From Mugil cephalus (Eukaryota; Chordata; Actinopteri; Mugiliformes; Mugilidae), in the NCBI RefSeq assembly GCF_022458985.1, contig NC_061774.1, positions 15,524,197-15,588,196 of the forward strand: a DNA stretch of 64,000 nucleotides, read 5' to 3'. The translations under genes were made by a program, and so were the position numbers. Below the pieces are notes generated by a model. That model saw only the letters and a list, made by a program, of their open reading frames with translations. It did not search any database and was not told the DNA's origin. Below are positions 1 to 64,000 of the stretch, in pieces (position 1 is the first letter of the stretch; each line of letters opens with the position of its first letter).

Positions 1-3000
1 ATCACTCGTCTGTACACTTTTCCATAATCAGGCTTGCGATTGAGTTATGTCTTCCATGACTGATTGTGTCAGCAATATGTGATATTTTTGACCGGATTAA
101 CCGAGGTGTTGATGAGACGCGCAGCGACGAGAAATAGCAGGTCTGATTATGACGCCGAATGTAAAGAAGACAGGCCAGTTCTTAGAAATGGAATTTAGAG
201 ACAGAGAGAGAGAGGGGCTCCATTAGGAAACAAAAATAGGATCCCGCAGTTATTGAAAAATATGAAAGTGGATGTTCCAAAAAACAAGAGAGAGGAGTGT
301 TCTCTGGTCATGGTGAGCCGAGAGCAGACCACTTGTCAGGATATTGAAAGAGAGCGAGATGGGAAGAGAGAGGCAGGTTAAGAGAAAGGGCTGAAATGGC
401 CTGTTCTTCTCTTCAAGGCCTGTTTATTTTGGAGGAAATAGTAATATGTCTGTGTGGTTGTCTGGCCGGGGCTGCTGGCTCCCAGGGTCCTCGTGGTGCA
501 CGGTGACCTCTCATTACCACTGCTTGAGGGAGCGTGAAACGGAGGAGATCACTCCAAAGGGCAGCTGTGTAGATGCGCCTAACCTTTTAAACCATCGGAA
601 TACGTCAACCATACAAATAACTCATTAACCTTATCCATTTAAATGAAAAGCTCCTACTTTTATCCCACACCCCTTCCTCTCTCCAGTATTAGATTTGTTT
701 AATTGGCCATTGCGCATGATGAAAATGGCAAGTCCCTCCGCAGTGTGGCGTGGTCAAGGAAGGCCTGCAGGAGAGCAGCGGGGATGTGGCCCCCTTTTGC
801 CTCAACACTTAATGAAGCTGCTTTAGGACTCGGGCGAGGACGAGGGGGAGAGAGAATTGAAGGGTTGCAGAGGTGAAAGCATGTTAGCATATGTGTGTAT
901 GTTGTTTAGGAAGTGGCCTCCAGCTCCGTCCAGTCGCACAGGAGGGCATTGATTGGAGGAGCTCAATAGCTCGGGCCTTTTAATCACCTCACTCAGAGGC
1001 TGCATTGTCCCACAGGTCTGGAGAATAAGCGCCGCTAATACCCCAGTGCATATGCACACAGCCACTGGCTCCCAGCTCCTCACAGACCCACACAGGGGCT
1101 AATCAATAGGCCTGATTACCAACAGGGAGGCAGACCGGCCTTTGTTCTCATTTGTCCACAGAAAAAGCGAGCCCCCCACCCCCTCCTCCCCCTTACCGAA
1201 CATCTTGCCAACTTCCCCGCATTCAGACACAATCTGGCTTAAAGACCACGGCTGTGATGTTTCTGTCGTTTCTGATGAGAAAATTGACCCGCTGCGCCGA
1301 GGGCTGGATCTGAGAGAGTCAAACGTCGAGCGCCAGCAACCTCCGACTCTAGAATAATGCGCCGTTCTGACCCAGTTGTAAAGAAAACATTTAGACTTAC
1401 ACATCAGGCTGCTAAAAATGGCATTTCTCTCACCCTCACTCTGTTTTGCACTCCATCGCCATCTCCTTCCTTCCCTCAATCTGTCTCTCTGCCTCCTTGG
1501 CTGTCATATCTCTTTATACTGTTTAGAAATGCTGTACATTGTGTTACAGGGTTGTGACTGATAGCCTGCCAATTTCAGCTGTGGCACATCAGAGAGGCTA
1601 ACCCCCCCCCCCATTCCCACCGAACACAGAGAGATACACATTAAAGCCGTGACAGTGTGCTCCTTTCACTGCTCTCACTGATTCCATACTGGCCGATTAA
1701 GTGTTTCATAAGAAAACCAGGTTTTTTATTTATTATTGAAAGAGCCCCATGAAAACGCAGTGGCCAAAAGAGCTGCAGCAGCCTCCTCGACGCAGGAAAA
1801 CACAGAGGCTCCCTCCTGGTGCGGTTTGCGTTGTAGACGTGCTGCAGAGCAATAGACAAGAATTATTGTTGTCTCTCATCAGAGATTCCGAGGCCATTTA
1901 TATTTCCATCTGCACAGCCTATCAATAAGCCTCTAAGCCGGGTTTCAAAAACTAATAACATCAATGACTTTAAAAGGGAAAACAAATATCAAAGAAAGGC
2001 GGCGTATTAGCAGCCAGAGACGGTGGGTGAATATCGAGATTTGAGTTTGCCGACGGTCTGAAGGGCAGAGTACTGTTGTTGTTCCGTCCCATGTTCTCCT
2101 CATTATTAGCCCCCCCTCCAAAAAAAGAAAAAAAAAACACATTCAAACACTCTCTTCCTCTGACTGACACCCGTCTCTGCATTTCCCTGTCTTGTCTCAT
2201 TGCTTTATTCCCCCTCCGCTCTGCCCTCCCTCTCCCGCTCCCTCATTCTCTCTCTCTCTCTTTTTTCTCTGTATATCTCCTTTCTTCTCCTTCTGTCCTC
2301 TGCTACCCCCCTCCTTCCACCCCGCCTGCCCCTGTCCTTTGGTTTTGAAGCCAAGTAAAGGAGTCGCCTTCTGAAGCAACGGGGAAATAATTTGTGGCTC
2401 CGAGAACAAAGGGAAATCTTTACAGCGAGTGTAATGGAATGGATTTTGTGATGTGGATGAAAACTGTCTTCATTTTTAGGCTCTCATTTTGAAAATCAAA
2501 ATACTGGGGGGGGAAAAAAATAAAAAAAAAATGCTATTACATCTAACGAATAAAATCTACCCTTTTTTTTCAGGGTCAAGGGTGTTGCATTTAAAGAAAT
2601 AACTCTAAAATACCATACTATAAAGAATCCCGCCATCAAATCACAGTAGTTCACATTCGTAGAAGTTTGCATCAAATTGCAGCTGCGGCAATTTCCAGGA
2701 GTAAGATTCAGCTCTAAAAGGCGCCATGTGCAATCCATTATGGTCACATATTGACTGGAAATTCCTCAAAGCCCTCCATGCTCACTTATTGAGCCGTTAT
2801 CAATGAGCTGCTTTTGTCTTGGCTCGAGAGACTGTGGACGTATTAGCAGGACATTTACTGTGTTGAAAATAAGGAGCGTGGAAGCCAAAGAATGAGGGGA
2901 TCTGTCCGCTGAACGCTCTCAACGGACACGTCCTATTATTCAGCGTCTCAAAATACTACTACTGAGCTCAAGCAGGAATTTTATGTTCTCACCAGTGTCA

Positions 3001-3166
3001 AACAAATCAAAATAATTCATGCTCGGTGTGCAGTTTCCCGTCGCCGTTTTTGTTTTTTCGCATTATTCTTCTCAGAAAATATTAAAGTATTAACGGAAAG
3101 GAGACATTTTACAGCAGAAAGTTCTGTATTCAAAAAATCTCAAAGTAAGCCGAGAGTACATTATTA

Positions 3167-3190
3167 AATATATATATATATATATATATA
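3167..3190. repeat. (TA)n microsatellite
   Basis: About twelve uninterrupted TA units. A second run of similar length lies at 3,621-3,640. Confidence 0.9.
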
Positions 3191-3579
3191 AAAGATTTGC
3201 AATTACTTCCAGAAAGAAAGTGAAGCAGTGCCGTAGGATTTAATGATCACTTTCTACTTTATTGCTTGCTGGATTTCCGGTAGGTGCTGAAAATCCACTG
3301 GACGTTTCACTTGGTATAGAAAATAAGTGTTTCATCACTTACGAACAACTGGACACACGACTGATGAGTGACTGCTGAAAGACCCCAGTCAGTTTTCCCC
3401 CGCAGTCAGTCTGTTATTTGCCTCTGGACCTTGTGCACAGCACGGACAAAAAAAACTCAAATCATAATATGCTGTGACGTGTTAAACATACAGTGCTGCA
3501 GTGTTCGTAGTGGTTCATGCTAGAGCATAGGTCTTCAGCAGTGGGTCTGCGGAGGTGCTGCATGTAGCAGGTGGAGGTA

Positions 3580-3607
3580 CTAATCAACCAAATATTTGGT
3601 TGATTAG
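3580..3607. repeat. 28-bp perfect palindrome
   Basis: The two 14-base halves are exact reverse complements with no spacer; the centre reads CAAATATTTG. It lies just upstream of the second (TA)n run in gene-free DNA. It could be cruciform-prone, a symmetric binding site, or a solo terminal-repeat relic. No target-site duplication is obvious. Confidence 0.85.
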
Positions 3608-3620
3608 ACATTTTTTATAA

Positions 3621-3640
3621 ATATATATATATATATATAT
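3621..3640. repeat. (TA)n microsatellite
   Basis: Ten TA units following the palindrome at 3,580-3,607. Confidence 0.85.
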
Positions 3641-6600
3641 TTTCATTTTCCACTACAAATTTAAAGAGAGCGTATTCAGTCCACAGTTGAAATCCCATGT
3701 TTGTATGTATGTTTATGTCGGGTATGTTTCCGTTTACAGCAGTTGTACGGCCACCCTACTGGTGCACATGTTTGAAATAAAAAAAAAAAAAAATGAATGT
3801 TTGAACCTGTGCATTACTTGAATAGCTTAATACTGAATGCAAAACGTGATATAAATGTATATTTGTAAATAGCACTAGGCCAAGTTTAATCTATGACACA
3901 TGCGTATAGTAGGTCGGGGGTTCCTACTTAATCTCTCCACCAGTTTGTGGGTCTGTGGCCTGAAAAACGTTGAAGAAGACCCCTGTGCATGCAAAACTTA
4001 GAAAAAGAATAAATAATGAAGCGGAAAACCTTCTTAAGTGAATTTTGCTTACTATGTGCAGAAACATGGCCTGTGGACGCCGTGAGCTATTGTGTAGCCG
4101 TTGTTGTTTCGAAAAATAACTTGCTTTCAAGTATTTTCAACACAAAACAAGAGTAAAAATGTTTAGGAGTTGTATTTGTGGTCCAGTGAGTTGCTGGTTG
4201 AATATTTACTCCCCTTTTAGCTCAGGTTTGATCTTCTCCACCTGGGCTCAAAGATGCTCGACTTTGCCGCCATGAACGGTGCTCACTCTGATTGCTGCAG
4301 GTGCGGAAACATAGTGCAGAATGTTTGGTAAAGTATAGATTGCAACCAGCTGAATAGCCCTCCCCCAGAACTCCCTTTTCCAGCGAATGGGGGAAACTAT
4401 ACTACTTACTACTTAAATGTAAACAACGTGAAAGGCCTCTCTGGAGCCAGTGTTTGGTTTGTCTGCTCTGGGCTACTGTACAAACATGACTGTGCATCAT
4501 GCTGTGCTCTGTGGCAGAAGGTCCTGCTCCCTTAGTAGACATGAAGGGCTGTTTTTAGGTAGACAAAAACACAATGATTTGTAATTACACACGTATAAAA
4601 ACCTAATTATCTATATATCTATATTATACATACTATGTATAATGCAGAAGAAAAAACCTACCCACATTTTGATTGGAGCATGTGTATAAAAGAGCTTTGT
4701 CCCCTCTGCTTTGAGTCTTTACGCAAAGCTAAGCTCATAGCCTCCAGGTTCACAATAGAGACACAGGAGTTTCTTTGTTCTCCACATAAGTCTCCGGCTT
4801 CACTTTTTAAGTGTGTTTTAATGCCATGCATTAAAAACTGCCTATTCTTTTTAAACGTGATCTTTTTTAGCACGATAAGAAAATATTTTTCTCGCTCTTA
4901 ACAGCGACCATGTTTGCTGAATATGAAATCCTCTTTCATGCGGTCCAGGCTGTGAGAACCAATTTCGAACACCACAGATGACCTGTATTTATTAATTGTT
5001 ATGAAACAGTTAATCTTTAAATGAATGCAAAGCAGGAAAAAAAAAAAAAAACTTATGAACGACTTGCGCGACTGACTCCAGGCCACACACAGCGGGGAGA
5101 TACTGTAATCATTGTAACAGCAACGGAGAGTCCAGCAGCGGCCAGGGCTGCATCACCCCTGCAGCCTCCGTCCTCCTCGGTGCCAACTAGCAGACAGAGG
5201 CAGTGGGGGAATGACCTCAGCTTCCTCTCTGTTAGCTGTGACAGCCACAGTGTTAGTCATCTGTAATCCACAGCCATCAGCACAGTCGCAAGGGAAGGAG
5301 ACTTTACAGTGAAACAACTTTACCGGCCTTTGACCACCAGTAATTAGACGTTTTTAATGTAATGGTGAAATATTATCCAGCTTAATGTACCTGAAATATT
5401 CTGAGCCGTTAACACATGGTACAGGTCAGTTTGGTTTAATGGGACAATTAGACACTTTTCATGTATTATAAAGAAAATGTTGATGCTAATTGTTGTAAAT
5501 TGAATTGATACATTCTTACATGCGAGCTCTAGTTGTCCTGCTTGTACAGTGCTAATTTGCACAGCTCACATGTACCATGATGCATATCACACTAGCAACC
5601 GCTACCTACCTAATTTACTACAGCGCTGACAAAATAACAAGTATTTGAAACTGAAATATAAGACGACTTGGTCAACATATCAGTGTATCACTTCCTTAGC
5701 CTGTAGCGCTTACTTTGTTGGGCCAAACGTAGCTTTATGTGACAAAAATAACATTACTCCCTCAATAGTCTTCTGCCCTCTTGGTCCTTCTAGCCGTGGT
5801 TGTTTTTCCAATATTTTTGGGGGATCTTAAAGAAGGTCTCCACACACCTCTGTCCAAGTGAGGAGTAAAACGCATTGTAAAGCGAACACACACAGGCTCC
5901 CTCGTGGTTGGCGTCAGTAACAGCATCCAACAAAAAACAGCCCACACTGAAATTCTGGGCAAAAGAATGATTCCTTTACTTTTGGCGTCCAAGAGCAATT
6001 TGATGAAAGATCTTTGTTTGCTTCCAGCAGCTCGGTTTCTGGACATTCCCTGCCTTCACTGTGTTTTTGCAAGGCTGATGCAGCTGCAGCCTCTGAATGT
6101 CTCCCCTCGACTCCTTCCTACTTTCTCTGGTACAAAAGATTAAATACACTTTGATATTATTCCCTTCGCTAATGTCACGCAGTTAGTTACTACTGATGAG
6201 TTCTCAGGTTGTGAAAGATGCCAAATGTTGAATGAAAGCTTTAATTGTTTCAGCAAAATGAAATGTTTCCTAATGGCCTGAGAAAGTAGGATGGGATGAT
6301 GATAGGTGTCGTGTGAGCACGTGAGCACATGAGCACAACAGCATTAGGTGTGTGCTGGTGAGAGGTGGAGGTGGAGTTGCCATTTTGTTGACTAATACTG
6401 TATCCACAATGTGAATTATCATGCAGTTTCCTCATGCTCTTTGATGTTGTTCTGACATTTTATACCGAGCATTAAAATACGTTAAAATCAGGACCTGAAA
6501 ATAACTTTAATTTACTTTGGCTGCAATGTGGCGAGACTTAACTTTGAGGACTAACAGACACAAACAACAACAAAAACAACATTCACAGCAATTATTGTCT

Positions 6601-8803
6601 AACTTCACTGAAAATTCGACAAAAATGCAGCTCTAAAAAGTAGTCGTTAAATTCCAATGTTTTTTTATTTTTTTTTTGCCTAAACCGTAGTAGCGGCACA
6701 TCATAAAGCAGATTATTTTTCACAACTTAAATCTAAGTTTTGGAAGGGATGGACAAATGATGTCGTCCCGCTGTGATAGGGGTGTTAGATGTGTTTTTCT
6801 CGAGGGTATGCACAAACACTTTTTTTGCATATATTTCAGAGCTCCTAACTTCAGTGCTTTACGAACCGTTTAAACATCATTTTGGCAATCTGAAAAATGC
6901 ACTGTCATTGAATAGAGGCTGAGTCTGACATTGTGGAGATCCATTGTGTTTAGCCCTTGTGAGAAAGATTGAGGTAAACTATCAATTTTGTAAAGGAAAA
7001 ATAATTATATATTCCGGTATTCGTTGTTAAATTTGTATTTTGTGGTGTGGATAATTAAACGTAACACATGAAACATGTAAAACAACCTCTAGGTGATTTG
7101 GATCAGTAGCGAAGCTGCATTGTCATAATTCATTAAAAGCTACAAAGGCAGTGTTACAGGACGTTCGGTGTGTCCTCTGTTGGTGCGGTTTGATACTAAC
7201 ATTTTACAGAAGTGGTCAGGAGATCAAGCCTCTCGTGTCTTTAACGATGTTCTCTGCATCTCTTTCAACATCTCCGAGCACAGGCAGAGAGGATGGGTAT
7301 TTGGGAGGTCGCCTGTGCATATAGCCATTAATCACAGGCCCAGAGAGGTAGTAAACACTCTTTGATGGTCATTAGAAAACAGTTCTATTACAGAGGTTAC
7401 TGTGTCTAGCGGTTAACCTTCTCCTCTTTGATGTATAGCGGCGTGGGTTTTCAGAGCAGGAGGAGCGGCAGGAGGAGGGGGAAGCATCCTCACCTAAGAC
7501 TGGAATGTCCCCCTTCAGCAGCTTTTGAATCGTTGTGCAATCATCGTGCAACCTTTTGTTTCCCTCCCCCAATGCCCCCTCTGCTACCCCCCACCCTCCC
7601 CATCATTCCCTTCCTCCCCTTTTTCTCCCTCCCTCCCTCCCTGTCATCTGAAATGTGCCCCGCATAAGTGGAGGCAGCTGCTTAAGTGCTGAGAGAGGGA
7701 GGAGAAGGGGAGAGTGGAAGTGGATGGAGGGAGCTAAGGGCCGAAGAGAGAGAAAGAGAGTCTGACTCACAGTTAGCTTTGCTTTCCCTCCCTGAATGCT
7801 GCAGCATCTACTCCTCCCATTGCACTCAAGGTCTCTCTCTCTTACACACACGCACACACATGCACAGACACACACACACATTTTTACAGGCATAAATAAG
7901 CTGGGTTCGGTATTTTACTTGAGGTTCCTGGGTCGTTGAAAATAATTTTGCATTGTGCCGCGCTCTGTGCATTATTGACTTGAGAGGCTTTATTGTCATC
8001 TTGTTTTTGTGTTATGAAATTTTAATGCGGACCCTCATAATTAGGGTTGCTGTATTTGATGCAGCCACGGGGCTTATCTCAGTGCTGCTGGTGGCATACG
8101 CAAGGCTACTGATGCAATACAATAAATAACACGTGGTTAAAACGGCGACAATTGTCTCTGTCAATAAAATGTCACATGAAATATCTCGGGAGCTTGAGGG
8201 CAATTTGGCGAGGGTTTGTGCCGGTGTCTTTAGTGCTCTTGTGACAGTGGGCTTCATAGCTAAAAGCACACTCCCCTGCAGTGGAATTACATAGTGGCGG
8301 TGACGCCAGCAAAAGCCCAGAGCTTTTATCGGCTGTCATTCACACAGGAGAAGCTGGATAGAGGCAGCAAGGCCACCACAGCACGGAGCAGGACAAAAGC
8401 CCAATACTAGGCTCTAATTGTAAAGAAAAAAAGCAACTAACAAGGTCAGAGAGGCGCTGTGCTGAAGCTGGGCCACTGTCAATGACATAACCGCACTGTG
8501 GCCTTGATTTGGATCAGAAAATGCACTTTAATGCTTGCAATATTCTCACATCTCATCGAAAGCATCACATGGTTGATGGAAATACATGTAGCCGCATTAA
8601 AACGGAGAAGAATGTAGTTGTATTTTTTTATAACAAACCAGATGAGATAAGATTCATTAATACACAGGATAAGATGATACAATCCCTTGTGCCGAGATCC
8701 AAGGCAGAACACAGAAGCCCTGAAAACAGGCTAGCAGTCAGTTACCAGTTAGCAACCAACCAACAGACACCAGCTAACTAGCCTCATTGTTGGGGTTTTC
8801 AAA

Positions 8804-8870
8804 ATAAGATAAGATAATCCTTTAATGTATCCCACGGTGGGGAAATACGTACATACAGTAGTAGCTAATT
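8804..8870 (+). mobile_element. Retroelement 3'-tail remnant with AAGAT repeats
   Basis: A short run of AAGAT units is followed by CCTTTAATGTATCCCACGGT and GGGGAAAT. The same layout (pentanucleotide run, CTTT-tract, CCCACAATGGGGAAAT) recurs at 51,637-51,760. This combination is typical of a dispersed fish retroelement end as I know it. Family assignment (L2- or RTE-like LINE or a derived SINE) is uncertain. Confidence 0.5.
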
Positions 8871-9315
8871 GTTTGCTCTGACATTGGATGCTAACACAAT
8901 TTAGCAATTAGTTCAGCGACACAAAATTACCGAGCTGCGATGATGATATTTCATTATTTTATATATGGCAAATTTCACAGGTTTTATTCGTGAAACATTT
9001 ATTTGATTTGTAAATATATTCAACTGGTGGCCGGAATCAAACATAATGTGAATGTCCTGATCTTGGAGAAAGATTTACATTGTCATGCTGCGTTAGCATT
9101 ACAGGTGGCAAATCCATTTAAGTGTAGCTCAAACACTTGTTGTGTCGTCTATGAAATAAATACATACATTGCTGCATCACCGAAGCACTAAGGAAAGTTG
9201 ACACCAGCTCAGCTTTGATACGTAGCTCGTCATGCCCCTAATGCAGTGACAAGTGCTGGGCTTCCTTTAAAAAATAACCTGTAATAACCTGAAATTTCAT
9301 TACAACTTCATTTAA

Positions 9316-9750
9316 CCTCCTGAGACCCAAACATTTGTTTGGAATGCATCTTAATTTCTTTAGGATAAGATCAAGATCTTCAGGTATTTGGGATTAGTAG
9401 GACCTAAGAAGTATAAAAAAATAAGCATCATCTTTGAACTGGAAGTAGTTTTTGAAAGAAATTATCTTTACACAGGGATTTAAGTCACCAATATGTACCA
9501 AAATATACAACTGGAAACAATGAAATCCCAATGTCCTCAAACGAGTACTTGTTAATTTGTTAAATTTGCATGTCATATGAAACTAGAAAAGTTAATAAGC
9601 ATAAATAAACAAGTGTATTGACCCTTCGCTACCAGGACATGGCAGACAAAACTGTCTCCTTATGAGGACAACAGGTGTAAATGAAGCAGATTAATCTGCA
9701 ATAAACCTAAAACACAGTGTCCCCGCATGAGGACGCCGGGTCTCAGGAGG
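9316..9750. mobile_element. piggyBac-like MITE (non-autonomous DNA transposon)
   Basis: The element begins CCTCCTGAGACCC (9,316-9,328) and ends with the exact reverse complement GGGTCTCAGGAGG (9,738-9,750). The left end is flanked by TTAA (9,312-9,315) and the right end by TTAC (9,751-9,754), which reads as a TTAA target-site duplication with one substitution. The interior of about 435 bp has no transposase-like ORF. A TTAA target with CC-starting terminal repeats fits piggyBac-superfamily MITEs, but the superfamily assignment rests on these ends alone. Confidence 0.7.
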
Positions 9751-12700
9751 TTACGAGACTTAGCTGTCCTAAGAAAACTACAGATTTTTCAGAAATTCAA
9801 AATAGGCTTGTGCACACGTGAAGACAGCCGCACTAGCCACGACTTTACAGAGGTAAGTCAGTGAAAGCTGCCGCTTCAAGACAGCAATGGGTGAAAGTGA
9901 ACGTGTGTCATTTTCCCCATCGCTTTCACGCACATGCCAAGATTTGTCACTAGATAATGAACACAGGCTCCACCTGCATTTGACCTCTTCAAACTGTCAC
10001 TGCTCACGTGTTTGTCGTGCAGCTGTGGTACCATAAATTGCACGACTCGATAATTGCAGCGCCCTGTCAATAATCTTATTTTTACTGACGATGTTTTGTC
10101 ATTAGAAGTTGTAGCAAGTGACAAATGGAACGTGGTCGTGTGGGTGGAGCGGAAGGAGAGAACCTTCTTTTTAGGTTCAACATTAATCCAGAATTAATTA
10201 TTTAATCATTGTGTATTTTTATAATAACGTGCTTGAAACCCTCGTTCATTCTTTCACGCCAAATACTGTTAAACCCGGTTTCATGAATGCTGAGCTGTTG
10301 GGACTATTGGCAAAGGTGGTTTATCTGGAATCAATGGACCCCTTGAATACTCCTCAGTACATAAGGCTGATTTTGATTTTCCTGCAATGAATGCACTCAA
10401 AATATAGTCTTATTAAGCTCATGTTTTTTTGTTTTACCTAGAGGTGAATTTCAATCGACGTTCTGACATTAACATTAATGTTTTGACCCGAGATGATTAG
10501 GGTCAAGGTTCCTGGCTAAATTGAGAAACATTCAAGGTCTGTGTGATTTTATCAGGGCCGTATTAAATATTCATGATGAGGGGCAGGCTGCGCAGGTCGT
10601 CGCAGGTTGGGAGGTTCCACTGTCGGATCACTCGGAAAAGAAAACATGATAATCACGAAGCAGACGGAGGAGGCAGGAAAAAAGTCCTTAACTTTTACAT
10701 GCAGTCCTTTAAACAGATTTCGGGTCAAACTAGCGGAAGCGCCACGAGATATATCACGAGATATATGATAAGGTGGTCAGTCTGAAAATTATTCTCGTTA
10801 GTTTGCATGAGCAGGGTCAGTAACAGACAATCACATCAGCATCTCTAGTAGAAAAATCTACATATTTCTTTATATAATTACAGTGACACATGATGTGCCT
10901 TTCCACTTGTAATGATGTAAACTACACTATACTCTTTGTTAGTGAATTAAGGTTCTCATTAGCCCCTGAATCACAGCCTCTGTTCGCCGGCTCCACATAA
11001 AAATATACATAGTGACAGCACGAATCAACACCACTTACGCCCAATTACATAATGACAGTGACAACACAACCAACAAGCCACAGCTAAATCCATATCCTGT
11101 GGGAAAGCAGTTGCCTGCTTTACTGTAGCAATTTACATGATTGAATTTCTGCAATTCCCACAGCAATCCTAGTTTGATGTTGGAAAGTATTAGTTTGGTT
11201 TTCATGGTTTTGTTGCAGGAACAAAGAAACGGAAAAGAAAGCAGCCCTGACATTTTTTTTTTTATTTTTTATTTTTTTTATTTAACACCTCCAGCACCGC
11301 TTGTTATGTGCACAGTGTGAACTCGAGGAGTAACTTAGTGCCCTGGTCTGCAGAAAAGTGCAGGAATTTGTGTTTTTGTTAGTCCTGCTGACACCTGAGT
11401 GCTGCGGCGCACGCAGACCTCGCCAGACTCTCTGCCCATTTGCTCATTAAAATTTGTATTTCTGTTTCCATGAGCAAAACTGAAGATTAAAACTATTTAT
11501 CAGAGGGCTTTACTTGTGCACTTACACCAGTGAATGCCATGGAAGCTGCTCTTGTGTTAAGTATACTGAAATACCAGAAACATAGGTTGATGCACGGGGA
11601 GCACGGTGCTGATGTCTCAGCTACTCAGAGACATCCACATTTAAACTGTTTGGATTTTTGTTGTTTTCTAGTTCGCAATGACATGCAGTGTTACCGCTCA
11701 TAAGATGGTGAACTCGAACAGGCTGCTCAGATGTTACTTTTTTAAACAATTTCTGTGAGCAAATAGTGATTATTTTTGTACTGTGCTCTGCTTTTGTCTT
11801 TGAGCCACATTTTCTCAGGCACTTATTACTCATATGCAAACAGAAGCCTCCAGACAAGGCCCTCCTATAACACGCAGCCTCGTCCATGCTGTAACAGGAC
11901 TGTGCCCACTTTTGCAACTTTGATTGCATTTGCAATGAGTATCTATTACACTTCCAATGAAATGTTCAGTCGCTTGACACGTGCAGGACAGGCCGCGCGA
12001 GCACAAACTAGAAAAATGAAGATAAATATTCACAGTAGAAAACGTCTTAAAATTCACATTTCCCAAAGTTTGCAATGTTCGTGCATGTTTGTGACTTTTT
12101 CCTGTATTTGCCTCGGGTTGATTGCCCTGATTTGAAGCACTTTGCAACTCGCTCTAGTCAGTAGGAACGTCGTTTTCCACAGTGGTGATTGCTATAAGTT
12201 GGAGTAAATAACGCCGTCGAGGTAATGAGACTGCAGCCGTATGTCTGTGAGCCGGAGCCTCCTCCTGTGCATTTCCCTTCAGTTCAGTGAGGGAAACGGT
12301 AAAAAAAAACAAACGGAGATTGGACGAAGAATAGGAGATTAAAACGCGATATTTGATTCTCCAGACATATTTCGAAGCCACTGCTTTTCTTACTACTACT
12401 GCTACTACCACCACCTCCCCGTGGAAACAGCTTACGCCGTTTGAATATTTTATCTTCGCCTGATTGACGTCACGCTCCTCGTTTTCTGTACCATCTTTGC
12501 CGCTTGCTGTATTTACAAAGCATTTAATGAAAGACGGCCAGAATTTACACCCGCGTCGGAACCATATTATGTTCCCCAACAATTCTCAGGTTGTTTTTAG
12601 CCTGCAGAAGATATCGTGTTTTTGAATTATTCAAAAAGCTGTTGCTTTTCAAACATGAATCAGATCACAGACAGAAGTTAGACTAAGCTCTGTACGTGTC

Positions 12701-12811
12701 ACGTAAATTGACGACTAATCCAGGTTAAATCTGATTATTTCTACCTTAATTTGACTAACATGAGTGGGGATGTTTACTTGGCAGTTGGGATATTTGTCGC
12801 CTTAATCTGGT

Positions 12812-12812
12812 T

Positions 12813-12843
<31 letters not shown>
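12812..12843. repeat. (ATG/GAT)n trinucleotide microsatellite
   Basis: About ten uninterrupted GAT units in non-coding DNA. The poly-isoleucine frame on the minus strand is a by-product of this repeat. Confidence 0.9.
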
Positions 12844-13638
12844 GAGGAGGCTTACCTACTGCCCTACATTTAAACATTAGTAACAGCAATTCCTTTGTAG
12901 ATGCACTGTGGGAAGAGCCGACCACTAGTAAACGCAAATAGTGTCGCAGTGAAGTAAAAATGTGTGGCTGCTTGAATTTCTCGGCGCAGGGCTCAACAAC
13001 AACAACAGTGCCATTCTGCTAGAGGAACTCTGTTATTTGGGATATGAGAGTCTATCCGCGCTGCTACTCGGGGAGCGTCTCTGAATGGCTGCCCTGGGCA
13101 TTGAGCAGAACAAGGCACAGAGTGAGCTGCAGCAAGCAGTTCTGGAGAAACAGCAACACTCTGTTATTCAGCCCTTGGCCTGTGCTCCAGAACATTGTGT
13201 GTACATCTGTAATCTTACCTACCCCCTGGGCTCGCAGAGGGCCCCCCCCTCCTCCCTCTCCCCTCCCCTCCTCTACCGCCACCGCCGCCATCACAGCTAC
13301 CATGTCTTTTTTTTTTTTTTTCTTGTTCGCTCTCAGCTCTCCTGTCCATATTCTTTTTCTCTCCTCCTCACGCGGTGGCTCTCATCATCGCATCATTCCC
13401 CTTTTTCCTCTAACACAAAGATATAGTCAAGCAAACACACCCACACACTTTCTCACGTTGACACCCATACACAAACACACCAAGGGCCTTGAAGATACAC
13501 CATGTGTGAGATCACACAGTCTTAATGTGTCAGGGCCACTACAGCCTGCTCAGTCTTTCTACTAATTAAAATGAAAATATGACAATGACGCAAATAAACT
13601 TTTCTCCATTTTGGGGCTAAATCTGCGACTGCAACTCA

Positions 13639-13656
13639 TATATATATATATATATT
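13639..13656. repeat. (TA)n microsatellite
   Basis: Nine TA units in gene-free DNA. Confidence 0.85.
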
Positions 13657-16600
13657 TAATGCGTTGGAAAAAGTAAACATTCTTAAGCTGAAATTGAACT
13701 GGAGCCGTGAGTGTTTAAATATACATGAAGGAGAGGGCTACATGAATGCGTTCCTGTCCTGGATGGTGAGCAGTTATGAGCTGTGTCATGTGTCTGCGCT
13801 TTCAACCGCTCCGTGCAGGGCTTTCATCAGCCTTTGCCTCTGTCACCGAGACATTCCCCTCTCCCTCCCTGCTCCCAGCTCCACTTCACACACTGTAATA
13901 AGGCATTCATACGCTCTCTCTGTTGCCTCGGCTGTTTTGGCGCACCACTACATTGCAGTCCAAGTGTAAAAGCCGGCTGTAGTGTCAGGGAACGCGCGCA
14001 GCTCTTTGACGCGCCCTGATGTTTTCTTTCACCCTTTACATATATGCATGTTTTTATTAACGTCATGTACTCCGTCCTTTTTTAATCTCTCCACCCTTTG
14101 TCTTTACTCTGACAGTCAAGCTTCTAGCTACACGGATTCGTGGGATATGCATGGGATGCGTTGCCATCATCTTTATTGTTTTCTTTGCATTACCAATCAG
14201 GCTCTGTTCACCATAAAGCAAGTTAACTTTTCTTTTTTTTTCTGGTTTTGGGGTCTGTCTGTTTGTTTCGCATGGGAGACATTATAAAACGCATCTTTTA
14301 AGCTCCCACTGAGTTCAAAACAAGAGGAATGTATTTCTCAGACAGCAGCAGCTTTCACAATTGAATTTGAATGCCATGCTTTTAGCGCCCGGCTCGTTTG
14401 ATTATCCACAGACAGGGAGCTGTGCTGGATTCCATTCCTTTCATCATGCTTTAACCAGTGTGAGCTGGCTCCCCTGTCGTATTTTATGAGAGGTGATTTT
14501 AGTGCCTCTCCTTTATGCTGATGATTTTGGCTGCCTCTCGCTAGTCTAGTCTTCAAGAAGTGGATATTGGTTTTGACAAGAGAGCTAACCCTGCTACCTT
14601 CACTCTCACCGGGGTGTCTTCCTGCCTGCTTCACCTGACTGGATATTCTGTGCCATATGCTAATGCGAATTACACTTAGTCAAAGGAAGGATGCAGGGTG
14701 CATCTACAGGTGTTTCCAGAACGAGGCTCGGTGACAGGAATATTACGCTGGGCCGGAAAACCTCTTTGACCCTCTGCACTCCCACAGAGATGAGAGTGGC
14801 TTTATATACTGCTGCTGAGCCTTAAAGGCTCTTTATATGCAGTAATACTCCAGGTAATATCCACATCGCGATGACTGGGGTCATCGTGTGCAATGCATTC
14901 ATTCAGATATATGGGTTACACTTGGTGCAGAGCCTCCGTACGAAATCACGCGCAGTCATTTGCAGGAATCTTTGATAAGTGCTCAGGCTTCGTTTGGCTA
15001 AAGCCACCGCGTGTGCACGCGTGGACTAAACAGCGGTTGCCTCTAGTAGGTATAGACCGTGTGCGTCTGTAGGCGCTGAAGGTGTAAATTTAGTGAATGG
15101 CGATAATGAGAAACGGTAACAGAGTATTTTCAAGCCGGGTGCAGCTGTGCAACAGCTGCAACATGCGTGCATAAAGCTGCTGCGAATGCATTGCAGGGCT
15201 TTCTTTTTTTTAACACTGTGAGTGAATTTAAAGTTTCCGCCGAATTCTGACATAACTATTGAGGGGTCATCGACTCTCACGCGGGAGGGTGATCATGTTT
15301 CAGTGATGGTGGTGCTAAAGGTTGAACTAGTACGGCGTGTGATCATCACGTCTCCCCCTCTCTCTCTGCTACTATCCCTCTTCCCTGTTTCAGTGACTAA
15401 GTAGAGGGCTTTGCATGATTGCCTGGATGAGTGTTTCCCCTCAGCGCTGCTTTGCTATTGTCCACTTGTCCCTCCTTCATCTGTGTAATTGTATGCATGA
15501 AGTTTCAACTGTAAATCCCAGCTGTTGGCAGGTTGTCTGCTCCTGCAGTGCTCGGTATGCTCGTAAGCCATTGGTGGAGAGCTATTGGTTTTTCTTAAGC
15601 TGGCAAACATAATGAAAGATAACACAAAGGGAAGCTAGGTAGGTCGGGCTTTTTTTTTTCTTTTTTTTTCCTGCTCCTCCAGTCGGAAAAAGAAAGAAAA
15701 AAAAAACAGGCGGCATTTGTCCCCCCTCTCTCCCTGCTGAAACAGATAGAGTAGCTGTGTGGAATAAAGGAGATGCTTCTCTCTCTATCACACTCCATCA
15801 GCATTATTTACCAGACCTGCCAGTTGCTTTGTACAGCACCTCTCCCTGCCAAGTAGGCGACTGGCGTACGACCAGGGGCTAGTGACAACAGGCTACAGTG
15901 GAAAGCAAGGAGAGCTGTGTGGATGAGCCAAGTCTATTCATTCCCCTAGGCCGCTGAGTGAAGCACAGAACTCTGTCTGCTCTCACAACATAGAGGAAAA
16001 CATAGCACTTTACGGATGCTGAAAATGATCATAAAACCGAATCTAGGTTTTTGAATCGGAGCAGAAATATCACCGTGTGGCAACGTTAGTTTGAGGGGAA
16101 TCGCTACAATAATTAACCACGTGCTGAAGTTAAAAGGCTCAGAATAGGCTTTGAACACGTTGTGTACTGTATGTACTGTACTGGAGGAGGTGAATCATGC
16201 GTGTCACAGAGGCTGTAATAAATGCATGTTTCCTTTGTCATTTCCAGCCACGCTCACGTCAGCCCTCCTCACAGAACCTATGGAAACATCAGCACTAAGG
16301 GCTTGGAAACAGAAAAGTGATTTTTTTTTTTTTTTTTTCCACAGTGTGTCACAGATGGTGGGAAAGCCTTTGTAATGCTAATATAATATCACACTGTGTC
16401 GGCCTAGCTCTGCAGTTCGCTCTGTGTACCAAGCAGCCTGGCTGTGGAGTGATTTACCAGTATGGAGAGAAAAAGACCTCCCTCGGTTCACACTGAAAAG
16501 GCTGCTTGGTTGGCGGGTCCTGCCGCTCGGCCTGCTGCGACTGGGCCCGCCTTGACTTTATTGATTCCGCGGTCCATCCAGCGCTGTGTACCGTTAATTA

Positions 16601-18540
16601 ACTCTGTATCCGAGTGTTTGTCACATTGTGTGCGCTTATGAGAAAGGCTATTACTAAGAGCTACCGGGGCATTAAAAACTGCGGGAAGGATTTAGAAGGT
16701 GTTTTTAAGGACCTGTTTATTATTTTTATTTTTTTTAATTAAAGATAAAAAGACAGATCGGGACATAAATTTACAAAAATGCAAACACGGACTGAGATTT
16801 CTGTCTTCAGCGAAAAGCAGGCGATGTGACAGACAAAGTGAAAGGCAGAGCAATATCTAATATTGAGCCTCTTATTGCCAGTGTTATGCCACCTCCCAAC
16901 AAACGAGCCAATGGCAGGCCACTTCCTCCGGTGGTAACCAATGACTTTGTACCTTCTTCTGTGGCAGCGAGTCAACTGCCGGAGAGGCGGAGATAGGGAC
17001 GTTGATGTCTTTCTCTAGCAGCGCCACGTCACATTGTTGTCTATTCGATTTCCAGCCCTCATCCCTGGTATTTGAATCACAAGGGGGAGCGTTTCATATC
17101 CTTGCTGGGAGAAGAAGGGGGATCTTGTCTATCTGAAAGAGCATGCTGGATTAAGGGGGTTATTTCCCCAGAGGGGGGGATATGAGAGTGAGTGTCACTC
17201 AGACAGCACTCACTCTCACACTGCCTCTGCCTCTGCATGTTGCCAGGGAGCCCCGGCTATGACTTCTTCCCCTCTCCTCCCCTGCCTCTCCTTCATCGCG
17301 TAATCCTCATCTTTTTTCGCGTTCTTCTCCCTCTACCCTTCCTCTGTCTCGTCCTCTTCCTCATCATCGCTACCATCTCGTCACGCTCCCTTCCTCCTTC
17401 CCCTGCTGGTTCAATGCTGCCCTACAGGGAATGGAGAATTGCGTGGTTCGGGGGATGGTTGTTATTCCAATCACACCTCCGATGCAGCGAGGGTCCAGTA
17501 AAGTACAGAATAATTGGCAGGTTCCAGCAGCTACAGACAGCCTTTCTATTCTAGTATGTGTGTGCACGCGTGTGCGGCTGTGATGAGAGGGGGCTGCTGA
17601 AGGTGCTGCATTCAGAGGTCATTTCATTAATTACTAGCTCTTGTGTTGCGTGTTTGTCAGCCCGTGAAGCGATGACATGTGCAGGCTGACAAAAGATCTC
17701 ACTGTCGACGATGAAGGAAATATCAACCAAAGGACAAACGGCCACTTACGTAAAAAAAATAAATAAAAAATTAAACCCACATTTCAAACCCATAACGTAT
17801 CGCGTAGCAGTTTTTTTTTGTCTGCCGGCTATTTCGTGGCTTAATGTGCTCCTGCATCGTAAATCACTAATAGTATTTGTGTCTGCGATTCCATATTCCA
17901 GACAGTAGAGCAGCGATGCAAGTGGAGCAGGTGTTTGGTAAACACACGCACCTAATTAACTAAGGGTCATGCTAAGTCAGAGGGCGGAGGTCAGAGGTCT
18001 TATGTGTTCGCCCTCCGCCACCGGAGAGTCACTGACTGATCGGACTCCGGGGGTGATCACTGATACACATCAATGGAACCAAGCAGGGCAGCTAATCAAG
18101 CATGAGGAGTGTGGGGATGGGGACAAGCGTCGGGGAAAATAAACCAGTGCTATCTGCCGGCAAACACATTGACCCACAGACTTAATGGAACATGTCTCCC
18201 ATAGGTGCACTGCTCTATTGATTAGCCATTCTTGGCAGTTGTAGCCAACACTGATATTGAGTGTGATTTTGCTTCTTTTTTTTTTTCTCTCTCCCATCTC
18301 CGCTGTAGGCAGGTCTGTTCTTGCAGAAGCTGAATTAAAATGGGTACAGTATAGCTTTGTGTTGCTACATGTTTTTTTTTTTTTTTTCCTTCCCCTCAGC
18401 TATGATTGCCTACCATGGAGGCCAGCACCATAGCGACCATCATCACTTCTCCGATGCCCTTTCCCTGTGATCCAGCCTCACCTTTAAGGCCTTCTCATTA
18501 TGAAGGAATCTAACTTTAAGTTCTTTTGGTGAGCGGAGGC

Positions 18541-19330
18541 TCCGTGAAGCACTGAGCACGCACAGATCAGTGCCGCGCACGCTCCTGTCATCACCGCGGA
18601 CAAAGGCTACCGCGCGGAGACATACGTACGCTCGCTCGTGGAAAAAGAAAACTGGCGATCCTGAAAACTGCCTATTTTTCCAGAGCTGAGAGAAGCGGAA
18701 CAAAGTGGTGGTAATAAAAAATATTGATCACTTCAACCCGTAATGTGTCTGACAGGAGTTGTTGTGGCAGAAACAGGCATTGACTGAGTGCCTTTGCAGC
18801 CATGTAAACCTTCAGGACTTTATGTCATCTGTATTAGCACTGATCATCGTGGCGTAATGGCCCCCAGCACCCCCATCCTGATTTAGATTCAGCAGAGCCA
18901 ATGAAGTGTAGCGTTAATAAATGCACCTGTTGGAAATATGATAATTGCATCTCTGGTGCCTGACCTTTTTTTTTTTTTTTTTGCCACTGCAGTGAGTGAT
19001 TATTTGATGCCATGTGTGTGAATGCGTGACTCTGTGTGTCATCAGTCATGGAGTTCGGAGGGGCTGGTCGTGATTGTTAGCCTCGGCTCTGGTTTTCTGA
19101 GGGGCGTGTGCGTCTTCACAATTTATCAGCAGTTACTCACATCAGCATCTTTTTTAGCTGGACTGAGTGGGAGCAGCCGTGCGCGTCACGGGTGTGTATG
19201 GGAACGCGCGTCTTCGCCCGTGGGTGGAGCTGCTTGCGCGCGGAGCTTCGTTAAACGCGCAAACGCTCCGCGAGGCTGGCCCTTTAAGAGCGGTGGGTGG
19301 ACCAAACGCGGATTTGCTCAGATGTGCACA
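18541..19330. promoter_or_regulatory. CpG-dense patches, candidate promoter/CpG island
   Basis: Two segments stand out from the AT-rich surroundings: about 18,570-18,650, and especially about 19,171-19,320, where I count roughly 20 CpG dinucleotides in 150 bp together with the motif CCCTTTAAGAG. Fish DNA is generally CpG-poor outside unmethylated promoters and enhancers, so these are candidates for a transcription start, possibly the 5' non-coding exon of NEXMIF about 7 kb downstream. No first exon with a clear donor could be assigned. Confidence 0.4.
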
Positions 19331-20384
19331 TGAATCTGTAATGTGTTTGTGTGTGTGCTTTTTGTGTAAAAGCAGCATAAACATACGGTACATTTCCAAT
19401 CCCCGTGATCAAATAATTTCACGTTACATGCCTAACACAGTTTTCCTGTCTTGCTATGTGCCGGAGCTTGTTATAACATCCTCAGGCTCGTCGAGATTAT
19501 GCTTTTTTTTTTTTTGTTAATGTCATCACGTTAAGTGCTAGCCATAAGATGTGCCATAAGAAGGCTGCTGTACATGGGAGAAGGATATATCCATATGTTA
19601 GTGAGGATGCCATTGCTTCTGTCTCATTAGCAGCCATGCTGAGGCACTGAACTGCTTCTTGCGCTCCATCGGGACAGCTGATGAGGCCTGACTACATGAC
19701 CTTTAACAACCTAATCAACTTTTAACATCTCGCCTACTGCCTGCCTTATTGCCATTCTTCTCTCCTCCATTCACCGGCAGGGCCCCATCCCTTTTTTTTT
19801 TTTTTTTTTTTGCTTCAAGCGCTACCATTGTTTTGACTGATCATCATCTGTACACATATGAATGAAGCAGCATTGTAAACACGCAGTCTCTGGAGGCGCG
19901 CGCTGATGTATCGTAATCCGCCGTCTCTCTCCTCACTCTTGACCTTCCCTCCGCTACCCCCCCTCCCTCTTTTCCTTATCTCTTAATGTCCTCTTCTCCC
20001 CACTGTTGAAGAGCTTAGGTTGTGCAAAAGATAAACAGAGAAACCGTTAGCTGAGGGTATAGAACAATTTAAAAGTTACATAGCTCGTGGTTTCATGCGG
20101 CGCTTGTTTTTGCACCGCTTTACAAACCTAATTTAAATGTTTCAGCATCGTTTAAATGTCGCATTTGTTTCTATGCAAGGCTAACACTGACAGTAACAAA
20201 TATAATTCATAGTTCATAGTTCATGTGGACATATGACAGCGCCTTGGCCTGCAGAATGCCTCCTTGAACCTGTAACCTGGATGTTCTGTAAGTTTTCTTT
20301 TGTGTGAAGCAAACCACATCCATTTTTTTCAGTGGTAAAGCAAAGGAAATTACGTTTCTGATTCTCATCTTCTATAACTACTTG

Positions 20385-20645
20385 TCCTCTAGGGGGTCAC
20401 GGGGGGCTGTCATCGAGCGACAGGCAGGGTACAACCAGGACAGGTTGCCAGTCTATCGCGGGGCTAACGCTGAGAGACAGACAACCGTTCGCACTCGCAC
20501 TCACACCTACGGCCAATTTAGAATCACCAGTGAACCTAACGAGCATGTCTCCGGACGGTGGGAGGGAGCCGGGGTACCCGGAGAGAACCCCCGCAGGCAC
20601 ATGGAGAACATGCAAACTCCACACAGAAAGGCCCCAGTCAAATAT
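20385..20645 (+). mobile_element. Dispersed fish repeat (SINE/MITE-like)
   Basis: The sequence carries the hallmark string of a very abundant teleost repeat: GGGTCACGGGGGGCTG, then GGTTGCCAGTCTATCGCGGG, CACACCTACGGCCAATTTAG, CCGGGGTACCCGGAGAGAAC and GAACATGCAAACTCCACACA. I recognise this family as common in fish genomes but cannot name its class with certainty. It creates a spurious 172-codon open frame on the plus strand. Divergence from the family consensus cannot be measured here. Confidence 0.7.
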
Positions 20646-23600
20646 CCGACATACACACAACTGAATCTGAGGATTAATGACACAATAAAAGGGACAAACG
20701 TAAAGTATAATTGGAAAATATATTGTCATTCAATGAGCTACTGTAAGACATTATCACTGCATTTGCGAAGACAAAGCATCGGCGTGCAACGCAGTGCAAT
20801 ACTAGCAACAGTAGAACATTAAGTTGTTGCCGCGGTTTGTCGATAGAATTTAATGAACGCCTAACAATGCCATCTATCCGGTAAAATAAACTAATACCGC
20901 ACACACATTGTATTGCGTTAAATTATATTTTGCAGGTGTATCTAACCTCAGATTTGTGCACTGAAAACACAGAAGGATTCTACAGGTATCTGCACTGCAG
21001 TAGCTTTGTGATTGAGTAAAGTGTCCTTAAACTTTTTTGAAATGCAAATGTGGACACCTGTGGTTTGCTTCAGCTAAACAGAGGTATCTACATATTACCA
21101 TAAAAACTAAATTACACCAGTCAAACATTATTGTACGAGAGCAACAGGAAAACTTTGACTCGAAGTGAACGCTCACACACATTCAGGGGTCTACACTTTC
21201 TTATTCTGATAAAAAAAAAAAAAGGCCAAAGCCTTAAAGGTAACATTGGTTGCAATTGTCTGGACCTGCCTCTGCAGGTTGTGCTGTGCCGATAAAGATC
21301 CAGCTCTATAATCCCGATTCACAGTGAATCTTTACCTATCAAATGCTTCCTGAGCTCTTCAGCGGCCTGTGATTGACGATGACTATCTCCGGCGGATGCC
21401 ATATCTCTGCCGTCACCGCGGCCATGTCAGGGATTTTAGGTGAGGGTGTTTGATCAAATGCAGCAGCAAACAGCTGACGGGGAAGCAGCACAGTAGCAGA
21501 GCTGCATGTTGGAGACACCATTGAATTAAGACATACAGATAAGAAGTGATTTTTTTATTTTTTCCCCCCTCCTCTCTCTTCATGTCAGAGACGAAATCAT
21601 TGAGATTTGTCCTCGGCTGCGGCACAGATCATAGCTGACAAGCAGTCTTCGTGACAGACTTAGCTAGTGGTAGCTTTGTGTTGAAAGATGGCTGAAACAA
21701 TAACATTCGGGAAACATATGGTGCAGCTCCTACGGCCCTGGTGCAACAAGCTACAAGTTCAGCCAGGTGTTAATGTTGCTGAACATATGTGGAAGTAAAT
21801 GAATTACATAAAGATCTTCTTATTATTATTTTATGTTCAGCACGGATGTCCTACTCAGGTGATTTTTGGTATTGTTTTGTTTTTCTTGCCCCCAAACTGA
21901 TCAGCTGAATATCAGGAAAAAAAATTACTTTTGTATGTTTTGTAACAAAATTTTGTACAAAATTTCCTTCCCCTTGTAATTCATGAAGGCATTTCTTTTT
22001 TTCTTTTTTTTTTATCTTATGTTATTGTTCTTCTAGATCCCATGTGCACTGTGCTTAATGGCTCTGCAACGCATTAGGAAAATAAATAGCTGCCCCTCAG
22101 CTATTCCTTAAAGGATTTCACTTTATTTTCCAATGCCGAAGCCTTCTTCGTTGTGCCAATTAAATAACAGTTAAGTAAGTAAAAGTGTTTTGGCTCTTAT
22201 CGCTAAAAACACATGGCGCTAGATAGTTTTAATGAACTAAATAGCTAGCTGGAAAAAAAACAACTTTAAATATCTTTATAGATATTTATAGCAGTGTTTC
22301 ATTGCGTTGTACTGAAATCTCTTTTCAGTTTTAAAAAAAAAAAAAAACCTTTTAGACAGCAGACATGTTTAATCACTTAATGTTTGGTTTTAGTTTACGG
22401 CAGACGTGAAACTAGTGCAAAAGATCGTATGTTTCATCGGATCTGACTGGAATACTTTAAAAACGCCATCATCTGGCCCTGTCACCGGACGGAAGATCCC
22501 TAATGTCCACTAGCGCCTTTTGTTTTCAGTACCAAAAACCCTAATCCTGACACAGTGGAGCATTTACCACCTAATAAGACAGGTATCGGAACAGTAGACT
22601 AAGTGAATAATAACATACGTTCTAGTAAGTATTGTTTCTCCATGTGTGAACTGGCACTTTTCTTAACGTTTTCACTATATCAGGAGGTAATGCACAATGT
22701 TGTAATACGTCTTGTCGAACAGACCCCAAGAGGCCGAGTGGCATTATTAAAATAACAACATTTAAGATCTTGTGTGTGAAGATGGCTTCTGATATTTGCC
22801 CTACTGTAATCTCCATTGCGCTGATACTGTAAGAAAGAAAACGAATATTATTTCTGATTACAAATGCCGGTGACTAACGCGGTATTTCCAGTGCTGCAGA
22901 AACATGGGCGCGCGTGTCGAGTGTCAGAAAGCACTCTTTACTTTACTCTTAACAGCGTGTTCAAGTGGAACATTTGTCGTGACAGGACACAGAGCGACGT
23001 GAGGTGATGCAAAGTGTTTGATCTGCTGTCCACCGGCAGTGCTTCATCTTTGAGGTTAGGCCGGTGTGTCAGGGCCCCTCAGAGCAGCAGAGCTTTGACA
23101 TGACAACTGTGAGGAGGCCTGCTGCTCATGTTTGTGATAAAGACACAGAAGGAGCGAGAGGGACCTTTTCTTCTTTATGGTAATGGCGCAGGTTAGATTC
23201 AGAGGTCAAACCTGGGCATATAAAATAGCACTTAGGTCTATTTAAAGCAGATCCCCATCTTTGGGGGATGTTTTCCTCCCAGATTCAGAAATGCCCGGCC
23301 TTTAAGATGAAAGTCACGGGGCTAACGTGTGCCTGCGAAAGCGTCGGGCGCGTGTTATTCTTAAAATCTTGCTGCATGTATTATTGTGTCTGTAATGGAT
23401 CCGCGCTGCTCTGCACTCCTACCACGTATCGCTGCGAGCTCACGAGTATTTCTGTGAGTTGCGTGTGAGGCAGGTTACTCAGCCTGTCTGCAGCCATCCG
23501 CTGAACCTGCTCTGAAACACTATACCTGTGCTGAAAAGAGGAGTCGCCATTTCAGCGCTGTCTGTTTGGATCAGTGTTCCCTGTGGTGCTGTGCCCTCTT

Positions 23601-25738
23601 TGAGAGCTCCTCTGTTGGGGATCTATTCCTTGGCCCCTGACTCTCTCCCTCTGTTGACACAATGGGCCCTTTGTACCTACATATACCGCTGCTGTGGGAC
23701 TTTGCCTTGGACTTCTTCTTTTTTTTCTTTTTTTTGTGGCAATTATACACAATCCCACTCCGGCTATCCCTCTTGTTGTCGCTTCATTGGAGAGAAATGC
23801 AATTGAATCGGGGAGAAATGCAGTCAAACGGGGACCAGGGAAGAGGCTTGCAGGAATTAGATTGGGGTGCTGATAAGTTCCATATAGCGCAAGTAAACAT
23901 GTTCTTATCTTGTTATCCAGCTTGCACATTAGCACATGGTGTGTGGAGGAGGGTTTAAAGGGATAAATCAAATCCTAATCATTCCGGCTTTTTCCGCTCT
24001 CTGCTCTTTGTCTCTATTTCTGTTTCTCATCGCGCCGAGGACCCCGGCCCACGAGCAAGAACAATAGAAGGGTCAGAAGCACTAGCCATTTTCCTACACC
24101 TGCTGAATGCTCCAGAAATGAGTGCACAGTGATTACGTGCCCTAATGTGTGGTGTTTAAAGAGCGATTTCCCGCAGCAGAGTTAAATGGTGGTGCCCTCT
24201 GTGAAGTATTAATGATGTGGATGGATGAATCAGGTCAGCGCAAAACCTGTTGACGGCAGCCACGGCGCTCTCTTAAAGCTGCACCCAGACATCAGACTTA
24301 ACCGCTTGGCAAATTGGACATGCTTGTTGGCTGTAGCTCCAATTTATGTGCACTCTCTATTGCAGTTAGTCCATCTTCATTATTGAAATGGCCTCTCGTC
24401 AGGTCTTGACAGAGTGGTGGAGATGGCGGGGGGAGAGAAGGAAGCGTACAGGAGAATCATGAATAATGTGGAAAATAAACACATTTGAGGAGCTGGAGCT
24501 GTCTGGCGGGAGGGGTGTTGGACGTGTTTTTTAAATGCCCGGCTTTCATTCCTCTCCCTCTCTCTCTTCTCCTTCGCGCGATTGTATGTGCAGCTTCTGC
24601 CAGTGGATGTTGATGGTGTGGATCCTCGGCCTTGAGGCTTTATCTAACATACATGCAGCTGAGCGTAAACACACGCTACACACCAACAAGCAGCTCTCAG
24701 CGCTGAACTCTAGCAGCACCTCTGCAGCCTGACCAGCCTCCCAGCTGTGTGTTGTGTCACAGCCACGCTCAGATACACTGCTCAAAGGACGCGGCCTATT
24801 TTTAGTAATAGTTCACGATTTTACTCGGGGATTGTTGCATTGATAAGGCCGGCTCGGGTGCGTTATCCACTTCCAATTCGTGTTTTGTTTGAGGGAGGGG
24901 ATGCGTTCATCGCTAGATGCAGAATTTCAGTTTTTCTTCCCCCGAGTCAAATTGATGACCTCAAAGCCGTTTCATAGCTCTGTAAATGTGCACTTAAGCC
25001 TGAGCTTCGGGTGTAATAGGGCTTCTCTTTGAAGAGAAGGACAGGTTCTGGCTGGGCCTACCTACAGGGTCCCTGTACCTGCTGCACACATGAGTAGATG
25101 TGATGGCTCATGAGGTAATTACCCACTGAGCTGGTGTGTATGCAACTGTAAGCTGAAGCAGGGGTTCCCTTTAGGTAGCTCTCCTGCTCAGGTCAGTGAA
25201 CAGCTAATGACATTTAGAAGAAACAGGATGAAAGAGGCGGCAGTTGGTCGGAGGGAGCCGCACACTACCTTTGTCTTATTGTCTGCCGTCTGTCTTAATC
25301 TCCTAGCCGCCGTTTTCGCACCACAAGGAGATCATGTTATTAGATCCCCTCCCTCGGCTCATTTGTCATCCTGCAGCAGCACTCCTCCAGAGGAGGACTG
25401 CAGGAGCAGGGAAAGACAAAACAATATAAACAGGCAGGAGACCCCAACATCAAATGCTCATCATTTACTGGCCCAGAGTCTCTCACACGGCCATTGTTCT
25501 TTCACAATCGCAGCGGATTAATATGCCTTTTCTTTTCAAGAGGCTGACAAACTTCAACCTCTCCCTCTACCTTTAACATTTTGTTTTGCATCAGCGCACG
25601 CACTCATGCACTCAATCACGAGCCGCCCCCACTTTCACCACCACTCGCTACAATGAAAAGTATTGTTGGTGCTCGCCGTTTGCTGTCACCGCCTCAGTCA
25701 CATCTCTTTAATCTCTCCTCTTTGAGCCAGGTTGGTGT

Positions 25739-25775
25739 TGCTGCTGCTGCTGCTGCTGCTGCCGCTGCTGCTGCG
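25739..25775. repeat. (CTG)n microsatellite with CCG interruption
   Basis: About eight CTG units, one CCG, then more CTG units. It lies in gene-free DNA; the poly-alanine frame it creates is not a recognisable gene. Confidence 0.85.
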
Positions 25776-26242
25776 GCGCATAGGAGGGAGGGAGTCAGCT
25801 AATTACAATAAACAAATATGTTCAGAGCCGCCTATGTAAGGTTCGCATAGGTTAACAACACTGCTATAAATGTTAAATGAAGCTTAAAATAGGATGGTAT
25901 GGCATACAGTTGCCATAGTGATCTCAGCTGTGATTCTTTGTGTACTTTCTTGGTTGGCAAAGTTTAAATTAATCTTAGACACGAATCTGTGATACCGAGA
26001 AGAAATGACTGATTGTTTGGTTCCCCCGAGGGCCTCTTTGATGTCTGTATAACGTTTGGAGATTTTCCTTCAATTACCTCAACTTTGCGCTCGCCCGTGC
26101 TTCGTGTCACTCTTTGTTATAATGAAACCTAATGCCCTGCCGTAAATGTTGCTCTGCATTAGACACATGGCAGTCACCCTCTAACGATCACCCTCCGTAC
26201 TCACGTCTCTTCCCATTTCTCTCTGTCTTTGTCTTTTAACAG

Positions 26243-26291
26243 GTGGGACAGTCAAAATGATGCGTAGGTGGTGCAGCACTGAGCCGTATTG
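26243..26291 (+). promoter_or_regulatory. NEXMIF 5'UTR segment with an 11-codon uORF overlapping the start codon
   Basis: The exon begins after a good acceptor (TGTCTTTTAACAG, ending 26,242). A small ORF starts at 26,257 with two consecutive ATG codons, reads MMRRWCSTEPY, and stops with TGA at 26,290-26,292. The A of that stop is the A of the NEXMIF ATG, giving a TGATG overlap. Such overlaps can allow termination-reinitiation. Translation of this uORF is not shown by the sequence alone. Confidence 0.55.
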
Positions 26292-29200
26292 ATGGATGTG
26301 TTAACAGACAGCGGTCTCACATTGATCGTGAAGACTTCAGAAGCGGAGCATGCAAATGTAGTGGAGAACACAGGTATTAACGACATCTCACGTGCTCAAC
26401 TTCCTTTTTCAGGGTTCACATAATGTCCATTTTTTCTTTTTCAGCGCTTCGCAATTTATCTTTCAAAGGAATGTTTAAAGAAGCTCGGCTGGCGACGTAA
26501 AGGATTCATTTTCTCCCCGAATATTCGATCATTTGTCGGAATAAAAACTGAAAGCTCGATAGCAACAGTTTCTCTCAAAACAACTTGAAGACTTTGAGGA
26601 GACAATTAGTATTACCACATATTTTTGTGAATTAGCTTTTCGCCCCCCGGCTTTAAGCTCTTTGACAAGATGTGGGGAGTGTGAAACGCATCCTGTCTTT
26701 TTCAAAATGAAAGTGGAAACGAAACATTAAATGAGACTTTTCAAGCTATTGTTAATCCTCTCCGCTCATGCCTCCACAGCTCAGAAACGTGACATCCACC
26801 TTTTCTCGTAAAAATGGGGGGCAACTGTGACAGAACCTGCAATTCTCCAAAAATGTCTCCGTGATGTAAACTTTTGCTATGAAATGCAATTGAAATGAAT
26901 CCAGCAGGTGTGTCTGCGGTACAGTCTGTTCCATTTATTATGAGCCACACTGACGCTGTGCATTTTCCAGGACTCATTCAGCCGCTGCCTACTGCCCCCT
27001 ATAGTTTACCTCTACCAAGCACCGCTGATCCTTAGATGAGGTTTATCTTAGTGTTTCAGCTCTGGTCAGGCTCAGTGGGGACTGACCGGTCCCTACTGCG
27101 CGAATCGCACAGATTATCCCCAGCACTCGCCTGCTCCTTGAGAGGCACCGAGAAGGAGAGAGAAAGAGACTGAAAGTAGGAGAATGAGAGCATTAAAAAA
27201 AAAAAAAATAGAGGAAAGGGTGAAAGCGGCTCCATTGAGCACGAGAATGGCCATGAATCATGCTGCAGTTACTCACCACTTATTATGAACATCCTGTACT
27301 AGCTGGATTGATCCTCCCCGCCGCCATTCACAAAATGCCATATAGTGAGGATGGAGCGAGCGGCTTCTGTGGCTGGCCCCACCAGCTGGATGAGCGAACG
27401 CCCCGGGTGGCTGAGCTGCAGACGGCTTGCTTGGCATAATGTAAAAGCCTCCGTGTAACCGGGATAAGGAGCGGGAAGTTGGGAAGGAGATAGCGAGCAG
27501 AAAAGGGGAATGGATGGAGAGGGGTGGGAATGGGAATAAATGATTTCAAAAAGCCATTAAAAGGAGGGAAAGGCAGCATCAGCTGTTTTTCTGTGCATTG
27601 TACTTCATATTGAGCTGCTTTACTCCTTTGGCCTCGTGGAACAGACGAATGAATTGGATGAATTGCATTCTTACATAAACATTGCATTTTTCTGTTTTTT
27701 TTTTGTGGCAGTGCAAGTGAAAATGCATGTGTACGTACACGTGCGGCATCTGACACACTAATGGATAGGGCCACGGATGCCAAACTGGTCCCTTTTCTCA
27801 TGTCCGTGACCGTGTCCCCCCGGCATGGGCTCATTTTCCGCGCTGGCACCGTGCAGCTTGGGCTTACCTGAGGCGGATGAAGCCCCGAAAAGCCGTGGCT
27901 TGAAAGAGAAACGCGGCTCTGAGAGCTCAGAGTGCTAACTGGTCCGGTCTGGTCCGGTCTGGTCTAGTTTGGCGGTGGTCGGGCTGTCTAGCATGGCTGG
28001 GCTTGGCAGGGCTGGGGATCAGAAGATCACCGCCACCTGCCAGCAGCCGGGGTCCTTCCATATGCTCAGTGGTGAATGTCCATGCCAGATTGCGTGAGCT
28101 GTGTCACATCCAGCCTCAGTTCTGTTCTATTCAAGGAGCTTCTCGCTCCTAACACCATTACAAAACTACGACCGTGCCAGGATGATCGCTGAGTCTGTAA
28201 AGCCAGCATGTGAATTATTCTTTCAGTAGATAGATACTGAATTCTGGCAGCAGTGAGTATTTTGGATGTTTATCTTGTTTACATTTGCCAGCTCAGATGC
28301 AGTATAGTAACATTATGCTGCGCCGTATCAGTGAATATGAGGCGGCTGATCCCTCTTTGACCTCCAATGTCAAACTCGATTTGTCAGCTACAGTCATCGC
28401 GTTGCGACCCTTTGCGTGCACGCGTTCGCGTGTGTGTGTGTGTGTTTGTGTACCTGTCTGACTGACTGATCTGTGGCACATTCTGAACAGCTGAAGAGCT
28501 AATGGTCCAGCTGGAGACAGATGGCCTCTCGATAACACTATACCCCCAAGCCAATACTCACACTCTATCACTCCCTCTCGCTCTTTCTCTCTCTCTCTCT
28601 CATACACGCGCGCACGCACGCACACGCATGTTTACACACATGAATCTACCCAAACACACGCACATACAGAAAATAGAAAACACACACATATTGGATAGGA
28701 TAGACTGTTAATCCATTATAAACCCTGAGGAAACACATTTCTCAATGTGAGTTTAATGTTTCGCAGCATTTTCGAGCAATCTTTTGGCAATATTAGGTGG
28801 CAGCTTAGGTCTCAATGTGAGCACACGGGGATAAAGGAAGTTAATTCCTTTTTTTGTGTCCTCCTTGTTTCTCTTCTTTGTGGGGGTTATGGAAGATATA
28901 ATTAATAATAATTATATAATTAACAGCCATTTATTCATCCCGTGCACTTCCCAAATAAATCCGAATGGGTTGTGGGCATGTTTGAAAAGATCTTTCTTTG
29001 TTTGTCCTCCTCTCGCTTCAGCGAGGCCCATAGAATGTTGAGGCTGAAATTGAAAACTAAATGTAGAATAGGATGTGTGTCGTGACCCTCTGCGGTGAAC
29101 ATGTGTCAGTCACAGGCTTTTGCTCTGAGGTCATTTTGGCTCACAGATTGAAAGGAACTGATGGCGAACGCCTCGCTGTGAAGCTTCTGCAGCATCTGAC

Positions 29201-32200
29201 AAGTTGCTGCTGTAACAGTTTCCTGACTCCAAGAGGAAGAGGGAAGATGCATATTTCTCCTGAGGTTTTCTTCATTAAGGATGACAGTAGCGCAGTCGTA
29301 TGCTTTTAGTAGGCGTTCTGGTTACTCCTGTGTGTCTGCAGGCCCCGGACCCCGAGAGACCGGCTCTCAGAAATTTCATTACCTCATTAAATCAGTCTCA
29401 AATCATATCCACATTCAAAGATTTACTCACCGCCAATACAGCCATGCTGAAAGCTGTTTGCTAAGCAGTCTATCCCTGAAGCATTTGTCACTACCTCAAT
29501 AGTGATTAGGTGCATCAATTCTGAAATGAGGGTTGTTGCTAGTTAACCTCTGTGAGCACATTAATTGCCATGCTCTGTTTTTCAGTTTTTGTTTTTTTGT
29601 TTTTTGTTTTTTTTTTCTGCCGTCTTTTTTAAGACTACGTGCGAGGCAGCAGCTTGGAATTGTAGCGGGAGGCAGGTGTAGATAATATTGGTTCTACAGT
29701 CTCCAGCATATGGGCCTGTCGTGTCCCATGTGTACGTACCTGCCTCTGCTGCTGTCATCTAATTATGCAGAGCAAACAAAGCTATCTGCCTGCTGCTACA
29801 AGCCCGCTTCTATGAGTTTTGATTGTTACTCATCAGATGGATGTCTTCAACTGATTAAGACATTGTCACAACTGACCCGTAGAAAATCACCAAAATCTAC
29901 TTTCCGTTTAGTCATTACTGCTATTGTTGCTGCCAATCTTTGTCATTTTATTTTATCTTGGCACTTAAAAGCTAAGTTGGATTTACATCTGCACAGAGAT
30001 ACTAAAAAGAGGGGGAGGTAAAGGAAGACGAGTGCATTCATTTGATCTCATGCAGCGTGCTTGGGTTTGGAAAGAAAGACATATAACACCATAATACTGT
30101 TATTGTATATTATTTCCATAAAGTAGGTGATTTCTGAGCTATTCAGAGTGCTGTTTCTCATTTCCTCTCTGAATCAACAAAGGGTATATTTAACACAACA
30201 TTTAAACCATTTAGTAGCTTTTTAGCTTTTAACATAAATGTTTAGCAAAGTCCTTCCACCCATCATGCACATTTTCACTGAGGGAGATCTAATTTCTGAG
30301 AGTTTCGCATTACTTCCTGTAAGTATATAAAGCAGATGACCATCTTGTTCTGTTAAATGAACATATTGTATTTCTGGCAGCTTTTCATTTCTTCCACCTA
30401 TGCCACCATTGTTGCTTAACATAAACCAGATGACTTAATTTGTCCTGCTTTCCATGTGTCCTGAGAATTTGGTATTGAATTTTATGTTACCTCCGGCCTT
30501 GTCTCGACAATTTTATTTGAACATAAAGCGTTAATGGATCCGTCTTGACACTGCTAATACCTCGTATTGAATCTAGCTGTAAAACTGAATTATAAATGTT
30601 TAAGCCCGGCATCATAAAATGACATTTTCAGCTCAAGGGGGTTAATTGACACTAATTGCCACTGAGCACAGTGGAGTAACCACACACCAAAAACAATGTA
30701 ATTTAACCTCATACTTAGAGTTCAAAGAGTTTAAGTCATTTATTTTTTTTCTTGTTTTCCTGCAGGGGAATGTGAGCCGAGTGGGGATCTGAGTCTGTGT
30801 GGGCTCGTCGATGCTGCTCTCCCTCCATCCTCACCTCCTCCCGCTGCAGAGACTTCACAGCTGGCCTGCCCAGCACACCAGAGGACCACTCCCTCATCTC
30901 CAGCCCTCCCTCTACCGCTTGGCACCGACGTCTCCCTGGGCCTAACGGTGGCCCCCGACCCCCCCTCAGATGAAGCTCCCACTGTAGATCCCCCCTTTCA
31001 CCACACTACCACGTCACTTCCCACCCCAGCTGTGAGCTCCTGGCACCCAGCAGGAAACACCCAGAAAAATACCCTTCCACTGCCCGCTGCCCTCCCGCTA
31101 CCCGCTACAATGATGGAGCCTGGCACTGTGTCTGCCCTGACAGACGAGTGTCTTCTTCAGCCTACCCCAACCTGCCTTGGCTGCTTCATTGAAACCCGCG
31201 ATGCTACTGATCCTAATCCCATTCATAACCCGCCCCATGACCCTAACGCCACCCCTGACACCGAGACTGGGCTAAGCGTAAGGATAGGGGACGTGAGCCG
31301 AGAGGACTTCTCGGACATCAACAATATCAGCATTCAGTGCCTGAGCCATGCGGGGGAGGCAGTGAGTCACTATGGAGAACAGCTCCTCTCTGACCAGCTA
31401 CTTAGCTTTCCTCTGCCGAAAGCCCCAAGTGAGGGCAAGAGAGCTGATGGAAACAAAACAACAGAGGACTGCGATGACCCAGAGGATGATGCAACAGCTA
31501 AGAACCTGTATGAGGGACTTTTACTGGACAAAGTTAGCGGAGAAGAGGTTCTGCTGGCTAATGCCGGCCAGGACTGGGGTTACTTTGAGTCTTTCATCAG
31601 TGAGAGTAAGATGGAACTGCTGGACCTTTGTTCTAAGAATGAACTGTCAGTCAACCTTTTCTCTGAGGAAGATGTTGACAATCTATTTGACGACGAAGAC
31701 GACGATTCAACATTAAGCAGCGATGTCTGTTCACTGAAGATTCGTTACGAGTCTTTCCAGGACAACATGAGGGAAAAAACCAATGTGCTCCAGGAGGAGA
31801 CACAGTTCAACTTCTTCCCTAGTGTCCTGGCCAACTGTGCCAAGAAAGAGGAAGGAGCAGCAGCGGTGTTGAGGAGGAGTACTGAGGAGCTACAGCCCAA
31901 AACGGACGAGCTCATCCTGGAGACAGCACAAGAAGGCAAGGCTGGGGACTGCAGTGGTAGGAGTCCACTTGATGGATCACAAGGCTCACCCATGTCCACT
32001 CCCAAAGTCAACTACCTAATGGACTTCAATTCCACGGAGGAGTCAGGAGAATTCAGCGACGACAGCTCCTGCACTGGCTCCTCCTCAGACACCCTGCAGG
32101 AGGGCAAGTTTAAAAAGGGTCACTCAAAGAGATTCCTCAGCCCCTCCAACCCTCTCAACTACGGCTTGCGCTCCAAGAGAAAAGTCAGATACAGCGACGA

Positions 32201-34976
32201 TTACTTGTATGACGTCGACTCGCTTGAGAGCGAGAAAAATGCCGAGAAAAAAGAGAAAGCTCCCTCTGGTCAGAAAGAGGAGGAGGACGTAGACTGGTGC
32301 CCCAAAAAGCGACGGAAATCCTGTCGCAAAGAGCCACCTGTGGTCATCAAGTACATAATCATCAACAGGTTTAAAGGAGAGAGACTCATGTCAGTGAAAC
32401 TGGGGAAGCTGGACCCTGTGGATGCTACTGTGAGCTTAAATGCTGACACAGTAAGCAAATATGAGACACTGGCTCCTCTGAAGGATTTCTGGCAGGAGAA
32501 GCAAAGAGAGAGACAGGAACAGCTTAAGCTGGCTGCCAGAGATAAACAACACCGCGGTTTTCATCTAAACGGACGCCATCATCGTCCTTTTAATTCTAGT
32601 CATCCCAAAAGGAAATACAAGATTGCAAACAGGCTTAAGGTTCAGAGGATTCACACTGTGGAGCAATCAGCAACAGCACAGGGCTCCCCTCTCTCTGATC
32701 AGGGCCAGGGAGGTGTCACTAAAGAGGAGTCCACCCCCTCGGTAGGAGGAATAATAGCAGCCCCAGGCCTCCCAGTTACATTAGACACAAACTCCATCAC
32801 GCACACAGTCACAGCGAAGAGCCGCTCCCAGGAGAGGGAGGAGAGAGAGGGGAGGAGATTGGGAGGAAATAAAACAGTCAGGATAAGGAAATTCAAAAGC
32901 GAAGCCAGGCTGAGGAGCAAGAAAATGAAAGAGGCAGAAGGAGAGGATGGGAAGAGCGTGACAAATGAAACGGATGCCTGTGTCACTGCGGCACAGATTG
33001 AGGACCCTACTGCTGGGTTAGAACAGGCAGGCATTAGTTCAACCACAGTCAAACCCCATTTCTCTGACAATACCACCACCGCTCACGCATCCGAGGAGAA
33101 ATTTCCCTTTGTTTCATCCACCTGCTCTAACAAAGCACCCTCCTCGGAGGGGGTGGAGACGGGTGTCCCTGTCATCCCAGGGGGCTACCTGCAGACCCTG
33201 TTAGATGCTACAGACTCCTCCAGTGGAGCAGCCATCTCTTATTTCCCCCAGCAGTCCTCTAGGCAGCAGTATCCTCTGGGGCTGTCCCTGGAGGAGAAAC
33301 AGTTTTCTTCGCTGCAGCTCGCACAGAGCTGCGTCCTGTCTCCTCCCTCGGAGTCCGAACTCCAGCAGTCTCCCCAGAACTGCCCTAGCTTTCCCCAGAT
33401 GTGGCACCCACAGCTCTGTGCAAGTCAGAGTTTTGGGCCTGAGACCCCTGAGACTCCCATCTTACCCAACAACTTCCCAGCTGCTGTGCCCCTGAATGAC
33501 AGTCTGCCTGTGTCTAACTACAGCCAGCTGAGCCCTGAGGCTGACAGGTTGCTTTATGAGAAGAGCTACCTGACTGAGGCTGGGCTGCAGCCCGGGGCAG
33601 ATCTGCAAGTGTGTCAGTCTGCTTGTGTGGAGGGCCAGGTGCAATACCAGAGAGGGTCCCTGTGCACAGACAATGGCAGGCTCATCAGCTATGACTCGGT
33701 AGGTTCTCTGTCAGCCTCCTCCAGCAATTACAGCTCCCTCAGCCTCAAGTCCTGTGAGCGAGAGGGTGAGGAAGAGGGCCGAGACAGCTTCTTAGCTCAT
33801 TGCAGTCCTAAAGTGGTGATTCAGCAGAGTGTGGATGCCCTTACTCCACTCAGGGAGTCCTCAGACCTGCTGGATATCTCCAACTTCACCCCTGACAAGT
33901 TTAGACACTCATCACTGTCAGAGCTTTCCCCTCCTGAGACCCCTAACCTGTCCCCCCAGGTGGTCGGCCGTGATATGAAGATGGCAGGGAATGTCGGAGA
34001 ATTCCAGGATGTGAATGACATGAGTATGGACTGCAATAGGGAGGTGAAGTGGAACTGTGACGTTATACAGCAACAGGAGCACACAACAAATGCATATCCA
34101 GTGGAAGACAGCCAGTTTCCGCTGCACAACTTCAATAGTCAGGAGGTCTTAGGTCTAGATAAAAAGGAGCCAGGTGCTAACGAATTTGACGAACAGACTG
34201 GTGAGATGTTGGCTGGTGCCAAAAGCATTAAGTCAAAGAGAAAAGGCAATTGCAAACAGACGGCTGCAGGACAAAGCCCGAAGAAAGTCCGGGCTCCCAG
34301 AGCTCCCAAGTCAGAAAAGGTTAAGGCCCCCAAACAGAACTCGCGTTCCACCAAAAAGATAAAGGCCATGTTAGAGGGTAAGGCAGCAAAGAGCCAGGCA
34401 GGTGGCTGTGGCGCAGGCCTGACTGACAGTAGCAGCACTGGGGACTGGACTGGCACCGGCTGGTCAGAGAGTAACAGCCTGGTAGGGGACGACCAGAGAG
34501 AATTCGAGGAGCCCTCCAATATTCTGTCCAACATTGTCTCGGGCATGGCTGAGGTCCAAAGGTTCATGATGGCCTCAATTGAGCCACTGTGGAATCCGAT
34601 GTCTGAGGCCTGCATGCCCCCCGAGGCCAACAGCCTCAACCTAAAGACCCTCAAAATCTTGGCAGGAACAGAGGCTGACCTGAAGAAAAAAGGAGGTGTG
34701 CTAACGGGGGCTGGGAGAGGCAGAAAGGCCGGAGGAAAGGGAGGAAAGAATCAGGCCAAATTCAACCCCTCTCACCCCTTATTCCCACAGCTAGCTCTGG
34801 GCTGCAACATGTTTGATAAACCCAACTTTATTAACCCCGGGCCTGCGCACAAAAAGCTGTACCGCCACAAGACCAGTGCAAAGTTCCCTCGGATTGAGAC
34901 ACTGAAGGGGAAGCGAGCTGAGAGAGACCCAAATAAGGACATAGCACTGATGACCTCATTTGAGAAACTGAGGTAA
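26292..34976 (+). CDS. nexmif: NEXMIF (KIAA2022), neurite extension and migration factor; exons 26292-26373 and 30766-34976
   Basis: Two coding exons join in phase (ACA G|GG GAA) to give 1,430 residues; the human protein is about 1,500. Exon 1 supplies 27 codons and the start is preceded by an in-frame TGA at 26,280-26,282. The second frame is open back to its acceptor at 30,764-30,765, so the CDS does not start within it. Blocks I recognise from vertebrate NEXMIF are TCLGCFIETRDA (about residues 163-174), YGEQLLSDQLL, an acidic block SEEDVDNLFDDEDDDST (about 326-342) followed by SDVCSLKIRYESFQDN, a basic run PKKRRKSCRKEPP (from about 539) followed by IKYIIINRFKGE, and a C-terminal block ILSNIVSGMAEVQRFMMASI. 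Basic stretches near 1,183-1,240 and 1,342-1,360 fit its nuclear location. NEXMIF is a neuronal nuclear protein needed for neurite outgrowth and migration; human loss causes X-linked intellectual disability. No enzymatic domain is known. The first exon assignment is less certain than the large exon. A fish a/b paralogue label cannot be assigned. Confidence 0.9.
28429..28446. repeat. (GT)n microsatellite
   Basis: A short GT run inside the NEXMIF intron. Confidence 0.8.
28581..28632. repeat. Compound (TC)n-(CGCA)n microsatellite
   Basis: A TC run (about 28,581-28,600) is followed by CGCA-type units to about 28,630. It lies inside the NEXMIF intron. Confidence 0.8.
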
Positions 34977-37900
34977 TATTTTGTTATCAGCTGCTGTTGT
35001 ACCCCCCGCTCACTTTCCCCCACTACCTGCTCAGCCCTCCCTCCCAAACATACCTACACTGACGCTATGCCAGAGCTGCATGAGTACTACGTTTCCCCTG
35101 ACTACTTCCACTTCCTTTGATCCCCACCCCCACCCCACCCCACCCTGCCCCCTGAAGAGGAAATTAATATCTGCATGAAAAAAACTTCTTGTACTTTGCA
35201 AACTACCTATTGAGTGATTGTGTCAAGCTTGATTGAGATTTGAAACGACCATGGCTGCATTTTTCTTGCTTTTGTTGTTTCTGCTTTGTTTGTTCTTCTT
35301 ATAGTCGTTTTTTGTTTTATTTTTGTCTGAAAAAGAAAAAGAATAAGCCTTGAAAACAGTTCTGTCGCCTTTTTGAGGAACTTTGTTTTTGTATTTTCTC
35401 AGCAGAACTAGCTCCCCTGAATTATATATTTATTTCCCTTTTCCCTAAAGATGTAGCTATATACACAAATGCATTGAGTGACATCTACGCACCCCTCCTC
35501 CTCATCTGTTTTTGTATGCAGACTATGGATGTCCTGTTGTTGCTGTCCTTCATACACTGCCTGGCTCATTTCAGGAGGGGAACCTACAGTTAATGAGCCC
35601 TGTTTAATCCCAAGACATCTTAAAAACACAAGATGGGACCATTTTGTATTGATGACATATCAGACGTTGTCCTTTTTTTTTTTTTCACTCCTCAAAGTTG
35701 GAATGACTCCCCATTTCCTTTTATCAAGCGTTTCTTTTTCTCCTGGAGTTTAGAGGAACTGGTTGTATTAAATTTACATTTTTACGCCTTGCAAATTCAT
35801 AAAAGCTCCACCCTCAGAGTATTTTTGTCAATGTTGTTGTACAGGGACCTGCAATATTTGCAAAAAAAAGATAATTATAATCTTAAAATCAATGTGCCAA
35901 AAGTAACAATGCTGTGTAAATGACCTCTTATATATGTGTGAATATTGGCTGTTCCTCTTTTCTATCCATTGGAATATTGGCTGCTCGGGTTGGAGACTCC
36001 TTACAGAGACTTGCAACTACAGGAATTCTTTATTTGAGACTTTTCTCTCTTCTCTGATGAAAGGCACCAACAGCTGGCAGTGGTACACCACCACTCACTA
36101 AACCAAATCAGAAAGACTCTGAATTCTCCTCGTTTCCCCCACTTTGTTTGCCAAATTCAATTTACCTCAACATCGCCTGGCACTGAGAAGCAACAAAAGA
36201 GAGGCAAAGGGGAGATCTGCTCTGAAGGCTACTGTAGAGGAAGGAGATGAAAAAAAAAAAAAAAAAAGAGCGATGTTCAAACGAGCGTTCTCTGGACCAA
36301 GAAGAGTGGTAGTGTGCAGATGTCTGAGGGTAAGCAAGGGAATTATTTGTCATTCGGGGCTGTGCCTCACTGAACAGCTGTTTGTACTGGAAATTTAAGG
36401 CAGTTTATGGCTCACAGAGATTCTGATGCACGCATCAGCCGTGAATGGACATTTTTGCAGTTAGGTTTAATGTGAATGTGAAAGCAGTTTTCAGTACAAA
36501 TGGAAACAGTAATCTTGTAAATGAAGGAAAGCATGTCTTTGCGTTCGCTCCATACTTACCTGAACTGGTAATTTAAACAGTAAACCTTTCTTGACATTCT
36601 CATGTCATTTGTTTCTTAACACTGCCATACTTTGTAAGTTTGGACCATTGGTGTGCATTTGGTTCATTTTCACATATCGTCTACATTTAATTCCTTATTT
36701 TTGAAGGTACCTTTTTTCTATATGTCTTCTTTTTCAGTTTTGACTGGTTATTATTCTGGCAGAACATTCAGTCACCAGAAATCCAAGGCCAACTAAGGGC
36801 ACAATTTGAAAAAAAAAACCTAACTTATATTAGAACGTTTGGTACTCTCTCTCATCGAGTGTATTTCAATTTCTGTTAATTACTTTGGGCTCATTCACTA
36901 CCTCACACCACTGAAATAAGCATCTACAATTCCCCCTTCAAAAAAAAACAAAAAAAAACACGGACCATACAATCATGTTTAATCATTATAAAATCTTTTG
37001 ATTTTATACTCTAAAGGAATTTCAGGAGAAATGCAGAGCCAATCAAACAGTACCTTTTACAAATATGTACTCATGCAAGGCCTATACCTTCTTTCTCTTT
37101 GGAACGGTAATATCATTTTTAAACATCGCAGTAATAACACGACACTGCACGGAGACGCGCGGACAAATTGACTGATTGATTTCAAAACAGGCCTTGTCAC
37201 ACTGGATATGGCAATTCTGACGCACAGGTTGTAGTAATTGATTCCTTGCATATGGCAGGAATCATAATCAATTTTTCTGTGTCTCTTTTCTCTTTTCTCT
37301 CCTCTCTGCCATGATCCTTTGTTTCTTTTCTCCAGTGTATCAGGGTTAGGACCAAGACAAGCTGCTGATGGGAAGCTTCACATGGGCCGAGAGCCCATTT
37401 AGTCTGCCTTCTCTCATTTCTGCCTATTGTCAAATTGAATGTACTTCTCTGAGTTCATGGTTTTCTTTTCTTGTTCTTTCTCTTGTTTTGGTTTCTAAAA
37501 TGTGCCACTGTTGAGCTGCCTCATGTTAATGGTGCTAAGAAAGCTGACAATTGTTTATTCTTCTTTTTCTTTTCCATTTGGTTTTATTTTATTATTTTGT
37601 TTTTATTTGTTTTCCCAGAGTTAACAAAAAAGAAATGCAAAATAGATTAGGTACCTAACCCTCTTTATGAATGTATATTATAATGTTATGTTTGATGTAT
37701 TCACTTCATGATTCTTTGACACTGATTGGAATTACTTTTGCTCTTTTCATTAAAAGATTACCGAGCTTTATATATACTGTCTAGAGTTGTTACCAGAAGG
37801 AATCTTAATGAACTCTTGACACTACAAAATCTTGTATATTTTTTGTGTGCCAATTTGTAACATATTTTGTAAGTGTATATTTTTCTTAGAAAGTGCTGTG

Positions 37901-38360
37901 AAGTATTTGTGTGTGTGAGTAACCTTTTATGCGCCTCTATGGGCAGTGGAAAGGATATACAACGACAAGTTTCTGGTTTTAAAAACCAAAATATGAAAGT
38001 ATCAACAGAAAACTAGAAATATTTACATTTTGTTGGGAGTTTTGTAATAAGACCATGATCTTGTTGTGAGAGTGTTGTGTTACTGTGCAAAACACAAATA
38101 AGCAAAGAAAAAAAAATATGAAAACATGGAAAAAAATATAATTTGTGAACAATTTGCTGTTTTATAGATTTTCATGTAAATTATTTGAGTATTATTTTTT
38201 TTTTTTGTTTTTGTTTTCTTTTTTTGTTGTAACTGTTGCAAAGGTTTTAAATATTTGTGATCAAGCCTGTATGGTGATAATGTAATATTGGTAACTTGCT
38301 GAGTTTTGTAATAATGTTTATGGAGTAAATATACAAATTAAAATAAGATTTTGAATGCTG
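34977..38360 (+). other. NEXMIF 3'UTR (probable)
   Basis: This 3.4-kb AT-rich stretch follows the TAA stop and has no long plus-strand ORF. It carries many T-rich and TGTATAT-like stretches typical of long neuronal 3'UTRs. The downstream boundary is set by an ATTAAA hexamer at 38,337-38,342 followed by a GT/T-rich stretch (TGGGTTGTGTTTTTT); an earlier site could also be used. Confidence 0.55.
38337..38342 (+). terminator. Candidate NEXMIF polyadenylation signal (ATTAAA)
   Basis: A common variant hexamer, followed within about 40 bases by a GT/T-rich downstream element. It is the best candidate for the distal end. Confidence 0.4.
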
Positions 38361-41150
38361 CTTTCTGAAGAGAGCTGGGTTGTGTTTTTTACCGCCCACC
38401 CGTTGCTCTAGCCAGGAACTATATTACATTACAGTAAAAATAAAATGCCCACGCTATTCAATCCACTGCAGTCCATTCAAAATAACAATTAGAAAAAGAT
38501 CACGTGGAGAAAAAGTAATATTACTAATATCGTATTAGGATGTCAAGAGTGAAGAGTAAGTAGCATATCTGTTGAGCACATATTCCTCCATACGCTAGCA
38601 ATAATAGTAACAGGGAAGTGTATAATCTGCTCTAGTCAGTGTTTGTTCATACCACAAAATGTGTCGGTGTAAAAACAACCTTAATATTTCCAATTAGTCT
38701 TTCCGTGTTTGTTATATTGGAAGATTCTTAGACGAAAGTCATTTTAATTCCTGTACAAGTCTGGCTGCGGCTCATGTTATTTTAATGTCATATCTAATTA
38801 GCACTCAGGGTCAGGCATTGCTAGAGTGACTGCTCATCCATAACTCTGAGCTGGGCTGCTGTGGTCCACACTGCAACTCATTCTGGCATGCTTAATTGGA
38901 GCTGGAGATACAGTCTGAGACCATAAACAGATCCTGTGATGTATGCCTCTGAAATTGTCAGCTGGTATTAGCATTGTTTTTGTTCTTTAGTCACCCGTAG
39001 CAGATAAGGAGCAAGCAAATTATAAGATGGAATATCTATTGCAATGGATCGCGTACACCTGTGGTTAATAAATGAGATCCTAGTTGTTTTGTCGGCGCGT
39101 GCTCACACAGCGTAGACAGCCATAGGCAGCTTTGTTATTAGGGCAATCGTTCGTGGCTTTTACTTCAGATCAGGAAACTACAGAATAACATTCTGGCTTA
39201 ATCAGAATAGCACAATCTACATGTTTCCGGATAACAACACGTTTTAATCTGGGTGACAGATTTGCTGTGACATTTATTTGTTAAAATTTGTTCATCAAAA
39301 TTGAATGCTGCTAGTTGATGTGTTTTTATGTGTTAGGACAACGGCTCAAGTCATGTCAGGTATTACGAGATAACAATAAGGAATGGGTCATTTTCCCAAA
39401 CGTGTGCATCTGTATGCAAGCGCTTTTTTGTACACTGGTTTCCAACCAAATGGCCTGTAAGCGCCGGAAAACGGTCATCACTGGGTCTCTTCTGGCAAGC
39501 TGCATCAATACTATCCCTCTTCCACCCACTTAAATGTCTAGGGCCTGCTAATAAGCCTGTTGCCGAATGTTTCTCTGTATCATTTTTTTTTATTTTTTCT
39601 GTCATTATCACAAGAAACATTATCACAAGAACCTAACACCCCCTTAACTCTGACGTGCTGCAGTGCTATTTCCGAATTCTGCAGACTTTTTGGATGGTTT
39701 TATTTGTATGTTCTGTACCGTGATAGCATTAGGTAAATTCTTTTAAAATGTTCTTAAATGCTGTTTCCTTAAATAGACAAAAGAGAAAGTAAACTGCAGT
39801 AATAAATAGTAATAAAATCTCGGATGTTGACATAACGTGAAGCAAAACATGACGCAAAACCAGTAAAATAATACACTGGCTTTGCAGGAAAAATAATAAT
39901 AATAATAATTCTGGCAAAATTTTTGAGCAAGTGTTCAGTGTTGTTTTCTAAATTTTATTTAAGCGTCAGATTTTAGATGTTTTTTTGTTTTTTTTACACC
40001 AACATTTTTATGTGTATTACACATGCAGTGGTTTTCATTATTTTTCTTTGAATATATATATGTAGATAAATGTCTGTACTTCAACAGTTTGTTGTAAGCA
40101 ATACTACTATATGTAGATGTGTGCCTGCATCTGCTTTGAGGATGGAACAGGAATAGCCCGTTCATCAGCGGCACTCGAACTGTTCAGCATAATGAAAAAG
40201 AAGTGACACTGTGTGAAAATATCAGCGAGGGAAATTGCATGACACAAAATATGCACTGTGCCATGCATATGTACACACTTGTCAGTTCATTGGGTACACT
40301 GGTGAAAACGACTGTACTCTAGTGTAACAGTCCTGCACTAAACCCCCTAGAATGACTGCGATGATGTTCAGTTTAAGTTGAAACGGCATCAGGAAGGTGG
40401 AAACTCAACTGTACGATCATTCTGGGGGATGTAGTTTGTGGTGCTCTTAAACTGTGTTGAATTAAACACTAAAGTGTTTCTCTCATTTAGCCTAGCCTAC
40501 TGACTAAAATGGTTACTGTTATGGTAATAGCACTACATGTCAGTACAACAATACAGTACAATTCAATAGTACTACAAACCATAAGCTCCAAAATGAAAAC
40601 ACAGCTGATCACATCTCTCTCAGTTATTTTTTTAAACAAATGCTGAACACCACAACCTTAATGAAGATATAATTTAGTGCAGGACTATAATATTAGGATG
40701 CATTCATCGTCACTAGTGTACCTAATGAACTGGCAAGTGACTATAATGTGCAATAGTGTATACATGCTCTTTTATTTTACATCACACGTCAATTCACTAA
40801 ATTGGACATTAATGATGCAGGAACAATCAATATGCTATAATACTTCAGAAGGTATAAAATCTACTTGGTAATTTGAATAGGCCATTCCGTCCCTGTAGAT
40901 TAATGCCACACAAAGTCAGGAACCTATGAGAAATGATTTTAGATATCATGGTCTTTTAAGCAGAAAGATGTTTACCGATCTCTGTCTTCCAGTCTGCAGA
41001 AGTCAGGAGTATTTGCGTTCACAGCCGCACAGTGACGCTACAACAGACCAGAGGCAGCCGTGTTCAAAACAAACATCCTCTTTCTGATTCCCTTCAAGGC
41101 AGCTCGGGAGTATTTTGTGCCCTCGGTTTGGTCTTCCAGGCGGCCTCGCC
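38361..41150. other. NEXMIF-RLIM intergenic spacer
   Basis: This stretch of about 2.8 kb is AT-rich with no supportable exon. One item of interest is an imperfect inverted pair around 40,343-40,436. Its right side, read on the minus strand, is ACTACATCCCCCAGAATGA, which resembles the ZNF143/SBS motif. Confidence 0.55.
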
Positions 41151-41179
41151 TCTCAGACAAAGTACGTCTCTGCTCGCCT

Positions 41180-41429
41180 CCCCCGCTACGATTGGACGAG
41201 CTGAGCACAAGCGATTTTCTATGCGTTTCAGCAGCTCTGTATGCCTGCAAGGAAGTACTCCGGGTAAACCGTCGCTTTTCTCCGTTTCCGGAAGATGATT
41301 GCAGCTTTCCTACAAGAAAGAAAATGGAATCCTGAAATCGCACTTAGCTCAACAGTCAGTCGCTTTTCAGAGAATATTAAAAGATTAACTGGGCAGTACG
41401 GTCATATCGCTACTAACATCACCGATCAG
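41180..41429 (+). promoter_or_regulatory. RLIM promoter and 5' non-coding exon
   Basis: A GC-rich island follows the AT-rich spacer. It has an inverted CCAAT box (CGATTGGAC, about 41,189-41,197) and an ETS-type core TTTCCGGAAG (about 41,285-41,294). The exon ends ACCGATCAG at 41,429 with donor GTAAAGC. It is inferred to splice to the acceptor CTTCGCTGCAG ending at 42,420. The transcription start is not resolved. An ORF beginning ATG at 41,295 is open to the donor. Confidence 0.6.
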
Positions 41430-42492
41430 GTAAAGCATAAGCGAATTATCAGCGGACGGTATAGTCCTACTATAGAACTTTATTCTTATTAGCTAGCTAA
41501 TTTGAGCTAGTTTGGTCTGGTTATGAACGTCAGTTGTTGGCGTCGTTTGCTCAGTTAGCTTACGCCGATGCTAACACCAGCCCCGATGTATTTTATAATG
41601 GAAACCGCTGTGTTTGTCCAGTAACAACACACAAGACAAATATCCAGTTCACGCCGAGCTACGGAACATACACATCCACAGTTATCGTGTCTCAATGTGA
41701 AAGCGAACAGTGATTCTATGAGATCGTTGGTAGCTTATGTAGTTAGCCGCATAGCTTGTTAACGTGGAAGCTAACTACCTTTAGCGCAACATAGTCGGGG
41801 TCGTTTGTTCATGTAGTTAAGCCGTTTTGAGCAGGTAAAATAAACGATACCACACACACCACTTCACTAGTCGTTCTCCACTTCTTGTATATGCCACTAG
41901 AAATAACCACACTCTTTCGCTTTTATGTAGGAGTGGTTAAAGTTGTCAGCGTTAGCCACCGTGTACAATGCTAACTGGTAGACAGCTAAAGTGAGCTAAG
42001 CTACGTGATGCCATTTTGTTTTTATCTCGACTTTGACCAAAGAGTTGTTTGCTTGGAGCAACATACGGCTTCCTCGCAGGATTTAACATCACCGAAACCA
42101 TCATGTTATACCCAGTAAATGTTTTAAAGTCACATTTCGTAACGAAATGTCAGTTTGTTGTGTAACCCTTGCTAGTATTGGCTACTAGGTTGACGTTTTC
42201 CATTTTCCTTGTTGTTCGTAACATATTAAGAGTCATCATCTGTAGGAATATTTAGAGGAGCCATATAGGCCATTTTCGTTGCCTTTGGTAGTGAGTCTTG
42301 GTCGATATATATATATATATATTTATGTGTTTAGTAGTTTGTCACATTAACTCTTCCAAGTAGACATCCTCATGACATCTGTGTTTGATACCCTCCTAAT
42401 TGTTTGCCTCTTCGCTGCAGCAACTGGATCTAGCCAAAGATTGGAAAGCATATCTAGACCTCCCTCCCTTCTGCATCCATGGAAGGGTCTGA
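41295..42492 (+). other. Upstream ORF in spliced RLIM 5'UTR, overlapping the RLIM start
   Basis: ATG at 41,295 opens a frame through the 5' exon (to 41,429). After the inferred splice to 42,421 it continues in phase 0 and ends at TGA 42,490-42,492, giving 68 codons. It begins MIAAFLQERKWNPEIALSS and ends [10 protein letters not shown]. The RLIM ATG at 42,479 lies inside its end in the +1 frame. I do not recognise the peptide. It could be a repressive uORF, a small alternative protein, or chance. If transcription starts downstream of the ETS site the ATG may be absent from the mRNA. Confidence 0.35.
41430..42420 (+). other. RLIM intron 1 (in 5'UTR)
   Basis: GT at 41,430 to AG at 42,420. AT-rich, with a short (TA)n run near 42,306-42,320. 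No exon is evident. Confidence 0.6.
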
Positions 42493-45400
42493 CAGTTCAG
42501 AGCAGAGTGGCAGTGACCAGCCGGAGTCTCAACGCAGGAGGCTGCTGGACCGGCTGGGCAGGGAGGAGGCCTTCTACCAGTTTGTCAACAATCTCAGTGA
42601 TGAAGACTATCGTCTCATGAGAGACAATAATCTCTTGGGCACTCCAGGTACGAAACTGTTAATCTAATTACACTTGTTTAGTCTTGTGGAGGAAATCTGT
42701 GACTGTGTATATATCTTGGTTGCCATAACATCTGTTCACCATTTCCCATGTGATACACCGACTCCCTCATCTCGCTTTATAAATTTCAAACTATTTAGTT
42801 TATAAAAAGATTTCAATGTGCCAGTAATGATCCCGATATAAAAAAAAATCATTGAAAAAATATCGTGGCTTACTCATGCCTTATGTATGTTGTTTATACC
42901 ACAGTGCCTCTTTAAAATAGTAGATGTTCATACTCATACATCATAAGTAATGATGTAAATGAACATTATCTGTTATCACATTTTGGTCAAGAGGGCTATG
43001 AGATATAGAATATAGGAGGTGGTTTAAACTGCTCGGTGTAAGTTTGTTTCTTATTGATTATTGTAAAACCATCGCCCTAATTATCCATATTTTAAATCCC
43101 AACATATTTGATAAATCAAGAGGCCCGTGCATTGTTCAGGTGGTTAAGAAGCGGCCCCAAACTCTTGTAGTCTTAGCTCAATATGAAAGATTGACGCATA
43201 CAAAGAAGGGCCTACTCATTTCCTGCATGCCTAATAGGTTGACTGGCCACATTAAATCTGCTTAGGACTCTGGTTATGACTTTTTTTTTACTTGTTAAAA
43301 AACATGAAACACACCAACAACAGGATCATTTATAATGTGCCAGTCACAAACATCTATAACTTTTGTATTTGTATTATTACCAAAGGCTTTCCTTGGCTTT
43401 CCTTGGAATCATCATCACTGCTAATGGCAGTGATGATGATTCCCCAAAACTATTTTCCAGCAGCTTACTGTGCTTATTTACTCAGCAAGCTGTACCTCAA
43501 CTGAACTACACTGACTAAACTGACCTGTTTTTTTGTGCCCCTTTGGGAAAGAAGAGAGTGGCTTCTCTCTTCCGAATAAAATTAAATGGCAATTTGAGGT
43601 TTTCTGGAGGTGACATGGATTATATACACTGCATACTGCAACGACACATCATGTTTCCTTTCTAGTTGGTAGCAAATGTTACTGCCTCTAGTGTACATTT
43701 GCTGTTTGCTGTTTATGTTGTTATCTGGTCAGATATACAGGTTGCAGCTATTTTGTTATAGCCTACATGTTATTGAGTAATGTTGAGGTTTTGTAGTCTA
43801 CATTATAACATATTGTAACCTAGTTATAGAGACATGATTTGTAAATTTAAGTTATTTTCGGACACCAGACTGCCAAGAAAAAAATCCTAACGGAAACCCT
43901 GTTTTTGAATTTGCCGCTGTGGTCAAAATGCAGCAGTCTATGGACTATTGAATACGCCGAAATCCATTTCTGTCCCCGGACAGTGGAGAGGTGAATGTAA
44001 GTTTGGAGCATCCTTTAGTGGAGCACCCTACAACGAGAGGGCATTGAATGGACAGTGGCATGCCCTGGTAAGTCTGGAGGTTTTAAGTTTTGTCCTGTTG
44101 CTGTGATCAAACAAAACCAAACAGCAATGCAAAACCATTATTTTCCATTATTACAAATGTACAACATTTCTGGAACAATTTTAATTCTCCACCTGCCGTG
44201 ATATGTGGCTGGATGTAGTGCATCCCTCTGTCAACATTTCCTCCTCTCCTCCTGCATTACGTCAAAGATGTCGTTTTCATTGTGGGGAGTTCAGCTGTCA
44301 CATTCTTTCAGCCAACTGCACTGTCCCAACTGGTCACTCTAAAGAAGAGGAACCTCTAGGTGGAATATGTGGATTACCAATATCTTTATTTTTTATTGTC
44401 AGTAACAGAATTTTGTTTTGTCTCTTTTAGGAGAGGTGACAGAAGACGAGCTGTTCAGCAGGCTTCAGCAAATCAAAGATGGCCCAGAACAGCAAAATAA
44501 TACCCCAAGTACTGAGAGTGTAGAAGCTCCAGCTGGTATGTTTCCATTTCTTCAGTTCTTTTTCTGTAGTTATTTTGCCTGTCTGATTTATTTATTTATT
44601 TAGATAAAATTGTGATTTGTCACTTGTTAATTCTTACAAATTTCAGAACAACCAGAAAGCTCTGAGGATCCTGCAGGTGGGGATAGTCTCTTGGACTGGT
44701 TGAACACAGTGAGGCGCACCGGCAACACCACCAGAACCGGTCATCGTGGAAACCAGTCATGGCGGGCTGTAAGCCAGACCAACCCGAACAGTGGCGATTT
44801 TCGCTTCAGCCTGGAAATCAGTGTGAACCGCAACCTGGCTGAACAGCAGGCAGTTGCTGAAGGGGAGCAGCCGTCTTCAGAGCAGACCCCAGAGCAGTCT
44901 TCAGCCCTGGTCCCAGAACAATCTCCAGAGCAGTCTTCAAGCCTGGCCCCAGAGCAGACCCCAGAGCAGCCTTCAGAGCAGACCCCAGAGCAACCTTCAG
45001 GGCAGACCCCAGAGCAGCCTTCAGGGCAGACCCCAGAGCAGCCTTCAGGGATGATCCCAGAGCCGTCTTCAGGGCTGATCCCAGAGCTGTCTTCAGGCCA
45101 GTCTTCGGAGCAGACCCCGGTGCACTCTTCGGAGCAGCCCTCAGAGCAGTTTTCGGAGCAGCCCTCTGAGCAGCTTTTGGAGCAGCCCCCAGGGCAGCTT
45201 TTGGAGCAGACCCCAGGGCAGCTTTTGGAGCAGACCCCAGGGCAGTCTTTGGTGCAGACCCCAGAGCAGTCTTTGATGCCGACCCCAGAGCAGTCTTTGG
45301 TGCAGACCCCAGAGCAGTCTCCAGTGGTTGAAGCCACGATGCTAAATGAAGATCCACAGGTTCCTATGGAGACGGAAGTGGTGGAAGAACCAGTTGTGGA

Positions 45401-46742
45401 GGAGTTGGCCGTCATAGTGGAACCAGAGCCTGAACTTGAAGAGGTTGTTTCACACGAGGTTTTAGGAGAACCTCCCAGCTTGCCTTCTGGCCCACCAATA
45501 CAGTCAACACAGCCAACACTTTGCACTTCTCCACGCAGAGGACAAAGGAGAGCCCGCAGTCGTAGTCCCGAACCACGCAGGACTAGGGCCCGACTAGCCA
45601 GGAGCCGCTCCCCTCTCAGCTTGGATCAGCTTGATGGTATACCTAACCCACGGCATACATACAGTTCACAAAGCCCCAGTTCTTCCACCAATTCTCCCCC
45701 TTTGCCTCAAGTAGAGGGTAGCTCTCGGACTCGACAACATGTACTTTCCAGACAAAGCACCTCAGATGTTGATGTTCAGCCATCTAGGGCTGGAGCTGAA
45801 TCTGTCCCAGAGGCCCAAAATGTTGGCTCTCAGGAAGGAGATGCTGGTGGTGGGGAAGGGGGAACAGCAGGACGCCGCCCCCCTACTATTATGCTTGATC
45901 TCCAGGTGCGTCGCGTGCGTCCAGGCGAATACCGACAAAGGGACAGCATCGCCAGTCGTACTCGTTCACGCTCCCAGAACTCAAACAACACATTTCTTTA
46001 TGAGAGCGAGCGCGGTGGCTTTCGTAGGACTTTCTCTCGCTCTGAACGTGCTGGTGTTAGGACCTACGTCAGCACTATTCGCATCCCCATCCGAAGAATC
46101 TCCGATGCAGGTTTGGGAGAGGCAACCTCAATGGCTCTCCAGTCTATGATACGGCAAATTATGACCGGCTTTGGTGAGCTCGGCTACCTCATGGATTCCG
46201 ACTCTGATTCTTCAGATTCAAACCGTGGAGCCAACACACCTGCAGATGTGGAAGCTCTCAACAATCCAGATGCTGCTACTCCTGACGCCCCTGTTGCCGA
46301 TGTTGACGAGCAGCCAGTTACTGCTGGAGTAAGGGGAAGAACAGTTGAGACTGATACGGATGAGGGTCTTGTCACTGGTCCACCGGCTTCTGGTGGCAGG
46401 GCTCGACCTAGACCACCTATCAGCCTAGAGGAGCCCAGCTCACTGCCTTTCCTGCGGCTTGCTCACTTCTTTCTCCTAAACGATGATGATGAGGACCAGC
46501 CACAGGGGCTGACCAAAGAACAGATTGACAACCTCTCAATGCGCAACTTTGGTGAGAGTGATGCCTTGAAGACTTGCAGTGTCTGTATTACAGAGTATGC
46601 AGAAGGGAACAAGCTACGCAAGCTTCCCTGTTCACATGAGTACCATGTGCACTGCATAGATCGCTGGCTCTCTGAAAACTCAACGTGCCCCATCTGCCGC
46701 AGGGCTGTCCTGGTGTCGGCCAACCGAGAGAGTGTGGTGTAA
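42479..46742 (+). CDS. rlim: RLIM (RNF12), RING-H2 E3 ubiquitin ligase; exons 42479-42647, 44431-44535, 44647-46742
   Basis: Three coding exons join in phase (G|GA GAG; G|AA CAA) to 789 residues, longer than human RLIM (624). The N-terminus [20 protein letters not shown] and the following [19 protein letters not shown] are family hallmarks. They are followed by a conserved region ([20 protein letters not shown]), an expanded Gln/Pro/Glu/Ser repeat (about 166-316), the arginine-rich basic region ([20 protein letters not shown]), [19 protein letters not shown], and a C-terminal RING-H2. The RING ligands fit C735-x2-C738-x14-C753-x-H755-x2-H758-x2-C761-x10-C772-x2-C775, so the ligase should be active. 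RLIM ubiquitinates LIM-domain cofactor LDB1/CLIM, REX1 and other nuclear targets, and controls imprinted X inactivation in mouse. The 3' neighbour position relative to NEXMIF matches mammals. Upstream frames may modulate translation. Confidence 0.95.
42648..44430 (+). other. RLIM intron 2
   Basis: GT (42,648) to AG (44,430), about 1.8 kb. It contains a near-perfect hairpin at 43,405-43,443 and no exon I can support. The next intron (44,536-44,646) is only 111 bp. Confidence 0.75.
43405..43443. repeat. Inverted repeat, 17-bp arms with 5-base loop
   Basis: GGAATCATCATCACTGC is followed by TAATG and then the exact reverse complement. In RLIM pre-mRNA it would fold into a stable 17-bp hairpin. 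The stem is shorter than a usual pre-miRNA. Confidence 0.85.
44868..45325 (+). repeat. Coding minisatellite in RLIM, 24-bp unit
   Basis: Tandem 24-bp units such as CTTTTGGAGCAGACCCCAGG plus GCAG encode an octapeptide of the type PSGQTPEQ or LLEQTPGQ, with variants (30-bp and 18-bp steps occur). It adds about 150 residues rich in Q, P, E and S. The repeat is free of stops on both strands in several frames, giving antisense ORFs of 261 and 179 codons that are artefacts. Confidence 0.9.
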
Positions 46743-48810
46743 CTGCAGGCCTTTTTGTCTCAACCTAAGTAATCTAATATCCCAAGTCCCATAAGAGGCT
46801 TTGAGGAAATGTGTCTCCAATGTTGAAATGTATTTCCTTTATCCCATTTGTGAGTTTGATCATAATGCAGTCACAACTTTGATTTGGGGGTGCTTCATAC
46901 AGTGACCTGGGGACTTTAGACATTTATTATTGCAGTCCAAAGTTGGGCACAAGCATTGCATGCTGTTGATCAACCTGTATAAACCATGCGGTGTTGCACT
47001 GCAACAAGCGGCGCACACAAGCAGACCTATATCTTATAAAGAATCCTCTAATTATAAATGCTACACATCTGCAGGTAGGTGAGGCACTTCAGAACTGTTC
47101 CTTTGTATTAGCTCCTAAATGGCGCCTTATATACTATAAGTTGGGTATAGGTACAATTCTTAGTAACACCAGTTCAAAGTATTAGCTGTAAATAAGCTTG
47201 TAAAAATAATTTTGAATCATACTTTGTATCAGTGAATTGGTTTTTGATTGTAAATTATCACATATGAAGATCTGGGTCATGTCATCCATGAATTTGGTTT
47301 TTAACAAATGGGTAGTATCAGTGTACATGGCAGAATTATTTACAGATTGTGATGTCCAGAGGATGAAGGACAAAAATGGTTTGCAGTTTACAGTGTGACT
47401 TGTACTCTTTATCATTCACATAAACCAAACTATGATTTTGGAGTGGCATATACCATTAAAATTCTCAATGGAAAAAACAGAGTGTTGTAGTGGTATAAAG
47501 GAAGAAGAAATCCACATAAGTTACTTCCGCAGGCGCACATTTATTTATCAGACGTTAGGGTTGTTTCCATATTGGTGATAGATGATGAGTCTATCAATTT
47601 GTGAATTTTCTCACCTAAAACATACTAACAGATGTGATGTCAGAAACTGAAATATAGTTCGTTTTGGTTTATTTTTCTACATTTTATGCTGATTATTTCT
47701 ACATATTAGAGTTCTCAATAATCAACTGGTGAAGTAAGTTCTGGCATTGGCTGAGTGAATCAAAAGTTACCTTAAACCGAAGTGTAGACTTTCCTCCTTT
47801 ATTCAAGCCTGAATAGGCAGACATCATCCAGTCAAATTCACGTTACTGTACTTTAGTCCTAGGTTCAGTGTAAGATCAAGACACTCGTCCACTGTGCCCT
47901 CCTTCTGCCTCATGAGCGAGTGCTCCATATTGGTGTGCTATACACACTAAAGTTGGGAAATGCACACCATGATATAAAAGAATGCTATTAAAAAAACAGA
48001 TTATGGCTAAAATCTTAAATGAAGACTTATTACCTTTTATGTGTTGAAGTTCATTTTATTTAGAAGTTCTGTAGGTGTTAATAGCATTGTTGATGAACAG
48101 GAACACAGGCTAAAGGAAGAAAAGGGGCATCACTATTAATGCCATCCTGTCATGTGTCTTGTTTCATTGTGTGATGTCTTAGCCACAATTATTATTTCCC
48201 TGTGTGGGGACATAAAGGTTTGAATGCAAGACGTTGTTGAATATCATAATCATGTAATTGAAATGTATGTTCCCTCTTAGGCCATACTTTAGTTTTGGCC
48301 TTGTTCTGTGACCCGCCCAGTGCAGTATGTTAACTGGGTGTTAAATGAAACTAACCGCTGAATTAAACAAGTTGTTATGCTATGAAATGCATTTGCAAGT
48401 ACACATTCTTTAAATGTTTGGTGCTGTTATGCTGCATGCAGGTCAACACATTACGAGTTTTTTTTTTTTTTTTGTACCTCAGCTTCATTAGCGTCATTAG
48501 CAGTTTATCTTTGTGTGTGTTTTTCTTTAGATGTCATTTATTACATGGTTCTCAAAAGCTGATCTACTTTGAGGAGCTTTTCCAGTGTATTGCATCGTAC
48601 CCATTTTGCACATGTCCAGTGCAAGCCAATACAGCGAGCTTTATAGTGTTGACATTGAAATGTGTAAATTCAAAATAGCCCTTTATTTAAAAGTGTTGCA
48701 TTACCCGTTGCCCATTGCGTTGAACAGCTTGTGCAACATCCAACTCTAAAGGCTCTGGTGTTTGTTGCGGAAGTCATAATTAAAAGCTGTTTTCATCCTT
48801 CACATCTACA
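46743..48810 (+). other. RLIM 3'UTR and downstream spacer
   Basis: AT-rich, with no supportable ORF. An ATTAAA at 47,455-47,460 followed by a GT-rich stretch (GAGTGTTGTAGTGG) is the best polyadenylation candidate, giving a 3'UTR of about 0.74 kb. Longer forms cannot be excluded. Confidence 0.5.
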
Positions 48811-49318
48811 GTGGTCAGCCACATTAAAATCCACTAACTGGAGAAGTGAATAACATTGATGATCTTCTTGCAATGTAACGGTCTTGTGGGAAAATGTGGA
48901 TATTGATTTGATATCACCGCAACACGGGTGCAAACCAGTCACACCCCTGTGGCAACGGGAATTAACGTTTCTTGTGTCCTGACACAGCCACTTTGCCATC
49001 CATATAATGTCCATATATGGTATAAAGGTTCACCAGACCAGGCCATTGTCTTTCATTGCACTAGTGTCCAGTTCTGCTGCTTGTGTGATACCGTGATGCA
49101 CTGTGTGTTCGTGTTTTGCATCTATGCGTTACAGCAGTTACAGATGCCAGCCTCAGCCACCCACGACCCTGTGCCCGGTTCATCACTTTTCCTTGCTTTG
49201 ACTTATGATTGATACTGACCACCACAGACTGGGAACACCCCCAAAACAGCTGCAGCTTTGGAGATGCTCTGATGCTCTAGTCATCCAAATTTGGTCCTTG
49301 TCAAAGTTGCTTAAATCT
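48811..49318. mobile_element. Degenerate Tc1/mariner-like element fragment
   Basis: The left part (GTCAGCCACATTAAAATCCA, then GAGAAGTGAATAACATTGAT) matches the terminal region of a common fish Tc1-like family. The right part (about 49,206-49,315) has GACTGGGAACACCCCCAAAA, TTTGGAGATGCTCTGATG and TTTGGTCCTTGTCAAAGTTG, which correspond on the minus strand to the transposase N-terminal coding region. The middle is decayed or replaced. No intact transposase. Confidence 0.6.
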
Positions 49319-49327
49319 AGTTAACAC

Positions 49328-49528
49328 ACTGATCAGCCACAACATTAAAACCAACAACAACAGGAGAAGTAAGTAACGTTGACCATCTTGTGGCAATACA
49401 GTGTTCTGCAGGGAAACTTTGGAGACCTGCACAATAATAGGAAGTTGGTCATAATGTTGTGTCTATTCCCACCCACTGACAGGTGCCATGAGATGATCAG
49501 AGTAGTCATAATGTTATGGCTGATTGAT
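49328..49528. mobile_element. Internally deleted Tc1-like MITE
   Basis: The left end TGATCAGCCACAACATTAAA and the right end CATAATGTTATGGCTGATTG are imperfect inverted repeats of one another and of the same family as the fragment just upstream. The interior is about 150 bp and non-coding. It abuts the older fragment, so it may have inserted into it or be a rearranged part of it. Confidence 0.65.
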
Positions 49529-49812
49529 GTACTCACACAGCAGTACAACATTTCCATGAATGAACCAATAAAGTATCATGACAAGCTTCACGAGTGAAGA
49601 CTTTAAACAGATGTCCTGGACTGCATTAGTTAGTACAGGTATTAAAGTAATAACTAACTGTGTAATATATGTATCTTCAAAGAGAGAACAAACACCCCAC
49701 TCTGACATGCGTAATGAAAGATTAATCCAGCTCCGACTACTCAAACCAAGGTTAGTGTAACAGAGGTGGAAAAACAAGGAAGTACCGAGAGAGTTGCGGG
49801 ACTACAACTAGG

Positions 49813-51039
<1,227 letters not shown>

Positions 51040-51335
51040 GCCTTTCCTTGGCCTTGTTTGTGAGCATCTAGAAATACATCCAAACAGCTCACAAAGCCCA
51101 ACAACCTCTGTGACCATTTGGTCTAAATTACACAGTTACTGTTTTTACAGTGAAGTATTTAGATCAAAATTGCTGTTAATGGAACAACCCTGAGCCGCTT
51201 GATTTAGACAGGGCAGATAACATCAGCTAGTTGTGGAGTTCTGCTTAGGTTTTCACTTCAGCAATGGTCCAATGGTCTTTTGGTTGTAATATAAGATGAA
51301 AAAGCTACATGATCAAACTTTTGAGATTTTATTTT

Positions 51336-51341
51336 AATAAA
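51336..51341 (+). terminator. GLOD5 polyadenylation signal (AATAAA)
   Basis: Canonical hexamer about 300 bases after the stop codon, followed by T-rich sequence. Confidence 0.7.
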
Positions 51342-53279
51342 AGAATTTCTGATTTCAGTTCTCTGGCATGTTTCTTAATCATATATACGTAGTATGACCA
51401 GTCAAAAGTTTGACTGAATTGAATGAGAAGGTGTGTCCAAAATACAAGAGATGTATGTTATATATGCACAGTTTTGTACTAATATTTAAGCCCCTTTAAT
51501 CTTCAGATCCTAAAATTAGGTGATTTGGCCCCTTCACAGAAATTGCACAAAGGAGGCTTTTGATTTGTTCAGCAGCCTGGGCCCAAACATACAGCCATGC
51601 ATCTTAAAGAAATGCCTTATTAATGCCCCGTTATCTTAGAATAGAATAGAATAGAATAGAATAGAATAGAATAGAATAGAATAGAATAGAATAGAAAAAC
51701 CTTTGTTTGTCCCACAATGGGGAAATTGCAGTTTGCAACAGCATGCGTAGGGGCAGAAAAGCAACAAGAAGAAAGAATGGACTGTGTAAAAGACAAATAA
51801 TAAGATAAAAAGTAGAACAGAATAAACAATATAGCCTACAAGTATTGGCATATATACAAAGGTAATGAATAGCAACAGAAAGTAATTGGGGTCAATGTGA
51901 CCCCATTGAATGTTTAACGTCTCTAAATACATAAGTAACATAATTATTGTTTGCTTCATATTTAATGACTTTTCTAAATTTAATCGGGGCACTGACACAG
52001 TCACTAGCGCCTACATAATGTATGACATTATTCTTGATAAGAGTTGCGATGATGTTTTCACACCAAATTTTATAGATAACAGCAATATGTACTTAGGATC
52101 GATATAAAGGCACTTAAACATGTCTCTATTCCAATTTAAGGTCAGTGAGATTTTATGGTGATCTGTATATTTCTCCAGAGTCCTGTAACAGGTTTTGTGG
52201 TTGTATATGTGGGGTGGGCTATTTAAAGAGCTGTTTAGGTAGCCAACAAGCTAATATAAAGTACATGACACATAAACTTGGGAAAATCTTTTAATTTTGA
52301 TGATTTTTTTTAGAGGTTTAAATTGCTGGGGTCCAATTGACACCAATGATTTAAAAAAGAAGGAAAGCATATGCCAAATACAAATATTGTTATTTTCCTA
52401 ACTGTGCTTTATATGAAAATAGTTGATGACATAGTTAAAAATCTTCTGACGCACAAACTTAAACACATCATCCGTGTTGTTTCCTGGGGTCTCTGGGAGT
52501 TTTGAGTCTTACAACACACTCCCTTGTCCAGGTGACCCACCCAAGACTTATTTCTAAATGGCATTCTTTTTCCTCCACTGCTAATCACTCAAAAGAATCA
52601 AGTGGCTAAGTTAAATATTTCTAAAAAGGAAACATATATTGGAAAGCACATTGTCTGGCCACCCCATGAGTGTGAGGTCGGTTTTCAGGATATTTCTCTC
52701 TTTCCTGACAGGAAAGCTGAATGCTGGGTCTTCTTTTCATTACCTGTTGAGCCATAATTGTATGGTAACTGTAAACTACGTCACAGCTAAGGGTTAATGC
52801 CGGCTCAGGTTTTGTAGTCTACAAAAGTCTATATTGTATGTTGTCCTGTTCAGTGTGGGTGGAGACGGCCTGGAAGCCGTGCTTGTGAAAGTCACGCCTA
52901 TGTTTTTTTGTTGGCTGTTTCCCATATAATGTTATGCTTATGTGACACATTAACCTTTAAGAAGATCTTTTTAGTTTGCCGGGGTCTTTTCTCTTTATTT
53001 ACAGTAGTACTTCCCTATGATAAGGTGAGATGTGGCTATGTGCCAGTTGTATGGTAGTGTTTGCTTTGGGTGGGTCGAGTTTGAATGGTGCTCAAACTAG
53101 TCCTAAACATTAAGCCGGTAAGCACAAGACCAGTTAACCATTAAAGCACATATTCCTGTTTGAATTATTTCCACAGAACTCAGCTGTTGTTATCATCTAT
53201 TCCATGGAACCGTTAGCCCTTATTTCAGTGCATCATAAATAAGCAATTAAGTAAATAAACAAAACCAATAAAAGATCAG
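51342..53279. other. Spacer downstream of GLOD5
   Basis: No gene seen. It contains the AATAG microsatellite and retroelement tail (51,637-51,850). The rest is AT-rich unique-looking sequence with short open frames only. Confidence 0.55.
51637..51850 (-). mobile_element. Retroelement end with (AATAG)n tail
   Basis: About twelve AATAG pentamers (51,637-51,696) adjoin AAAACCTTTGTTTGTCCCAC and AATGGGGAAATTGCAGTTTG. This is the same signature as at 8.8 kb and one seen widely in fish genomes at retroelement 3' ends. The body beyond about 51,850 is not recognisable. Strand and family are uncertain. Confidence 0.5.
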
Positions 53280-53284
53280 TAGGT

Positions 53285-53935
53285 CAGAACTGCCTTAATT
53301 CTTCGTGGCATACTTTTAACAAGGTGTTGGAAACATTCCTCAGAGACTTTGGTCCATATTGACATGACAGCATCACACAGTTGCTGCAGATTTGTCGGCT
53401 GCACATCTATGATGCCAATCTCCCGTTCCACCACGTCCCAAAGGTGCTCTATCTATTGGATTGAGATCTGGTGACTGCGGAGGCCACCGGAGTACAACTC
53501 ATTGTCATGTTCAAGAAACCAGTTTGAGATGATATGAGCTTTGACATTGTGCATTATCCTGCTGGAAGTAGCCGTCAGAAGATGGTCCACTGTGGTCATA
53601 AAGGGATGGACACGGTCAGCAACAATACTCAGGTTGGCTGTGGCATTTAAACCATGCTCAGTTTGGGGCCCAAAGTGTGCTGAGAAAATATCCCTCACAC
53701 CATTTCACAGCCACCACCAGCCTGAACCTTTGATACAAGGCAGGATGGATCCATGCTTTCATGTTGTTTATGCCAAATTCTGACCCTGACATCTGAATGT
53801 CGCAGCTGAAATCGAGACTCGTCAGACCAGGCAACATTTTTCAAATCTTCTATTGTCTAATTTTGGTGAGCCTGTGTGAACTTCAGTCTCAGTTTCCTGT
53901 TCTTAGCTGACAGGAGTGGCACCCAGAGTGGTTTT
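53285..53935 (-). pseudogene. Tc1-like transposase pseudogene
   Basis: Read on the minus strand, the segment encodes recognisable Tc1-like transposase pieces: a QNW.IEDLKNVAWSDES-type stretch near 53,850-53,790, MDPSCLVS-type sequence near 53,740, LSIVADRVHPFMTT near 53,610, WFLEHDNELYS near 53,500, then an NPIE-type motif and the SMPRR-type C-terminal end near 53,310. Frameshifts and small deletions (for example around 53,455, 53,560 and 53,720) break the frame, and the N-terminal DNA-binding part beyond about 53,935 is missing. It is a dead copy, and only short open frames survive. Confidence 0.8.
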
Positions 53936-54270
53936 CATGGAAAAATTCAACAAGTGAGGGTTGTTGAGAAGTTAGTAATGAATCAGACTCAGTGGTCACT
54001 TCTGTTGGTTTATTTGCAAATATTCTGGGCAGAAGGAGACACATACACAGAGTAAAACCCAGACAGTATGACACACCGAATGTGGGGTGACATCATGTTT
54101 TATAGTCCATACCAATATTTAAGTGGACTTCTTTAAACAAGATGACACCAAAAATAACATTCCTGTCAAATTCCTGTCATTAGACCCCAAGATGATGTAT
54201 TTTCTGGTTTATCTTAAACCGATGAGAGCTGCATTTAAATTGTGTTGACATGGACAATTAGACATTTATC

Positions 54271-54650
54271 TAACAAGACCCTTTAAACTCTACTTATGTC
54301 ACAGAACTGAAAGCAGTCACTCTCCATGGTGCAATGACTTGACTTGAAAATATTTGACAATAATAACACATTATTCAGATGAACAATAGTTCTCACTATT
54401 GTGCCTGAATAAAACTTTCTACTATTTCCTTGAGTGCACGTTTATCTTTTTAGTAGCGTAGTGAGTAGCCTAGTAAAAACTAGGTCAGTCATTTTGTAAA
54501 TGAGAACGGTGTTTCCATGTTATCTTATTGAACAGTTCACTGTAACAGAAGTTCCTGTTTAGTACTGCCAGCTACTGTTGCCAGCTTGGAACTGTTATTC
54601 TACAGTGCACCTACTGTGACCTACAACAACAGTTAAGTACTGTAAAAATA
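54271..54650. repeat. Duplicated segment, copy A
   Basis: Begins TAACAAGACCCTTTAAACTC and runs to TTAAGTACTGTAAAAATA. It aligns closely to 56,209-56,512. Copy A carries about 55 extra bases near 54,356-54,410 that copy B lacks. Near its right end is a hairpin GTACTGTAA-AAATA-TTACAGTAC. No coding potential. Confidence 0.8.
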
Positions 54651-54847
54651 TTACAGTACTGTGCTATAGTAAAATAAACATGACTGTATTATACTGTTAG
54701 GACTTTGGTCGCAATTAAACTGTTATTTTACAGTTTCTAGAGTATTCACCATTAACAACTTACCACTGTAAAACTTTAGAATACAATCTTCACAGTGATA
54801 TAAACAAATTATTTAAAAGTTTTACATTTAAAAATGAAAACCCCTGA

Positions 54848-54899
<52 letters not shown>

Positions 54900-56208
54900 G
54901 AAAGTAGCTACCACAGAAATGGCTCGGACAAGAGATGGCCTTACAACATAAGGCATTTATTAAAGCTGAACATTTTCAATATGTACAAAATCCATAAAAA
55001 CACCATTACTTCTCGAACTATGACAAGTGATGGCTAACATTACATTCATTAAACTTTGTATTTTCCTCTCCGGGTCAAAGTTGGCCAGGTCTAGTTTGAC
55101 TGTTTGCACAGTAAAGAATACAAATCGTTAGCTATTTCAACTTCATTTAACCTTACTGCTGTTCATTTTTTCCTTTCCTTTTTTTCCCTTCCTCCTTCCT
55201 CCTTTCAAACAAAGACCACAGGTGGGTTGAAGTCACTGCATCAAATGCTCAGCAGATAAGAAAACTAAGTAAAAGCTAACTTAGTAACAGACATTCCATT
55301 AACAACACATCAGCCACACTTGAAAGATGCATTAGGCTAAAACTGTGAGTTTGCATGTGCCTGACATGTGCAAATGTATTTCTGCAGGTTTTAGCACATG
55401 TTGCAAGTTATCATGTTTTAACTTCAGGCCTTCACAGCAAACGAATCTTTGAAATTACTCTCTCAAGAAAAACAAAACAAAAAAAACAAAACATTACATT
55501 AACTAACTTTTAGCGACTCTCATAAACCGTAAAATGGTCAAAAGGAACCTTGTAGCCCACCTTAATTAGATCTGACAACAAATCAACCGCCCAAGCTAAC
55601 GTATGCTAATTTAAGTACTTCAACAGAAAGCTAAACTTTTGTCCACATAGTTGCTAAATGAGGCTAATGCTGGCATGCGTATGCTAGCGTGCGGCACATA
55701 TTTTTGACCCAATCTTTTCGGCAAAAAACAGTCAATAAAATGTTAATCCAACACAAAATCACATTATATTAAGCTGACTTTTGCAAAATTATATTTACCT
55801 TCTTAAGAAAGACACTGGGACAGGATGGATGAGGGTGCGCTGCACAGTTTGGTGCTTCTTTGAAAACTAATTCTTTATCTTCTTGTTATTGTGTCCTCAA
55901 TCTCAAATAAAACACTGATGTGCAGGCCTATTTTTAATTCCATTTAATTTTTTATTTTGCTCAAAAGAAACTATTAAACGGACCGAAGATCAAGTCTGAT
56001 TTAAACAGAAAAAGAAAAAAAATATATTATATTACATATATCTTTCACTATAGGTTTTTCTGACGTGTTCTCTGCTTTTTCACCATGTTTCGATTTTATT
56101 TTCATATGAATTGACTTTCATTAATATTTACTTGACCTTTGCAATGTGCTACTAGATCTTGACATGTGAGCACCACCTTGACAGTGGGGCAATGTGCCAC
56201 CCATCAAA
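54651..56208. other. Spacer between the two duplicate copies
   Basis: AT-rich, with an (AAT)n run at 54.85 kb and no gene. A short stretch AATCCAACACAAAATCACAT at about 55,744 matches the sequence immediately following copy B (AATCCAACAGAAAATCACAT). This suggests copy B is a shortened version of a longer unit. Confidence 0.6.
54850..54897. repeat. (AAT)n microsatellite
   Basis: About 16 AAT/ATA units within the spacer. Confidence 0.9.
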
Positions 56209-56512
56209 AGTAACAAGACCCTTTAAACTCTACTTATATCACAGAGCTGAAAGCAGTCACTCCCCATGGTGTAATGACTTGACTTCAAATATTTCTTCTA
56301 CTATCTTCTCACATGCATGTTTATCTTTTAGTAGTGGTAAGAACTAGGTCAGTCATTTTGTAAATGAGAAAGGTGTTTCCTTGTTATCTTATTGAACAGT
56401 TCACTGTAACAGAAGTTCCTGTTTAGTACTGCCAGCTACAGTTGCCAGCTTGGAACTGTTATTCTACAGTGCACCTACTGTGACCTACAGCAACAGTTTA
56501 GTACTGTAAAAA
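56209..56512. repeat. Duplicated segment, copy B
   Basis: Same orientation as copy A about 1.94 kb upstream. The best-matching core (CATTTTGTAAATGAGAA through CTACTGTGACCTACA) differs at only a few positions. It lies just 3' of the ACOD1 polyadenylation site. Confidence 0.8.
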
Positions 56513-56694
56513 TAATCCAACAGAAAATCACATTAAATCTAAATACTTTCTGTAGTATTGTCTCTGATAAGTTGTGTTGATTTCATTTTTACATAATGTG
56601 TTTTAGTAGCACTTTGAGCACTCACAGGTATTATTGTGAAATTACTTTCTAAGAAAAAGGACGGTCACAAGCACATTTCTCACATCTTATTCCT

Positions 56695-56700
56695 TTTATT
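56695..56700 (-). terminator. ACOD1 polyadenylation signal (AATAAA on minus strand)
   Basis: TTTATT on the plus strand, about 170 bases downstream of the ACOD1 stop, predicts a short 3'UTR. Confidence 0.7.
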
Positions 56701-56866
56701 AAAATGAGAACAAACAGATAGAAATGGTACACATATGGAACAAAAATAGCTCTTATTTACAAGCATATAAGCCTAATCATAAAGCTTACTAACAATAGTT
56801 GTATCTCAATGTAGCCAGCACATTACACATTGGACGAGGATTTTTATATATATATATGCACAATGT

Positions 56867-59800
56867 TCATTGAAGGTTTGCGAGAAGGGCCCTGCAGTCT
56901 GCATGTCTTTCCAGCTCCTCCACCACTTCAATCAGCCGCTCCACCTTCTCAGAGGAGAGCACCACCTCTGCGTTGTTCCTGAACTTCTTCCTCAGGCTCT
57001 CGTTGGTCAGCGGGTTGCGCCAGTGACCGTAGAAGGTGTCACAGCGCCCGTTCAGAATGTCTCCCCCAACTAGTGTCACCTGGACCTCACCATACATTTT
57101 GTTGAAATTAGCCGGGTTGTCGCCAGGATGCTCCACACGAACGCGGCTCAGGAGGGCGTGCAGGTCGGGGCGGCTCATGGCAGCAGGGCTGAAGGACTGA
57201 ACGGTGACCTCACCATCCAGGAGAGCGCTGCAAGCATTGAACTGGAAGGAGTGGCGTGCCTCGTGCTCAGACTCAGGGAAAGGCCTGTTGATGTATTTAG
57301 ACTGGGGCACTCTGAGCAGGATTTCCTGCACTTGAGCAGGGGAGACGGTACCAGGACCAACTCCCACGAGAAGCTTATGGACCGAGGCTGCAGCATCTGC
57401 TACCCAGTGCATCCCCAGATGGGCGGGGAAGCGCTTGAAGCCCATGTCCTGCACCTCTAGCAGGAACATGTGGCCTTCATCGCTGGGTGATTCTAAAGCC
57501 TGCGGCACATAGTCTTCATAAAAAGCATTAAAGCCGGCCACCCCTGCGACAGCATCCAGGACCAGAGGACTGGCCTCTAGGCCCCTGGAGGCCAGCAGAG
57601 CAGCTTCCAGCCCCAAACGTGTAGCATTGCCTATGTGGAGGGGTTTAGACTGAGTGGCAGCATTAGCCATTGGCGCTCCTGCGAGAGAAGCAGCTATAGC
57701 CAAGGCATGACTGCTCTGGAACGAATCCAGGCACAAGAGTCGAGCACAGGCAGCGGCACTTCCCATAGTCCCCACCACGCTGGGAGGGTGAAACCTGAAG
57801 AGAAAGACATACAGAGAGACTTCAGCCAGGGATTTTGTAACTATTTCCTCGTTTAGATGCACTAAATTATTTTATTTATGATCGAGCCCCTGTGTAAAAA
57901 GATTTTTGATTCTCCACATTCAGAGACAGACAGTTTATTTTATGGGTGTTAAAGGAAATGAATTTCCAGACATTTGATAAACAAGCAAATAATGTGGTGG
58001 GTCATTTGACTGGGTGTAGACACATGCCAAATGAGTCCTCAGTGATATTCTGCTCCACCTGACTAACTGTGCAAACAGTACCCCCGGGCCCTCTGCTGTT
58101 CCTAAGATGAACATAATAACACACCTTTCACAGCTCATTGGCATAACTAAGAGACTGCACATTGCTACAGCTGCCTGTAAACCACACTGCAGAACTCAGC
58201 AGAGTCAAAAAGGGCTCTTTTTAAGTCATTATCCACGCTGAATACAAATACCTTCAACAAGGATCTGGCTTTATATCAGTGCTACGTTTGGCTGACCAAA
58301 TACAGCAGAAAACATACTATAAATCTGCTACTTGCCTATAAATTACAGTATCTTGATCCAAAATGGATGCTTTGAAGCACTCACCTCTTTGGGATGTTGT
58401 GGGCCTCATTTGAGAACCTCAGTAGTCGGCCCTGGATCTCAATGCCGACATTGAAGGCCAGCAAGAAGTCAAGGCCACTGGGTTTGTTGTTGGCTGGCAT
58501 CATATCACTGAGAGCTAGAACAGCGGGAAGGACGGCTCCGGAGGGGTGGGTGGCAGGGTGCCATGTGTCATCAAAGTCCATGGAGTGAGTCTGCCAAAAG
58601 AAGATTTGAAACATCAAGCCGTTGTACGTGATAGCACAGCATTTATCTTTCACCGATGGCAATTAGGCCACTGTTGATTAATTTCCTTGGTAGTAGCCAG
58701 AATGTAAACATGAGTTTGCTTTTCCTGAAAAAACCACAGTAGTCAATTATGATATTCACTCTATGACAGGTGTATTTTAACTGGAAGACCCTCCTAAATT
58801 ACAACATTAATAACAAGCTTCAACCACTGGAGGCAAATACAGAAATGAGTTCGACATCCTGATGAATTCTTTGGAAACTGAGACCAAGCCAAGGACCGAG
58901 CAAACACATGGAATCATGGAAATGTTCAGTTTCATCAAGCACCACCATTGTTTGCTGCACAGACTGTGCTAGCAGTTGGAATTAAAAATGTGTATGTCTT
59001 TTTTTGGTTGCCGTCATGGGTTAGCACGGCTGAGACTGTCTGGTGTTCTGGGGGCACTTACCGCCACTCCATTGACGAAAGCCGCCAGTGTCGGGGAGAG
59101 CCTGGTGTCCCTGCGTCCATACACAGAGCTGATGTCATCAGGAGCATACATGTGCTAGACGCAAGTAGGAAACAAAAACTGTCAGAAACATATTCTTAAA
59201 GCGGCATCTTCCAGTCCCAGTCATGAAACAGCGGTATTTAAGTAGCTGAACTGTTTCACTATGTAACAATGTATTTTAATAGGCTGTTTTCACTGAGTTC
59301 AGAGTACTGTTTATGTAAGATTAGCTTTAATCTGCATTTAAGCTTGCATTGTCTCCGACATGACGTTAACAAAAGCTGCATTGTATCAGATAAGATGTTA
59401 ACAAAAGCTTATATTCATTCCTTTCCCTTTGTCTCACCTGGCAGTGCTGCAAGGCCAATTCAAACACATCAGTTGTGCTTCCAATCAGGCCAACGCCGAT
59501 GCTGTCCAGCACCATCCTTTTACTGCGGTGGAGCACCAGAGAGGACAAATGCTGGGGCTTAATTTCACTGATGAATCTTCCAAAACTGGCTGTGACTCTG
59601 TCCTCAGATGTTAACGGCTTCAAGGCTGCGTTGAAGCAAGGGGGGGCAGTTAGTACAGTAGCAAGTCTGAAAAACTGAAATCATGCTCAAGACAAACAAA
59701 CAAAGAAAAAAAAAGGTTTTCTCAGAGTTTGGAAATAGCTGTCCACTTACCTTCCATTGCAGACATATGCAGTCCTCTGACAGTCCCCACTGGTCTAAGG

Positions 59801-60181
59801 GGTTTCTGCAGGACAAAGAACACAGAGTCTTTTCTTTAGTCTTCTTCTACTAATACAAATAACCTGCTGAGGGCACGTTTTATTACAGGCTGCTGACATG
59901 AAGCAATTTTCTTCGTGTCCTTTGAACACTGCCTTTACTCTAATGTTACTCAAAGAAAGAGCTATTGTGCTGAAGAGGTGACTCTGTAACAGGTGCGGTT
60001 TAGAGTGATAAATCTGTGCAACGTTTACCAAGATTTAAAATCTCCCCTGTACAATTTTAAATGTACACAGACAGTCTCAGGACAAAATTAATGTTGCTAA
60101 TTGCAGTCTATCCATTCATCCCCATTAATCAAACACAATTAGGAATATAAAAATAGGTTTTACCAATAGCACGGAGAACAT
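56867..60181 (-). CDS. acod1: ACOD1/IRG1, cis-aconitate decarboxylase; exons 60181-60164, 59805-59751, 59625-59438, 59154-59062, 58590-58385, 57794-56867
   Basis: Six coding exons join in phase to 495 residues (human 481). It belongs to the MmgE/PrpD superfamily and decarboxylates cis-aconitate from the TCA cycle to itaconate, an antibacterial and anti-inflammatory metabolite. Residues described as active-site in mammalian ACOD1 are all present, shifted by 30 in the N-terminal half: D123, T127 and H133 (in HSMDFDDTWHPATHPSG), H189 (KRFHPPSVVG) and K237 (NAATQSKPLH). The tyrosine of the YINRPFP block is Y354. Two tiny first exons encode MFSVLLKPLRPVGTVRGLHM, basic and free of acidic residues, which looks like a mitochondrial presequence. 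The minus-strand promoter has a TATA box at about 60,298-60,306 and a kappaB-like site upstream. It is divergent with the SatP-like gene. Zebrafish has both irg1 and irg1-like copies; which this corresponds to is not settled. Confidence 0.95.
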
Positions 60182-60269
60182 GACTTCAGGCTTGAGTTTT
60201 TGTCAAGGCAAACTTCTTTCTTCTTTTTCCTCGTTGCTGTGGATTTGCTGCCACTAGTGCTTGGACGAT

Positions 60270-60600
60270 GCTGATGCTTGTCTGAAGACAACACCTGCCT
60301 TATATAGTCCAGGGCTCATACAACTCCAACACCAACCCCGGAGAAGCAGGAAGGCTGGAAAATCCACAACAAAATCTTATCTTTCTAAGAGGAGAAATTC
60401 CCATGGAGGTCGTCATCATTATTGTCTAGTGGGAAGAGGAGGAGCAGGAAAAAAAAATCTCACCATATTGTGAGAGGTGTGTGTCAGTGATGTCATCTTT
60501 CAGCTTACTCTCAGTTTTGTGTGGGTAATTTTCATCTGCTCCTCCTACGCACAGGGAAGGGCTATTTATGACAAACTTTATACCCTGCTTCAACACAACT
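60270..60600. promoter_or_regulatory. Shared divergent promoter of ACOD1 and the SatP-like gene
   Basis: Minus-strand TATATAAGG at 60,298-60,306 predicts ACOD1 transcription from about 60,270. A plus-strand CTATTTATG at about 60,562-60,570 predicts a start near 60,595 for the transporter-like gene. Between them lie GGAGAAATTCCC (60,391-60,402; minus strand GGGAATTTCT matches the NF-kappaB consensus at 9 of 10 positions) and TGATGTCA (60,488-60,495; one mismatch from a CRE/ATF site). Function is inferred from motifs only. Confidence 0.5.
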
Positions 60601-60632
60601 CAGCAGATCACCTGTTGAAACATCTTCACCAG
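60595..60632 (+). other. Predicted 5' non-coding exon of the SatP-like gene
   Basis: The sequence ends CATCTTCACCAG at 60,632 with a strong donor GTAAGA. The matching acceptor is TGTGCAG ending at 61,465, or TGCAG ending at 61,485. The 5' boundary is estimated from the TATA-like element. Confidence 0.45.
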
Positions 60633-61465
60633 GTAAGACTTTATTTTCATTTTATTCTTTACTGCTTTTTCACTTACCTGGCTGCAGCACAACATTCTGG
60701 TGATGTGACACAGGTTTTTACTCTAATATGTAATATTTACAATATTTACACTTGTTGAAACATGCTCTGTGACAAAACAGAAACTATACAAGTTCATAAC
60801 ATATCATGATAATACAGCTTAGAAATACAGTTACTGCTTAGAAAATAATCAAAATACACACCTGCTTTGGAGTGACTGCATATTAATCTGTTAGTTAAGG
60901 ATACACTGCGCCTTTATGTCAGCCTACGGAAGACTGGGCAGGGCTGGCAACTCTCAGGTTTCTGTGTTCACTGAGATAAGACAGAAATGAGCCAGAGAGA
61001 AGAGAGCTTCAGTTTGACTCTAACTTGAGTACAGTTTTTGTGACATGGAATTGAATTTGTTGGATTGTTATCTCTGTCAGTCTCTTATTGTTATTATTAT
61101 TATTAATTATTACAATTATTATTATAAGTCTATGTCATGTTATGTTTAAGAGCATTGTCATTTGTTGTTGTCAGCCTCTTTATGCAAGTCTTCACAGCTA
61201 GTAGACACTGTAGATTGTTCTCTGTGTGATTGACTTAAAATAATGAAGTTGTTTTTTCAAACTATGCTCTCCCTATATAGGACTTTTATTGTGTATTACA
61301 TTCATATTTAACATCACAACAGTACCAATGCATTATTGTTGCAGTAGATAGGTAAAAATATTCAATATTCAATTATTTAAAATTATATCTGAATCTGGAC
61401 TTGCACTTTTGACTGTTTGTGTATATATAATAATTCATGGTGGGTTTCCTGTGTCATTTGTGCAG
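60633..61465 (+). other. Predicted 5'UTR intron of the SatP-like gene
   Basis: About 0.83 kb, AT-rich with ATT-type runs near 61,085-61,125. No ORF of note. Confidence 0.45.
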
Positions 61466-61503
61466 TTGTTTTGATAGGCCTGCAGATTGAAAACAAAGAC
61501 ACC

Positions 61504-64000
61504 ATGGCAACACCAGATGGATTTCCTGCCAGTTTCTATGGTGAACCAGGAGTGTTAGGCATGTTGTCCAATGGGATCAGTGCCTTCCTTGTACTTCTAC
61601 AGAACTTCAATGCAGCTCACACTGGCATTGCAGCACAAGGAGTGGAGAGCATCCTCACAGGTAAAACCTAAAGTAAATGTGCAAGAATGATATCATAAAA
61701 GAATAAATGAAACAATGGTTAGAATTAAGGTTATTTCAATTTTATGTTTTTCAACAGGTGTTCATCTCATCCTGATCGGTGGTATATGCCAGCTGGTGGC
61801 GGGACTGCTTTCCTTTCGAAAATACGATCACCTGAGTGGCACTGCCTTTATTGGTTATGCTGCTCTTTGGGGTAGTTATGGTGCCACCCAAATTTACTTT
61901 GGTGCCTTATCTCAAGAGACCTCATCTATGTCAAATCAGATGAATTCGTCTCTGTCCACGATTGTGCCGAATAACATGTCACTGAATAACCTCACAGACA
62001 TGCCAGTTTGCTATTTATGCCTATCCAAGACAGAGTCAGCGATTGCAGGTCTGATCCCTTATATCATTTTGTCCTTCCTTCTTGCATTTTGCTCTGCCAC
62101 AGTCAACTACATCATGCCCTTTGTCTTTGGGGCCATCACAGCCACTTTAGTCTTTGAAGCAGCAGCTCTAGTAACAGGCTCCTGGGCCCGTGTGGTCTCT
62201 GGGGTCCTGGAGTTGCTCATTCTGCTCTTTGCCATGTATGGCTCAGCTGCACTGCTCATCAAAGGCCTGACTCAACGTCTCGTCCTCAAAGGCTTTGGGA
62301 CCCCTCTGTTTAATGTCCTCCTGCTAGGAACCCCCAATTCATCAAGTGCCCAGAGCATTGGTCAGGAGAAGAAAAAGAACACAAAGTATGCTGAGCCCAT
62401 GGCCTTGGGTTTCTTTTGTGACTCCGTTGCTCCCTTTATCTACGCTTTCTATGGCTTTGGGTACATGAAATCATTTGGCTTAGGAGCTGTATGGGTCTCC
62501 ATCATTGCCTTTGCCCAGCTGTTCTCCAGCTACTATGCCCATCTGCGCCAAGACTGCTACCACACTACAAAGTTTGGCTTCCATGCCACTTATTGGCTGA
62601 TCAAGGCTTGGGACGAGTTTGTGATATCTACTCTGATTGTAAACGAGAGCAAAGTTGCTTCTGCAAGGGAGGCAATGGTGGGAGATTGGTTCTTTGTGAT
62701 GGCAGCCTTGGTGCTCTGTGTGGGAAGTCTGAACATGGACGCCCTGGAACTGATTCACAACATGCTCTTCGTCCTGGTCACGATATCCACAATCCCCCAG
62801 ATCCCGCTCCACAGTTATTACATCTTCTTTGGTGTAGCTTGCTCCCTGTTCACCGCAGTCTCCATCTATGGCACCTTCACACGTCTCATCAACTCAATAG
62901 CAGAAAAGTCTCTCATCCCAGTGGGACCACAGCCCATCTCCACCGAGCAGCTGAAAAAAGTTTTGAGTTGCAGAAGATCTACACCAACAGACCAGAAGCA
63001 ACTGCCCAAAACTGACCAGGACTCAGATGCTCTGTTCTACTTTACAAACGGAGTCGCAGCTCTTTCAGCTCTTCATTCAAATGCTTCCAATCAGAATCTT
63101 AGTTTCCTTCATCAAACTGTCCCTTGGGTCCTCATCTCTGGCGCAATCATCCAGGTCTACGTCAGCAGACTGCAAGTCACAGGAGGTGGCCAGTTTGGGT
63201 CAGTCATCTCATCCATCTATGTGGGCGTATGGGCAACATGGACTTGGTTTAGGTTTGCAGGTAAGTTGTACAAACATGTGAGAAACATTTATCTTTGTGA
63301 TCTCCACAACATTCTGATTCATTTGAATCTTTTCTAGGTAACCTGCTTCAGCTCTCCACAGAGGCTACCTATGGATTTACAGCAGGAGCCATTGCTCTCC
63401 TGGTCATTAATGCTTTTCTCATGCTGATCGGTAAGCTTAAGCACATTTTTTATTTATTTTTACATTTTAGGGGGTGTTGTTTTGTCTGGTTTTCAACGCT
63501 TCTTTCATTTTTTGTCAGCTGCCTATAGGAACCTGGTTCTGCTGTTTCTAACAACAGTCATGGAGGTTGCTCTGGTCTGCCTCCTGCTTTCCACCCTTCA
63601 GCGACTTCCATACGATCTAGAAAGTAAGTACATATAAAACTGCATGTATGCATGAAGAAATACTTCTTAATTAACCAGTTGAACTATTTATATCATCTCA
63701 ATAAAACATTGTGACAACTGGTTCTTGTTTGTTGCAGTTGCCATGCTCTCACTGATTACAATCATTTGTATATATGGAGTTCTGGCATCATTGGTTAATG
63801 GCATCTTCTCACAGAGATTGCTCCCTATGGGTCCTCCTTTGATAAAGGTAAACAGTGAAGATGACATCTTCAGATGTTCTCTCTTCAAGTCAAATGGATC
63901 GCATGCTGTATAATACTCTAAAATCCATCCACCATCTCTGTGTCTGGTTATAGAGTAGAAAGAAGCAAGAGACATCTTCAGAGCCACCCTGTCCACTGGC
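61504..64000 (+). CDS. SatP-like (GPR1/FUN34/YaaH family) triple-module membrane protein, partial at 3' end; exons 61504-61660, 61758-63260, 63338-63430, 63519-63623, 63738-63847, 63954-64000+
   Basis: The ATG at 61,504 has a good context (GACACCATGG). Exons join in phase to about 671 residues before the window cuts the last one. The protein reads as three modules of six hydrophobic segments each. Module 1 (about 13-250) starts GEPGVLG and has the strongest family signature: GGICQLVAGLLSFRKYDHLS then GTAFIGYAALWGSYG, like the G.aQl.aG..eF..gn and TAF.sYG.FW motifs of acetate/succinate transporters. Module 2 (264 on) starts AEPMALG and has FGFHATYWLIKAW. Module 3 (474 on) starts DSDALFYF, with the proline lost, and has FGSVISSIYVGVWATW. 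Modules 2 and 3 end alike (IYG..(T/L)..LIN.I..., then LIPVGP or LLPMGP). Three N-glycosylation sequons lie in a module 1 loop. No vertebrate function is known to me. The ACOD1 neighbour suggests dicarboxylate or itaconate handling, which is inference. Confidence 0.8.

Follow-up and report, generated by a model that had tools for sequence, protein, structure and literature searches.

A head-to-head ACOD1/irg1-like gene and triple-SatP transporter-like gene in Mugil cephalus: a candidate unit of itaconate synthesis and carriage

In the analysed stretch of Mugil cephalus DNA (the window, 64,000 nucleotides), an ACOD1/irg1-like gene on the minus strand stands head-to-head with a plus-strand gene whose product is related in sequence to the SatP transporters over three domains. 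The pair may be inflammation-inducible, with a plus-strand protein of the vertebrate ATO type that moves itaconate or a carboxylate linked to it; we give this reading a probability of about one third. Itaconate is methylene-succinate and serves as an antimicrobial metabolite.

The sequence-only reading had regarded such a pairing as new in a vertebrate. Triple-SatP ATO proteins of vertebrates are already published, occurring in every major lineage except mammals and carrying a C-terminal YrdC domain in almost all cases (PMC13316224, iScience 2026; example Oryzias melastigma A0A3B3D9A3). The terms itaconate, aconitate, irg1, acod1 and synteny are absent from the main text of that paper, so the new part is the pairing with ACOD1. 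No statement of an ACOD1-ATO gene pairing was found in the literature searched, nor any paper treating a YrdC protein together with cis-aconitate decarboxylase.

The two genes and their products

The minus-strand gene is of the ACOD1/irg1 type and is predicted to encode itaconate synthase. Its six exons, bounded internally by AG acceptors and GT donors, join into a single open frame of 495 codons and a stop (Table 1). MmgE/PrpD domains span the full length of the product (Pfam; N domain, E 1e-64; C domain, E 7e-42). In the PDB, cis-aconitate decarboxylases match best (E about 1e-163), and ACOD1 is the closest member of the family, at about 547 bits versus 116 bits for IDS-epimerase, the next named member. 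The alignment with 7br9_A shows identity at 255 of 451 aligned residues (56.5%), including chain positions 93, 97, 103, 159, 207, 272, 277 and 319 (Tyr); position 318 is Gln in 7br9_A and Lys in M. cephalus. We take D93, T97, H103, H159, K207, K272, H277 and the Tyr at 318/319 to be the active-site residues. The N-terminus MFSVLLKPLRPVGTVRGLHMSAM, encoded by exons 1-2, is basic and devoid of acidic residues and, judged by its letters, looks like a mitochondrial presequence. The complete minus-strand ACOD1 gene claimed earlier is therefore confirmed.

The plus-strand protein comprises at least 671 aa, and its gene extends past the window end. The interval 56867..64000 thus holds the ACOD1 coding sequence entire and the triple-SatP gene in part. 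With 31.6 bits against Pfam PF01184 (GPR1/FUN34/YaaH; gathering score 25, E 1.6e-7), the earlier assignment of a SatP-like membrane protein was borne out as to family; its architecture had been understated, since three SatP-like domains are predicted to follow one another along the protein, of which the third has weak support. With the first 53 residues removed from the query, the NCBIfam models AceTr_1 and PRK10659.1 gave 22.4 bits (cut-off 50) and 18.6 bits (cut-off 297). The SatP HMM scores of domains 1 and 2 were matched by 0/1000 local-window shuffles each, which rules out for these two the chance likeness of a hydrophobic protein. The score of domain 3 was matched by 30/1000 shuffles and is weak. 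Reversed sequences scored -1.2 and -0.4 bits for domains 1 and 2, and 1.0 versus 2.7 bits for domain 3. By BLASTP, domain 2 aligned with E. coli SatP over nearly its whole length (22% identity, E 6e-6 in a single comparison); domain 3 matched domain 2 with E 4e-8.

A model of domain 2, whose input alignment was built from SatP sequences, has six helices at pLDDT 60.7. Its best four Foldseek matches are all SatP (E 0.05-0.18, TM 0.38-0.40), none of them reaching E 0.001. A 500-aa single-sequence model of the central exon was unusable (pLDDT 39).

By tblastn at E 1, no second copy of ACOD1 or of the transporter was found in the 64-kb window, the additional matches being the transporter's own domains aligning with one another. 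No relatives of either protein were confirmed in viral contigs in a search sensitive to close relatives only, and no RNA families reached gathering score in 46000-64000.

Table 1. Features of the Mugil cephalus window (window coordinates)
Feature	Position	Strand	Basis
Neighbour: NEXMIF/KIAA2022-like gene (presumably NEXMIF), large exon	30735..34976	+	DUF4683 E 3.7e-73
Neighbour: RLIM/RNF12-like RING gene (presumably RLIM), large exon	44631..46742	+	RING Pfam match
ACOD1/irg1-like gene, predicted itaconate synthase (cis-aconitate decarboxylase)	56867..60181	-	495 aa; Pfam, PDB matches
ACOD1 coding exons	60181-60164, 59805-59751, 59625-59438, 59154-59062, 58590-58385, 57794-56867	-	spliced model
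First coding exon of ACOD1	60164..60181	-	spliced model
Putative TATA box of ACOD1, CTATATAAGG on minus strand	60301..60306	-	pattern
Putative intergenic promoter segment between TATA-like sequences	60307..60562	.	
TATA-like TATTTA upstream of triple-SatP gene, putative function	60563..60568	+	pattern
Probable non-coding first exon of triple-SatP gene	60595..60632, start approximate	+	sequence reading
Vertebrate ATO / triple-SatP transporter-like gene	61504..64000, open at window end	+	spliced model, PF01184
Coding exons of triple-SatP gene	61504-61660, 61758-63260, 63338-63430, 63519-63623, 63738-63847, 63954-(64000, open)	+	spliced model
SatP-like domain 1, about residues 12-240	61537..62320	+	SatP HMM 23.6 bits
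SatP-like domain 2, residues 256-446	62366..62938	+	SatP HMM 12.3 bits; BLASTP
SatP-like domain 3, about residues 467-656, spread over exons	62999..63847	+	SatP HMM 2.7 bits; BLASTP

The region between the genes and co-induction of presumed counterparts in zebrafish

Both gene models agree with the head-to-head arrangement proposed before. The distance of 0.3 kb given with it holds between the TATA-like sequences (257 bases, from 60306 on the minus to 60563 on the plus strand) and fails between the start codons, which lie 1323 bases apart; a probable non-coding first exon of the plus gene accounts for the longer distance. A putative donor GTAAGA starts directly after this exon, at 60633. A second AT-rich hexamer, TTTATA, occupies 60577-60582, where the canonical TATAAA is read on the minus strand only. 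One-mismatch NF-kB-like sites occur at 60366 (minus) and at 60392 (plus), the latter overlapping one at 60402 (minus); these three matches in two separate places compare with 0.53 expected from mononucleotide shuffles of 60250-60620, a weak excess. An ATF/CRE-like TGATGTCATC lies at 60488 (plus). Exact matches to the patterns used for NF-kB, C/EBP, STAT, IRF and PU.1 were absent. One catfish paper places acod1 near gtf2f2, on the chromosome carrying hoxd3a; as this neighbourhood differs from that of M. cephalus, fish may have two ACOD1-type loci.

Published zebrafish data support co-induction of the pair by way of presumed counterparts. The zebrafish irg1l gene rises together with si:ch211-153b23.3,.4 and.5 in Shigella infection and in three toxicology data sets. 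One WGCNA module counts irg1l,.3 and.5 among its five hub genes (PMC11140123), and at very low PFOS in F0 three of the top five up-regulated places go to irg1l,.4 and.5 (PMC9228135); the top five of F2 at low PFOA in the same study include irg1l and none of the si:ch211-153b23 genes. Across 18 exposures, the.4,.3 and.5 genes rank second, fourth and fifth among 64 genes in correlation with irg1l (r 0.90, 0.88 and 0.86; PMC8877790, Table 2), the median over 54 genes being -0.07. Since sult5a1 and si:ch211-207n23.2 correlate with irg1l equally well in that table, co-induction singles out no partner. Of six papers that name the si:ch211-153b23 genes, two lack irg1l, and of 48 papers with irg1l, four belong to those six, many of the 48 perhaps being few-gene studies.

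The.4 gene is labelled YrdC-like, which links it to the ATO family because almost all vertebrate ATOs carry YrdC (PMC13316224). The three genes and irg1l are probably the zebrafish counterpart set, orthology resting on this one label. The co-regulation expected from the sequence-only reading thus stands in the zebrafish data, subject to that orthology.

Substrate and possible roles of the pair

Alignment of the three domains to E. coli SatP revealed no intact NPAPLGL, FLY or SYGFW motif. Counterparts of NPAPLGL are partly kept as EPGVLGM and EPMALGF and are degenerate in the third domain. Residue N8 of E. coli SatP, the motif Asn, is replaced by E, E and D in domains 1, 2 and 3, and the gate Phe (F17) by N, D and N. 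Each of the three domains keeps Trp76 and Leu12; Tyr72, Pro9 and Gly13 are each kept in two of them. Because presumed pore-lining residues differ in every domain, family membership does not reveal the substrate, and an acid at the N8-equivalent site could disfavour carboxylate anions. These changes agree with a rival reading in which the ATO protein, induced in inflammation along with ACOD1 in epithelial cells and macrophages, carries no itaconate but some other small solute (acetate, lactate, a further short-chain acid or an ammonium-related flux). Its relative CaAto1 is a proton-driven acetate carrier (PMC13316224), and E. coli SatP carries acetate, lactate and succinate. In zebrafish, irg1l responds early to external bacteria, a response that the authors consider possibly epithelial (PMC3206475), at sites where microbial acids would be plentiful. 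This explanation leaves the presence of an itaconate synthase as promoter partner unaccounted for; at less than even odds, it is the one to which we give most credence.

Divergent gene pairs less than 1 kb apart are common in vertebrate genomes, and shared regulatory DNA alone yields co-expression. The pairing could accordingly be an accident of promoter sharing between metabolically unconnected neighbours. Against this, the ACOD1 product and the ATO partner are both carboxylate-related, and if the genes are linked in zebrafish, their co-induction there would point to an enduring association; we find an accident rather unlikely. That the protein is a former transporter, now a membrane-anchored sensor or enzyme that reads carboxylate or bicarbonate through its YrdC fusion and makes a carbamoyl-AMP-type product in infection, would suit the drifted motifs and the YrdC domain of almost all vertebrate ATOs (PMC13316224), but is highly improbable, as the hydrophobic six-helix-type domains are kept and any YrdC part of the M. 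cephalus protein would lie outside the window.

In the itaconate-carriage reading, a single short promoter region would drive both genes. ACOD1 would make itaconate in mitochondria. In the ATO protein, three SatP-type six-helix domains would be fused, with YrdC probably next, beyond the window. Three N-glycosylation sequons (NSS115, NMS125, NLT130) in the domain-1 loop past the third helix faintly favour the secretory pathway over mitochondria, and on their account the protein may reside in the plasma membrane or in that of an endosome/phagosome. The argument is weak because four more sequons outside this loop, at 246, 348, 494 and 499, cannot all be extracellular in a simple topology. By adjacency and chemistry, the cargo would be itaconate, or else a carboxylate with a flux that shifts when itaconate is made; transport would, by family, be proton-coupled and be directed towards microbes or between cells.

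A wider version is doubtful: non-mammalian vertebrates would possess a dedicated unit of irg1-like and triple-SatP/YrdC genes under one inducible bidirectional promoter, with the carrier loading itaconate extracellularly or into the phagosome, and mammals would have lost this carrier and use other transporters. The vertebrate ATOs were reported in 2026 with no known substrate, and an ACOD1 partner provides a concrete dicarboxylate hypothesis. If true, it would account for itaconate delivery in fish, and a microbial type of synthase-carrier gene pairing would exist in vertebrates, lost in mammals.

Comparison with known systems

Aspergillus terreus cadA reportedly lies in a cluster of itaconate genes. 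This itaconate synthase gene, with its dedicated carrier genes mttA and mfsA, resembles the M. cephalus pair in arrangement only. In PMC7419537, MttA belongs with the mitochondrial tricarboxylate carriers and MfsA with the MFS exporters; unlike the M. cephalus ATO, both fall outside the SatP family. SatP and itaconate exporters are handled there as separate families, and E. coli SatP carries succinate (Km 1.18 mM). Fungal GPR1/FUN34/YaaH members are variable in the NPAPLGL, FLY and SYGFW motifs as well. Bacterial SatP (E. coli satP; PDB 5ys3, 5zug) is related in sequence to domains 1 and 2; it has a single domain and forms a hexamer, whereas the M. cephalus protein has three domains with Asn8 and the gate Phe17 replaced in all.

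Neither ABCG2 nor SLC13A3 is known to adjoin ACOD1 in mammals. Mammals make itaconate and move it by these two proteins (PMC13307414); they belong to unrelated families and perform the task proposed for the ATO protein, itaconate passage across the cell membrane, which counts against a dedicated ATO carrier.

The zebrafish set, an irg1-like gene jointly induced with a YrdC-labelled gene, is likened to the M. cephalus pair by label and expression. Almost all vertebrate ATO/AceTr proteins end in a C-terminal Sua5/YciO/YrdC domain; the M. cephalus gene leaves the window ahead of the place where one would be expected. These proteins comprise about 900 aa with three tandem Gpr1/Fun34/YaaH domains (PMC13316224), and the M. 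cephalus protein, of at least 671 aa, likewise has three.

Organization of the divergent gene pair

The minus-strand gene is complete, as the sequence-only reading had claimed for an ACOD1 (itaconate synthase) gene. Its six-exon frame has regular internal splice junctions in the spliced model, both MmgE/PrpD domains are found by Pfam, and the closest solved structures in a PDB sequence search are cis-aconitate decarboxylases (E about 1e-163). Identity with the ACOD1 chain 7br9_A is 56.5% (255/451). Residues D93, T97, H103, H159, K207, K272, H277 and Tyr 319 of this chain, taken here to be the active-site residues of cis-aconitate decarboxylase, are the same in the window protein; position 318 is Gln in the chain and Lys in the window. 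Going by its sequence, the protein should produce itaconate. Compared with 7br9_A the protein is extended at the N-terminus by about 29 residues (query residue 35 pairs with chain residue 6), and this terminus looks like a mitochondrial presequence. The direct repeat next to the gene possibly represents the ends of a mobile element.

Features of the gene pair and its surroundings (window positions)
Feature	Position	Strand	Description
ACOD1-type gene, complete	60181-56867	minus	six coding exons, single open frame, 495 codons
SatP-type gene	61504-window end	plus	six coding exons, regular junctions, at least 671 residues; 3' end beyond window
ACOD1 TATA box	60306-60301	minus	sequence pattern
TATA-like TATTTA upstream of plus gene	60563	plus	257 bases from ACOD1 TATA box
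TTTATA upstream of plus gene	60577	plus	271 bases from ACOD1 TATA box
Apparent non-coding first exon of plus gene	ends 60632	plus	sequence reading
Direct repeat, 183 nt	54473-54655 and 56337-56519		96% identity between copies, spacing 1.86 kb; a short way 3' of ACOD1
RLIM-like and NEXMIF-like large exons	30735-46742		upstream of the pair
Array in RLIM-like exon	44869-45324		long, degenerate, tandem, ahead of RING domain; units 24/48/72 nt; PEQS/PEQT-type peptide repeats
(TAT)20	50458-50517		perfect microsatellite
(TAGAA)12	51637-51696		perfect microsatellite
(AAT)16.7	54848-54897		perfect microsatellite

The plus-strand gene had been proposed to encode a SatP-like membrane protein, and PF01184 on residues 12-103 agrees with this (31.6 bits against a gathering score of 25, Pfam). 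The PDB sequence search gave no significant match: SatP stood at E 0.07 and 0.08, and the third match, 7tgh_A3, a 'transmembrane protein, putative', at 0.55. Against a profile made from E. coli-like SatP proteins, the three tandem domains scored 23.6, 12.3 and 2.7 bits, and 0, 0 and 30 of 1000 local shuffles per domain, respectively, were as high. E. coli SatP aligned nearly end to end with domain 2 (22% identity, E 6e-6). BLASTP matched domain 2 with 3 (E 4e-8) and 1 with 3 (E 0.037); no match of domain 1 with domain 2 was obtained at E 10. From these comparisons the protein is read as three SatP-type domains in tandem. Predicted structures contributed little to the identification. The central exon modelled alone gave pLDDT 39. 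Domain 2, modelled with 22 SatP alignment rows that bias the result towards SatP, gave six helices at pLDDT 61, and the best four Foldseek matches of this SatP-biased model were SatP, none of them significant.

Vertebrate ATO proteins of the SatP/ATO family were described just recently as having about 900 aa and three Gpr1/Fun34/YaaH domains, almost all with a C-terminal YrdC domain, and two proteins were suggested to form a SatP-like six-domain ring (PMC13316224). Since such three-domain proteins are described there, the plus-gene protein is probably a member of this family.

The two genes are transcribed away from each other, as had been proposed. The accompanying distance of 0.3 kb holds for the TATA-like sequences (257 bases) and not for the start codons, which are 1323 bases apart because the plus gene seems to open with a non-coding exon. 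Matches between the TATA-like sequences are weak, namely one-mismatch NF-kB matches at two places and the ATF/CRE-like TGATGTCATC; exact NF-kB, C/EBP, STAT, IRF or PU.1 patterns, in the forms used, are absent there.

Two large exons lie upstream of the pair, one RLIM-like with a RING domain and the tandem array, the other NEXMIF-like. Microsatellites lie between them and the pair. Human RLIM and NEXMIF are located together on Xq13 and human ACOD1 on 13q. The neighbours of the pair are of the Xq13 type, unlike the 13q surroundings of human ACOD1. Catfish acod1 is found near gtf2f2, on the chromosome carrying hoxd3a (PMC9358014). These different surroundings, together with the Xq13-type neighbours, suggest that the window may hold a second, irg1-like ACOD1-type locus of fish.

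Co-expression of the presumed zebrafish counterparts

The zebrafish genes si:ch211-153b23.3,.4 and.5 are presumed counterparts of the plus gene, because.4 is annotated as YrdC domain-containing protein-like (PMC6980646) and vertebrate ATO proteins carry YrdC (PMC13316224). In Shigella sonnei infection, irg1l (zebrafish irg1-like),.4 and.5 are among the top 50 of 337 changed genes and occupy consecutive rows of the heatmap; sult5a1 appears lower in it (PMC6980646). The five hubs of one WGCNA module are irg1l,.3,.5, zgc:100868 and noxo1a (PMC11140123). At very low PFOS, the top five upregulated genes in F0 are irg1l,.4, psma5, si:dkeyp-1h4.8 and.5 (PMC9228135). Across 18 exposures, Pearson correlation with irg1l was 0.902 for.4, 0.882 for.3 and 0.861 for.5, ranks 2, 4 and 5 of 64 genes, with the tfr1b row (17 values) omitted and two rows having one missing value each (PMC8877790, Table 2). 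These values support co-expression but do not prove it: every gene in the table was preselected for a change, and the exposures lack independence. In the same table, sult5a1 (rank 1, 0.907) and si:ch211-207n23.2 (rank 3, 0.902) match the irg1l profile no less closely than.3,.4 and.5 do, and rank 6 is tcp1 (0.62). The co-induced set is wider than irg1l and the si:ch211-153b23 genes and includes these two.

Of the six open-access papers naming si:ch211-153b23 genes, four, all on zebrafish, also list irg1l. Other data speak against the association. The F2 low-PFOA top five contain irg1l and none of the si:ch211-153b23 genes (PMC9228135). In the two remaining papers irg1l is absent: one, on stim2 knock-out, lists only.3 (adjusted p 0.18), and the other, on stickleback methylation, lists.5 on Chr4. 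Among 48 open-access papers containing irg1l, the four zebrafish papers are the only ones to name a si:ch211-153b23 gene. Immersion in E. tarda raised irg1l 10 to 50 fold (PMC3206475).

Possible function and substrate

Most likely, ACOD1 and the ATO gene would be induced together in infected tissue, itaconate would be made in the mitochondria by ACOD1, and the ATO protein would transport a carboxylate through the cell membrane or that of the phagosome. Itaconate is methylene-succinate. E. coli SatP transports acetate, lactate and succinate (PMC7419537). The domain-1 loop carries three N-glycosylation sequons, a weak pointer to a secretory-pathway membrane since four further sequons are located elsewhere.

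The residues expected to line the pore count against a straightforward reading. The motif Asn of SatP (E. coli N8) is replaced by an acidic residue and the gate Phe (F17) by Asn or Asp in all three domains, the alignment of domain 3 being uncertain. That the same type of change recurs in domains 1-3 (61504-63847) would fit a substrate shift preceding the domain triplication. The probability that itaconate is a physiological substrate is put at about one in three.

None of the terms itaconate, aconitate, irg1, acod1, zebrafish and synten- appears in the main text of PMC13316224. The ATO-ACOD1 pairing was not found in titles or abstracts among the matches listed from the open-access literature, which leaves aside bioRxiv and most subscription papers. 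In yeast Ato1, gate changes alter specificity and L219A permits growth on succinate, so that a substrate change is plausible in either direction (PMC13316224). Vertebrate ATO proteins are present in every major lineage except mammals (PMC13316224), and in mammals itaconate is transported by ABCG2 and SLC13A3 (PMC13307414).
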